Source: Wolfiporia cocos (Eukaryota > Basidiomycota > Agaricomycetes > Polyporales > Phaeolaceae). From it: 64,000 nucleotides of DNA. The notes beneath the pieces were generated by a model. That model was not told where the DNA came from. It worked only from the letters and a program-made list of their open reading frames with translations, and did no database searches. Position numbers and translations under genes: made by a program. The stretch is from assembly GCA_029448655.1 (NCBI GenBank), contig JACCLO010000015.1, forward strand, positions 620,001-684,000, read 5' to 3'. Numbering within the stretch: the first letter of the stretch is position 1; every line of letters begins with the position of its first letter. Of this stretch, positions 1-64,000 are shown one piece after another.

Positions 1-592
1 GGTGATCCGCCATTGGGTAGGATCCGTGGCTTACCAAGGTGCAGGCACCGAGGTTGTAATGCCATTGGCTATTCCTAGTCTTCTTACTAAGGACGTTGCC
101 ATTTGCATGTGTTATCGACTGGACTGAAGGGTTACTGGTGACAACGAGGTGGCCTAGGGCTGGGCATAGGACTTCGCTGTGATGGCAGAGGTCCGGGACT
201 TGGATAGTACCAAAGTCCAGAGTGGTCGGCGATAGCCAGACCTATAGTGTTATAGCCTTGTGCTATACTTGTCGCTATGTCGTATGTTGGTCTGGCCTTA
301 GAGGGCTGGACCTGTTGATGTAGGCAGTGACATAGCTAAGTCTGGACTTATGACATAGCACCCTAGCAATAGCTCTGATGGGCGTAGTCATGCGGTCATA
401 GATGACCCATGTGTCCTGACTTGCGTGTTATGCTTAGTCGTCATAGCTTAGTAGCACGTAATGGCTGATGTAAGCTGTAAGGTGGCATATAGGACACTAA
501 GTCACAGATAACTTGTAGTTAGATGTGTTAACCCTTAGGAGGTGGCTAAAATAGCCAGAAAAATGGCGTATGCCCCAGAATAATCTGTGACA
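1..592 (-). repeat. LTR of family A, 3'-side part cut by the window edge
   Basis: This is the right-hand part of an LTR that recurs at 9734, 22721, 28047, 34785 and 53597. It shares the run around 1-60 (gtgatc.gccattggg, ttaccaagg, gccgaggt) with 10240-10310 and ends at 592 in AATCTGTGACA like the other copies. The strand is inferred from full copies, where a TATA-like site lies near the end opposite the TGTCACAG terminus. The left part lies outside the window, so its TSD cannot be tested; the expected partner would be CAAGC (593-597). Confidence 0.85.
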
Positions 593-597
593 CAAGC

Positions 598-2730
598 AGA
601 AAGCCCCGGTTTTCAGTTTTTGTTCTTACCAAATATCTCCTCAATGGCAGCCTCAAGGACACTCCCAGCTTCTTAAAACATGGAATTTCATCATATTACG
701 TGACCCTTTGGGATAATTTGCAGATGGTGCAAACCGTACTGTAAATGACCAAGACCAATGGAATATACGGAATATACAGAAATACAAATAGCGGCTGATA
801 ACCTGATCATTTGCTAATTCCGCTCGCAGACACACGAAATGCTGATGACTAGTCACGGTCGCGTGTACCCTTTAGCTATGTGTTGTGCCCATGGTATGAT
901 TAATCATGATAAAATTATATTGAACAGCGGGCAATAGGGTACCCCATCATTGTCAGTGCTGACATCACTGTCACTCCTATGAACCCGCTTTTGACTTGAA
1001 GCTCAAAGTTTCAAAGGTTACATTGGATGTCTTCATATCTATTGGTTGCCTTGAATCCTTGTACCGTCTTCCAGTATTCAGCTACCTGAACATAACCATA
1101 GAAAAGAAGGCAGCACACTGTGCTCAATGGTGAGGATGTCCATTTAGACTGAGACAGAATGCTTCATTACATTGATTGCAACAATTGGGAGCTCGTGGTA
1201 AAGCTGAAACTCTTCACTTTTCCCTTTTCCTATTTGTAGGCTGAAGCGCCCGACAGAGCCATACATGTACTCGACTCAGCATTTTTGATATCGGCATCAC
1301 TCAGATCGTACAAAATTGTTTAGGTGTTCACAGTATCATGCAGAGATGTTCAGAACCATATCTACACACAATGAGCAAGACGGAGTCCTCGACCAGTACT
1401 AGACTACAGGAAGTGACTAGAGCTGCATAAATGCAGTATAAATAAATACGGCGAGTAATGCAGTAGGTCTCCAAATATCAAAGTGAGTACTTGAGACACA
1501 ACACGAACGGGGGTAGAACAGGTTGATTGATTTGTAAGCAATCGAGACGGAAAAATGAGGGATCATGCCCCAGATGGCCCGTGTACTTGGTTTTAAGCTC
1601 TGGTTTTAAGCTACTCACAATAAGATATCAACGGCGATTGGGAAAATGTGCAGACGTTCATCAATCGTGATTGATATACGCCGCACTAAGTCCACTGCAT
1701 GCATGATCGGACATGGCTGCACGATTAGCAACTTGAATGCACGTCGCTCACAGCATACAATAGGTCATAAGGTCCTCAGAGCAAGCACATGAGCATGGAA
1801 GCCGCATTGTTTGGAACACCGCAGGCTGACGAACATACTGCGGGCGAGTCCTGTTCTCCCGATCCATCACTGTCTCATCAATCATTGATCAAAGTGCTCA
1901 TCCTGATCATTACTGTGCTACCGGCTGAATCTGCACTCTCGTTTATGCTTGGTAGCATAGGTGATAGCAGGTCTTTACTAAGGCGCCCGCTGAGCATGCT
2001 GTAGGCTGCCACTATACGATGGCGTATCTAATTTCACCACTTTCTAAGCGTTTGCGTCCGAAAATCTGGTAGGAGGATTGCATTCTCACCAGAGTATAAA
2101 GATATCCTCCAGGGATAATCATTTAATTTTTGAACCCATTCAAATATTGCAGGGTGCGCCGGTCCATCCGAGAGTCAAAATATCACATCAATCTGTCGAA
2201 TGGGAATGGTGCCGCACTGCACAGTGATCGGTTGATGCGGTGATCGCCTACAGGAGGGAGATCAGATCGGAATCTTCAAGCGCCTCGACCGTCCTCAGAG
2301 TCAGAGCTCTGACTCTGAGATTCTCTAGTCAGAGCCTGAAACAAATGCCTCACTGCTTTGTTGCGAATTCAATTCATAGAACCCACGGAGGAAGCAGCTC
2401 ATGTACAGCTCGCGTTTGGTTTCCAGACAAACATGCGATGTCTCGGGCTCGAGTAAATCTTCACCGCTGTCATGTACCCTCGACATCCGCCATTCCGGTC
2501 GCATAGAGCTAAGACGGCCCGAGTAACTATGCACGACAAGACAGAGACGCGCGAGCTTAGAGCCTTTTAAGACGTGATCCCCGAGTCAATGTTGCTTCTC
2601 CGATGTACCCGGAATCGCCTTCAGTCAATTGGAGTCATCAGGTGAGGTTTACGGGTAGCAGCCGCGACCCGTTCAGGTCAGCAAATGCTATGTGATGTGC
2701 CTCTTGATCCCACGCCGCAGGGATGCAACA
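598..2730. other. Intergenic stretch without a supported gene
   Basis: Only short open frames occur here (the longest about 88 codons at 2240-2506), with no recognisable domain. A 26-bp perfect palindrome lies at 2294-2319. I see nothing else structured. It probably contains the upstream region of the P450 gene. Confidence 0.5.
2294..2319. repeat. 26-bp perfect palindrome
   Basis: The 13-base half CTCAGAGTCAGAG is followed directly by its reverse complement. It lies about 520 bp upstream of the P450 start codon. It may be a binding site for a dimeric regulator or only a hairpin; nothing in the sequence decides between these. Confidence 0.75.
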
Positions 2731-2740
2731 TATATATAAA
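2731..2740 (+). promoter_or_regulatory. TATA box of the P450 gene
   Basis: TATATATAAA lies about 73-82 bp upstream of the P450 start codon at 2813, a usual distance for a fungal core promoter. Confidence 0.6.
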
Positions 2741-2812
2741 GGCACGGAAGCAATGTCGAGGAACACCAAAGCTCTGTGGTAGACTCCCGTTCGAGAGATC
2801 AGTGCGCGCATC

Positions 2813-5182
2813 ATGGCCCTCATACTATTCATGGATTATTATGTGCTATCTGCACTGCTAGTACTGCTGCACGTCGCGTGGCATCTCCTGGAATCTTACC
2901 GGAGGCTCACACCGCTCAACAACATCTCGGGACCTCCATCTGGATCGTTCTTGACAGGTACGCCACAGTTTACCTTGGATGGTATGTGCTCACACTTCTT
3001 TATTGCGCCAGGAAACATCATCAGATTATTTTCTCGCGAGAGCACATCCTTTCAGCGTGAGGTGGCCCTCGATTATGAGCCTGTAGTCAGGCTATGCGGG
3101 CCATTCAAGGTGATTGGCATCGATGCAGTTATTCACTCCGAACGCTAACGTAGGTTTACGTACAGAAACCAATACTGTACATCTCGGACCCCACGGCTCT
3201 GCACAACATCCTCATCAAAGAAGATAGAGTTTTCGAAGTGTCCAAACTCTTCGTCGAGTGCGTCTACTGACGATGCTCCAAGTGCTGGAATGACGTGACG
3301 TCCGACAGGACGAATTACGGCCGTGCCTTGGGCTCTACCGTGGGTACGCCAATCCCGAAACCTCCCTATATGGATTCATAACTGATGATTTATGCAGGAG
3401 AACACCATCGTAAGCAACGGAAGATGCTCACCCCTGTTTTCTCTCCGAAATATATGCGTCATCTGTTGCCGTTATGCTACGACATTGTTTACAAGGTGAT
3501 TCGTGGCACACTTAGTTCCTATGTCGAAATTACTAAGTAAACTTTAGCTCCGCGACGGCATTGCTGCGGAAGTGGCTGAAGGAACGTGTGAGGTGGATGT
3601 GCTCGACTGGTGCGGTCGTGCAGCACTCGAGCTTATCGGCCAAGGCGGGCTGGGATACTCTTTCGATCCGCTCACCGGACGAGCCCCGGACGAGTTCGGG
3701 GAGGTGTTAAAGGCCCTCTTGTGAGTCTCCTTGACGTGTTCCATGTTGCCATATCATTGACCGTGCTCGGGGTTCTCTGCACGCAATGAACCAATCTGTC
3801 AGCCCCGGCGTACAAGCTCTCGGCGCCCTCCGTCGGTTTACCCTCCTGTTCACCAGCTTGGGATCAGCATGGTTCCGCAGAGCAGTGGTTGACATGATAC
3901 CGTCAAAGCGAGTACAGGCAGTCAAGAAGATGGTCGACACGATAGACGCGCGAACTCGCGAGATATACGAAGCAAAGCAAGCGGCGATACGCGAAGGCGA
4001 CAAGAAAGTGATGGAGCGAATCGCCGCGGGAAATGATATCATGAGCCTGTTGAGTAGGTTTGACGATGCATTCCATGTGAGGGCCTGTATTCACATCATG
4101 CACAGTGAAAGCGAACATGGCGGCATCGGACGCTGATAGGCTGCCGGAAAACGAGGTCATCGCTCAGATGGCGTGCGTCGAAACCAGATTTCTACTACAT
4201 TCTTGCTCTGAGTTGTAAGTTTTAGCGGGCTCATCTTCGGCGCAACTGATACGACGTCCAACACGCTTGCACGCATCCTGGAGCTGCTGGCTACCCACCC
4301 TGAAGTTCAAGAACAGCTGCGCGAAGAGCTGTTGTCCTCCAGCGCGGCTGAAGGCCTGACCTACGAAGAACTAAATAGGCTACCCCTTCTGGAAGGTGTT
4401 TGCCGGGAGACTGTACGACTGTGAGCTCCCATATAATGCCGGAAGATGGCCGTAGGCTGACCTGTTCCGTTCGTTAGTTATCCTACAGCAACGCCGCCCA
4501 GCAGAGAGTCGGTCTTGCATTTCTGGACTGCAATTTGAACGTTGCTCACTATCAGTATACTCCAACAGGGCTACCCAAGATACTGTAGTTCCGCTGGGAG
4601 AACCTGTCGTCGGACTTGATGATACTGTTATGCGGGAGTTGCATGTACCAAAGGGAGTGGAAGTTGTGATAGGTACCCTGGGATGCAACGCCAAGAAGTC
4701 CCTGTGGGGAGAGGACACCCTTGTGTGGAAGCCTCATCGGTGGATGTCTCCACTTCCCACAGCTGTTTCAAACGCACCAATTCCGGGAGTCTACTCGAAC
4801 ATGTGAGTTTATATTGGACGGGCCTATGTCGCGAACGCCAATGACGCACATTTCAATAGTATGACCTTCCTGGGAGGAAAGCGCGCATGCCTGTACGTAT
4901 TCAGAAGGTTTCTACTATGCTGCCACTGACACAGGAATTGCTGGAACAGCGGATTCAAGTTCTCAGAGATGGAAATGAGTGCGTCCGCAGTATATCAGGT
5001 TGGGTAGCTGTATCTCATATCAAGTTGCAGAGGTCGTCCTTTCGGTGCTCGTATCCAAGTTCACCTTCGAGCTGTCAGACAAGCCTATCCAGTGGAATGT
5101 TGGGACTGTGTGGTACCCGACTGTGGGCATGGAGAGCAAGCCTCGAATGCCTCTCAAGGTCAGCCTATACAAGAGTGGTTAG
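2813..5182 (+). CDS. Cytochrome P450 monooxygenase, multi-exon, apparently intact
   Basis: A haem-thiolate monooxygenase of the microsomal fungal type, expected on the ER membrane and acting with a P450 reductase. The N-terminus has a hydrophobic anchor (from MALILFMDYY) followed by the proline-rich hinge GPPSGSFLTG. Splicing with canonical GT-AG introns (for example 2958-3011 and 3110-3165) gives a continuous reading: PILYISDPTALH; I-helix FGATDTTSN near 4230-4250; K-helix EGVCRETVRLYP (ExxR) near 4395; a beta region REATQDTVVPLG joined across an intron; and the haem loop FLGGKRACLGFKFSE near 4863-4960, itself split by an intron, with all FxxGxRxCxG positions kept. It ends in SLYKSG and a stop at 5180-5182. 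I saw no frameshift. A TATA box lies at 2731. The substrate and CYP family cannot be told. It is one of only two ordinary genes in this TE-rich window. Confidence 0.92.
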
Positions 5183-6337
5183 CGTGGCGATCACACATGT
5201 CTGTATGTTAACATTTGTGCTTTCTCGCGCCCGTAATATAATCATTACGAGCTTGCGAGTTCGACATTTGTCTAGTGCAGAAACGACTTCTTGAATTGCG
5301 AACTTGCGCTAGTGAGAAGACGTATGGAATCTCTGATACGCGAGTACTTGACAGTACTCGCTGCTTCAGCTAATTCTAGTGAGTCGGGACGTGGCGACGT
5401 GGGACCCCCTCTCTCTCGTGCGTCGAGAAGGGGCGTAGACGGCCGAAACGCGTGGCACGACTACTATTAGGACTACACCACCGCTCAACGAGTGGGTGGT
5501 GGGTGAACGTTTGGATGTCACGCACCCTTTGGCTCGCTTGTAGTAGAAACCAGCACATTGACATTGCAACCGAGCGAGAACTTGATCATTGCGGTTCTCG
5601 AATAGCTTGGTTGGTGATCTCAGCACTGCACACTGCAATATGTAGGTCTCTGGCACTGGCATAGCGGCAGTGATTAATTGGCAGGCAACCACTGGCGACA
5701 CCCTGCGCACGGGCGACAAACCAGGCGGTGCGCGATGCCAGTGCACACAACGCCATTCTTGTTGATCGGCGCCCTGTGATTGAAATGGGCAGACATATCA
5801 GCCCTATGTACTAGACCAAGTCCGGTCGATCACTGCTATACCACGTCAATTGACAGCTGGAGCCCTGGCTACGTGGGACCTCAGACCGTTTGCCAACAAA
5901 GCTGTCCACACTGAGTTGTCTCATGCTCTTACTCTATATCTTGATAGCCTTGGACCTAGGACACTGTGTTAGTGTATAATAGTATGTGCTGTCTGTCGTT
6001 TGTATATGAATCAGCCAGAGGTAGGTCGATCCCATTTGATAAGTGCTGCTGGGCCAGGATGCGCTGGGTTATGTTGTATATATGCTGGCTTTCGAGACAC
6101 ACAGCCACGGCACGTAGGGACTTGCGTTGGACATGTTCTCTGAATGCCGTCCCCTCAGCGGCATCTAGGTGTTCGTACAGCTGCACCCAGCCAATAGTCC
6201 CCAAAGGCAGCATACCCATGTCATACGCGCGACTCTTCCTTGGGATCATTTAAATATTTTGAGGACCACGCTCATCAGGTACGCCAGGACGGACAGCATG
6301 GATACGAACGGCAGACACGGGTGCATTGTGCCCGAGC
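5183..6337. other. Intergenic, no gene supported
   Basis: This lies between the P450 stop and the stop codon of the convergent kinase gene. Several overlapping frames of 80-126 codons exist on both strands but none shows a domain or a consistent exon structure. I see no repeat with identifiable ends. Confidence 0.5.
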
Positions 6338-7844
6338 TCACGCTAGCCACGAGTCGTCAGCCAGCTCTCCCGCCGTCGCACGCTCCTCCGGAACCAAGCG
6401 CAGGTACCTCAGAATGAACCGCTCTGCCGCGTCGACCTCCGCCGCGTCCTGGAGCAAGGAGAACGACTCGAGCAGCCTGCGGATCTGCCACGTCGGCTCG
6501 TCGTGCTGTGTGAAGTGCGCAAAGCTACCTGCAAGTCCAAGCTCAAACGGTCACAACCAGTGAGAAACATGCGCAGCGACGATTCTGCGCACCGTCAGCG
6601 TTGAAGAATTTGCTCTTGTGCGCGCATTTATCCAGGAAGCCGACGTCGAACGGAGCGTCGAGCGCCTCGGTCATGCGGGCGAGGTGATCCTCCTCGACTC
6701 CCCACCCGCTCTGCGCGCTCGCCTCGAACAGCCAGAACCCGACCAGCAGCTCGGTCACCTGTCTCACGCCCGTCAGACGTCGCAAGCAGAACGAACTATC
6801 CTGAACGCACGATGCACCCGACGCCCCATATGTCCGCGGGCGTGTCCCACGCGTACCCGAGGATGACCTCCGGCGAACGCAGCGCCGCAGGCTGTATCAC
6901 TTCCTGGAAGTGGCGGTGCCGCCAATGCGCTGTGAGGCCCGCGGTGAGCGCCTCGCACACGCGCGCCGGGCACCGACGGTCAGAGATACTCACAGTGCCC
7001 CACGTCGGCCAGCACGGCCTCGAGCTCGTCCTCGCGGACCGCCGGCGCCGCGGAGAGCGGCAGCGCCTGGGACGCGACCGGCACGACCGGCGGACAGGCC
7101 TCCGTCCCGCAGTCGTAGGCGACCGACGGGGCGAAAGAGGATGTTGTCGTGCTTGATATCTAGACCCCTGGCTGTGTGTCAAGTGTTCAGCGCTGCGCGC
7201 GAGAGAAGGGGAGCGTGCCTGTGTGTATGATGCCGCAGACGTCGTGCAGGTACTGGAGTCCCCGAAGAACCTGCTTCACGACGCGCTTGACGATGCTCGG
7301 CCGGACACGACGGTCTCCGTCATCTGTCAGCTTGCGTATGTGTAGTCGAGGCTGTATCCCAGAGCCTCCGTGACCACACAGCGGTGTGCGCCGAGCCGTA
7401 GTAGGCAATGTTATGTCGGAACCCGGGATGCGACGGCTCCGCGTCCGCGATCCTCTGTAGCAGCGCGAGCTCGTCGGATCGCTGTTCTGTCTCTCCTCCA
7501 GAAAGCGCTTTGGTCGCTTCGCAGGTGAGGATTTTGAGCGCAACGAATCAGTCCTCCCTGCGGCAGCGTGAGACTATGATGGACAGCCGCCGCGCAGAAT
7601 TTAAATGTGTGCGTACTCCCTGTCGCGCGCGAGCCAGACACTCAAGTACTGCCCCCATCCGAGCTTCCGGACGATGCAGTACCGGCCGCGCTCGAGGGTC
7701 TGGCCCGAGCCTCGCGGGGAAGTAGCCTGGGTTGTTGCGCCCCGCCGAGCGTAGGTCCTCCTCCGGGAAGCCGGTGAGCGAACCTGAAGATTCAGAGGAT
7801 GCCGAGGAGTGGCCGCTATTGCTGGAGACGTGCGATGAAGGCAT
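6338..7844 (-). CDS. SRPK-like serine/threonine protein kinase, multi-exon
   Basis: The best match is the SR-protein kinase type common in basidiomycetes. Reading the minus strand from ATG 7844: an N-terminal Ser-rich stretch; the glycine loop RYCIVRKLGWGQYLSVWLARD near 7690-7620; the ATP lysine in VALKIL near 7545; HNIAYYG near 7420; LRGLQYLHDVCGIIHT joined to DIKHDNILF across an intron near 7215-7150, giving the SRPK-style HTDIK catalytic loop; ADVGH in place of DFG; EVIQPAALRSPEVILGYAWD and ADIWGVGCI near 6900-6810; and the end FILRYLRLVPEERATAGEL with stop at 6338-6340. The intron after HT appears to use a GC donor. Around 7555-7600 my best splice keeps an in-frame TGA just before VALKIL, so either the splice differs there or the gene carries a lesion. 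GC content is clearly higher than in its surroundings. Confidence 0.82.
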
Positions 7845-7897
7845 GCTCAGGTGGATACCTTAAGTGTGACTGGCCATGCAGTACGCAGCTTCCTCTT

Positions 7898-8284
7898 TCA
7901 CATGGCTAGCTTTTTTATTTTTATTTTTTAAATACATTTGTATCCCGCGTCAAGTAACTACGACTAAATGCGGCGTTCATGCGTGGAGGGCTAGGCTTGT
8001 GCGTAGGACGGAGAGGGGGTGCGAGTGCGGCAGACCATGTGTAGGATAGTGCGAATGTGAGGGTGTCTAAGGAGTGCGGGTGGTGCTATGTGTAGGACTC
8101 ACCCTGGGTCGACAACAGCGGCAGGGGGAGGTACGGACTTTGCGAAAGCCGAGGTGGACTTGAGGAAAAGCGCGATGGCGCTGAGACCCTTCGGCGTGGA
8201 CAGGAGGACGCGGACGTTTAGCGATTGAGAGGCAGCGCGCAGGTGATGGCGGGCGTCAGCGTGACGGGGTCACATGGCTAGCTT
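7898..8284 (-). mobile_element. Retroposed sequence with poly(A) and 15-bp target duplication
   Basis: The 15-mer TCACATGGCTAGCTT occurs at 7898-7912 and again at 8270-8284. Between them, the minus strand ends in an A-rich tail (seen as ttttttatttttattttttaaa at 7911-7933). A TSD of this length with a poly(A) tail is the signature of LINE-type target-primed reverse transcription. The body (about 357 bp) has a minus-strand frame ending in LSAIALFLKSTSAFAKSV and then a stop, which faintly recalls the C-terminal end of fungal LINE reverse transcriptases. It is therefore either a 5'-truncated LINE copy or a processed retrocopy. It sits in the upstream region of the kinase gene. Confidence 0.75.
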
Positions 8285-8324
8285 CATAAACATATCAAGG
8301 AGATACTCGCACGCGTCTAACTGC

Positions 8325-8480
8325 ACCTCGAAGTAGTCTCGATCAGACGCTCTACAGCGGTGTGGCTGCGCCACGGACACAGCCGAGCGGAGATCGAAAA
8401 ACCGAAGACAGATGTAGGTGACCCTATCCCGTGACCGCGAGGTGCGCGTCTACGCATCTACGCGTCGTCGCAAGTCCTCC
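8325..8480 (+). repeat. Left arm of an imperfect inverted repeat around the helicase/DUF6589 unit
   Basis: This segment pairs with the reverse complement of about 11655-11850. Shared blocks are AGTAGTCTCGATCAGACG, GAGCGGAGATC.AAAAAACCG, GATGTAGGTGAC and GTCTAC.CATC. The right arm carries about 37 extra bases. The arm lies immediately upstream of the helicase start at 8543, so it would supply its promoter. No flanking target duplication was found. Confidence 0.7.
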
Positions 8481-8542
8481 CCGAATTGTGATAAATACGC
8501 CGCCGCACGCTTGCTGTATTCTAGCACATACATGCCAATAGA

Positions 8543-8905
8543 ATGCCTTGCAAGCCATTTTTACAGACTATCTACGATCTCGACAACAAGCATTTCGACG
8601 TTCTACTGGAGGCAGCCCGCGAAGCAGCTTATAAAACTCGTCAATACTCTTCTGCAGAGACGCGTGAAAAGCTCACTGCCAAATTCAAGCGGATATTTGG
8701 TCCCGATAAGACTCCATATGACTGGCAGCTCGATGTGACTGAAGCGATACTTCTCGGGCTTGATGCCATCGTGATCGTGGGAACGGGTGCAGGCAAAACA
8801 ATGCCTTTTGCGATGCCGCTATCGCTCGATGAGCAGAGCGACAAGATGATATTAATAATAGACCAGTTGTCAGTAGATCACCTATCCAGACAAGTACTCT
8901 AGACA
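8543..8905 (+). pseudogene. Truncated RecQ-like DEAD/DEAH helicase N-terminus
   Basis: A 120-codon frame. After a lead region it has WQLDVTEAILLGLDAIVI and then Walker A GTGAGKT (about residue 82), followed by PFAMPL and KMILIIDQLSV, the order seen in the ATPase lobe of RecQ-like helicases that are multicopy in basidiomycete genomes. It stops shortly after motif Ia. The DEAD/DEAH box, the second RecA lobe and the C-terminus are absent, so it cannot encode a working helicase. It runs head-on into the truncated end of the DUF6589 frame at about 8905-8930, which suggests a deletion joined two inward-facing genes. The same stretch read on the minus strand extends the DUF6589 frame but is only an antisense shadow. 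Confidence 0.75.
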
Positions 8906-11580
8906 GTGACAATAGCTTCTTGTCTGCAAGTGAACCAAGACCAAGCTGTCGGAGCCATTCAGCAATGAGACGATCATTCCCCTCGTAAGAAGATTCATCA
9001 ATGTGTACGGTGTTCAACATATATTGAGTAGTTGCATGTTCTCGACCTGTCGGCAGCCGATGAATTGGATCTGGAGCGCTGAATACAAGGCTATCACAGT
9101 ATTTGTATGTTCCGAAATCAAAGGCAGGAGTACGCATAAGGACAGAGAGCACATGCCAGATAGCGCGTTTGAAGATACGAGGACTAGCAGCTTCGTCAAG
9201 GTCATTAATTTCAAGAATGCTGATTGGATCGCGGCGGCCGACTTCTCGTTGTTGACGAAGAACTGGACCACTTGGCAATACAGTGTCAGGGTCCTTGATA
9301 ACAACAATAGTACCTGCTGTTCCTGAGTCGAAGTGGCTTTGATTGTTCTGCCGTTGCTTGAAGACCCTTTGTGCGATGTTCAGGTTGTCATGTACTCCGA
9401 ACCATGGGAATTGGCTGATGTCCTTGAGTAATTCTTCACGAGCTGAGTCTGCAAGTGTGTTGATTGCATTGTATATCCACGACTGGCTCATACAGATACT
9501 GAGACAATGGAGGGTGTCAACTGCCTTCGCAGAGAGACCGCAGCTGCGGAAGTAGATGCCGAGCTGCTTTGCAAGTCTGCACAGATTGTGTGACCGAGAA
9601 TAGGACAGCATGGAGATTATTGTGAGCACACACTATATCATAATTGAGCAGTGACAAGGTAAATCACTTAAGAACTATGTTACCGCATCAGGATTCTTGT
9701 ATGTATTCCGCTTATCCTGCATCGGCGTATATGTGACACAGATCTACTGTGGGACTCACCAATATCCCATAGTTGGGGAGGGATAATAGACGAGAGTAGA
9801 CCATAAGCGCAGCAGGGTGTGAGATGCTTCTGCGGCGCTAGCTGAGAAGAATAGAACTAAGGATTAGTCTAGTCCAGCTAGCGATTATATACATGATAAG
9901 GGCACGTGCTACTGTATAGTAGTTGCCCGTTAGGGTGTCGTGGCTGATGGGCTTAGTAGCGTCAGCGTTATCGTGAGCTAAGCGTATCTTAGCGTTAGTG
10001 TAATGGTTAAGGCACGTGCTACAGCGTTAGTAGTTGCCGACCATATGTCATGTGGCTTGGAACCCTAAAGGTTTAGCCGTATCGTACGCTATACTACAAT
10101 GGCCATGCAAGGCCGGTAATGGCCGAGCCAATAGTAAAGAAGCGTTGTTGTCGTACCACCATGTGTGGGATAGTTCGTAACCGTGTTGTGACGGGCGGTG
10201 CCCGGGAGTTGTAAGGCCGGAGATGCCGGTACCTTAGAGTGTGATCTGCCGTTGGGCGAGATCGTGGATTACCAAGGCTGTGAAGCCGAGGTGATTATGC
10301 CATTGGGCGCGCCATGTGTATTGGTAAGGCGTTGAGTGCAAAGCATGTGTTAATGGCCGGGCCGAGAGGTTACCGGTGCCATGAGGTGGCCAGAAGGCCG
10401 TTGTTGAGGACTTAGCGGTGAGCTAGAAGTCCGGGGGTTGCATTATGCCGGTGATAGAACCACGGAGGTATCTTAGTGCCGGTGATGCGGGTAGGTCGGC
10501 GTATGCCGAGCCAGTAGCGTTGGTACCGCAAGGTAACCATGCTGATATTGCGTCATAGCCGCGAGGCTTGATGACGTATGATGGTCTTAGGCCTGTAGGC
10601 GAGACCGTGGTGGCGACAGCTTAGGTAACTGTTGTGCCATGTTGCCATTATTATGCGAGTGGCGCTCGTTGACGTTGCATTAGCGTTAGCTTAGGGTGAG
10701 CCTAGTACCTTGAAGCGTTAGCTGAGGAGGTGAGGCGTCGTATAGTCATGTGGCAAGGCCGGGCCGATGTGGCTGAGGCTGGTGCCGACTAGTAGTCCTT
10801 GGCTTAGCGTAAGATGCATTGTCGTTAGCTCAGTAGAGCGTAAGTGCCCGTTAAGCGTAGTTGCTAGTAAGGCCTTGGATAAGGCCTAATAGCGGTTGGC
10901 AAGGGTAGGATAAGTCCTAGATACTTGTAGGTAGGCGTATAAATCCCGTAGAAGTAGCTGTAATTGTAGGATAATTGTGGTAAGCCACGGAAAAGTTTGT
11001 GACAATATGCCATACCACGCAGAAGGAGCCAAGTCTTCGGTGCGGCGGTTCGGACCTCAGCAATCAGCTTGCTCCAAGAGAATTCCATCAACGTCTCACG
11101 GGACATGTCTTCCTGTGGAGAGCGCAACAGAGGAACAAGTGCTGCCATCTCTTTTTTGATCACGTGTCTGAGGACATCCACAGCGAGTTGCTCAATGACT
11201 TTGTGAGCAGCTTGAGTGCGCATACCCGTTTGATGCGCTCGCGGTGGCCGGTACCATCGCCTTAGGATCTGAGGGAGCTCGGAGCTTAGCATGAGCGCTG
11301 TCCGCGCATACCGAGCTTTGCCGTTAGCTTTCAGCTCCGGGATATTGGGATTCCAGCTAATTGCCCATAAGAACAGTGGCAAGTCTAAACCTTCAGAGTC
11401 CATATATGCTAGTATCCGTAAGACCCTTGGAGCTATATCACCTGATTCATCGAGAGCATTGCGTAGCCGTCACGTACGATCTTGATGCGGCGTCTTCGAA
11501 CTGGTATTAACGTGCTCCTCCAGCCCGTCTTCGTCGTCTTCGTAGTTGAAAAGATTACCGCTATCGGCAGGATTATCCAT
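8905..11580 (-). pseudogene. DUF6589-type protein gene, 3'-truncated and split by a solo LTR
   Basis: DUF6589 proteins are large, multicopy and of unknown function in Agaricomycetes. The minus-strand start at 11580 opens an acidic N-terminus (MDNPADSGNLFNYEDDEDG), then after an intron NALDESGDIAPRVLRIL and MDSEGLDLPLFLWAIS, continuing to about 11010 with a segment ending TAAPKTWLLLRGM. A family A solo LTR (9734-11004, TSD ATATG) breaks the frame. The gene resumes at 9733 and after an intron reads MLSYSRSHNLCRLAKQLGIY, FPWFGVHDNLNIAQRVF, LPTGREHATTQYMLNTV and ends near 8930 at LVWIGDLLT, where family members usually continue for several hundred residues. The C-terminal half is missing. It sits inside the inverted repeat pair with the helicase fragment facing it. 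Confidence 0.8.
9734..11004 (-). mobile_element. Solo LTR, family A, TSD ATATG
   Basis: It starts TGACACAGATC and ends TTTGTGACA, flanked by ATATG at 9729-9733 and 11005-11009. The body matches the other family A copies (for example gagaagaatagaactaagg and gtgctactgtatagt). No internal region or second LTR is present, so it is a solo LTR left by LTR-LTR recombination. It interrupts the DUF6589 coding sequence. Confidence 0.95.
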
Positions 11581-11654
11581 TGTGTTGATTAAAAATTCAT
11601 AGAATACTTCTACGACAGGGCAAGGTGCTAACGTATTCTAATGTCGTTGGCGTG

Positions 11655-11850
11655 CCATCGACTTTGCGCGATGCGTAGACGTGTAGACACCCGCCTCGTG
11701 ATCACGAGACGGGGGTCACCTACATCTGCCCTATCGAAATCCACCAGACGTTCCACCAGCGCGCTTTGTCTTCGGTTTTTTGATCTCCGCTCAGGTGCTC
11801 CCGAGCGGCACGTGCGCTGGCAGAACGTCTGATCGAGACTACCTCAAGGT
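11655..11850 (-). repeat. Right arm of the inverted repeat around the helicase/DUF6589 unit
   Basis: The reverse complement of this segment aligns with 8325-8480. It lies directly upstream of the DUF6589 start codon at 11580, mirroring the left arm upstream of the helicase start. Confidence 0.7.
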
Positions 11851-12142
11851 CAAGGTGTACCTTACCTTGACGGCGTCTCGGCCGTTATAATACTAGCGCC
11901 CACATCACCAAATATCCGGCCCACATATGGCCTGGCCACAGTTGCAGGCGCGTTGCGATACTCACCCTCCACCACAATGCAATCCATCGCATTGCACGAC
12001 ATGACGGATGACATGGCCGACATCCTTGGTGGCCTTATCACCCTCCCGCACCAGAAATCGTCAAGATCCTGGACCTTCCAGAGTCTAAGGCTGCTGCTCC
12101 TTTATCTGATTCTATATGTGCTGATTTTGGCGACTGTCGTCC

Positions 12143-12841
12143 ATGTTCGGCGCATTATCCACAGATGGAGAAATCGGAAACTTCGCATGTACATATTGTC
12201 ATTCCTCACGTTTGCTCATTCCAATTCTGAGACACGTCTATCATAGGCAAGTATGGGGAAACGCTGGTACTCTCAATAGCAATGTCGCTACAGCTACTAC
12301 GAGCGAACGTGCAGGAAGAGAAGGGACTAAGAGCAACCCAATTTCAATCATTGACGATTCTGACAATGAAACGGAGAAGGCACACGCTATCCCTCTGGAC
12401 CACGTGCCACAGCACAACGGTCAAGGCCACGAGTACCTCAATGTGCAGCATGGGCCCTATGTCCCAAATCACTGGACAAGATATCTGACCTGTAGTATCC
12501 TACACCGTACCCAGGACCCAGCAGTGGGGACAAGTGAACAGGGCAGACCAGTCAACAGTCATTTGGTGGGTGTTGATGACATGCACATTTATGAGTCAAT
12601 GATCTGTGAGACTACAAAGTGCAGCTTGAAGAGATCTGTGGATCACAAGTCTCATGACTTTGCCTCTGATCATGCTGACAGTCGATACAAGAGGATCCAA
12701 ATCCTCAAACATCCCGAAGTGAGACATTCTAAGGCTAAATCTGCATGTTGTGGCTGCAAGTGTGGTCATGCTGAGGCAGGTTTCACTGATGATGATGATG
12801 AATCTGACACAGATGATAGTGCTAGCAATGGAAAGAGTTGA
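12143..12841 (+). CDS. Unrecognised 232-codon open frame
   Basis: The longest frame in this stretch. It has CTYCHSS near residue 17, an acidic block NPISIIDDSDNETEKAH near residue 65, a cysteine cluster CCGCKCGH near residue 205, and an acidic tail DDDDESDTDDS. The composition (polar, low complexity, few hydrophobic blocks) could be a real small nuclear-type protein or the 5' part of a degraded transposon gene. An upstream frame at 11953-12246 overlaps it in another frame and has a hydrophobic stretch, but I see no reliable join. No function is assigned. Confidence 0.35.
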   Translation: MFGALSTDGEIGNFACTYCHSSRLLIPILRHVYHRQVWGNAGTLNSNVATATTSERAGREGTKSNPISIIDDSDNETEKAHAIPLDHVPQHNGQGHEYLNVQHGPYVPNHWTRYLTCSILHRTQDPAVGTSEQGRPVNSHLVGVDDMHIYESMICETTKCSLKRSVDHKSHDFASDHADSRYKRIQILKHPEVRHSKAKSACCGCKCGHAEAGFTDDDDESDTDDSASNGKS

Positions 12842-13494
12842 TGCCCCCAAAAGCACCATGTGATGTCACAGAGGAACCTGGAGTCCTCCTCTCGTGGTCA
12901 AAAGCGCAACTGCGATACTAATGAGGAAAGCAAGTTGGACAGACCGAAGAAGTGGAGCAAGCAGGATGCAGATGTGTCAAATGACCCCTTGTGTGAGGGA
13001 AGGTGTGTTGTAGAGGAATGAGAAGAGAATGGGATCCGTTTCAAGGTCAGACCTAATGCAGATTGTGCCTGGTACTGCTTAGGAAAACATTCCTCAAATT
13101 CATCATGGTGTGTATCATGTGAATGTTGTGTTGATTTATATTTGATGTGTATCCTCATATAGCTGAATGACTCGCAACACCTTGATCGTGATGCCACTGT
13201 TGATATGTACTTCGAAATATGGCTTTCAGAGGAGGAGTTCAAAACTGCTCAGGAACAGGGTATGGTTACGACCCCCCCCCCCCTGGAAGCACAGCTCAGC
13301 TGGATATGTCCTTGGAACATGTTTGTTTTCATCTTTGCAAAACATTAGGAAGCAAGCTCACAATAATTACAACAGGGTGGTCCACATGCAGGAGGAAAGT
13401 GCTTGTTATGGAGGAAGAGGAAGAGTACCACAATGGCCTTCGAGGGCTCTAGCCCAAAGAGTTCAGTGTCAGAGCATTCTACCACATTTCGCCC

Positions 13495-13905
13495 TCAACT
13501 GCATGTGAATCCCTTCCTTTGTCCCCAATCATGCCATCTGACCTCTGCATTTGATGGGAAAGGTGACATACAGACTAGCCCTACCACCACAGTGGAGGAT
13601 ACACCCTGTATTCCATGCCTCCTTGTTGAAGCCCTATAAGGAAATGCTGATACATGGAAGAAATCACCCAAGACCCCCGCCTGACCTCATCCAGGGAGAG
13701 GAAGAGTACGAAGTTGAAGCAATACTGAAAAACTGAAGATACTGAGGGAGAAAGCAATATCTGGTCAAGTGGAAAGGCTACCCTATGGGAGAAAACTCAT
13801 GGGAAGATGAGAACAACCTGACCAATGCCAAGGAAATACTGAAACAATATAAGGCACAATGGAAAACAAGGAGGTTGGTCAAGCCAAAGAAACAAGCATG
13901 TCCAC
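13495..13905 (+). pseudogene. Ty3/gypsy chromovirus integrase C-terminus and chromodomain remnant
   Basis: The end of a gypsy polyprotein: KVTYRLALPPQWRIHPVFHASLLKPY (13559-13636), the conserved segment that follows the integrase, then after a frame break EEEYEVEAILKN, a stop, and [29 protein letters not shown], a chromodomain with the YLVKWKGY core. Reading needs frame changes around 13730-13760, so the gene is dead. Just upstream (13495-13550) lies a block shared with 18765-18815 on the other strand, which does not belong to gypsy. Protease, reverse transcriptase and RNase H are not present upstream; the 5' half of the element is lost. Confidence 0.85.
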
Positions 13906-15034
13906 CAGGTGTACTACACCAACTTTCATTCAGAATGCTGATGCAGTGCCACTCCCCACCAACAGTTTCCTGCACCCTCCAGTTCATGATTGAGAGTATT
14001 TGCAATGACACCTACAGGTCCAGCACGCCCTTGCCTGGTACCACTCAGATGAACTGTTTGGAGGGCAGGACAATGGATGGACCAGGACGTTCAACACAAC
14101 ACAGGAACTTACCAGAGTATTCGACAACTATGGCTGGATTTCTGCCGAGCTCATATGGCTTGATACCCTCATACAGGAACAGCGATGGACCCTTAGGTAG
14201 ATGATCGACAACCTCATCAACAGCCTTGCAGACACAGCCACCACCCGAGTACAGCATGCCCACAACAACTTTGAGGACAACAAATATTCCTTCCCCCCAA
14301 GGGTCATCCCACCACCAAGACCCACCTCAGTATTCTCCCAAGCCAAGCTGGGAAGAATTGCACACCCATTTGATTTTATGGAGGGTGATAGAGTGATATT
14401 TCGACTCACTCCCACCACTCATCACCGCTGAAGAGATGGACCTCAAACATCGATGCCATTTACTGCTCCTGTGGGAGGCAATGAATAACTGACACGCACT
14501 CAAGTCCTGAGCCCTTCTAGGACTCCCTCACTGGGCCATGACTGGACAGGTCACCTGGAGACTATTTGTAGATCTCCTTCAGTCGAGATCATTTCCAGAG
14601 AGGATTTTGAGCATGCTGGAGCTCAGTGGAGAGAGGATGCAGACGCTATATCCCAACGGTTATTGTGAGTGGTGCATTGCTGAAACCATCATGAACATTA
14701 TGAAACAGGAGAGTATCTCTGCTACATCCCATCAAGATGCACGCCACCTCACCCATCTCAAGCAAATCCTTGCCACCGATGCAGATCGCAGAGACACTGG
14801 GTACTCGACTGTCCGGACTACTCTTTCCTGACTTGTCAGATCCATCAACTGGGTCATTTGGCTGACAAATGCAGGAGTTACTTCGCTAGTCAACATGGGG
14901 GAACACTGCCCACTCCTGATGTCTGGGACAGCCATGACAAGATCATCTACAATGAGGAGAATCTGGAGGTGACCTAGGAACGATGAAGCCAAAGAAAGTT
15001 CATCGAGGACAATGAACCCCTAGTGGAGGGGTGA
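13906..15034 (+). pseudogene. Degraded extra ORF downstream of gypsy pol, ending at the polypurine tract
   Basis: Broken frames follow pol. The segment at 14201-14395 (LINSLADTATTRVQHAHNNF, YSFPPRVIPPPRP, HPFDFMEGDRVIFRLTP) matches what I recall of an extra protein often encoded between pol and the 3' LTR of basidiomycete gypsy elements. Further pieces at 14538-14830 and 14880-14990 are interrupted by stops. The stretch ends in the purine-rich tract AGTGGAGGGGTGA at 15022-15034, directly before the LTR, as expected for a plus-strand primer. The function of this extra protein is unknown to me. Confidence 0.6.
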
Positions 15035-15459
15035 TGTTATGGACCCACATGATATTTAATTTCTTTTCTTTACAAACTGACCATGGGTTGAGTAGTTAGT
15101 TGGGACTCTGCATTCAACTGCAAGAGTCCATCAGTGACATAGCACTATTTATGACAACAGTCCTGATGCAACTCAGGACACTGTTTCATTGTCATCAGGT
15201 TCTAGTTCTTACACTTCTGCTCCATTCTTATTATCCCCTATGATGACTGGGCCTAACCCCAGATAGTATTATGACTCAACTAGGTGGAGCACACAACTGC
15301 TTCACTCCTGATACATTACAAAGTGCTGTATATCAATAAAGCTAGTCTTATCACAGTAGTAGTAGCATCAGGTCTTTGAATGAGACCTCTGGTAGCCACT
15401 CATGTTATAATCTGGAATGTAAAGGTTGAGACAGGCAGCTCAACCTTGTTGTAATAACA
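15035..15459 (+). mobile_element. 3' LTR of the truncated gypsy element
   Basis: It begins TGTTATGG right after the polypurine tract and ends TAATAACA, giving the inverted ends TGTTAT/ATAACA. It contains AATAAA near 15331. The matching 5' LTR is not in the window, so this is a 3' half element of about 2 kb including 13551-15034. Confidence 0.75.
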
Positions 15460-15579
15460 GAAGTCATATATTCGCTCTCAAACTTGTGTGAACTCACAAG
15501 CTCAGCAATATTTGGGCTCACGATATCCTCCCTTCATATGAGTCAGGATTCTCTTTTGACTTGAAGGAAGGACTGACTA

Positions 15580-16002
15580 TGACACAGGAATCTGTGTGTA
15601 CCGCGCAGCGGGGATATACCCCCATATATGATGAACTGACTAGAAGGAAGCCAATGATGGTTAGACCATTGAGTATAGAGCATCACGCACATGCAGGTAA
15701 GCAGTTGAGTAGACTCCCAGGGGAATGCCCCCTAGGCCGACAATACTAGTTCTGGGGAAACCCCAGAACGCTAACTACAGGTATTTATACATGTACGCTA
15801 CCCTAGCGACCCTGCCCTAAAGGCAAGGCCTGTGTGCAGTAGGCGTAACTATGTAACAAGTAGTAACGTATGTAACGTCATATGACAGCGCATAACCTGT
15901 AGAGATAAGTTTATCTACCTACGCATGTGCGGTTCCACTGGCATTAACCAGGCATTAGCGTATATCTTCAGGAAAAAGGTATGTCACCAATTTCTTGTGA
16001 CA
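15580..16002 (-). mobile_element. Solo LTR, family E, TSD GACTA
   Basis: It starts TGACACAGG and ends TTCTTGTGACA, flanked by GACTA at 15575-15579 and 16003-16007. The length is 423 bp. The body (ttctggggaaaccccagaac; tatttatacatg; ccctaaaggcaagg) resembles part of the LTR at 54974-55589. Confidence 0.92.
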
Positions 16003-16090
16003 GACTATCTATTTGACCCCACGAGAGTCAACAAGAATATGTCTATTTGACTCAGGGAAATAGATTGATATAACGACAAGTATATTCGAC

Positions 16091-18812
16091 TCATAACAGT
16101 GCACCAAAGCAGGAGCAGGCACATTTGTGGGATGCTCCTGGGTGCTGATGGGGACCAAAGATGTGGGGGGGGGCGAGAGCGGGCACTGATGCAAATTGCT
16201 CTTGAGAAGGGACTGATTGCATAAGTTGGGGGGCAGGAGCAGGCACTACCATTGAGTATTGCTTCTGGCACAGGTCAGTCTCTTCCTCACTGTCTTGGTC
16301 AGCAGTAATACTGGTCCACAGTTTGCTGGGCTCGCAGGGCACATATGAGTTGCACATGAACGATTGGCCAACTTGAGAACTTGAATTGTTGATCACAGGT
16401 GAAGGCATGAGGGGGGTGATGGCTGGGTATGGGACGGAGGTGAGTGTAGGCATAAATACCAGTGGTGAGGCAGGGGTGCTTGGCTCTGATGGGGGTTTGA
16501 CAATTTCTGTAGGCTTTGTGACTGGTACTGATGGTGCATTGTCCATATTGATGTAGATGACATCTGGTGATGGTGAAGTATCCAAATGTCCATTTGGCAT
16601 TGAGGCAACCTTCCTCTTCTTCAGTGGAGAACTACCTTCATTGTTGGCATCCTCTCCATCTTCTTCACTGTTGTCCAAATGATGCTGTGCCGACTGCCTT
16701 GACTTCCAACCTGAATTTGAAGCCTGGTTCAAGAACTCCATGTTGGGACCAGGACAAGACTGCTTGGCTCCCTGCAAACGTGTGAGCTTGTATGTACTGA
16801 CACAGTACTAATGACTTACCTCTGGGACAGTTGCTTCAATGATTCTCTGCAGTGTAAGTTCTGGCACTGATTGTTTTTCTCCTGCTCCAAGATCCTTCAT
16901 CTGCTGCCAAGTCCTTTTGAGCGGAGCAAGAGGGGTGATTCTGTCGACATTAGGTTCCTGAGCTCCTTTGTTGATTTCAGGCTCCTCGATGGATTTCATC
17001 ATTTGGTTGACAATTTCGATGAAGGCCATGGTTGAATGCAGAGGCATCTCAGTGCTTGGTGGGGAGGGAGGTGAACACTCTGGAGGACTCAATACTTCAC
17101 ATACAGAGACAACTGGCATGGGATCGGGCAGAGGTTGTGAGGGGTCTGGAAGCAACGTAGGAGCAGCATCAGTTTGAATAGCAAGAGCAGAGGTGTCAAG
17201 TGCAGAGTCATCCTGAACAGCAACAGCAGAAGTACCAGGTGCAGAGACATTCTGCATAGCGACGGCAGGGGCCTTCTTCAGTACTAGAGAGCTAATGTTT
17301 GCATCTAAGTTCTTGAACCATTCCATTTCAGCCAAATAGGCATTGCAGATCTTTGATATTCAGGGTCTAGTGGAGTAGATGGAACAGAACGACCTTCAGC
17401 CTCCATTGCCTTGAGAACTTCATGATTAGCGAGTTGCTACTCATGAATCCACTTGGGTTTCTCCTCTTTGGCTGAAGTCAGCAAGTGTGCTGGCCATAGT
17501 TAGGGCTGGTGGGCATGCTCACATTGTGGGGTGCAGCCTTGAGGCCTTGTGGGTTGCTCTGCATGAGCACAACATGCGTGGTGAGCTGGACACAGTGTAG
17601 CCCTTCGGGGGGCTGTTGCACTTGGCAAGCAGGCGCATGCCGCTGCTGCTCAGTGCAGTGAGGGCAAGTGAGCCTAGGGATGTGAGGAGGAGGGCAGAAG
17701 GGAATATGGTGAAGTGGGTGCCGATGCCTGCACGTGAGCCAGGACACAGCGCCGTTGTATAGAGACAGCCTGTCCTGGTTGGTTATGATGTTGATCCGTA
17801 ATTTAGATGGCTCACAAGGGGCATGAAAATTGTGGCAAATGGTTGATCAATGTTTGAGCTAGGAAACTTGAGTAAACTGTTTGCAGCAAGTTCACTATGT
17901 GCCTGGAAGATAGCATGAGCTACTGGTAATTATAAAAGTAAGTGCACACATACTTCCAGGCTGTGGCCCAAACTGGAACATAAAGTCAAATGGCATACCA
18001 GCAGCAGATTGTTGAGTGGCAGGCAGACATTGGCTTGGTTGATTGCTTCACATGAGAAGAGCAGTAGCCCGCCTCTTAGGTGGCTGCTTCGGCCAGCCGC
18101 ACTGTCCTGAGGTAAATATGGGTGCCTTGGGCACTATTGGGGCTGGGGCAGAGCCAGGTTGGGGCAGACTGTTGTGTGCAGATGCACTAGACATCACTGT
18201 TGTTTGGGCACTTTGCTGCATTCCCTGTGGTATGAAGGGATGTGAGATCTGAGCCAAGCTCCAGCTACTTGCAGGTAGTGTCATGAATGTAGTTCTAGGA
18301 GCAGAGTCAACCAGCATCTCAGACATGGGGGAAGAGTAGGCAGGGGTAGGAGTGGGAAGAGCCGGGGCAGAAGACTCAGATAATGGCATCACTGCCGGTG
18401 CAGATACTTTCGAGGATTTTGGGGCATCTGTTAGAGAAGAAGCAGCAGGCATAGAGGGGAAGCCAAGCAATGGAGGCAATGTGGGCTGCTCTGCCGACTG
18501 CTCTGTCAGCTGTTCTGCAAGCTTCTCAGACAATGCAGGTATGGAAGATGCCTGGAATCCTTCAGGAGTCACAACTGTTGGTGTCTGAGAGGCCAGAAAG
18601 GGGACAGGAATCAGCAGGGAGGACTGGCAATCTAGCCCATTATGGGCAACCCACTCATGTAGGCATGCTAATGACGCTGCCTCATGTCTCTCTTTTTCCC
18701 ACCTTGGGAGGTTCAACAAAGGAAGTGGTAGGTGCAATGAAGAGGGTTTTACTCTCATAGCCTGGAATGCAGAGGTCAGATGGTGTGATTTGGGATGAAG
18801 GAAGGGATTCAC
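16091..18812 (-). other. Pro/Ser/Ala-rich minus-strand ORF series, unrecognised
   Basis: Four minus-strand frames lie in order: 18812-18048 (254 codons, Pro/Ser/Ala-rich, ending GWPKQPPKRRATALL), 17747-17478 (with CPHCTEQQRHAPACQVQQPP, a possible metal-binding cysteine pattern), 17335-16808 (LAPLKRTWQQMKDLG) and 16777-16091 (acidic EEDGEDANNEGSSPLKKRKV, which looks like a nuclear localisation signal). They could be exons of one gene. A stop near 17420 and a one-base frame change near 17335 argue that it is decaying. The composition resembles the minus-strand ORF at 46396-46992, so this may be a multicopy, possibly transposon-associated, family. A hAT copy begins at 18827, just upstream of the first frame. 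No function is assigned. Confidence 0.4.
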
Positions 18813-18826
18813 ATGTGGTCAAGGGT

Positions 18827-20522
18827 TAGTGTTGCCGAAGTTCAGTTCAGAACCAAGGTTCAGAACCTGAACTGCCTGAACCGAACCTAGGTTCAGGTTC
18901 AGTCCAGGTCCGGTTCAGGGTAGGATGTTGAGGTTCAGTTCTTGGTTCAGGGGGGCCATGGGTACCCTTGAACCAGGTTCAAACCAGACTGAACCTTGAA
19001 CCACTTAGCATTCACATATTCTTGGTAGCTACTGGTGGATAAGTATTAATTACAATTATGGTCTTGCCATCCTTGCTATAGTATTGTTGCAGTAAGTCAT
19101 GGATAACTGGCTTCACCATGGCAAGTATCAGCACTCATACACTCCAGTCTCCTACTATGGCAAGAGCTCAACCCCATGTTGGAATTACTGTGCTTTCTGT
19201 GACATGGGGCTGCATTCACTGCTGTTATATGAAGTCAAAAATGTAGATATAGTGTTTCACTTCATATCCATGATCCTACTGTAGGTTATATACAGAACTG
19301 TCTAATAAGGTTTGTTATTGAGCTTTGCCTCAGGCTAGTTCACACTTGTTCTACTCATGGAATCTGATTACTGAACTGCTCAAAATGGCTGCCTTGAGTG
19401 ATTGTTGTGCATCAACAAGTTATGTTTTATCACTCTGAAGGAGACTAAGAGCCACTTCAGAATGCAGTGTGCTGCAGGCTAATTTAATTGCACAAGGTTA
19501 TATGACACATAAGCACACCAAAATGAGCCCACTTATGCTCCAGGATGATGCTGAAGGGATGAGGAAGGTGAAGCTGGAAGTCCCTATAGCCATCTAGGGT
19601 AGTTCAGCCACAATGCCGATCGCATGTCGATCATGTCCACACATTAAACTATCGGCATGCCACCTCAGCTTCGCAAGCTACAAAAGCCCAATCAGCACAC
19701 ATTTGCTGCCAAACCAGCCAAGAAAGGTACCCCAAAGCCACTGCTGCCAGTTCAACCCCAGTTTATGGCCCTGTTTCTTTTTCCTGCTATTTTTCCTCTT
19801 CCCTCCTCACTCCACCCCAAATCCTCCCTAGATCCATTCCATAAAATTATTTTACTGATTTTTCAGACTATTCTGCACTGTTTCATGGTTGCCTTCATGA
19901 CTCAGCCCTCAACCCCTGACAAAATAGTGAATTTCTAGGGTAGTAAAACTTGACTGTACCCTATACATTTAAGAAGTGACTAGAGGGCATAAAACAACAA
20001 GCATTTTAATTCGACTTTCATTATTTCCACACTATTAAATTTGCTGCTGCAGTCCAAAATCGATACAGGCTACATTCAACCGGTGAAACCACTCCCCTTC
20101 AACCTCTCGAATGCCTCACCTATCCTGGCACATCCTGACCTGCCTGGAGAACCCGAGAGAAAATATTTTTTCTGACAACAGCAGCAGCCCAATACATAGA
20201 TGCCAAATGGATGCTTGAGGCACTGCAAAACTTGAAGTGTGGTCATTCTAGCAGTTTAAATATTGCTGGGGATGAGGTATATCAATTGGCATACACAGAA
20301 AGGTACCCAGAGTTGGTGTCCAAAATATTATTTTTACACACTATAAAAGCAAGTGACTTAGCGGTCTGAACCTAGTTCGAACCTTGAACCGAACCTGCTG
20401 AACTGGTTCAGCAGGTTCAGTCCAGGTTCAGGTTCAGGTTCAGGCTCCCTGCAGTCGGTTCTGTTCTAGGTTCAGCCCCAGACCCCCCTGAACCTGAACC
20501 GAACTGAACTTCGGCAACACTA
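18827..20522 (+). mobile_element. hAT-like element copy 1 (GGTTCAG type), 1.7 kb
   Basis: Terminal inverted repeats TAGTGTTGCCGAAG...CTTCGGCAACACTA. Both ends carry dense arrays of a GGTTCA motif (18840-19010 and 20365-20510). An inverted copy lies at 30401-32891 and is colinear apart from one insertion. I see no transposase, so it is non-autonomous. hAT membership is inferred from TIR form and size and from the 8-bp TSDs of related elements here. Its right flank AATGTGAG (20523-20530) is the reverse complement of CTCACATT found beside the other copy at 32892-32899; its left flank does not match. Confidence 0.85.
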
Positions 20523-20951
20523 AATGTGAGCATGGAGAACCAGAATGCAAAGATGTATGCTGCCCAGACAGACGTGAAGAATGCAGAAATCGTCATCAAA
20601 GGGTGGCAACGCCAGCAAGCTACCAGGAGAATAGAAGCTTCCATTAGGCAAGAGGGGCGCATGAGAAGGCTGAGACATTGGAGGCTCCTCATCGTAAACT
20701 GCCACTCCTGAGAGTCTAGGGTGCTTATGTGAGGGTCTATCGACATTCAGGTCCGGCTCTTGCAGGCTAGACGTCAATGTATGCACTTCATTCGCCTCGC
20801 ACTGCTTTGCAAGGTGCTTCCAAATGGTGCGTGATGCTCTCCGGATTTTCAGGGGTGCACAATTGTAGCATGTACACATGCGATCGATAACCCATGTCCT
20901 GAAGCCGCTCTTTCTGTGAGTGTAAACTGGTATATCTGCTACACCACACAC
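20523..20951 (-). pseudogene. Plavaka-type transposase, first exon, separated from its body
   Basis: The minus-strand frame from ATG 20951 reads DIPVYTHRKSGFRTWVIDRM, then a C-x-C-x2-C cluster (CTCYNC) with a later His (IWKHL), the N-terminal zinc-finger-like start of Plavaka/CACTA-type fungal transposases as I recall them. It runs into the hAT element at 20522. The rest of the gene is found on the opposite strand from 32892. The junction bases ...CTCACATT here and CTCACATT at 32892 are the two halves of one hAT target duplication, so this exon was once joined to 32892 onward. The splice details of the exon are unresolved. Confidence 0.65.
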
Positions 20952-21219
20952 CTGAATAGTTTAAAGTCTAGACAATTCCTCTAAGACTGTATATTGTAAC
21001 TGCAAGAGCTCATGTTTGAGTTAATGATGAGCAGCTTTAAAGAGATAAGTGCGGGGCAGCGCCAGTAGATCTATAGCGAGCGAATGGACTTAGGGATTTT
21101 GCGCGTGCAAGCTCAAGCTGATGTCATTGCATGACTGTGGCTAAGTTACAAATACGAACGTTGCACCCGTATGGGACATGGGGGAGAGTCATGATGTTGT
21201 TGTAGTGACGTCGTATTTA

Positions 21220-21907
21220 AGGCTCCAACCATATAATGTATATACCATGTATACATGGTTTTTTATATATACTATATACATGTATTTACACATGGCCGAG
21301 TCCATGGTATATACATGGTATATTATATGGTATATGGTTGTTGTGAATGCATTCATATTAGACCCTCAAGTTGTTGTTTTGAATATGTATTTGAGCTGGT
21401 TATGTGTCTTACAGATTGTATGGTGCAGTGGCAATATGAGATTTGGACAATCTGGTAGCCACTGTGCAAATGCAAAGATGTTAAGTCATAGTTCACACAC
21501 TCTGCTTACCCTCTCATTTGGCAGAAGGTAAGATCAGATCTATATTTATGCTATATATTATCCCACATAGTGATTGCATCATGCATTAGACTCATGTGTA
21601 AAAGTTTCCCATCATCTCACACATTGTGCACAATTCCTAAGCCATTCCAGCTACTAGTGTGGCTGTTGAATACTGAACACCAATTTCTTCCTTGCATCAG
21701 CCAAGTGCTGATACCTGTGGCATGTTGTTGAAGGAGGAGACAATCTCCATAGCCATATGGGCAAGGCAATGGCTATGTCAAGATGTCTGAAAAATATACC
21801 ATCTGAAAACCATGTAAACCATGTATATACTATGTATATACCATGTATATACCATATACCATGTATTTACTGATTTCCTGTACATGTATATTATATGGTT
21901 GGAGCCT
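21220..21907. mobile_element. MITE with TA target duplication and palindromic TATATACC arrays
   Basis: Inverted ends AGGCTCCAACCATATAAT...ATTATATGGTTGGAGCCT, flanked by TA at 21218-21219 and 21908-21909. Near both ends are repeated palindromic ATGTATATACC-type words (21237-21340 and 21800-21885). There is no coding capacity. TA duplication suggests mobilisation by a Tc1/mariner-type transposase. It lies just upstream of the CCAAT and TATA elements of the DUF6532 gene. Confidence 0.8.
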
Positions 21908-21923
21908 TAGTCATGCAGCTCCG

Positions 21924-21950
21924 GCCAATGCGCAGCAAGTATATAAATAC
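21924..21950 (+). promoter_or_regulatory. CCAAT and TATA elements upstream of the DUF6532 gene
   Basis: CCAAT at about 21924-21928 and TATAAATAC at about 21942-21950, some 90 bp before the ATG at 22034. They start 17 bp after the MITE end. Confidence 0.5.
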
Positions 21951-22720
21951 GACTATCAATCTGTTACTGACAATCACTTTAGACTGACTGCTTTTGCCGT
22001 GACCCGGCACTGACAAGCAATCGCACTCAGACGATGCCACTGGATCACATGGAGCTGCTAACACAATCACTCTTGTAGTGGCTGTTTCTCATAAATCTTG
22101 TATCCCCAGAATCGAGTCTCCTACCCCTGCTGATGATGATGAGGATCCCATTGAGTCATTTCATACATCAATCTCAAACTTGAGTCAGCAGCATGAAATG
22201 TCCCCCTCTGGGGATGAAATTTCAAATGCTGATGCCAGTGAAGACCTCGAGCAAAATGTTGATATTAACTAAGAGGCATTGTCAATATGATTTCTCTGTT
22301 CTACAGATATGCTGACTCATACTCACCAGATTCCTGTATTTCAAGACAATGAAGAGATCAGCTATAGGTGAAGAGTTGTACCTGATGATGCTCTTGTTGG
22401 CCGAGTAGCTAACAGCAGCCAAATTGCACTTTCAAGCAGTGATGACACCAATCAGAGCGACCATACAGAGAAGGTGCCACATGATCACCACAGTGACAGT
22501 GGGGCATGTAGCTCTTCCCTCAGCAGCCGCTTTCTTCCTTTCAGATCTAGAAGTCCAGATTGACACAAGCACGATCTCAAGCAACGGCTCAGGGGAATAT
22601 GACTCGCACAAAGGCGTATTCCTGATCTGAGGCTACTCAAGGCATATAAGGCCAAGACAAGTCTGGGGTGCTACTCTGCTCGTCGGCCAGTATATATGTT
22701 GTTCTACTGTTTGTACATGT

Positions 22721-23808
22721 TGTCACAGATTATTTCTGGCATTTCAGCATTTTTCCCACAATTAATAGCAATTATCCGGGATTACTACGTCCAACTACAA
22801 GTTATCCAGGGGTTATCCCCTACTTGCCATCTCTTAATCCTTAACCGGATTACACGCTTACATAATGCGCTAAACACACTACTAAGCAACCCTGACATCA
22901 GCATAACACACTAGTCATACGACATTACGAATACCAATACCGTCTAAGCCTAACCGGCCCAGCATCGTATCTCAGTCTAAGACCCATAGCAACGTCATCG
23001 CTACGTCACCACAATCCAGCCTTATGGCTGCATCTTCAGGCGTCGCCACACCTTCACATAATAATGGCAACACCAACAAACATCGCTATCCGCAAGGTTT
23101 CATTGGTTATGGCCTTCTCGGCCACCCACGGTATCGGTCCTTCCATACCACTGGCTTCTCCATCACGGCATTGCCAACCCCCGATCTTCTGCCATCACAG
23201 CGAATACCAAACTCCAGACTCTAGCTTCGCGGCTCAGTCCTCTTGATGTTCCAGTAACTGTCCGGTCCGAACATTAAACACATGCATTGGTACCTTTGGG
23301 CCAATTGCACAACTACCTCAGCGTCTCGCCTTGGTAATCCATTCAGTGCCAACCAACAGCCATATTACCTCACGGTTACCGGCTCTCGGCCTTTCATGAA
23401 TCTGGGCTGCGCCCCTTTCTAATAATAAACCCTCGTATCCTACTGGTGTGGCCATTACCGGCCCACACAGCCATTGTAGATACGATCCAAGTAAGTAAGA
23501 TTACAGGTAAGCTGTAGCGCCTTAGCAACAGCCCCATAACCGTATTGGTCCATATACTATACAGTACATACAACCATATGAACTAGAGTTCGGTCCTTCC
23601 CTTTATGGTATCAGCCACCACTCTCCTTATGGCATGTACTGTACGGTAGCACATGACCATGTATTTAAGCTAGGGCTGCACGCCTCTAGACTTCAGTCCT
23701 ATTCTTCTCGGCTATGCCGCTGAAGCTATTACCTCCCCTTTGGCTGCACCTGATACCTCTCCACACCAGCTAGGGAACCTGATGAGTCCCAAGAAGTGTC
23801 TTGTGTCA
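22721..23808 (+). mobile_element. Solo LTR, family A, TSD CATGT
   Basis: It starts TGTCACAGATTATT and ends CTTGTGTCA, flanked by CATGT at 22716-22720 and 23809-23813. The length is 1088 bp. TATTTAAG near 23661 is a likely TATA element and gives the strand. It is one of the cleanest copies of the family. Confidence 0.95.
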
Positions 23809-23813
23809 CATGT

Positions 23814-24400
23814 GTAGGTTCTGTATAGTATTACATAAGCTAATAGTCCGTGTTTATCATACATAACCCTATCCTGGGTGTAGAGCTACAATCAGAGTGT
23901 CCGGGGTCTGATGTATGCACATGTGGGGTGTTTGGGGTCCTGCACATGATGCATAGGCGGGCACTAAGATAAGATAAGGGTTGTCTCTAGTCGCAAGCAA
24001 GTTGGAGAAAATCGGCTTGTGACACAGATGTAGCTAGCAACAGTTGAACACATCGATCATTCACTGGCCATGACTACAGTTTTACACAGCTCTCATATTC
24101 AACTCCAGCTCCGGCACAAATCTCACATAGTCAGCCATCCTGCTCTTCTAGTGACATGCCCTCTAGGAGTCAGCCAACACCACATCAGCAAACTCCATCA
24201 TCTCATGCTCAGGTATAATTGGATAAATAGCATTGCATTTGCCATATTTACAGCATAAACATTCTAGCGATGAGCTGCCAGTCTCAATCTGCAAGCTCGA
24301 AATGCAGCAGCAGCCTCATCAAATCCATCCACTTGCTGTCACACTCATGAGGTAATCACAATTATATAATTGTCAATGACTGCTTAGTGTGCATTAGCAG
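23814..24400. other. Non-coding stretch between LTR and DUF6532 exons
   Basis: Only short frames. I see no domain or repeat with defined ends; it may be intron or degraded exon sequence of the interrupted gene. Confidence 0.4.
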
Positions 24401-25817
24401 CCCCAATGGACTGACGATGACAATGATGCTGTACAGCATGCAGGAACTACAATTGCTACTGGACAGCATGGCAATGGTAGCTCCAGCAATGCTACTGACC
24501 ATTCAGACAGTGAGCCTGAAGTCGGCGAGCCAGAAGTTGGTGAGCTGGAAGTTGGTGAGCCGGAAGTCGATGAAAGTATTCGCTATTCCAAGGTTACTGC
24601 AATAACCCTCACAGCGGGTCATCGAGTCAACATAAGGTCCCAGAGTAGACATCTACAGTCGGTGCTCTATGCGGCCATGGATATGACATATGAGCGGCTC
24701 TGCTTTGATGATGCATTCCCTGATGTTGCACGGTTTCAGCATGAGTACATGCGAACGATTCTCTACAAGTGTGCATTGAAGGTTGGGGAGCCTGCAATCG
24801 CACACCGTATTTTTTATGATAATAGCTATGCTGTGTTGCTGGCTGAGGTGGTGCGTGTCACACAAACCACGCTAGCACTGTGCTGACAACATCTAGCCTG
24901 AGGCTCGAATTTATCTATTCCGTCGCGACATTAAACAAGCATGCACACGACATCTCTTGTTGTTGTATGGCCTTACAGGTGATTATGCACTTCAGGTCCG
25001 ACAATTGCTTGGTGATATTATGTACATCTTTCCTGCCAATGCACAGGTGCGTTATTCTCTTCTTACCTTGAGACAGTCCTACAATGCCTATTTCAGGGTC
25101 AGCCTGACCGTAGCAAGCCATATCAGCATTCAATTATTACCCGTGTCATAGCTTCAGTGTTTTTTCAGAAACGCCAGAATGCGACTCTCAGACTGTTTCC
25201 CCGGTTTGCTGCACACACCAAGAATGGCAAGCGCATGTATGAGATATCAGCATCAATTGTAGTGCTTGTGGCTACTGCAGTTTGTCAACTTGCCATTGAA
25301 ACATGCGACATACTGACAGTTGGATATAGGTGTTTTGCTGTCTCAAGGAACACGAAACTGGTTTCAAGAACACTGTTGACTTCTCTCAAGACAGTTTTGA
25401 GGAGACTTACAAGACACACCTTGGGATTCTCGAGGTTCTCGAGCAAGAGAATCCAAGCTCTTACCACCGCTTGATGGCTACTGTTTTTGATTCTGCCAGG
25501 TATGTCAGCATTTTCGGTGCACCGCAATACTGATTAACTGAATGCTGGCCTTCAAAGCACTGGTCATGCCTCTACAGTTCAGGAGAAAGTCCGTGACGCT
25601 GTTTCTTTCATTCGTTTCAATGATTTAGAGTAGGTACTTTTTACTATATTCCACATCATGCAGTGCTTCGTCATTCCTTTACCGTAGTCATAGAAGGTGG
25701 ACACTCTTTTTACAGCCTTCTATGTATCAGCATAATGTCAATGAATACCCCATCGTTCCTTCCATGAATGCGTGATTCCATATGAACAACGGCATTGGAG
25801 AGCCTGCTAGCGGCGAG

Positions 25818-26006
25818 CTATTCCAATTTAATTCATACAGAATTAGATCTATTCATGCTAAATTAGATCAAATTAGATGGAACTAGGATCTAGCTTAATT
25901 AAGTTATACAGGGGGGGGGGGGTTGTAAAAGTCTAATCTTCCTAATCTTCTAGTTCGAGATAATTCGAATGGATTAGATCTAATTAGACTCTAATCATAC
26001 TGAATT
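25818..26006. mobile_element. Small AT-rich inverted-repeat element (possible MITE)
   Basis: Imperfect inverted arms (ttccaattta...cagaattagatctattc on the left; its counterpart gaatggattagatctaatt...gaattggag on the right) flank a 12-base G run at about 25911-25922. No clear TSD was found. It lies at the truncated 3' end of the broken KDZ gene. Confidence 0.5.
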
Positions 26007-28094
26007 GGAGAAGTCAAATTTTCCTGATGAAATCGATACTTCGACTTGTCAATGCCTCCACGGCTGACACTTGAGATTCTGCTAACCACATCCGTGGTGC
26101 CTGAGATTCCGTTGACTTACACTTGACCCCTGCCTCTGTCTGTCCTGCCCCATTCTTCACATCACTGGCTGGCTCATCATCGCTGTCTTTGTCGTCGTCT
26201 AGGTCGTCATCCATGAGATCCTTCACATCGGCGTTGTATATGTTGGGGTTTGTCATCCCATCACACCCCTCTTCCTTCAAAGCCACCTCTACCACCGGTG
26301 ATATGAATTGTGCACAATGCGTCTCCAAATCCTCCATGCATGCCCACAATTGGTGTAATTTCTCCTCTACAACTGCTGCATCCACTTTGCTCAATCGACT
26401 CCTGTTCATATCATGTAGTAAGGATACCCTGCATAACAGATTAACATCTGTCATGTCTCCGGAGCAAAGGTACTCATTGCATTTCCTGTAAGGCAATTCC
26501 CTCTTCAATCGAACTGATTAGACCATACTCATTCGCATCCTTCGCCCGCGTTTTTAACTCCATGGCCTGTTCCAATTGCGATGGCACTGTATACCCATTA
26601 ACCACAGGTCCAAACTCCCACTGTCCCTCAACTCACCTTTAGTCTTTCAAGGTTCGTAGGGATTTTTCAGGCCCTTATGCTGCTTCACATCCACCACCCT
26701 TGCCAGGAAATCACCTTCCTCCTCATGCCAGTTGTCCAAGGGAAACCCCGAGGCCTGCGCACTTGCTTCAAGCTTCCTGAGGTGGTTGACGGCAGCTTCC
26801 TTTTGGACAAGAGCTTCCCTGTATTTGCCTGCAAGGTCATGTGCTGTTTTTGTTCAGATTAAGGATCAAATGTGCAATGGAATGAAGACTCACCCATGGA
26901 GTGCGCTCTCTTCATGTTCATGTCTGAATGATGGTTGTTAATGATATCACGGCAATGCCCTGCTGTTATCTCGCACATGCAGGCACCTAGTGCATTCAAC
27001 ACTGCCCACACTCTCTCTGATGCCTTGCCATCCGTCATGCCCACACCGGGTAGCAGGTAGAACAAAAACAAAAATTGACAAAGCACCTTATGTGCGTGCT
27101 CATGTAACTTACCCACCCCACATCCGGTTTCCGGGAAGTCCGCTGAAATGATGCTATTGTACTCTGCCAAATGTTCGTGCACCTTCACCATCTGTTTGTC
27201 GAAGTTGATAGCATATTGACAGTTGATATCGTACCCAGAAATATGGAGGAGGAGGTCCATCCATGGCTGTAAGCCAGAGAGCATCGCACAATCAACATTG
27301 GCGAATCTAATGCACTGTAAGTACAGTTATGTGCTACAATTGCCAAAGACATACCTTTCGCCCTTCTGCAGATCTACTCCGCCCACTGGCAATACAAACA
27401 TGTGCCACGCACACATTAACCCCATGGTGCCAGATACCTTTGACCAATGTCCACCGTAGCCCATGGCTCCAAACTTATGATGTGTAGATTCCTGGAATAT
27501 GCTCTTAGATCTCCCAAACATGAGCGCAGTCAGAGACATACCTCATGAGCCACCATTTCCACTCAAGCTAAGAATCGAGCACAGTCATCCTCGTCTGCAA
27601 AACACACTGCCCCCTTTGTCAAGGGTCTATTGTTAGGGTCCAAGGGCTTTTTGTGCATGTTCTGATGAAAATTGCCATCCACAGTGTGGAAGAGTGCATC
27701 GAGAAAGCTGCCAAAGTTCAATTAGAGAGGTCTGTTATTCCCACATGCCATATGTACCATTTGTCTTTGGCATGCTGTTTCCAGCCAGGATCCATATTGA
27801 TGTTGGGCTGTGGACAGGCAGGGCACCAAACTGCCAAACTTCTTGCAGGTAGATTGGCAGGTGGATGGATGCCTGCCCATTTTGTCACTTGTAGAAATGT
27901 GTATTCCTGTTGAGCAGTAAGAAACTCACGATACCTGTCCTGAGAGATTTTAGGACATTATCAGTGGTGACGAGGAAGATGGCCCTCACTGTGACATCAT
28001 TGATGCCAATGTCATCCATTGTTCAGCATAGATATGTGATGTAGTCTGTCACAGTTTATTCTGGGACATATAGCATTTTCCCTATAATTATAGC

Positions 28095-28513
28095 TGACAC
28101 GGTCTCGTACCGTGGGACCACGCAGTGGGGAAAGCCTAATATACGTCGTTATTGAGGTCATAACGGCGTTGACGTATGTCGTTGTACCCAGACTAGCGGT
28201 CATGAAATAAGAGCGTCACCAGCACGCATAGTCACACAGTGAGAAGAGACAGGGGGACTAGCCCCAATGTCGAGAATAACAGAGATGGGGCTGTAAGGCC
28301 ACCATCTCGCGCTATATGTACATGAGGGGAGGCGCTATGTAACTACCCTAAAGTAAGGGTCTGTGCACCCTCTACTATGAGTCACATGGGAGCGCACTAC
28401 CTAACGTATGAACACATGAGCGATAAGGTATCAGGGAATGTAGCTAAACCTTGTCAAACCAGAAGATAAACTATCAGAAGTCACGTGATCGCACTCGCAA
28501 ACGATCTGTGACA
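28095..28513 (-). mobile_element. Solo LTR, family C, TSD ATAGC, nested in family A
   Basis: It starts TGACACGGTCTCG and ends GATCTGTGACA, flanked by ATAGC at 28090-28094 and 28514-28518. Across the TSD, family A sequence continues directly (taatAGC into AGCaatttatcc), as in the copy at 22721. Confidence 0.93.
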
Positions 28514-28988
28514 ATAGCAATTTATCCGGGATTTATACGTCTACCTACAAGTTATCCAGGGGTTATCCCTTACTTGCCATACCATTAATCCTTAACTGAA
28601 TTACCCGCTTACAAGGGCGCTTACGCGCTACTAAGCAACCCTGACACAGCATAACACGCTAGTCATACAGCATTACACATGCACTATCACCGTTAAGCCT
28701 AATGGCCCGGTATTGCATACAATAGCCTAGACAATAGCAACATCATCGCTACATCATCCCGGTCCAGCCCTTCAAGGCCAGACCAACCACGTCATAAGAT
28801 TCGCCAAGCATCACAATGACAACCATCAGGCGTGGCACGCCTCGCATAATAATGTCAACACCAACAAACATCACCTTACTGCAATGTACCATTGGTCCGG
28901 CCTACACGGCCTCCCACGGGCTCCGCAACTAGCGTAACCCCGGTCTCCTGCCATCACGGTGAATACCAAACCCCGGACCTCACCTCAC

Positions 28989-29742
28989 TGACACAGACTC
29001 ACCTGAGGTTGTGGGACTGGCCCTAGCCAGGGGTATTCCCTATATGCATAGACGCAAACGCCTTGGACATGGCGGTTAGGAACTCACACACGCACGAGTT
29101 GTGGGCATCTCTGATCCCAGCATTCACGTAAGAGAGAGAGCCTCTCACCCAATCAACGGCGGCATACCGGCTAAGGTTGCGCCTACTGGGATCGATGCAC
29201 CACCTACTCCTACACTACTAACGAGGAGGTCACAACGTACCGACCATGTAGTGGGCTGCCCCAGGAAGCCAGAGCCAGAGGGCGATGCACTTGTCTAAGC
29301 AGGGCCCCAGTGCCCAGAGGGTAGTGGACCAGCGCACACAGAGCCTCAGAGTAAGTAAGAGGGTTTGCACCCCATTGCCGAGAATCTCAAAGATGAGGCT
29401 GTAAGGCCTCATCGTCGTAGTATATATACATGCACTTGCAGCATCAAGTATCTAGCATACCCTAAAGAAACGGTCTGTGCGTGTATCTATGGGTTACCGT
29501 ACAAGTGACGCGTGATGTATCTACCTGTGACTGTTATGAATCATGAGTCATGTGAGTATGAAGGGGAGCGTGCGGCCCTAGCGTGCATACAATCTAATAG
29601 GTCAGGTGCCTTAATAAGATAACAGGGAGCGAGGTGATGAGGTGACGAGGTAAGAGACAGGGAACCGCGCACATCCCAGCGCTGCTGTGCCTACAAACCG
29701 AGGGAAGAGGTCAAGATACCCCCTAAGGAAGATACTGTGACA
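28989..29742 (-). mobile_element. Solo LTR, family D, TSD CTCAC/CTCAT, nested in family A
   Basis: It starts TGACACAGACTCACC and ends ATACTGTGACA. The flanks are CTCAC (28984-28988) and CTCAT (29743-29747), one mismatch. Its first 60 bases resemble the reverse complement of the end of the LTR at 53487-55750 (TGTGGGAC.GGCCCTAGC), so the two are one family. Confidence 0.85.
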
Positions 29743-31273
29743 CTCATGGCTAAGTCCCACAATGCCTTGGTAACCATTCGGTCCAAGCATTAACACATGC
29801 CACGGTACTACCCGTCCAATGGCATTACAACCTCGGTGCCTCGCCTTGGTCAGCACACGTATCCGCCCTCTGGCATATACACCTCATGGTCCGACTCCGT
29901 CGGCCATGCGTTATACCTGGGCTGTGCCCATATTCACATGTCCATCTCGTATGGCATGATCACTCTCCCTTTTACCATTGGCTCGGCCATTACCAGCCTT
30001 GCATGTCATTCATAGGTAGAGTTTGAGTTCAGCCCTCACCCTTATGGCAAAGGCCACCACTCTCGTTTAGGGCATAGACTGTATAGTCACATGCCTTTAC
30101 ATATTCATGTATTTAAGGTAGGGCTAGACACCTTTACACCTTAGTTCTATTCTTCTCGGCTACGCCGTAGAAGCTATCTCCACCCCTCTGCTGCACCTGT
30201 CTGCCTTTCCACACCAGTTAGGGAACCTGGTGAGTCCCACAAGGTAGCTTGTGTCATAGTCATGGGCACTCATCTGGGCTTGCAAGGACAGTTTATGAAA
30301 GTCCCGCATTACGTGCATGGTGAATACTGTCGCAGGCTTGGTCCATGAGGCAGGAAATAACCCAAATTCAACCAATTGTAGTGGTTCAGCTTTGGTGAAG
30401 TAGTGTTGCCGAAGTTCAGTTCAGTTCAGGTTCAGGGGGGTCTGGGGCTGAACCTAGAACAGAACCGACTGCAGGGAGCCTGAACCTGAACCTGAACCTG
30501 GACTGAACCTGCTGAACCAGTTCAGCAGGTTCGGTTCAAGGTTCGAACTAGGTTCAGACCGCTAAGTCACTTGCTTTTATAGTGTGTAAAAATAATATTT
30601 TGGACACCAACTCTGGGTACCTTTCTGTGTATGCCAATTGATATACCTCATCCCCAGCAATATTTAAACTGCTAGAATGACCACACTTCAAGTTTTGCAG
30701 TGCCTCAAGCATCCATTTGACATCTATTGGGCTGCTGCTGTTGTCAGAAAAAATATTTTCTCTCGGGTTCTCCAGGCAGGTCAGGATGTGCCAGGATATG
30801 TGAGGCATTCGAGAGGTTGAAGGGGAGCGGTTTCACCGGTTGAATGTAGCCTGTATCGATTTTGGACTGCAGCGGCAGATTTAATAGTGCGGAATAATGA
30901 AAGTCGAATTAAAATGCTTGTGACCGATTTTCCTAAGTCCTGAGCATATGTCTCGAGTGCAGCTCTTCATCTGACCTTGTCTTGGTGTAATTATATGTAT
31001 TTGATGCCCTCTAGTCGCTTCTTGAATGCATAGGGTACAGTCAAGTTCTACTACCCTAGAAATTCGCTATTTTGTCAGGGGTCAAGGGCTGAGTCATGAA
31101 GGCAACCATGAAACAGTGCAGAATAGTCTGAAAAATCAGTAAAGTAATTTTATGGAATGGATCTAGGGAGGATTTGGGGTGGAGTGAGGAGGGAAGAGGA
31201 AAAATAGCAGGAAAAAGAAACAGGGCCATAAACTGGGGTTGAACTGGTAGCAGTAGCTTTGGGGTACGAGGGA

Positions 31274-31492
31274 CTTCAGTCAATTATCTTAATCTGCCAA
31301 CTGCCCTTTGCTTAAGAAATGGCAGTTGCGAGCTAGGTTTGCATGGAGATTAATCTGCTAGCTGCGGCAGATTAATCTACTGTGACAATAAAATGATACA
31401 TCCAGGATTCGAACCAAGGACCTTAGCACAGATGAGAATAAGAGCATCGCAGTATACATTAACTAACTGAGCTACAGTGCAACTAGTGTCTG
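31274..31492 (-). mobile_element. tRNA-derived SINE, left arm
   Basis: On the minus strand the head has a pol III A-box-like GTAGCTCAGTTAGTT and B box GGTTCGAATCC, followed by a tail with paired words (GCAGATTAATCT, AACTGCCATTTCTTAAGC, AGTTGGCAGATTAAGATAA) ending TTGACTGAAG. The head does not fold into a normal cloverleaf in my reading, so this is a SINE and not a tRNA gene. Confidence 0.75.
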
Positions 31493-31772
31493 CACACTTT
31501 TAAGCAATATATAGAATATTTTGTAAAGTTCATTTTCGTGGTTTAACATCTCCCATAACACAAATACAAATGAATCTGCCTCTAAAGACCTGTGATTCCA
31601 GTGCATTCAGCTTTCCCATGGTGAGTTGCTCCAGGTCAGGCATGGTAAATCAAGCTACCACTATCATTGATTTCTTCATGCTTGTTGTAGCAGTTAGTTG
31701 CCTTGATGATTTGCGAAAATTGTGTGTAAAATTTGCGTTATATATATTTTAATTGGTCAAAGGTAACTGTTG

Positions 31773-31980
31773 CCACTATGGCTCAGTTGGCTAATTATGC
31801 CGCGATGCTCTTATTCTCATCTGTGCTAAGGTCCTTGGTTCGAATCCTGGATGTATCATTTTATTGTCACAGTAGATTAATCTGCCGCAGCTAGCAGATT
31901 GATCTCCATGCAAACCTAGCTCGCAACTGCCATTTCTTAAGCGAAGGGCAGTTGGCAGATTAAGATAGTTGACTGAAACT
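31773..31980 (+). mobile_element. tRNA-derived SINE, right arm
   Basis: The same SINE on the plus strand, with A-box-like ATGGCTCAGTTGGCT, B box GGTTCGAATCC, and a tail ending GATAGTTGACTGAA. It is nearly identical to the left arm from the anticodon region to the end. Confidence 0.75.
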
Positions 31981-33448
31981 CTACGGGGTACCTGTCTTGG
32001 CTGGTTTGGCAGCAAATGAGTGCTGATTGGGCTTTTGTAGCTTGTGAAGCTGAGGTGGCATGCCAATAGTTTAATGTGTGGATGTGATTGACATGTGATC
32101 AGCATTGTGGCTGAACTACCCTAGATGGCTATAGGGACTTCCAGCTTCACCTTTCTCGTCCCTTCAGCATCATCCTGGAGCATAAGTGGGCTCATTTTGG
32201 TGTGCTTATGTGTCATATAACCTTGTGCAATTAAATTAGCCTGCAGCACACTGCATTCTGAAGTGGCTCTTAGTCTCCTTCAGAGTGATAAGACATAACT
32301 TGTTGATGCACAACAATCAATCAAGGCAGCCATTTTGAGCAGTTCAGTAATCAGATTCCATGAGTAGAACAAGTGTGAACTAGCCTGAGGCAAAGCTCAA
32401 TAACAAACCTTATTAGACAGTTCTGTATATAACCTACAGTAGGATCATGGATATGAAGTGAAACACTATATCTACATTTTTGACTTCATATAACAGCAGT
32501 GAATGCAGCCCCATGTCACAGAAAGCACAGTAATTCCAACATGGGGTTGAGCTCTTGCCATAGTAGGAGACTGGAGTGTATGAGTGCTGATACTTGCCAT
32601 GGTGAAGCCAGTTATCCATGACTTACTGCAACAATACTATAGCAAGGATGGCAAGACCATAATTGTAATTAATACTTATCCACCAGTAGCTACCAAGAAT
32701 ATGTGAATGCTAAGTGGTTCAAGGTTCAGTCTGGTTTGAACCTGGTTCAAGGGTACCCATGGCCCCCCTGAACCAAGAACTGAACCTCAACATCCTACCC
32801 TGAACCGGACCTGGACTGAACCTGAACCTAGGTTCGGTTCAGGCAGTTCAGGTTCTGAACCTTGGTTCTGAACTGAACCTCAGCAACACTACTCACATTA
32901 CTCTTCCAATGGCGAGTGGCAATATTCTTCCCACTCAGGAGGTACTATGGAGCGTCTCTCAACAACGGATCCTGAGAGCAGTGACAAAGACGAAGACGAA
33001 CAATATGATATTTCTGAGGATCCTCTTTATGAGCAAAATCGGGCCATGGCTGATACTTCACACTTGGACGACACTGATGACTTCTTGGACGTAACTCCTC
33101 CTGCCCTCTCCAAGCATCGTGCCATCCAGAATGCATACATCCATGCCTTTGCAAATTCGGCTTGCTGGAATGGGACACACGCATCTGCCGAGGATTTTTT
33201 GACTGTGATACATGCTACTATACAGACTCTCCATGATCCAACTGACTGTGAGCTGAATGAGCATCTGGCATGTATGGCTCGGACACTCAGGACTGCTAAG
33301 AAGCGACTTGGTGTAGATCCTGACGACTCTATCATCTATTACATACTCTGCCCTATCTGCTGGAAGTGCTATGATCCCCAGGAGCTCACTGATATTCAAG
33401 ATCCCCATCATCATCAAAATGCAAGATGGCTTATCAGTACTGGAGGCG

Positions 33449-33518
33449 GCTTATCAGTGCTGGAGGTGCTTGCCAATTGAGGCAGAATCTTATCTGTACA
33501 GATAAGCACTGATAAGAT
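33449..33518. repeat. Nested hairpin: 12-bp inverted arms and an 18-bp perfect palindrome
   Basis: CTTATCAGTGCT near 33449 pairs with AGCACTGATAAG near 33506, and the palindrome CTTATCTGTACAGATAAG lies between them and overlaps the right arm. It sits near the left end of the 5.6-kb insertion and may belong to its terminus. Confidence 0.5.
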
Positions 33519-34691
33519 CAACAGCAGAGTGGCATACAATCGCCACTCTGAAGGCATCTTATAAGCGTCAGTCAAACTCAATGTGTGACTGGTAAACTAA
33601 TTACCTGACTGGAATATATTTGTTGTTTCATAGTCAGGCTGGCATATGTTTTGTAATGAATGGTTGCAGCTTACCTTCATAGATATACTGCAACCTGTGG
33701 CATGTGCCACACAATGTGGCGTGCACTATAACAGACGAAATGCTCACTATACTTCCCATGGACTCTTCACTACATTCACTCTGTTAACTTTGTTGTGCTT
33801 TGATTAGTACGTTTTATAATTCTACTGTACTACAGCATGCAAACTATAGCCTGAGGATATTGTAATGAGCTGATGCACTGTAGAAGTAGAACCTTTGGTG
33901 ACATGGAATACTAGTGGTATAGGGCCCTCACAAAGCATCCAGATGAGGCAGCAAGACGATCTTTGAGCAGTTGCACATCAATGATGTCATAGTGGACACA
34001 TGACGTGAGTTTGCAGCAGCCATTGAGCTTTTATGGTAACTTCATTACCCAATCGAGTGATATTACCCTAGTCATCCTTCAATTGCTATCACTAGTTTAG
34101 GTTCTGTCATCTTTTCAGTCAGCTCCTCAATGTGTCACTCCTGTAGCTTATCTACTGGCTCACAATGCTCTCCTTTAGTGATGTGCAAAGCCTGGCTCAG
34201 CTCAAAGCCCGGGGCTTGGGCCCAGCTTTGAAGGGCTCGGGCTCAGCGAAATGTCAGGCTGGGCCCTCCCTGATGGCTCAGGCCAGGGCTTATGGGCATG
34301 ACACAGAACCTTGTGTCATCCCCTACATACAGCCCATAGCCCTACACCCATCCTAACACCTAACTCCCAACGCCTAACGTGATGGCCCAATAGGTCCTAG
34401 TGGGGGTGTCTAACATCCAGCCCCTAGGGTTGGCTACCAGGTCGAGAGTCTGACGCTAAGGTCGAGTAGAGAGGCAGACAGCAGAGTGGGGTATCACGCA
34501 GAGAGGAAGTGGTTCAGGGGGAATGCACCCCTGTAATCGACATTGAACTGTCTGAGGAGTATGCCTCAGACTGGACTAGTTTATATACACGCGGCGCAAC
34601 ACAAGTAGATACCCTTGCCCTAAAGCAACATGGCCTGTGCGCATGCACCTACGAGTGAGTACCTAATCACGTCACGTGCTACTTACGTTAC

Positions 34692-36723
34692 TATCACAAG
34701 ACGCGCCGCGGACCCAATGCAACGTGCTTATGAGTGGTGTTATAGCCACTCCCCCAAAAGGGCTACGATAACAGCTTGGCTGTTTGACACAGATGGCTCT
34801 GTGGGACTCACCAAGCCAGTATCCTTGCGATGAACTAAGGCGACTAGGTGAGGTAGAGGTTATCAGACGCGGTAGTAGGTGGAAGGTTCTTCTACGGCGT
34901 ACGCCGAGAAGAATAGAACTAAGGTTATAGGCCGTCAAGGCCCTACTTATATACACATATATAACGGGTCATGTGCTACTGTATAGTGCATGCCCGATAA
35001 GGAGTGTGGGCTTGGTTGCCATAAGGGCGACCAAGTGGTACGGCTACTCTACAAAGGCCGTGGCCCGCCGGTAATGGCCGGGCCAATGGTAAAATAGAGA
35101 GCGTGTGGTCTCATCGTTAGATGGACATGTGAAGACGGGCGCAGCCCAGGTATAAGGGATGCCGGTTGCCGGATACCGTGAGGTATAATGGCGATTGGCC
35201 GGTCATCGGGTGCTGACCAAGGCGGAACGCCGAGGTCATGATGCTATTGGGCCAGCAGGCACCGTAGCATGTGATATGTCCGGACCGGATGGTTACCGGA
35301 ACATATGGTGGTCTTAGCCGTGAGGCGAGGACCGGTGTTTGGGCAACGCCGTGATGGCAGAAGCCCGGGACTTGGAGAACGCCGAGTCCGTGGGAGGCCG
35401 AGGAGGCCGTGACCTATAGCGATATAGCCTTGGTGCTATTATAGTGCTGTATGGTCGTGTTGCCATTATTATGCGAAGGCGTGGCGCGCCTGAGGCGTCA
35501 TTGTGATCAAGGATCTTATGACGGTGGGAAGCCGAGAAGGCCGACCCAATAGTACAAGGCCGCGAGGCACTGTTTGTACATGTGGACATTATTATGCGAG
35601 CGTGCCGCGCTCGGCCTATCATTATGATCTACGATCTATGACGTGGCTGGTCTTGCTCTGACGGGCGAGACCTGTATGACGTAGCTGTAACTATGCTATT
35701 GGACCGGAAGGTGCCGTAGCGTTATGTAAGCTGGTCATGTGGTGATAAGCCCAGTTAAGAGCTTGTCGTGGTGGCAATGGGAGTTAACCCGTAGATAACT
35801 TGTAGTTAGACGTATAAATCCCAGGTAAATTGCTATAATCGTAGGAAAAATGCTGTAAGCCCCAGATAAATCTGTGACACTGTTATCAAGGGTCCGGCTA
35901 TATCTGCAGTTCATATTCCCATGCTTAGCATCTATTAGACACTATTAGGCCAGTCGCGCGAACTAGCCAGCCGCGTATTGGGTAACGAAACCCCTAGTCA
36001 TTGCTCCGTAATGCCTAAGATACATCTTGTGACATTACCCCCACTTCAAGGATTAACCGTCTCTGGTTAAGGAGATAACATTGGCTGTAGCAAGCCGCCC
36101 CCGGTACTAAGCATCCATTATACTACTTTTTCGTCACAACGATGAAGGGAACTTTTTCCACTTCATTGTAGACATGGTGCCAACCTCTTGAAGGCCCGAC
36201 TGATCCCGGGAATTTGGGAGCGGGTTAAGGCTATTTTAAAGTATTTTACCACGCAATTTCTGACCCATTTATCCCCCAATTACACCAGCGGTGAACAACT
36301 AGGTTTGTCGACTTAGTGTAATCAACGGGGGCCCTGATCAACCCAGGGATCACATGGTGGGTGCTTTTCCCTCAGCCGCCAGTGGTTCGGAAGCACCCCA
36401 GGCACGTGACATATTAATTGAACCCAATTAATGTTTGCCACTGCCCAGGTTCAAACCAGCGACCGGGTAAGCTGTTATTATATCACAAGACGCGCCGCGG
36501 ACCCAATGCAACGTGCTTATGAGTGGTGTTATAGCCACTCCCCCAAAAGGGCTATGATAACAGCTTGGCTGTTATCAAGGGTCCGGCTATATCTGCAGTT
36601 CATATTCCCACGCTTAGCATCTATTAGACACTATTAGGCCAGTCGCGCGAACTAGCCAGCCGCATATTGGGTAACGAAACCCCTAGTCATTGCTCCGTAA
36701 TGCCTAAGATACATCTTGTGACA
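34692..36723 (-). mobile_element. Small complete LTR element (TRIM-like), TSD GTTAC
   Basis: Two LTRs of 243 bp (34692-36034 minus an insertion; 36481-36723) flank a 446-bp internal region (36035-36480). GTTAC is at 34687-34691 and 36724-36728. The LTRs begin TATCACAAGACG and end CATCTTGTGACA. Read on the minus strand, GAAGTGGGGGTAA lies directly before an LTR (36035-36047) as a polypurine tract, which sets the strand and gives TG...TA LTR ends instead of TG...CA. The internal region has no coding capacity, so it depends on another element. Confidence 0.93.
34785..35879 (-). mobile_element. Solo LTR, family A, TSD CTGTT, inside the LTR of the TRIM-like element
   Basis: It starts TGACACAGATGG and ends AATCTGTGACA, flanked by CTGTT at 34780-34784 and 35880-35884. 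The other LTR of the host element has the empty site once, at 36569-36573 (cttggCTGTTatcaagg), with otherwise near-identical sequence on both sides. The element ends are therefore fixed to the base. Confidence 0.98.
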
Positions 36724-38779
36724 GTTACAAGCGGGTATCTTATCAGTTAACCAGGTGCCGGCTTATCTATGAGTCAGGTGATGAATACTTAATGTCATTG
36801 GTTCGAGACTGAGAGGGTGCCTTTGTTAGCGTAGTCACAATAATCTGTGACAGGGCAATCAGGAAGGACCTCAAAGTTATTGGTTTGTACAGCTCAAAAT
36901 TGCAGCACAATGCATTCAGAATGCACATATGTCCACTATTTATTGTTGTCCTGATCTACAAGTACTTTTATAGCTGCTCATGACACTGATGAAAAATCTA
37001 GGTCTCGATCACAACCCCAATTGCAATCCTGATCACAATAGTTATGAAGTTCTGCACCAGTCACAAGTCATTGTATGGTTGTTGAAAATATTTAGGATGA
37101 AAGTATGCAAGAGTTTGTACCAATGGACCTATTTTTGCTCATTACAACAAAGCTACAGTTGCATGCCTAAAGCTGCCGGCTCAGGGCTCAGCTATGGCTG
37201 GCTCACAATTTAAGCTGGGCCCTGAGCCATTGTTAGCCACCCCCAAGGCCCGGCTCAGCCCAGCTCAAGTCAGCTCAGCCAGGCCTGGCTCATGGCTTTG
37301 AGCCGGGCTTTGCACATCACTACTCTCCTTCATCCTTCCCCCTGCACTTTTCTTCATCCAACTCGACTGGAAAGCTGGTGGTGCTACCCCTTCAAGAGGA
37401 GCCTGACAATAACATGCAGGTAGGTGATCAATGTCAAGTTCTATTAGCTGCTTAGGTATGAGTTTGATCTCACCCGATGCAGGAGGCTTATGCTTGTACT
37501 TAGTTGCTGCTTGCATACGGAGCATTGATGACCTCCTTGATGGACCCATGGCCACACCTCTGCCAATGCCCTCTCAGTCTGCACCCATCTCTGTGGAATA
37601 TGTGTATATGCATGGGGATTCCAGATTGCCCATAGATCTCATCATGAGCCCACTCCCGGATCTGCTTGCATTCGTCATGTCCTGGCACTTCTTCGGCCTA
37701 TTTTTATGGTGCGTCCCTGCCCGCTCGCCCTCAGCATACTGATGCCATGCCCACACTAGTGCATGCACAGGCACTGCTCCCCAGCAGCATACACACCATC
37801 ATCATCCCCCTGCATGCCCCACCTGCTATATGCATGCAGATGTACCTCTATGCTGCCACCCACTGCCTGCATGGCCGCCTCACATCCATTTGCGTGCTGC
37901 TCCCCCTTCTACCAATAGACCTCAGCTTGCCACATGTACATGCGCTCTTCCATGCTCCGTCACTCTACCTCCTCAGTAAGGTGCTTGCAATGTGGCTTGT
38001 GCTGCTCCTGCAGATGTCTGACTTGTTTCCCAGCTGGAAATGAGGCTGTCTGCAGGAGCTGGATGGGTGGGTCACGGGAAAGTTGATGGAAGAGATCTGC
38101 TGGTTCACGTTCACATCAACATGCATTGCTCTCACGGTGAACGTGCTCATGAATGGGCTCGAGGGGATGCAGCTGAACCACAACACACCATTCAACCTGG
38201 TGCATGAAATATATGGTTGCTGCCATTGTTAATGCTGAGCATGACACACTGCAGTTCGCATTCTCATTCTAGCTGCACATCTATGCATTCCTGATGATGC
38301 ACAGGAGCAAAATCTCCAGCATGCCCTTGCACCCAAGCAATCACATCATCATCACATGATCCTCATCCCACTCTTGCAGGTCCGTGCCACCTTGCTTCTC
38401 CCTAATACCCCTTCACCGCATTCTGCATGCTTCTCATGCCCATGCACTTCCATGCACTTATCTGGACATACCCACACACATACCTGCTGACCAACTCCTT
38501 CCTGTTCATGATGGATCGCATGCTCCTCAACATCATTGTCCTCTCTCTTGGCCTCGGCATGCTCATGCAGTTGCTCACCGAAATATTTTCGCTGCTTCTG
38601 TGCCATTCGTAGTATTAATTATGTAATCACATGCACCAATATATTCTGATTTGACATACCTCGAGTGCCTTGGATTTGTCAACAGTCTGGGCAATTTGCC
38701 CCAATACATTGTCTGAGTCAATACATTCTGGCCCATGGTAGATCATCAGGCCTTACATCTGGTGGCTGATCGGAAACCA

Positions 38780-38930
38780 TTCACCAGGGGCCCTTGTAAG
38801 TTTGCAACAATTCACCAGATGCCTCTGCAGCTTTGAAATTATTTGCAAGATGCCTCTGTAACTTTTAAAGTATTCACCAGATGCCACCCGTGACTTTGCA
38901 ACCATTTACCAGATGCCCTGATATTTTCCA
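38780..38930. repeat. Minisatellite, about 31-bp unit, five degenerate copies
   Basis: The unit resembles ATTCACCAGATGCCTCTG followed by .AACTTTG.AA, repeated about five times. It lies within the 5.6-kb insertion. No reading frame runs through it. Confidence 0.65.
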
Positions 38931-39090
38931 AGAGGTCAAAATACAAAACATATTTTATCGGCCTAAACCAGTCTGACTACGTTTACAAGTCTGACGATGT
39001 TTATCTACGCTTATCTACTATCTTGCCTTTTGCTGATGGTTGTTGTCAAGATCATTTCTCATGCACTGGAACTCTCTTTGCAGTCAAACG

Positions 39091-40263
39091 TAGTGTTGCG
39101 AGGTCCGGTCCGGTCCGGTCTTTTACCTCTGTGAAGCGGGACCAAGGACCAGGACCAGGACTGGACCGACTTTAGTACCCCAGGACCGGACCAAGACCGA
39201 TACAGGACCGGACCACGGTCCTGATTCGGTCCTGGGACTGGTCCGGACCAGTCCAGGACCGCAGACTGTGCAATATAATGATAATATCAGAGAGTGCTCA
39301 AGACAATGCACCCAACAAGAATAACAATGTATCTACATACTTTACAAGGAATCCCAGTAAATAGAGTCATCTGTAGTGCCCTCTTCATCATCCTCCTGAA
39401 TAAGGATGTAATCATCAAGCATATACTCAACCTCCTCAACAGCTTCCAAATTGGTGTGCAAAAAGTCCACAATCCTATCAGCCCAATGGCTCTGCAAACA
39501 TTTGATCCACTCAAATACATTAGCCCCCAAGCAGGAGCAGCAGTCAGTGGAAACCTCTTTGGCCCAAGAAAAGAGATGTTCACATGCCACTGAGGATACA
39601 GGTATGGGCAGAATATCCAACACCATTCATCCAAGAGTAGGGCATACATTGTGATGTTTCTATAAGACCTATGATAAGTGTACAACATCAATATACTTGA
39701 TGAACAATATGCCACACACCAAGCCCCATCATTTTGCCCAACTTACTATAGACTCAGTGAGTCTCTTGCTATCTGAAAGCTTGCTTGCAACCACACAATT
39801 AGCCTGCAACCCACTCAGCATTGCCACACCATTGCAATGCCAGCAGCTGCAGACCTCTAATTACAACATTCTCTGCCTTACAAGCCTGAACTACCCTCAC
39901 AGTCCAAATAGGGTATTGTACATCCAGCCAACATATAATTTGATGAAATAAAGCAGGGTAGAAGTCAAGAACATGTCAAATATGCAAACAAATGATCCAA
40001 CAGATTCTTGAATAATATGTTGTATGTTACATTAGGTAAATAGCAGTATTGTATAGCATGCCTAAGGCCAGCTTTGAGACCGGTCCTGGACCGGTTATGA
40101 CCGGTCCTGGCCGGTCCTCACAAATTTCAGTATGTGCAGGGACCGGGACCAGGACCACAGTAGGACCGGGACCGGACCGGACCGTTAATCGGTCCTATCC
40201 AGTCCTGGTCCCGGTCCTGTCCTTGGTCCTCAGCGGTCCCTAGGACAGGACCTCACAACACTA
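39091..40263 (-). mobile_element. hAT element (GGTCC type), TSD GTCAAACG, with transposase remnant
   Basis: TIRs TAGTGTTGCGAGGTCC...GGACCTCACAACACTA; GTCAAACG is at 39083-39090 and 40264-40271. The ends carry arrays of GGTCC/GGACC. The duplication lies inside the Plavaka frame (AVKRTH), so removal restores coding sequence. Confidence 0.95.
39342..39626 (-). pseudogene. hAT transposase C-terminal dimerisation domain remnant
   Basis: The minus-strand frame has DILPIPVSSVACEHLFSWA then CLGANVFEWIKCLQSHW, the hAT C-terminal dimerisation pattern (P..S..CER.FS ... L.....E.L..LK.W). This confirms the hAT assignment of 39091-40263. The N-terminal BED finger and the catalytic core are gone; only about 95 codons remain. 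Confidence 0.8.
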
Positions 40264-41800
40264 GTCAAACGTACACACTCTGGGTCTCTCAAGCGGATGC
40301 CATACAAGGTCATGCCTTACCACCCATTGAAGAAGGCTCTTGCACACCTCCTGCATTGTCCAGGGAAGTATGAGGAGCTTCAAAATTGGCGGTGTGCTGG
40401 TGATGAGCTTGGCCCTGCTGCGCCGATTTCACGTGAGGAATGGCTGCAATCACTTGACCCTAGCAAGCCACTTGACGACATCTATGACGGATGGCTCTGG
40501 CGCTCACTCACAGCCTTTCACTTGAGGCAATGGGACACTGCAGCTGATCGTGTTATAGAGATCGATGAGTATGAAGAGCTGCAGCAGTTTGTCTCGCTGC
40601 CCTGTGGGATCATGCTACAAATGAACATCGATTGGTGAGTCCTTGATATGTTCCCATGCGATCGTGACTGGACTCACGCCATATCACATAGGTTCCAGAA
40701 GAAGAAGCGTTGGACTCATTCAAGTGGTGGTGTCTTCATTTCAATTGCTAATCTCCCACGAGCCATACGATTCCTCCATGAGAATACATTCCTTATCATC
40801 ATGATACCTGGCCCTCATGAGCCGTCTCTAGAGCAGCTCAACGAAGTCCTCAAGCCCTTTGTAGATGAGGTCCTCGAGCTTCAAAACGGTGCACTGGTTC
40901 TGTTCTTTGGTATGGAGAGGAACGATGATTTATTTCTGAAGTATGAAGGCATACAATTTGACGTGTATGGGTCCAACAATAAGAAGCTGGTTCACGCCGC
41001 ACTCCCATCACTTTCTGCTGATATGCTTGCTCGACTCAAGGCTTCTGGACATGTCAACTTCAGTGCCAATGGCGACTTACTCTGCGTAGTTTGTAAGAAG
41101 TCATTTGCATCGCTTGTAGACCGTTCATGTTTCGACCGAAGTAGTAAGTGTCAAATGGTCTTTCTTTATATATTTTCTGAAATATATATATTAGCCTTTG
41201 TGAACAGAAATTATGAACGCGAGCTGCGGTACAAGTTCTACACAGAAGCTACAGACGAAGATGATGTACACCAAGAAATCACAGAGAAATAGCTTGGTAT
41301 TCTTCAGTTATATTATGTAGAATCTGGATACTCATTTGGATCACATATTTTGTAGGAGTTGTGTCGCATATGCACAAAGCAATTATTGTAAACGGTGGTA
41401 TGCTTACGTCGAACAGACGTGGTGCAGAGAATCAACCGGCACATCGGCTTGAGCATTTTCTACAAAACATCAAATGGCTGGCAAGCTCCAGACACGTGAA
41501 TTCAAAGGCTCGTACCGTTTTAAATATTATTCACCCATTCTGCACAATAATCGTACGGGATTATATGCAGGCAGCAAATGGTGGTGGGAATCCAAAGGCC
41601 GATGAATGGTGAAACTTCTCCACAGTATACCCTGTCGCATTAGCATATGCATGGGACTTATGGAATAAGAATGACAATGACGAGGCACCTGCCCCTGCTA
41701 AATGTACTAATATTGTAAGAGCTCAGGCACAGACGGCAGAGATGCTACAGAAACGGCGCATCAAGAACATCTAAAATCACCCAGACATGTCGGAGAATGA

Positions 41801-42329
41801 TTACCTAGCTGCCCAAGAACTTGCTTTGCTGAGAGGCTGAGAATGGTGGCGGCGGCATAACACTTCTGGAGAACAAGATAGGCTGAAAGTCGAAGTTGGA
41901 TCCTGCGTATCTTGGTGCCATCGAACTGCCTGGTGTGACAGACTGACTACGACCTCTCTGATTGTTAGCTGCAGCATGCAGATTGTTCTGGTGCAAGCCA
42001 TAGGCAACTTCAGATGGGGTCTCGGATTGGCTATGCCCAACTAACAATGGGTCTTTTTGAGGTCAGTTGTAGTCGTTCACTGAACAATGACCGTTACACG
42101 GACCTGATAGTATCTGCTCCTGTCCATTTCCCTGGGCAGCTTCGACTGTCTGTGCACGCACAGACCTATTTTGACAAGCCGCATTGATGGTCCCGCTGAC
42201 TACTCTTTTATCAACTCTGCCTTGGCGCCCTATACTTTTCAACAATGCTACCACATCGCTGCCATTGTTGTTAGATGTGAGTCTTCGCCGCTTCTCTTGC
42301 TGACACTGCTCTGGATCAGGCTCATCCAT
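41801..42329 (-). CDS. Two small minus-strand frames, possibly one two-exon gene
   Basis: 42329-42063 (88 codons: EKRRRLTSNNNGSDVVALL, polar) and 42047-41805 (80 codons: LHAAANNQRGRSQSVTPGSS, Ser/Gln-rich) follow one another on the minus strand, and a short intron could join them. They start just past the C-terminal end of the Plavaka remnant, facing it. No domain is recognised. They may be an accessory ORF of that transposon or chance frames. Confidence 0.3.
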
Positions 42330-44400
42330 GGGATAGACAACATGAGCGTATGAGCAAGATTAGGCGAGCTTTCGCAATCTTAAATTACTCAATATGTAGA
42401 TTACTGATCTGAGCACTCCTCTAGGTACTATGATTGCCTCAACAGGCCGAATAGAAAGACAGCTAACAGCATATAGCTAGGTTTGTCCACTTTCCGCTCT
42501 TTATATTCAAGAGAGACTCATATACTGATACGGCATCTTGTAGGTGGATGCCTAATATATTGTCTCGTTTACATGGCCAGCAATCGTGACCACAGAAAGC
42601 ATCAATGTGGCGGCGTAGGGGCCTAATATAATCATTATATCAATACATGAGATGCACGTGATTTAATATAGCCCAATTGGGGCGTGATCAAGGACCGATT
42701 GCAGTAATTGAGCGTGTTGGGTCTAGGGTGTTCCGGCCTATGTTGTCCCAAGTGTAACCAGGTAATTTCCCATGTACTCTCCACGCAGGACATCAAGGCA
42801 CAATACCCCGAGCGTGTTTTGACGGGTTTCTGTAAATACACCATGCAATAACCTGGCAATACCCCAGGGAAGCAATATCCTGTCAATACCTCCTTGGATA
42901 TTCTTATCTAATATATCATGTGACCACCATCACCCAATGCAACTTGAGACTTGCTTGAACATGGACTTGTCCATTGACATCGACGACCAACCTTCATGCA
43001 GGCAAGCTTACCGCAGCCACCCTTACCCACCCTGCATATGCATGTTTTCTCAGCTCTGTTATAAGGCTTCACTTACTGACTTTGACACTCACCAGTTGGT
43101 CGGATGTTCCAGACTCTGCGGTGAGGGTTAAAATCCGCAATATCATAAGCAGTAATACCTCACAGCAAGGGTTATGATACTGAGTAGATGTGCAATTGAA
43201 ACATTGAACTTGTCCTTAGTGGACAGTCATTACAGTGCGCATCTCTCTGTGTAATACCTCATTTCTGAATACATGTATGCTCCCAGATGGATGCTTGTCA
43301 TCCTTATATCGGTCAGGTTGCTTGCTTTGGTATGTCCTCAATACTGTCTGAGATGCTGCACTATACACCAGCTCAATCACCCGCAGAACCTGCACCCACA
43401 ACGTACACTAATGCAGTCAATGTATGTCAGGAACAAAGGACTACTCAATTGCAGAACTAATAGCCAAGGACCCTGTACCAAGATGAACAATGTGTGTATC
43501 CAAGAAGACTTCCTTCAGTCTCAATGTGTAAGCATCCCCTTTGCCCTATAAACCCTTAACCACATTATATACGAATCTTCACATACTTTACAAATAATCC
43601 CCTATGCCCAAGAAACCATAAAGACCATCATAGTTCTATCACAACCCTATAGCCACAAAACCCTATGACCTATTATTTATTGATCATGATCAAACATGTA
43701 TATATACTGACCCATTACTGGAGTCAAGCCTCAGCTTCTAATTAATCATTCACACCATCTCTACTGGATAGCAATATTCTAGTCAATGATCTGACAATGT
43801 ACTAGAGGGCTTGACATGTGAGCTATCCATTCCAGGTGCATGCTGTTCCACTTTCTGACCCTGACATACCTGACTTCCGATGTGCGCTTTCATTCACCAG
43901 ACTGCACTTGCACTGTAGCAACAAGATCACACTGGTACGCCATACCCGATGCACACACTTCCAATATATTTGTTCACACTCTTGTAATGGTATGATATTC
44001 TGTATATGCACTCTGCATATTGGCTCACATTCAAACTATCCCAGAGACCACTTGTAGCTGGGTATATGCATGAATTTATAGTATGTTCTGTCATTCTGAG
44101 ATCATAAGCTGTCATCACTGACTCTGTGTGTTATGTAATACAGATTGCAGCCTGGATACGTTTGCTACTTGCCATGCTGGGCAATCCTAGTTTGTGGCTT
44201 GGCATTGCTCCAGTATGTAATAGTCATTGCAGAGTCATCATAGTGCTAATTCTACTATGCTCAACAGTCACAAAGTGGATCTCTGAATGTGACCACAACT
44301 GAGATTGCAGACCATGGCTGGTCAATGATTTAACATGGCATCAGTAGTGTATCTATCTCTGCTTGTACTACATATACATGTTTGCACAATATATCTCGTA
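42330..44400. other. Two kilobases without a supported feature
   Basis: Short frames on both strands (at most about 92 codons) without domains. The composition is AT-rich. I saw no LTR termini of the kinds found elsewhere and no inverted repeat with defined ends. Confidence 0.5.
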
Positions 44401-44404
44401 GAGT

Positions 44405-44610
44405 TTCAGTCAATTATCTTAATCTGCCAACTGCTCTTTGCTTAAGAAATCACAGTTGGAAATTAGGTTTGCATGGCACACATGCTGCAAATTAATCCGA
44501 CGCTGGTGTAGAAATAAAACACAACATGCGGGATTCAAACCCGCACACTTGAGGAATTGATCAATGACTGTACATACATATGCATACCACTCCGCCACCA
44601 GTACTTGCGA
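44405..44610 (-). mobile_element. tRNA-derived SINE with a different head
   Basis: The tail matches the two SINEs at 31274-31980 (TTTCAGTCAATTATCTTAAT, CTTTGCTTAAGAAAT, GGTTTGCATGG). The head on the minus strand has A-box-like GGCGGAGTGGTATGC and B box GGGTTTGAATCCCGC, unlike the other two. It is thus a related SINE with a head from another tRNA class (a Ser/Leu-like start is suggested by GCGGAGTGGT). Confidence 0.72.
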
Positions 44611-44696
44611 AGATATGTTCAGAGTACGAATATCATTACTCCTATGTGTACCTACCCAGCGCAAATTGCAGATCAAATTGCCAAAGACTACGTATC

Positions 44697-44771
44697 TTCA
44701 GATCAATCTGCTCCAGATCAATCTGCTCTAGATTAAGTTGCCATAGATCAAGCCACCACAGATCAAGCTAC
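44697..44771. repeat. Minisatellite, 15-bp unit, five copies
   Basis: Units of the form AGATCAATCTGCTCC, diverging to AGATCAAGCTACCCA, lie directly behind the SINE head. Confidence 0.65.
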
Positions 44772-45127
44772 CCAATGTTGAGCCCCACAAGATTGGCTAC
44801 CACGCTGCATATAACGAAACTGCGTCATCGTTCAACCGATACAGTATCAAGGTACTGGTGTAGATCTACTGTGTCATTCGTCATGGATGCTGTCCGTGAC
44901 AGATTGTCAGCCAGGGCATGTTCGCGCTCTGCCAAATCCATCAAATGAAATCTCTAGTGATCAACGCTGTCTGCACTCACCCATCCCGGTGATGATGCCT
45001 GCCCCCACTCCCACCCTCCCCCCCTTCACTGCACCCATTCATCAACCCTGCTGATAATGGTGGTTTCTTGCTCTCCCCTTGCATCTCATCCCTCAGTGTG
45101 ATCACACTAGCACTATGTTGCCTGCAC

Positions 45128-45295
45128 GCTTTCTTTGTCAATGCATTTCTTCACCCTGATGTACTTGCCCTGCTCGCTTTCTTTGTCAATGCATTCATTC
45201 GCCTGGTGGTAGTTTACCTGCTTGCTTTCTTTGTCAATGCATTTCTTCACCTAGTGTGCATGCCCTGTCCGCTTTCTTTGTCAGTCCATATCCCG
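45128..45295. repeat. Minisatellite, 48-bp unit, four copies
   Basis: GCTTTCTTTGTCAATGC recurs at 45128, 45176, 45224 and (diverged) 45271. The 48-bp period is a multiple of three, and a plus-strand frame repeats LAFFVNAFLH, but I see no gene context, so I treat it as a repeat. Confidence 0.7.
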
Positions 45296-45424
45296 CATAT
45301 TGTATAATAGCAGTAAAGCTCACTAACTTAGCCTTGGTTCACTCCACACCAGAGTTCATGTGATTGCAGTTCATGTGGGGCATTTCGCTCTAGGCTAGGT
45401 TAGACAATGCTGGTTCTGCTTATT

Positions 45425-46184
45425 GTTTAAGACAGTTCACTACCCACTCGTTGCACGCACAGACCGATATCTATACCTCGTCAGCAGAATCCAACTTATC
45501 TGCGACGACACCCACTCCAATAAGTCGTGGTCCATCATTGGTCAAGGTATGTTCACTCTACCCGCTCGTTGTATGCACAGACCGATATCTATACCTCGTC
45601 AGCAGAATCTGGGGAATGGGACAGGAAGCATGGGTGTCTGGGCTGCAGCGGGCATGGTTGTTGTCCATCGTTGGCTGGAGTATGTACGCTCTACTGACTG
45701 GTTGCATGCACAGGCTGATATCTATACTTCGTCAGCAGAATCCAAGTCATCTGCGATGACACCTACTCCAATAAATCTTGTGGCATGGGCTGACATATGT
45801 ATGGTCCATCATCAGCCAGCACATATTCTTACTTGCTGCACATACGGACCGATATCTACCCCTCACCCGCTGATGAGACTCCTCGCTCATCTATGATGAC
45901 ACCTACTCCAATAAATCATGGTCCATCATCGGTCAGGGTATGTCTGCTCTACCCGCTCATTGCACACATGGACCGATATCTATACCTCGTCAGCAGAATC
46001 CAAGTCATCTGCAACAATACCTACTCAAACAAGTTGTAGTCCATCGTCAGCGTTCGCACCCCTTGAGATCATCTGGGTAGATACCATTCCTACTGATGCT
46101 GTTAGTTCTCAGAACCCATCTGCTCACCCATCAACAATGTCCATCCTCGTCCTATCTCACTGCCCTTGCCACTGCCCACCTTGA
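45425..46184 (+). CDS. Tandem exon-intron array in an unrecognised gene fragment
   Basis: Five units start with (A/G)C(C/T)GATATCTA at 45463, 45581, 45714, 45848 and 45972. Unit 1 reads as an 84-bp exon (TDIYTSSAES..., 28 codons, rich in Ser/Thr/Pro) followed by a 34-bp intron 45547-45580 (GTATGT...TGCACAG). Unit 2 gives a 99-bp exon and a 34-bp intron, 45680-45713. Both exons are multiples of three, so the frame is kept through the duplications. In later units the splice sites are partly lost. A final segment runs to a stop at about 46184. Part of unit 2 (gggaatgggacaggaagca...) occurs inverted at 58178-58290, inside copy 2 of the multi-exon family, so the array probably derives from that family. 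The function is unknown. Confidence 0.5.
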
Positions 46185-46395
46185 TGGGTTATCTTTATTC
46201 TGTGTCCTGTGAAGATTTGTTCACTTCTTAAATGATCTATATACAGCCTGTACAAAACCATTTGCTCTTGATGTGTCATTTTCTGACCTTTGTGATGACG
46301 TGACGTTTTGCGGTGTTTCACATTGTAATCACGAGTTTACCTCCTTCTTGCTTTTCTTGGACGACCCTCTGACTCCTCATCACTATCAAAACCAA

Positions 46396-46992
46396 TTAGC
46401 TTGTGTCTTTGTAGCGAGCGGCAGTCACGCACTGATTTGGATCATGCAGCTTAGCAGAGGCCATCTTTTTGCGCTTCAAGCAGGGAGGGCTATTAATTGG
46501 GATAGTGCTGCTAGCAACTGCAGAGCGCTCCACGGGTGTGACTGATGACGTCAAGGATGGTACTGATGCTAGCTCGGGTTCTACTTGTACGAGTGCAGTG
46601 CCTGATGAGGGCTCTGCGTGGGACTGTTGCACGACCATGACAAGGGTGGTCGGCAACTGCGAGGGAGTGGGTGACAACATCGGCGCAGCCTCGAGTTCTG
46701 GTGATGGCACCGGTGAGCTTGCTGATGAGCTTGCTGACTCTGTTGCTCCCTTGGTTTCAAGTGGCATGAGTACCATGGTCAGTGGGGGCACAGCATGGAT
46801 CTCTGGCATCTCCGTGCCAAGAGCAGCTGGCAATGGCACAGGCGAGCTGGTGGACAACAGTGATCTCCGGTCTACTTCTTCTTCCATAAGTGCAGTAACT
46901 CCCGAGTCCGTCAACGGCAAGGATGAAGTTTCTATGCCTGCAGCAGGTACATCTTGCATGGAGGGAGCAGCTAGTATCTGCTTGTTAGCCAT
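46396..46992 (-). CDS. Ser/Pro/Val-rich minus-strand ORF, 198 codons, unrecognised
   Basis: An open frame from 46992 rich in Pro, Ser, Ala and Val, ending with a basic segment (CLKRKKMASAKLHDPNQCV). The composition resembles the ORF series at 16091-18812. It lies downstream of and on the same strand as the frames at 47361-47675, and could be a later exon of the same gene. No transmembrane segment or known motif. Confidence 0.4.
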   Translation of the reverse strand: MANKQILAAPSMQDVPAAGIETSSLPLTDSGVTALMEEEVDRRSLLSTSSPVPLPAALGTEMPEIHAVPPLTMVLMPLETKGATESASSSASSPVPSPELEAAPMLSPTPSQLPTTLVMVVQQSHAEPSSGTALVQVEPELASVPSLTSSVTPVERSAVASSTIPINSPPCLKRKKMASAKLHDPNQCVTAARYKDTS

Positions 46993-47360
46993 CAGCTAAT
47001 CCCAGGACGAATCACTTACGATTGAAAATGTCCTGACCAAAGCAGAACAGGGTACCACGTATACGTCCTAGTGACAAGCCCGCTTCTTCACGCAGTGTCT
47101 GTTCAAAATCTTGGTTTGCATGGTTTGAACCCGTATTGTGACTAGTACGTTGTTAGTAAACTTTCCACATAGTATGCATTGGACTCACATGTACATTGTA
47201 ACATAGCCATTCTCATCCAGTCCGGTCATCATAATTGTGCCCACCCAGCCCATTTGCTTCTCCCAATGCTCCATGGTCAGCCAAATCGCGGTCTCCATTC
47301 CAGCTGCCCTTCTGTATGGCTATCAACAAGAATATCACGGTGCGCTGGAATCACCACCAC

Positions 47361-47675
47361 TCACCTTGAGCATTCATACTCTTTGCCACCTAGCTTTGCC
47401 TCCATCTCTGCAGGCATATGCATCATTTCATGATGTCGCTTCCACGCTAGCTCTTGCAACTCGGCCTTCTCTTCTTCAGTGAGGGTTTCATATAGTGCAC
47501 TAGCCCATTCAGTCCATGCCTTCTCCCCTACAGGAGGGGGTGGGGAACCGGGTCGTGTGTAGTTCCCCTGTTTCAACAACTCTCTGAATACATCCCACGG
47601 CCTGCAAGCACGAGGATCATTTCCGCTACAAGTGATTTGTGCGGCGCGAGGCATCGCTATGTTTAGTTGTTTCAC
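47361..47675 (-). CDS. Minus-strand ORF, 104 codons, unrecognised
   Basis: An amphipathic, charged frame (WTEWASALYETLTEEEKAEL, WKRHHEMMHMPAEMEAKLGG) that reads like coding sequence with a helical middle. It may form one gene with 46396-46992. No family is recognised. Confidence 0.4.
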   Translation of the reverse strand: MKQLNIAMPRAAQITCSGNDPRACRPWDVFRELLKQGNYTRPGSPPPPVGEKAWTEWASALYETLTEEEKAELQELAWKRHHEMMHMPAEMEAKLGGKEYECSR

Positions 47676-48420
47676 AGATCATGATGTAGCGTGGTTCCTG
47701 CCCCAATCGTAGATTCGCTGCTGCTCAAGTCGTAGTCAGTGAGATCTACGAGTGCACAAGTAAATTTTTAGCACCTGATCCAATGATGACAGGTGCTCCC
47801 AGCATTGCTCCTCCATTTCAGCTTCGAACTGTGGTGTTTTCTTTCATGAGCAATTGGTCTTGCAGAGGGCAAGACGAGCCTGGTACCCGTCGTCCGTTTC
47901 TGCTGGATATGGCTGCTCACCAAATTTTTGGAGGAAGGCTTTGCGAACGTGAGATGCAGCCACTCGGTAGCGGTTGGTACTTCCCAACAATGTGTGTACA
48001 GCCTCGCTGGCCCATTGTTCTCATAGAAAGGCCAGCTCACTGGTGCGCCAGATCGCTATGGACATGAGTGGAGGGGTGACTTGAGCTTGCCAGATTCCTG
48101 TGGGTCATGTCCACTTTGTGGTCGGGACCCCAGAGAGTGCTTGTGGAGCCACTGCCTGCAGTTAGTCCTGAAAAGGACAGACAAGTACTTACCCGCCTTC
48201 TCGATCACACCCTGGCTCAAAATATGTCAAAGCAAAACACATAATATTATACATGCCCGATGCTCATGACAACATCTTGTAGGAAGAGCACTAGATACGA
48301 GCTACCCCATTTGAAGGTTAAGTGAGCAAGAGACAATCCATTGGTGGCAAAGCTGGTACTTACCAGAGATTACATAGCATGCGGCTACATTTTACAAAAA
48401 ACTATATCGAGCACTTCATA

Positions 48421-51400
48421 TCAGATCTTGGTTGTGTACAACAATGCTGGACACTGCAATGGGAACATAGGGAGTCTACCGAATTTGCGGCGGTATGCGG
48501 TAGCATAGAACCTGATAGCTATTTCTTCCGCATGTTCGAAATCCGACTGCATGCAATTTTCCTGTGGCACATAGAGGTGCCTGCTGTCGGGCCAGCTGGC
48601 CAACACCCTCACCATCCCGGTCACGCTATGATGGCACCATTGCCAGTCTCGGTGTACCAAACCGTCGCACAGCATTTGTTCCTCCCAATTCAGGCACAGC
48701 AACACAGTGTCTTCCTCGTTGTTCAGCCAGATGTTGGTCACCAGCTGCTCGTGCAGGAGTATATCGTCTTCCACACCATAATGAGTCGGTGCTAACACCC
48801 TGTCCACATGTAGGAACTCTAGTCAGAATGATACTACTGACAGTTCCCAGACAACTTCCGCCCAGAGGTCCTGTGCACCTTCAGCGACCTCACATGTGAC
48901 GTGTCTCGTGCCCCATGATGGGCACACAGCCCTCGCATCGTACGGCGCAAACCCCCCATGGACGTTGAGCACGATGGCGACATCTATGCAGTCAGTAGTG
49001 CGCATCCGCGATCATTACTTCAAAATTTTTGCTTTGTGCCCTCTCATCGCTTCAGGTTGTGCGCCCGACTCCTTCTCGTGATTTGGAAGTGGCGGCAACC
49101 TCGCAATTTCGTCGATACTACTTTGTGGTGTGGCATGGTCATAGGGGAAGCGGTAATATCGACCCTCAAGGGCAAGATGCCATTGTGCAGCAGTCATCTG
49201 CACCTTGCTGTGCACGGGCAGATTGAAGGTGCGGCTGAAGTACCATTGTCGGATGCACAACCAGTTGTGCATGATGGTGGCATGGAAGGGTGTCCTGGAT
49301 TTGCAGAACAGGTGGATGGGGGGGAGATGGTACAGCACAGCACGAGAAGGGTCACCCGTGCATAAATTGGCGGCCTCTTGCTCAACCGCTGCCCAGGAGG
49401 AGCACAGCGTAGGAGCCCACCCTGGATGCTGAACTGGCAAGGTGGACTGAACCTGCCTGCTGGGCCCAGCAACCCCTGGTCTCCCCATCTCACCCCTTCA
49501 TTTTTTCGGGGGGCGATCTGTAATAACAAATGTCACTTTTGCTCATGCTGAAGTGGCCGATTTCGACTTACTGTCGCTGGCTGACGGGCGCTTGCACGAC
49601 GATTGTGCTGTCGTGTTTTCCAGCCTGAGAGCATCATTGTCATGCACGTCATTTGAATACGCATTGTCGTTGTCGGCCAAGCTGTCAATCTCTTCATCGA
49701 GATTAGAAGCTGCATTTATAGCGGCGAATGTTGGCCACAGGGTGGGTTTGTTGACATGAGACAGGATTCGATATTGCCTTAAGATGCTCTCCAATGATAG
49801 GTCGAACAGCTGGCCCTCCAACCATGTTGGGGTAGGCATGCTGTTCCACCCCTCCACCATGAACTGGGTGGTATCGAATGCGATTGATGAGGAAATACAC
49901 GGCCTGATGGCTCCGATGCGCATGCACTCGTGTAATGTGCCCTGGTGCCGGACATACCACACTGGGATGCCTACCTGGTGCATTGTTTGGACCATGCTCA
50001 GGTGCGACGTGATTACTCCTTGAACTGGAAGAACATTCATATTATCCACAAGGTTGGGGTTGTCGATTCTGCCCTTTACGCGATGGACGTATATACACCA
50101 TGCCCAAATTTCTTGGATCATATGCTGCGCTTCACGGACCCACATGATTGCGTCAAAAGGAGTCATTATAAGTTCCCACAATTTGGAGACGGCACGATAG
50201 GTGTGATAGCATAGTTTCTGCGCAAATACATATTCTTTGAGATGACAATGGTTTTCATTGTATTTATTTTTGCCCTCCAGGCGCGGAAAGTGTTTCCCCA
50301 CCACCTCTGCCATGACAGTCCAAGCCTCCCTGAGCGCACACATCAGGCGCAGATATGTGCGCTGGTTGATTTGCCCGACCTTGCCGTGCTCGGTCATGCC
50401 CGATACCTGGGGACGGTTTAGTCTAGAGTGTGTAGGAGCATGTTACATCACTTACCGTGAATTGTTCGTGTGTGACATTCATGAAACATACTTCTGCATC
50501 TTGCCACTGATACGGAGGCCTGCACATTGCATAATCTTGACGTTGACATTGTAGTAAGACGGGGTTAATTGGGGCAGCGATGGCGTGTGGCACCGCGTTG
50601 TTATAGCTCGCCAGCCATTTGAAGAGCTCAAACGCCCCAAGCATGCCATCAGCATTGTACAAGAACTCAACGTCTGAGTTGTGAATTGGGACTTCAGGTA
50701 CAAAATCCATATTGGGCGATGAAACCCAGAAGTCGTTCGGCACTCCCCCAATGTGGGGGAGCTTGGCGAGTACTCAACAGTCTGAGTATTGGCAAGGGGT
50801 GTGAGGAGCAAGATAGTTGACCATGTATTTGAGTTGCTGCAGAGAGTTGACTGGGCGAGGTACTCTGTGCATGATTGGGCAGGGTAGCTTGTGTATGGAG
50901 GGGTCTGGAGTCACCATCAGATCTGGCTCAGCAAACCAGAGCCGCGGAGGATGGCTCGGAGGGGCAGTCCCCAATGGGACATCTCTGCGAATGGCAGGAG
51001 GTGGGGGAGGAAGCAGTGATGTCGGCACTGGAGTGGGTGTGGGCTCCGAGGAGGACGTGGGCGCTGAAGGCACTGAGGACACATGCACGGAGAAGGACAT
51101 GGACGCAGATATGGGTGGGGCCTGTGAAATTGGTATCAGGTCAGGCATGGCCATTGAGAGCGGGGTAGATGCGGATGCAGGTGCGGGGAAAGTCCCAGTG
51201 GAATTGGATAGCGCAAACGAGCAGCAGACAGGGAGCGTGGTCGGCTTGTGGGCTCCCAGGGTTCAGCATACGACGATGATGTTGGTTGGGTCAAGGACAC
51301 CAGAGGATGAAGGGCACGTGGACGACTGAGAGTCATCCAGCAGCACAAGTATCGGAACGCCTGATGGGCATCTGCAGTACTCCTGGTCGAGGGCGGTTCC

Positions 51401-51540
51401 AGAGAGCAGCCAGTGAGGAGGGAAGCAGAGAGGAGGAGAGAGAGGAGGGGGGGCGAGGACGGTGGGGACGAGGATGACGAGGGCAAGGGTGAGGGCCATG
51501 ACACGTCTGTCATGGAAGGGACAACTGGGCCAAACATGGC
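48421..51540 (-). CDS. Unnamed multi-exon basidiomycete protein family, copy 1
   Basis: Minus-strand exons in order: 51540-51263 (5' leader), 51154-50774 (Pro/Ser-rich, then RLWFAEPDLMVTPDPSIHKL and NSLQQLKYMVNYLAPH), 50743-50460 (FEFLY-type FLYNADGMLGAFELFKWLAS), 50397-49543 (YVFAQKLCYHTYRAVSKLWE, MNVLPVQGVITSHLSMVQTM, HQVGIPVWYVRH), 49488-49015 (VLYHLPPIHLFCKS, HNWLCIRQWYFSR), 48807-48421 (VEDDILLHEQLVTNIW, VPQENC). The order of motifs (a GAF-like segment, then a G-x-P-V-W-Y-V-R segment, then PPIHLF and a W-x-x-R region) matches large, multicopy Agaricomycete proteins that I recall but cannot name; I assign no function. Introns of 50-60 bp fit between the exons. I saw no certain frameshift, so it may be intact, although the 3' end is unclear. 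Confidence 0.55.
51150..51540 (-). repeat. Left arm of a head-to-head inverted duplication
   Basis: The reverse complement of this segment matches 51752-51903 followed by 57317-57605 (shared: tgtttggcccagttgtccct, ctctctcctcctctctgc, gaccaggagtactgcaga, ctcgtttgcgctat). The spacer is about 210 bp. This arm has the unoccupied target site of the 5.4-kb LTR element at 51388-51392. Confidence 0.88.
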
Positions 51541-51903
51541 GGCAAATTCCCATGTATGATGATTCTGATGATGACACGTGATGTAAACGTTTACTTCCAG
51601 TTTATTCTCATTAAGCGCTGTGTTGCTAGTGACATGGGAGTTCCTATTATGGGAATTTGACTCGTTGACACCTGCTTTCTATTGGATGGCTATTTGGCAC
51701 ACTAACGATTTTCTCTCACAGAGGCATTCCCCACATTAACAGTAATTTGCCACCGTGTTTGGCCCAGTTGTCCCTCCCACGACAGACGCGTCATTGCCAT
51801 CATCACCCCTTCATCACCCTCATCCTCACTTTTGTCGCCCCCCCTCCTCTCTCTCCTCCTCTCTGCTTCCCTCCTCACTGGCTGCTCTCTGGAACTGCCC
51901 TCG

Positions 51904-52549
51904 TATCACAAATGAGGGACGACTTATCGCGTGTCCCAGTGACCGTGAATGGGAGCTTGTCGACTAGATGTTGTCCCCTAGGTACCCCAGTATGTAGTTG
52001 TGGTAAACCAGAGGTAGCCCTCAGTCTAGCATGCACAAGCAGAGGAGAGATGAGGCAGGGCGGATGTGGACAGTGTATCACTTGGGGCTATGAAGCCCAA
52101 TGATGAGATTCTAAGTCTGGGGTGTAAACCCGCAGACCCTACTACTTAAGTACAGGGGAGTCGTACTACTACTAACTTCCCTGCCCTAATGCTCATGGTC
52201 TGTGTGCAGCCTGTAAGGGTGTTGCATCAGACATTCTCGTAGTCAACGTAACTACGCTAACTATATATATCTAAAGTGATGGCCAGTAATGGCGCATCAC
52301 CAAGCTCATAAGGCGGAGTGCCCATAAGGGCGCTACACCTGTCTCATAGGTCATGTGCCACCTAATGCGGTCACATGCCTTACTGCTATGATCACGTGAC
52401 CCTGCAAGGGGCCATGCCGATGTATCTAAGGCTAGGGGCCGGTAAGGCCCCATAGCATATATGCTTAGCTAGGACCCGGTAAAGGGCCCATAGCATACTT
52501 GTAGACTAGTAGATAGAAAGTGTGAAATACTACTGTTAAGTCTGTGACA
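51904..52549 (-). repeat. LTR of element F (3' LTR by inferred strand)
   Basis: It starts TATCACAAATGAGG and ends AAGTCTGTGACA, 646 bp. Near-identical to 56682-57316 and to the reverse complement of 58679-59327. Confidence 0.93.
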
Positions 52550-53596
52550 TCAGCCCCTTTCTAAGGGTAGACGTCCTGGCTATCCCACTCCTGGGTTTGT
52601 TGGCCTGTCCATGTCTTCGGCTTTCGCTGCCTTTTCCAAGGGCGAGCGAGGTGCCTTGTACCTGCTGGAGAGACTGCTGTGGAGGCAGGAGATGGTATGT
52701 CTCTTTGTTTTCTTGGTATCGCTGACTGCCCACGTCCTTCTTCAAGGGACTGGCCTGGTAGGAGGCTGGGTGGTGGCGATGGCTCTGGATCTGCTGCTGC
52801 TGCTGTCTGCTGCTAGGCTACTGCTGCTGCTGCTTCTCCTGCTGCTCGATGTTTTCAGGGTCGAGGTCTTTGACCTGGGGGCCCACGTTGTTATGCCTAC
52901 AGGTCCTGGGTCTGGTGTCTGCACTGAGTGGCCTGGTGCTATGTCCTTGCGAGGACGTGGCAGTGTTGGGTATGGCATACCCCTATGCCCACCTCCTTTG
53001 CACTTTGCTTCTGTGGATTGGCTGCTGTCTGGCTGCTGAGTCTGGTGCCGAGCTGGCCATGGTTGGTCGTGGTGAACAGTCTGGCTGTGTCGCTATCCAG
53101 TGGCGACTTGGGGTCTTGTGGCGTTGCGACTTGGATGGTCACTCTGTGAAGGTACGCGGTTTTTAATGAGGACGGCGCCTCCTAGGGTGGATGCACTAGA
53201 GCTCCATGCACCCAAGCTTTTGCAAGCGAGGGTGGCAGCTCCTCAGGCACAGCTTACCCCAGCTTACTCCAGCTGCTAGGCTGGAGGCAAGGGTGTCCGA
53301 CACGGGCTGTAAATGGGTTGTCCGCGATGCCGGGGTCGGGTCCTCTGTACTGATTGCCTGGCCTGTTGGACTGGCAGGCCAGGGATGCTTCTTCCTGTGA
53401 AGGTGTTGGCTAACATTTTTAGGTGGCGCTGCACCATCGCTGGCGGTTTTAGGTGGCGGTGCACCGTCTGGTTGTGCAGGTGCTGTTGTCACAGTTTTAA
53501 TTGACTGTGCAGTGCCTGCGCTAGCCAGGTCGGCGCAGCTCTCACGTCTGTATTTTCCTGTCCTGTTTAGCACGTGACTCAGTAGTTAGCGCCTCG

Positions 53597-54656
53597 TGAC
53601 ACAAGCCATCTTTAGGGACTCACCAGCTTCCCATCTGGGGAGGGAAAGACGGGCAGGTGCAGTAAAAGGGTGAGAGGTGCTTCTACAGCGTAGCCGAGAA
53701 GAATAGAACTAAGGTGTAAAGGCGTCTAGCCCTACCTTAAATACATGAAGTATTATAGGCATGTGACTATACAGTCAATGCCCTAAATGAGAGTGGTGGC
53801 TGTTGCCATAAGGGCGATAGCCGAACTCCAAAGGTGCTACTCTACAATGACCGTGGTTGCCAGTAATGGCTAGCCAATCGTAAATGAGAGAGCGTATCAT
53901 GCCATACTGGATGGACATGTGAAAGCGGGCATAGCCTGGGTATAGAGAAGCCGTGTAGCTGGTTACCATGTGGTATAAGAGCTGTTGGACATGCTTCGTT
54001 GATGACCAAGGCAAGACACCGAGGTATCAGTGCCATTGGTCGAGGACCGAATGACGTGGTATCGCCATGAGGCTGGATACCGGAAATCCGCAAGTGCCGG
54101 ATTCCAGAAGGGTTGCATCAGAGATGTAACCATGGCGGCTATGGTCCGATGACGGATAGAAGCCGGGGCTTGGTATTCGCTGTGATGGCAGAAGACCGGT
54201 AGTTGGCAACGCCGTGATGGTGATGCCAGGGTTACGCTATCAGTGGAACTGTGAGAGGCCGAGAAGGCCATAACCAATGGTGCATTGCCATGTGGCGATG
54301 TTTGGTTGTGTGGACATTATTATGCGAAGGCGTGCCGTGCCTGATGGTATAGCCGTGAGGCTGGACCAGGGATGATGTAGCGATGACGATGCTATTGTCT
54401 TAGACTATGATGCGATACCGAACCATTAGGTTATTGGTAATACTGCATTATGTATGTCGTATGACTAGCGTGTCGTGCTGTGTCGTGTATGCTTAGTAGC
54501 GTGTTAGGCTTATGTAAGTGTATAACCCGAGAACGGATTATGAGGTTGGCAAGTAGGGGATAACCCTTGGATAACTTGTAGGTAGACGTAATAATCCCAG
54601 ATAAATTGCTATAATTGCTAGGAAAAATGCTATATGTCCCAGAATATACTGTGACA
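53597..54656 (-). mobile_element. Solo LTR, family A, TSD CCTCG, nested
   Basis: It starts TGACACAAGCC and ends ATACTGTGACA, flanked by CCTCG at 53592-53596 and 54657-54661. The body matches the copies at 9734 and 34785. Confidence 0.95.
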
Positions 54657-54973
54657 CCTCGTTAGGGGTAGGCGCGCGTAGGTACGCACATGACAGTCAC
54701 CATTGTAGTTACATGCATCGTTACTTGTATGGTCACACTTAGTTACGGTCAGGTGCAGTGCGCACAGACCCGGTACTTAGGGCAGGGCTAGATACTTGGC
54801 GATTGGCACGCATGTATATATAGTGCAGCGATGGGGTCTTACAACCCCATCTTTAGGATTCTCGACAACTGGGCTTGCACCCCTTTCTCATCTTGCTTGT
54901 CTGCTGCACAATACTCTCGACACTCTTCGGAGTTGTCTAGCGGCTCTGAGGCCTCTTGTCCTCTCTAGTCAAC

Positions 54974-55589
54974 TGATGCAGGTCTCACCGCCCTATCCGC
55001 GGACTGCCCAACTGGCATACCGCTGAGTCCAAAGGTCCTAACCATGAGCGTAGAACCCCAGACTAGCAGTCTTAAGGAGGAAGCCAGAGGGGCGCGCGAC
55101 CATAATGAAGCCCAGCCAAGGTAGACGTGAAAGGCTGAGGCGTCGCGCATGCAGACAAGGAAGGATAAGACCACCTCAGGCCCTAAGACCCAAGGTGTCG
55201 AGATTAACAGTTCTGGGGTAATCCCAGAACGCATGAGGGCATATATACATGTGACGGACCGCGTACGCTACTAAGTAAGTACGCCCTAAAGTAAGGGTCC
55301 GTGCCACTGAAGGCGTCACATGCCTTGATACATAATGTAGCTAGGACTCATCACCCTAACTACCGCATAATCATAAGTAACGGCACCTAGGGTCACCATA
55401 CCCAAGGCTATCTAGGCGCCGTGTGAGTCCTGATACTATCTAATCTACAGTCACGTGACACCCTGACTAGGAGTGCCGCATGACGAAGGGGTTAAGACAC
55501 TGGACAAGGGGGCGATGTACGTGAGTTCGACCCTGTAAGGGGCCCTTAAAGACTCGGCGTACCTTGAGATGCCACGAAAAACCGTGACA
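54974..55589 (-). mobile_element. Solo LTR, D/E-like, TSD TCAAC, nested
   Basis: It starts TGATGCAGGTCTCACC and ends AAAACCGTGACA, flanked by TCAAC at 54969-54973 and 55590-55594. It shares ttctggggtaatcccagaac and tatatacatg with the family E copy at 15580. Confidence 0.87.
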
Positions 55590-56164
55590 TCAACACCCTT
55601 CGACGTTACGACCATGGGTCATCCGCCGTTCCCTAGCATAGCCATCCGCAGAACGATGTTATCGGCGACTATAGGCACGCGTTGGAGTGTTGGAGAGACA
55701 TAGGGTTTCCCAGCTAGGGCTGGTCCCACAGACGGTATGGGTCTGTGTCAGCTGTGGCCGTCATGAGTGGTGTGAGGCGGTGCGTGTGCTGTTGCTTTTG
55801 CTTCTGCTGCTGCTGTTCTCACTGCTGCTGCTGTTGCTACTCGCTGTTGCCATAGGTTCTGGTGCCATGTCCCAAGTGCGTGTGCAGGTGCGTAGTGGCG
55901 AGCCCTCAAGTGTCGAGGCAGGGAGGTGGCGTGACCGTAGGCGAGGTGCACGGTTTTTACCGAGGACAGCGCCTCTGGGGGCCCCTCCACCAATGAGGCA
56001 GAAGGGTGGCTCACCATGGCCATAGAGGCGCAGGGCAGGTTGCCATGCCAATATGGCACGGCCTGAGGTGCGCTCTTGCGAGGTGCCGGCTGACGTGGCC
56101 TCTAGAAATGAGGGCGTGCATCCTGAGGGCACGCCATTGCTTTGCAGCAGTGGCGGCCCTCTGC

Positions 56165-56395
56165 TATGGATGGTTTAAGGTGGCACCACACTGTGACTAG
56201 GGTGTGCCTTTCCAGGTGGCCCTGCTGTGAGCGGTTTAGGGTGGCGTCGCACCATGACTAGGGCACGCCTTTCCAGGTGGCCCCGCTGTGAGCGGTTTAA
56301 GGTGGCATCGCACCGTCTAAGGGCACACTGTTGCTTTCCAGTGGTGGTGGCCCTATCTGTGGACGGTTTAAGGTGACACCGCACCGTCTGACTGC
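56165..56395. repeat. Tandem repeat, about 70-bp unit, four copies
   Basis: Units of the form GGTTTAAGGTGGCACC.CAC followed by a GGGCAC.C.TT.CCAGGTGG block, repeated within the internal region of element F. Confidence 0.7.
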
Positions 56396-56681
56396 ACTAG
56401 CCCTCCATGCGCCCAAGTCTTTGTAGACGAGGGTGGCGGGGCCTAAATGTGGCTTACGTCGCTGCTAGGGGGCCGATCTTGGAACGGCTCACCCCCTCTT
56501 CATTCCACAGGTATGTCCTTCTTCAGCGACGCTTACTGGGGGCTCGTACTTGTACGGACCAAGAGCGCTTGTGCTCAGTGGCTGCCCCGCTGTGTCGCAT
56601 CTGACTCCTGTGTAGAAGATCCTCGCGGTGCCCAGAGATGTGAGCGAGGGAGGTAGAATAGACTTAGAATATATCACAAAC

Positions 56682-57316
56682 GAGGGACGACTTATTGCAT
56701 GTCCCAGTGACCGTGAATGGGAGCTTGTCGACTAGATGTTGTCCCCTAGGTACCCCAGTATGTAGTTGTGGTAAACCAGAGGTAGCCCTCAGTCTAGCAT
56801 GCACAAGCAGAGGAGAGACAAGGCAGGGCGGACACGGACAGTGTATCACTTGGGGCTATGAAGCCCAATGATGAGATTCTAAGTCTGGGGTGTAAACCCG
56901 CAGACCCTACTACTTAAGTACAGGTGGAGTCGTACTACTACTAACTTCCCTGCCCTAATGCTCATGGTCTGTGTGCAGCCTGTAAGGGCATTGCATCAGA
57001 CATGGTCATCGTCAACGTAAGTATGCTAACTAAATATATCTACTAAGTGATGGCCAGTAATGGCGCATCACCGAGCTCATAAGGCAGGGTGCCCATAAGG
57101 GCGCTACACCTGTCTCATAGGTCATGTGCCACCTAATGCGGTCACATGCCATACTGCTATGATCATGTGACCCTGTAAAGGGCCACGCCGATATAACTAA
57201 GGCTAGGGGCCAGTAATGGCCCCATAGCAGCTGTGCATGGGGCCCTGTAAGGGTGCCCGTAGCATCTGTAGACCATTAGATAGAAAGTGTGAAATACTAC
57301 CATTAAGTCTGTGACA
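56682..57316 (-). repeat. LTR of element F (5' LTR by inferred strand)
   Basis: It starts TATCACAAACGAGG and ends AAGTCTGTGACA, 635 bp, followed by the target duplication CCTCG. It differs from the other LTR by scattered substitutions and short indels. Confidence 0.93.
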
Positions 57317-57654
57317 CCTCGACCAGGAGTACTGCAGACACCCATCAGGTGTCCCAATACTCGCACTGCTGGACGACTCTCAGTCATCCACACGCCCTTC
57401 GTCCTCTGGTGTCCGACCCGACCAACCTCAATGTCGCACGCTGAACCCCAGGAGCCCCCAAGCTGACCACAAACCCTGTCCACCGTGGAGCCCCCAAGCC
57501 GATCATGCTCCCTGTCCACCACTCGTTTGCGCTATTTGACCCTGTTAGGACTTCCACCACACCTGCATCCATACCATGCCCAACGGTGGACCACAACTTG
57601 TTCAGGTATGTGCTGTTGCAGATGACTGATGAAGAGTGAATGGTGCTGACAAGG

Positions 57655-58167
57655 TGTCACAGATTATTCTGTGGCATGCCCTCTGTGTGGGTTGAACTAA
57701 CGACCTCCTGTTTAAGTCACCTGACATTTGATTATCGCGTGAGTAGTAGATAAGATAACCCGTAGGTAACGTGATAAGTACACATGTGATACGCTTACAT
57801 ACTCATGCTTAGGCGCGTGCGCACAGGCCACGTAGCTTTAGGGCAAGGGTATGTACTATGATGCGCCATGTAGTATATAAGCTAGATAGGACTGAGGTGT
57901 TCTCCTCAGTCCTGTTAATGTAACTGCACAGGGGTGCATTCCCCCTTAAACCACCTTCTCTCTATTTGACTACCCCGCTCGTCTGTGTGCCACCACCACT
58001 CGACCTTAGCATCAGACCCTCTCTCTTGTAGCCAACCCTAGGGACTCCAGCCCTATGAGTGGTATGCTAGGACCTACCTGAGTTAGACATTCGGCATTAG
58101 GAGTTGGGATGGGGGCCAGGGATGGGTTATGGGCGGTAGAGGGATGGGACACAAGGTTTCTGTGTCA
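57655..58167 (+). mobile_element. Solo LTR, family B, TSD CAAGG
   Basis: It starts TGTCACAGATTATT and ends TTTCTGTGTCA, 513 bp, flanked by CAAGG at 57650-57654 and 58168-58172. TATATAAG near 57871 is a probable TATA element. It matches the interrupted copy at 34299-36852 in reverse complement. Confidence 0.95.
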
Positions 58168-58678
58168 CAAGGTTTAGATATCGGTCCGTGCATGCAACGA
58201 GTCAGTAGAGTGTACATATCCTGGCCAATGATGGACAACAACCATGCCCGCTGCAGTCCAGACACCCGTGCTTCCTGTCCCATTCCCCATCTACCACAGT
58301 GTGCCCCTCCCCTTGCACAACGAAGTGTCAGTGGTCGACCTCAGTGGCCGCTACTCCCTCTGAAGACAAAAACCAGGAATGCATGCACAAGCGAGCTTGG
58401 GCTGTTGCTGACGAAGATGGTACTGAGGATCCTGTCGACGTTGTTGAGCAGCCAATGTCTCCTGGGCGCCTCGCTGCCGTGGGTTTTGCGTATGAAGTGG
58501 GATGTGTACAGGAAAGAATATGTATTCATGCAGAGGTTATGCTACTACACCTATTGTGTAGTCTCAAAATTGCATGAACTCATCATGGCCCCATTCGACG
58601 CGATCATGTGGGTCCGCGAAGAGCAGCATATGATCCAAGAAATTCAGGCATGGTGTATATACATCCATCGCGTGAAGG

Positions 58679-59327
58679 TGTCACAGACTTAACGGTAGTA
58701 TTTCACACTTTCTATCTACTAGTCTACAAGTACGCTATGGGCCCTTTACCGGGTCCTAGCTAAGCATATACGCTATGGGGCCTTACCGGCCCCTAGTCTT
58801 AGATACATTGGCGTGGCCCCTTACAGGGTCACATGATCATAGCAGTAAGGCATGTGACCGCATTAGGTGGCACATGACCTATGAGACAGGTGTAGCGCCC
58901 TTACAGGCGCCCCGCCTTATGAGATCGGTGATGTGCCATTACTGGCCATCACTTAGTAGATATATTTAGTTAGCATACTTACGTTGACGATGACCATGTC
59001 TGATGCAATGCCCTTACAGGCTGCACACAGACCATGAGCATTAGGGCAGGGAAGTTAGTAGTAGTATGACTCCACCTGTACTTAAGTAGTAGGGTCTGCG
59101 GGTTTACACCCCAGACTTAGAATCTCATCATTGGGCTTCATAGCCCCAAGTGATACACTGTCCGTGTCCGCCCTGCCTTGTCTCTCCTCTGCTTGCACAT
59201 GCTAGACTGAGGGCTACCTCTGGTTTACCACAACTACATACTGGGGTACCTAGGGGACAACATCTAGTCGACAAGCTCCCATTCACGGTCACTGGGACAC
59301 GTGATAAGTCGTCCCTCATTTGTGATA
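58679..59327 (+). mobile_element. Solo LTR, family F, TSD GAAGG, in an exon
   Basis: It starts TGTCACAGACTT and ends CATTTGTGATA, 649 bp, flanked by GAAGG at 58674-58678 and 59328-59332. Removing it restores HRVKGRIDNP, the sequence seen in copy 1, so it interrupts a coding exon. Confidence 0.96.
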
Positions 59328-59691
59328 GAAGGGCAGAATCGACAACCCCGACTTTATGGATAATATGAATGTGCTTCCAGTTCGAGGAGTAATCACATCA
59401 TGCATGCCCATTGCCGCCTTGGAACCACAGGTGCATGATTACCCATCGGATGTAATGGTCAGCACGCCCTTGTCTGGAGTTCCACCTATTGCTATGGTTG
59501 ATCCCGGAAAGCCAAACCCCTTCCTTGTCCTGGATGCTTCTCCAGTTCCCAAAAACCAAGCTGGCCCTCCTATTCTCCAGAGTCCTTCACGTCCAACTGA
59601 TTTCGAAGATACGCCGCTCGTGACCTCAGACTCCACTGAGGTACAGGCCGAGCAATTCGCATCAAACGACGTACCAATGGAGACAGAGTGG

Positions 59692-60190
59692 GAGCCCACG
59701 CCATTGCCTGAATTCATTGTCAATGAAACCATGCTCGAGACTCTGCATTGTACGCTGCGTGACAGCACTGGCTCCCTCAACATTGAACAGCTGGAGCAGT
59801 TGCACGCTACATGCCTGGGTTGCATTTGGAGGCATCGCAGCGATGGGAATCGGATCACTCTCATAAAAGAGCCTACTCCAGTCGTGCAGGAATTCATGGA
59901 AGAAGTGTTGCTTGATGACATGGATGGTTCCACACCGTGAGCCAGTTGTACGCTACCTCATGAGCCCACGCCATTGCCTGAATTCATTGTCAATGAAACC
60001 ATGCTCGAGACTCTGTGCTATACGTCGAACAGCTGGAGCAGTTGCGCGCTACATGCCTGGGTTGCATTTGGAGGCATCGCAGCATTTGGAATCGGACCAC
60101 TCTCATAAAAGAGCCTACTCAAGTCATGCAGGAATTCACAAAAGAAGTGTCACTTGATGACATGGATGGTTCCACACCGTGAGCCAGTTG
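59692..60190 (+). repeat. 270-bp tandem duplication of a coding segment
   Basis: 59692-59961 is repeated at 59962-60190 (from gagcccacgccattgcctga to ccacaccgtgagccagttg). The second copy has lost about 35 bp near its first quarter and lies after the stop codon at 59938-59940. Confidence 0.92.
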
Positions 60191-60208
60191 CACACTCCAT
60201 CATCACCC

Positions 60209-60460
60209 CTAAATAGGGCAATTGCCGAACTTTGGACATTTCTGGTAAATCCACGCTGCGTTTGGATGGCCCCTGTCCAGCTTCCACCCTCTATTCCTGT
60301 GCCATTGTCCAATTACCTCCACCTCTATCCCATCCTTGTCATTATTTGCCAGCAGGTTTTTCATGCCGGCACACACAAAGTCTTCCAGTGGATCATTTAA
60401 CCTGAAGAACATCTCACGTGGAACCAGCCAAAAACTGGATCGCAGTAGACCATCCCCCAC
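60209..60460 (-). CDS. Minus-strand ORF, 83 codons, coding-like, unrecognised
   Basis: A balanced, protein-like composition (FWLVPREMFFRLNDPLEDFV, then IEVEVIGQWHRNRGWKLD). It may be an exon of a gene divergent from the KDZ transposase at 60678. I recall no family. It could be a fragment. Confidence 0.3.
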   Translation of the reverse strand: MGDGLLRSSFWLVPREMFFRLNDPLEDFVCAGMKNLLANNDKDGIEVEVIGQWHRNRGWKLDRGHPNAAWIYQKCPKFGNCPI

Positions 60461-60677
60461 CCTTGACGGTTTTGCTGCCTTAAAAAAACACGTAATGGGG
60501 CTGCGCGCGGAGCCCAGTATGATGAGCAGAATGGAGTGCAGAGTCAGGGGAAGGGGACAAATGAAGAGCAGAGGTCACAGTCTTCAAAGAGAGCTAACGT
60601 TAACCAAACTATTGTGAGCGTCATCTCAATATGACAGACGCCGTATGCTAACACATTGCACATATTAGCCCCCATCG

Positions 60678-63600
60678 GTGCAGATGAAACAATTCCTCGA
60701 CAAATGGGCAACACATGCCCAGCAAGCATTACTGATGCGTGAGGTAGCTCCCAACCGTGTGCAAGGGTGCAGCCGATGCAATTTTGCTGAACGTCACAGC
60801 CCCTGTGCATCAGCAACCACCCAAGAACTGCATCAATGTATGGATTGCTACCACTTGGTACCATCCTGTGCTCGCTGTGTTGTCAACGACCATCTCACAA
60901 ACCCCCTTCACCGTATCGAGCAATGGGACGATGAGGACCAATTTTGGAAGCGCACTGTGTTATCAGACCTGGGGTTGGTTGTTCAGTTGAGTCACAATGG
61001 CAGACCATGTCCCCAGGCCGGTGATGTTCGTACCCTCACAGTATTGCATGAGCATGGCATCAGCTCGATGGAGGTACAATTTTGCCAATGCAGCCAGTCG
61101 AGCACCCCCTATCCTCAAGCAGAACCGCTCCAATTGATTGAATTCAGATTATTTCCGGTGACTTGGACCAGGCCAGCAACTGTCTTCACCATTCAAGTCA
61201 TGCAGGATTTTCATAAACTCACACTGCAAGCCCAAATCAGTGCCCACGATTTCATCATGTATTTACAGTGAAGTACGGACAATATTGGCGTTGATAATGT
61301 CACAGTACGACTATCTTTTTTTCGGCGTACTGGGAAGTGAGCTGAGTCTCTTGCAGGACAGATATCACGAGTTTTTGACCGCTCAATGAATTTGCCTTTC
61401 TGCAAGCGATGAAATGCGCTGGTGTTTGCCCTTCTACCCATCTACCTGCAAGAAGTCTGGCGGTCTGGTGTCCCACTTGTCCACAACCGATGATGAACAT
61501 GGACCCTGATTGGAAAGAGCATCCCAAAGAGAAACGGTATGTGAAGTCATTAGCCAGCTATGAGTTTTACTCATGCACAACCGGCACGATAGATACCTCG
61601 ATGCATTGTTTCACACCGTAGATGGGAATTTTCACCAGAACATGTGTGAGAAGCCTTCGGACCCTGATGACAGACCTTTGACAAAAGGAGCAGCCTATTT
61701 TGTGGATGAGGATGACTGTGCTCGATTTCTAACACTGGCAGGAAATGTCACTAGGGAGGTGCGCCTATAAGTGCATTTCGATTGGGACCCATCTGAGTAC
61801 ATGGGGGCAGGAATCAACATGCAACAAGTTCGGCGCTATGGGATACAGAGGGCATTGGTCCAAGGTATCTGGGACAGTAGGGCTGATATGCACGAGGCAC
61901 ATGTTCATATTGCCCGCAGGTGGGGTTGACCTGCAAAAAGGAGAAAGGTACAGTCATCACGTTGATAGCATATACGGGCACTAATGGGGATTTAGATTCA
62001 CGAATGTTGATTTCACCATGCTTTCTGGTTTGCAGCCTTGGATGGATCTCCTCCTTCATATTTCTGGGTATGACATTAATTGTCAATATTCGATCAATTT
62101 CAACAAGTGGATGGCGAAGGCGCAAGACCATTTGGATCAATTTGTTAGCATAGGGTCCATGCACTTTCCGGATACCGAATGTGGTGTAGGAAAGTTACAT
62201 GAGCAGATGCATCGTGCGCTCTGTCATTTTTTGTTTTCTTTTTATCTGCTACCTGGAGTGGGGATGATGGATGGTGAAGCAGCAGAGAGGGTGTGGGCAG
62301 TGCTGAACGTGCTGGGAGCCCGCATGCAGGAGATGTCAGCGGGGCATCACTGCAATGTCATCAATGATCACCATTCAGATATGAATGTCAGGCGGGTGCA
62401 CTCCCTAGGTATGTTTGTGTGTTGCTGCTGCCGGTGCCTTGCAATTCTGACTTTTCACAGCATGCGATCTTGCAACAAAGCACATGAAAGCGGTCACTCA
62501 AAAAGCTGATGCTGTCAATCACCTCAAGAGGCTGGAAGAAAGTGCGAACGATTCAGGATTTCCTCTCGATGCCTGGCATGAGGAAGAACATAGTTTCCTC
62601 ACCAGGGTGGTGGATGTCAAGCAGTATAAAGGGTTGAAAAATCCTTACGGATCACAGAAAGCGAAAGGTGTGACCCCCCCCCCCTCTGGTGACTGCATGT
62701 GTGCTGATTTGGTTATAGTACCCTCCCAGCTTGACCTCATGATGGAGCTGAAAACCCATGCCAAGGACGTGAACGAGAGTGGGGTTATATGTACGATAGA
62801 AGAAGGAATTGCACTGCAAGAAATGCGGTATGTGATTCGTTCCGTCGACATGCGGTTGTTCATGCTGTGATACAGTATATCATTGCTACATGAGATTAAT
62901 AGCAGGTTGGTGAGCGGACAAGATGTGGATATCGTACAGGCCAGAAAGCGGCAGCTATGGGCGCGTTTGGAGGAGTGGGAGGCCCTCCACACGAGATTCA
63001 TCGCAGTTGTTGTGAAGTCTGCCTTGGAAACAAGGGTGGAGCCGAGTGGGATAAACGAAATTGTTGAGTGGGACGTTAAGCTGGAGGTGGATATGCAGGG
63101 CGATGAAGACGAAGACAGTGATGAGGAGCAAGCTAGTGAGGCAGAGGGAGAGGGCGAGCATATGGACGTTGGGCTCAAGAGGAAGTCAACAGAATCCCAA
63201 GGTACTGAGACACAGGTACATCAAGACCAAGCGGCGGTGGTGGCGGAGTTGCAGAGTTTTAGTATCAGCTTACCTTCCTCATACAACTCGTCACTGTCGA
63301 CCCACCCTGACTTCACCAAGATTTGTTCAGTAGAACGATCCCTACATGAAGGGCAAGCAAACAATGCGCTGGATCAAGTGCGCGCCCATCTTATAACTAA
63401 ATATGCACACCGGAAACGCAAGGAGAAGGTGACGGGGCAGAAGGCGAATGTGCAAGCTAATAAAAATATTAGAAAGCAGACAGAACTGATTTGTAGGGCC
63501 GCACAGGAGTATAGGAGAGCTAGAGATGCCCTCCTAAGGTTAGGAATGCCTAAGGACGGTCCGACATACCACAAGTTGCGTGAAGGCGATCTTGCGTTGT

Positions 63601-63968
63601 TTGCAATGCAAGCTGATGAGACACAACTGGGGGATAGTAGATGCTCGGCATCGTGGTTGTGGGAGGATGTGTCATTTGTCAAGAATGTAAGCGATGCGGC
63701 ATTGAAGAGTTACATGGAAGAAGGTGTGATACAATTATTTATACAGTGAGCAAGAGCTTATGCTTTTGCAGGTGTGCGAGTACACTGGTTCCACTCCAGG
63801 GCGAGGTGCGTGCACTTGACTGAAGAGGTGGAATTGTTAGAAGAGGAGATGCAACAGACCATGCGCTTCTTTCTATTCCAGAGACGGCAATGGCTACACC
63901 GTGCAACAGAGGAGAACCAGGCTGGAGAGCATGGGTATGCAAACTATGCACGAAAGTACATCATTTGA
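60678..63968 (+). CDS. KDZ-type transposase (CxC2-like cysteine cluster), nearly intact
   Basis: A Kyakuja-Dileera-Zisupton-family transposase of fungal DNA transposons. The N-terminal exon has a cysteine cluster (CSRCNFAERHSPC, then CMDCYHLVPSCARCVVNDH and NPLHRIEQW), then HGISSMEVQFCQCSQ and FRLFPVTWTRPATVFT. Later exons: LAVWCPTCPQPMMNMD; DGNFHQNMCEKPSDPDDRPL; GGVDLQKGER joined to FTNVDFTMLSGLQPW (intron 61950-61991); HISGYDINCQYSINF; LPGVGMMDGEAAERVWAVLN; and, after introns near 62409-62460 and 62829-62875, a long acidic and coiled-coil-like C-terminus. The last intron is 63724-63771, giving SYMEEGVRVHWFHSRAR, and the stop is at 63966-63968. One stretch (about 61270-61420) does not splice cleanly because a TGA follows EFLTAQ. 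Otherwise it is open. No terminal inverted repeats were identified. Confidence 0.85.
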
Positions 63969-64000
63969 GGAATAGACTACATTCGGTCTTGAGGAGACAT

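Follow-up and report, generated by a model that had tools for sequence, protein, structure and literature searches.

Flanks of two inverted hAT copies in Wolfiporia cocos suggest an inversion made by transposase rather than by one ordinary recombination

Inversions that end in transposons are easily ascribed to passive homologous recombination, and inspection of all four element flanks narrows the cause: two exchanged pairs indicate a single recombination, while one matched pair with two orphans excludes it and leaves a transposase or a chain of recombinations. Hua-Van and colleagues are said to have described, in 2002, rearrangements in Fusarium by non-standard transposition of impala, a Tc1/mariner element, and Huang and Dooner reportedly described macrotransposition of linked Ac/Ds elements in 2008. 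The maize Ac/fAc inversions at p1-p2 are attributed to reversed-ends (alternative) transposition in the available text of PMC8225341, which names closely linked direct copies as the substrate needed. In a single step, this process is predicted to produce an inversion with a deletion, new target-site duplications (TSDs) at the inversion junctions and loss of the DNA between the elements (available text of PMC8225341; PMC2775673 Fig. S1 D). The 2z3 inversion of Drosophila buzzatii is assigned to ectopic recombination between Galileo copies, with both TSD pairs exchanged and neither deletion nor duplication (available text of PMC2775673). Rearrangements by transposable elements are treated only in general terms in the available parts of PMC6679389 and PMC9594970, and among the matches listed no title or abstract describes a fungal hAT inversion by alternative transposition; the subscription literature was mostly uncovered, so this does not show that none has been published.

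Here we analyze a window of 64,000 nucleotides (the whole stretch of DNA presented, C7:620001-684000 in assembly contig naming). Its inversion may share with impala a non-standard transposition in a fungus but, unlike the Tc1/mariner case, involves hAT elements. As in the maize inversions (available text of PMC8225341), a hAT copy lies at each breakpoint with an 8-bp TSD exactly at two element ends, one copy is inside and one outside the inversion, and the inter-element DNA appears to be lost. The maize inversions span ~81 kb in that text, whereas the window inversion is ~10-12 kb, is fungal and was read from a resident genome sequence without its progenitor, with no transposase seen in either copy. 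Like Galileo 2z3, it pairs oppositely oriented copies that have exchanged a TSD, but it differs in that only one pair matches and DNA is missing beside both other ends (available text of PMC2775673).

Two hAT copies and their four flanks

The copies, their flanks and the interval between them are as follows.

18819-18826, plus strand: TCAAGGGT, orphan left flank of copy 1
18827-20522, plus strand: hAT copy 1, 1696 bp, terminal repeats at both ends (TAGTGTTGCCGAAG...CTTCGGCAACACTA), no transposase seen inside
20523-20530, plus strand: AATGTGAG, half of an 8-bp TSD, at the right end of copy 1
20531-30392, no strand: the inverted interval itself, which measures 9.9 kb from copy to copy, or 12.4 kb counting copy 2, as reversed-ends transposition implies
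30393-30400, plus strand: TGGTGAAG, orphan left flank of copy 2; its reverse complement is CTTCACCA
30401-32891, minus strand: hAT copy 2, in the opposite orientation to copy 1 and 2491 bp long, including a nested 724-bp insertion
32892-32899, plus strand: CTCACATT, inverted second half of the same TSD, adjoining copy 2 on its right

Both copies are hAT transposons: their family shows an 8-bp TSD, short terminal inverted repeats and the C-terminal dimerization region of the transposase. They lie on opposite strands with 96-98% identity in aligned blocks, confirming the inverted pair recognized in a preliminary description of this DNA, and copy 2 is the longer because it carries the nested insertion and because 76 bp are missing from copy 1. 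No terminal base is missing from any of the four terminal repeats, and the repeat at 32891 carries substitutions. tRNA-like arms inside copy 2 yielded no tRNA gene in a tRNA scan with bacterial settings.

Divergence between the copies is unevenly distributed. Their outer parts differ at 0 of 558 and 1 of 319 positions, with two differences among the 13 outermost bases on the left, and the middle differs at 31 of 801. Allowing the middle a 1.9-fold higher rate, outer divergence this low has P = 2e-4, or 9e-6 if the terminal 13 bp are left out. The copies thus look homogenized at both ends but not in the middle, a recombination-like pattern in the alignment, and sequence exchange between them is therefore probable.

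Neither copy taken alone has an 8-bp TSD of its own. The right flanks had been described as reverse-complementary and the left flanks as unmatched, and both statements hold: AATGTGAG and CTCACATT match exactly over 8 bp, and the left and right flanks of each copy differ at 7 of 8 positions. The matched junctions comprise one 3' end and one 5' end, as a transposase needs. Comparison of TCAAGGGT with CTTCACCA on the left gives 0 of 8 identical positions; the exact inverted match, which supports reversed-ends transposition, is confined to the two right junctions. Given the window's 8-mers, an exact direct or inverted match in any of the four cross-copy pairs has a chance probability of ~2.3e-4; among flanks sampled at 145 hAT ends outside the window, 0 of 9835 pairs on different contigs matched exactly. 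Of the earlier proposal that recombination between the copies had inverted about 10 kb, the inversion itself stands, at 9,878 bp between the copies or 12,369 bp including copy 2.

Genes interrupted at the junctions

Four gene segments end at the copies.

16094-18826, minus strand: low-copy gene G, truncated at the left terminus of copy 1; its relatives L052 and L054 extend past the cut
20523-20960, minus strand: left half of a split gene, a 146-codon open frame up to the junction with a Cys-rich motif and no significant relative
26634-30392, minus strand: KDZ transposon gene, PF18758 at 26862-27326, interrupted by another repeat and truncated at the left terminus of copy 2
32893-33477, plus strand: right half of the split gene, a 195-codon frame open from the junction, resembling P0001 and the same-genome paralog L095

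Flipping the interval had been proposed to restore one Plavaka gene with a perfect TSD. Joining the reverse complement from 20523 to 32900 does give a single target site, and the frames stay open through the join. The assignment to Plavaka is only partly supported: the right half resembles P0001 and its paralog, but the left half has no significant relative, matching only itself in a genome search and scoring within shuffles against the exon open reading frames of L095, L097 and L099 (z 1.3, -0.3 and 1.3). The Plavaka domain PF18759 has 67 matches in the genome but none anywhere in the window, which leaves none close to or inside the right half. Among the scored matches (partly the best 40 candidates), no further locus in the assembly is nearly identical to the junction-side flanks.

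At the left flanks, both genes are cut at a terminal repeat, and a KDZ paralog at 61117-62670 extends past the cut. Neither gene continues beside the other copy: searching the sequence next to copy 1 for the KDZ continuation gave no match (z 0.2 whichever way it was oriented, against a control z of 30.5), and the same held for the continuation of gene G next to copy 2 (z 0.02). The partner half-sites, GCAACACTA followed by TCAAGGGT and GCAACACTA followed by TGGTGAAG, each occur 0 times in the genome at ≤1 mismatch. Since both the continuations and the half-sites are missing, DNA was probably lost beside both insertion sites.

A further, unexplained rearrangement of gene G adjoins copy 1, and part of the gene persists, differently arranged, at 12125-13551. 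We considered and rejected a later inversion of 13552-18826 that would have displaced the true left flank of the copy between G and the KDZ gene (copy A): TCCCATCA and CTTCACCA agree at 4 of 8 positions, the rest being transitions, and the KDZ continuation was not found at the flank that this variant predicts (z 1.3, 23 of 200 shuffles). We also counted against it that the sequence from 13552 onward reads by eye like the end of a Gypsy polyprotein.

Reversed-ends transposition and competing explanations

The junctions suggest a hAT transposase rather than one ordinary recombination. What they need is either an inversion with deletion made by transposase, through reversed ends or a hybrid element, or two successive recombinations among three insertions. 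Under reversed-ends transposition, two nearby copies in the same orientation would have stood in gene G (E1, with TSD TCAAGGGT) and in the KDZ transposon (E2, with TSD CTTCACCA), separated by a stretch M. Transposase would take the facing ends, the 3' end of E1 and the 5' end of E2, drop M with the inner TSD halves, and insert both ends at CTCACATT, in another gene ~10 kb past E2, while E1 and E2 each remained on the chromosome by its other end. Because each copy would stay attached in this way, the segment from E2 to the target would be turned around, leaving E2 inside the inverted segment and E1 just outside. We infer this starting order and orientation and the loss of M from the present junctions, and likewise that transposase, not recombination, was the agent. 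The observed arrangement agrees with the scheme: cut-and-paste copies in opposite orientation lie at the breakpoints, they share a single inverted 8-bp repeat, and their other flanks are unmatched, with the DNA beside them lost. Also in its favor, the family mostly keeps its TSDs (57 of 68 exact), includes a macrotransposon pattern of direct copies and has a transposase.

On balance, we consider reversed-ends transposition by a hAT transposase somewhat probable as the origin of the inversion, and favor it over a two-step homologous recombination among three ordinary insertions, which is a serious though rather unlikely contender. In that account, recombination between a copy in G and a direct copy in the KDZ gene deletes the intervening DNA, so that a single copy with flanks that do not match remains; a second recombination, between this copy and a third one lying inverted in the split gene, then turns the interval. 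The final four flanks are exactly those of reversed-ends transposition, the apparent homogenization of copies 1 and 2 at both ends follows naturally from such exchange and is not required by transposition, and recombinant or deleted copies do occur, since a TSD is missing from 7 of the 68 copies read elsewhere, five of them outside the composite described below. The two-step account needs three linked insertions and two events, as opposed to two insertions and one event, and does not readily explain the family's macrotransposon pattern. The rearrangement of gene G beside copy 1, with part of the gene surviving elsewhere in the window, also counts against reversed-ends transposition.

The mechanism originally proposed, one homologous exchange between two ordinary insertions in inverted orientation, accounts for copies at both breakpoints, their inverted orientation, the TSD exchanged at the right junctions and the signs of sequence exchange. 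It should also have left the left flanks as an exchanged pair, but they agree at 0 of 8 positions, and the genes cut there, G and the KDZ gene, should each resume next to the other copy; because they do not, copy A cannot have been a plain insertion. We therefore reject the single exchange as a complete account; it remains viable only with an earlier loss of the TSD from copy A, which is possible given that copies lacking one are not very rare (7 of 68), and overall it is improbable. An assembly error, with the interval joined the wrong way and the real chromosome carrying an intact CTCACATT insertion, appears very unlikely. Inverted repeats of 1.7-2.5 kb are places where assemblies can flip, but the genome comprises 64.4 Mb in 76 contigs, the longest of those listed exceeding 5 Mb, which points to a long-read assembly; the 724-bp insertion in copy 2 is absent from copy 1, and the orphan left flanks would still require a deletion. 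Insertion of a hybrid element whose source copies lie on homologues, not on a single chromatid, predicts the same product, an inversion with a deletion, in the legend of PMC2775673 Fig. S1 B; we give it a similarly small chance, although nothing in the window separates it from reversed-ends transposition.

The hAT family across the genome

Across the genome, with ≤1 mismatch allowed, the family terminal repeat TAGTGTTGC(C/T)GAAGTTC and its inverse match at 206 forward and 198 reverse sites (2 and 1 for the control), corresponding to ~200 copies. Among the 68 outside the window with both flanks read, the TSD is exact in 57, has one mismatch in four and is absent in seven. With this many copies, and intact TSDs in most of those read, the share of rearrangements made by transposase becomes countable within one genome.

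Two of the seven copies without a TSD form a unit at C4:1047037-1051317, and the other five are not explained by this composite. The unit holds two copies with both ends, in direct orientation and 2.13 kb apart, whose inner flanks have no match and whose outer flanks are both GCAGCTGA. This pattern of flanks resembles a macrotransposon and suggests that ends of different copies are probably used together in this genome; its presence in the same family makes the transposase idea testable. As in macrotransposition of linked Ac/Ds elements, one outer TSD serves both copies, as though they had moved together, but the C4 unit is a resident genomic product and not a new event. Tentatively, the hAT transposase may repeatedly join ends of different copies, giving the window inversion with its deletion, the C4 macrotransposon and an inverted duplication (C1:1818702 and 1845316) that includes a copy.

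A 29.9-kb copy at C4:2203762-2233665 has a perfect TSD, and a hAT transposase domain (PF05699, E 9.2e-15) adjoins its right end. This unit and one of 30.9 kb on C5 were considered as composites and rejected, each having one left and one right end in the rows listed. Given these single end pairs and the transposase domain at the right end of the C4 unit, each is more likely a single element with a nested insertion.

Two hAT copies at the ends of an inverted interval

Two hAT transposon copies bound the inverted interval:

18827-20522, plus strand, hAT copy 1
30401-32891, minus strand, hAT copy 2

Both belong to one hAT family (terminal repeats TAGTGTTGCCGAAG), and they lie in opposite orientations with 4/4 ends kept. 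As the preliminary description had reported, the eight bases right of copy 1 are the exact reverse complement of the eight bases right of copy 2; the left flanks agree at 0/8 positions. Judged from the window's own 8-mers, a match of this kind would arise by chance in one or another of the four cross-copy pairs with a probability of ~2e-4. We compared 149 sampled hAT ends (145 outside the window and 4 inside), giving 10,956 pairs between different copies. None of the 9,835 pairs on different contigs matches exactly, and the four exact same-contig matches come from three loci: the window itself, contig C4, where a composite lies, and contig C1, where a probable inverted duplication supplies two of them. 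The window contains a genuine inversion at two hAT copies. Copy 2 also harbors an insertion with two inverted arms of ~213 bp (31275-31487 and 31766-31977; also 44397-44476), in which one stretch appears tRNA-like by eye and no tRNA gene is called.

Genes interrupted at the flanks

Gene G adjoins copy 1 on the left, and its relatives on contigs C3 (L052) and C45 (L054) continue beyond the insertion point. A KDZ transposase gene (PF18758, E 4.8e-24) adjoins copy 2 on the left, and its paralog at 61117-62670 likewise continues beyond the insertion point. In neither orientation does the KDZ continuation match the DNA beside copy 1 (z 0.2 and 0.2; the control, which was the flank itself, gives z 30.5), nor does the G continuation match that beside copy 2 (z 0.02). 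Neither of the two half-sites due to complete the orphan left flanks occurs genome-wide with ≤1 mismatch. The G continuation scored z 2.6 against 32900-33900 (1/200 shuffles), which we did not take as homology. Gene G is itself split into inverted halves, 12125-13551 (plus strand) and 16094-18826 (minus strand), that are contiguous in L052 and L054. The two broken ends share about 58 bp, the pattern expected of an inversion with staggered breaks; by eye, many of the differences between these short copies resemble CG decay. One break adjoins hAT copy 1.

When the gene halves at the right flanks are joined at one CTCACATT copy, all three frames are open over the junction, for 99, 216, and 210 codons. 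The long left and long right frames are not continuous straight over it, and an intron or frameshift close to the junction is needed. Among 462 database candidates the right half has one relative, P0001, at 44% identity across 56% of the 294-residue query; it also has a paralog within this genome, L095 (z 15.4). The left half has no database relatives besides itself, and its scores against the paralog exon ORFs lie inside the shuffle range. The preliminary description held that reversing the interval restores a single Plavaka gene, which is supported only in part. The name Plavaka comes from that description: no Pfam Plavaka match is found in the right half, P0001, or two paralog pieces, and a whole-genome PF18759 search gives 67 matches with 0 in the window.

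Origin of the inversion

A hAT transposase that takes the ends of two different copies would generate an inversion with a deletion and a new target-site duplication (TSD) at the junctions. Under such reversed-ends transposition (RET), known from maize Ac/Ds, an inversion should come with a deletion, both of its junctions should carry a newly made TSD, and the DNA that separated the donor copies should be lost (PMC8225341, PMC2775673). The window fits every prediction, although we infer the DNA loss from the missing continuations. The preliminary description instead proposed a single homologous exchange between two normal insertions, which predicts that both TSD pairs are exchanged, as at Galileo inversion 2z3 (PMC2775673); the window has one matching pair only. 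The mechanism was probably transposase-mediated rather than this single recombination. Two recombination steps, a deletion between direct copies and then an inversion with a third copy, would leave the same anatomy as RET, so the choice between them rests on economy and family behavior; we consider the two-step route the less likely. As to family behavior, C4:1047037-1051317 (within L180, G000:C4:1046930-1051430) comprises two direct-orientation hAT copies, each with both ends, 2.13 kb apart. Their outer flanks are identical (GCAGCTGA), forming a single outer 8-bp duplication, and the inner flanks are unmatched. This macrotransposon pattern speaks for a transposase in this genome using ends of different copies. 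Within the inner 2.13 kb, ~1 kb is a repeat with many occurrences in the genome (scores cover 40 of the 279 candidates), ~0.5 kb is its diverged relative, and the remainder has no long match among the candidates scored.

In their outer parts, copies 1 and 2 differ at 0/558 and 1/319 positions (2/13 at the extreme left terminus), against 31/801 in the middle. In the other compared hAT pairs with any differences, divergence is roughly twice as high in the middle as at the ends. For a rate ratio of 1.9, the end shortage of differences gives P 2e-4 if the terminal 13 bp are counted and 9e-6 if they are left out; for 2.5, P is 2e-3 and 1e-4. Counting these 13 bp somewhat weakens the homogenization test. 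With near-identical ends and a divergent middle, the copies have probably undergone recombinational sequence exchange, whether it preceded, accompanied, or followed the inversion. Mainly for this reason, our confidence in RET is only moderate; the inversion would then be a new natural case of an already known kind of rearrangement.

The hAT family across the genome

The 64.4-Mb genome (76 contigs) contains 206 forward and 198 reverse hAT ends with ≤1 mismatch. Among 68 copies outside the window with both flanks read, the 8-bp duplication is exact in 57, carries one mismatch in 4, and is missing from 7, so its absence on both window copies is unusual, yet not unique. These 68 combine three non-random samplings (24 + 4 + 40): the 24 ranked among those most similar to copy 1, the 4 have odd or distant ends, and part of the 40 favored neighboring pairs of ends. 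The copy L028 and eight single ends, each with one flank read, lie outside the set, as do some of the other matches to copy 1.

One copy without a duplication (L031, G000:C10:318598-320336) lacks ~25 bp just inside one end. Ends ~30 kb apart carry perfect 8-bp duplications at G000:C4:2203762-2233665 and G000:C5:1388645-1419546; the former, with a hAT dimerization domain at its right end, is probably a transposase-bearing element enlarged by nested insertions. A degenerate hAT dimerization domain containing stops lies in the window at 39492-39662 (minus strand). Two copies at G000:C1:1818702-1819660 and 1845316-1846274 (L104-L107) have 20-bp flanks that are mirror images on both sides, so a longer segment that includes them was probably duplicated in inverted orientation.
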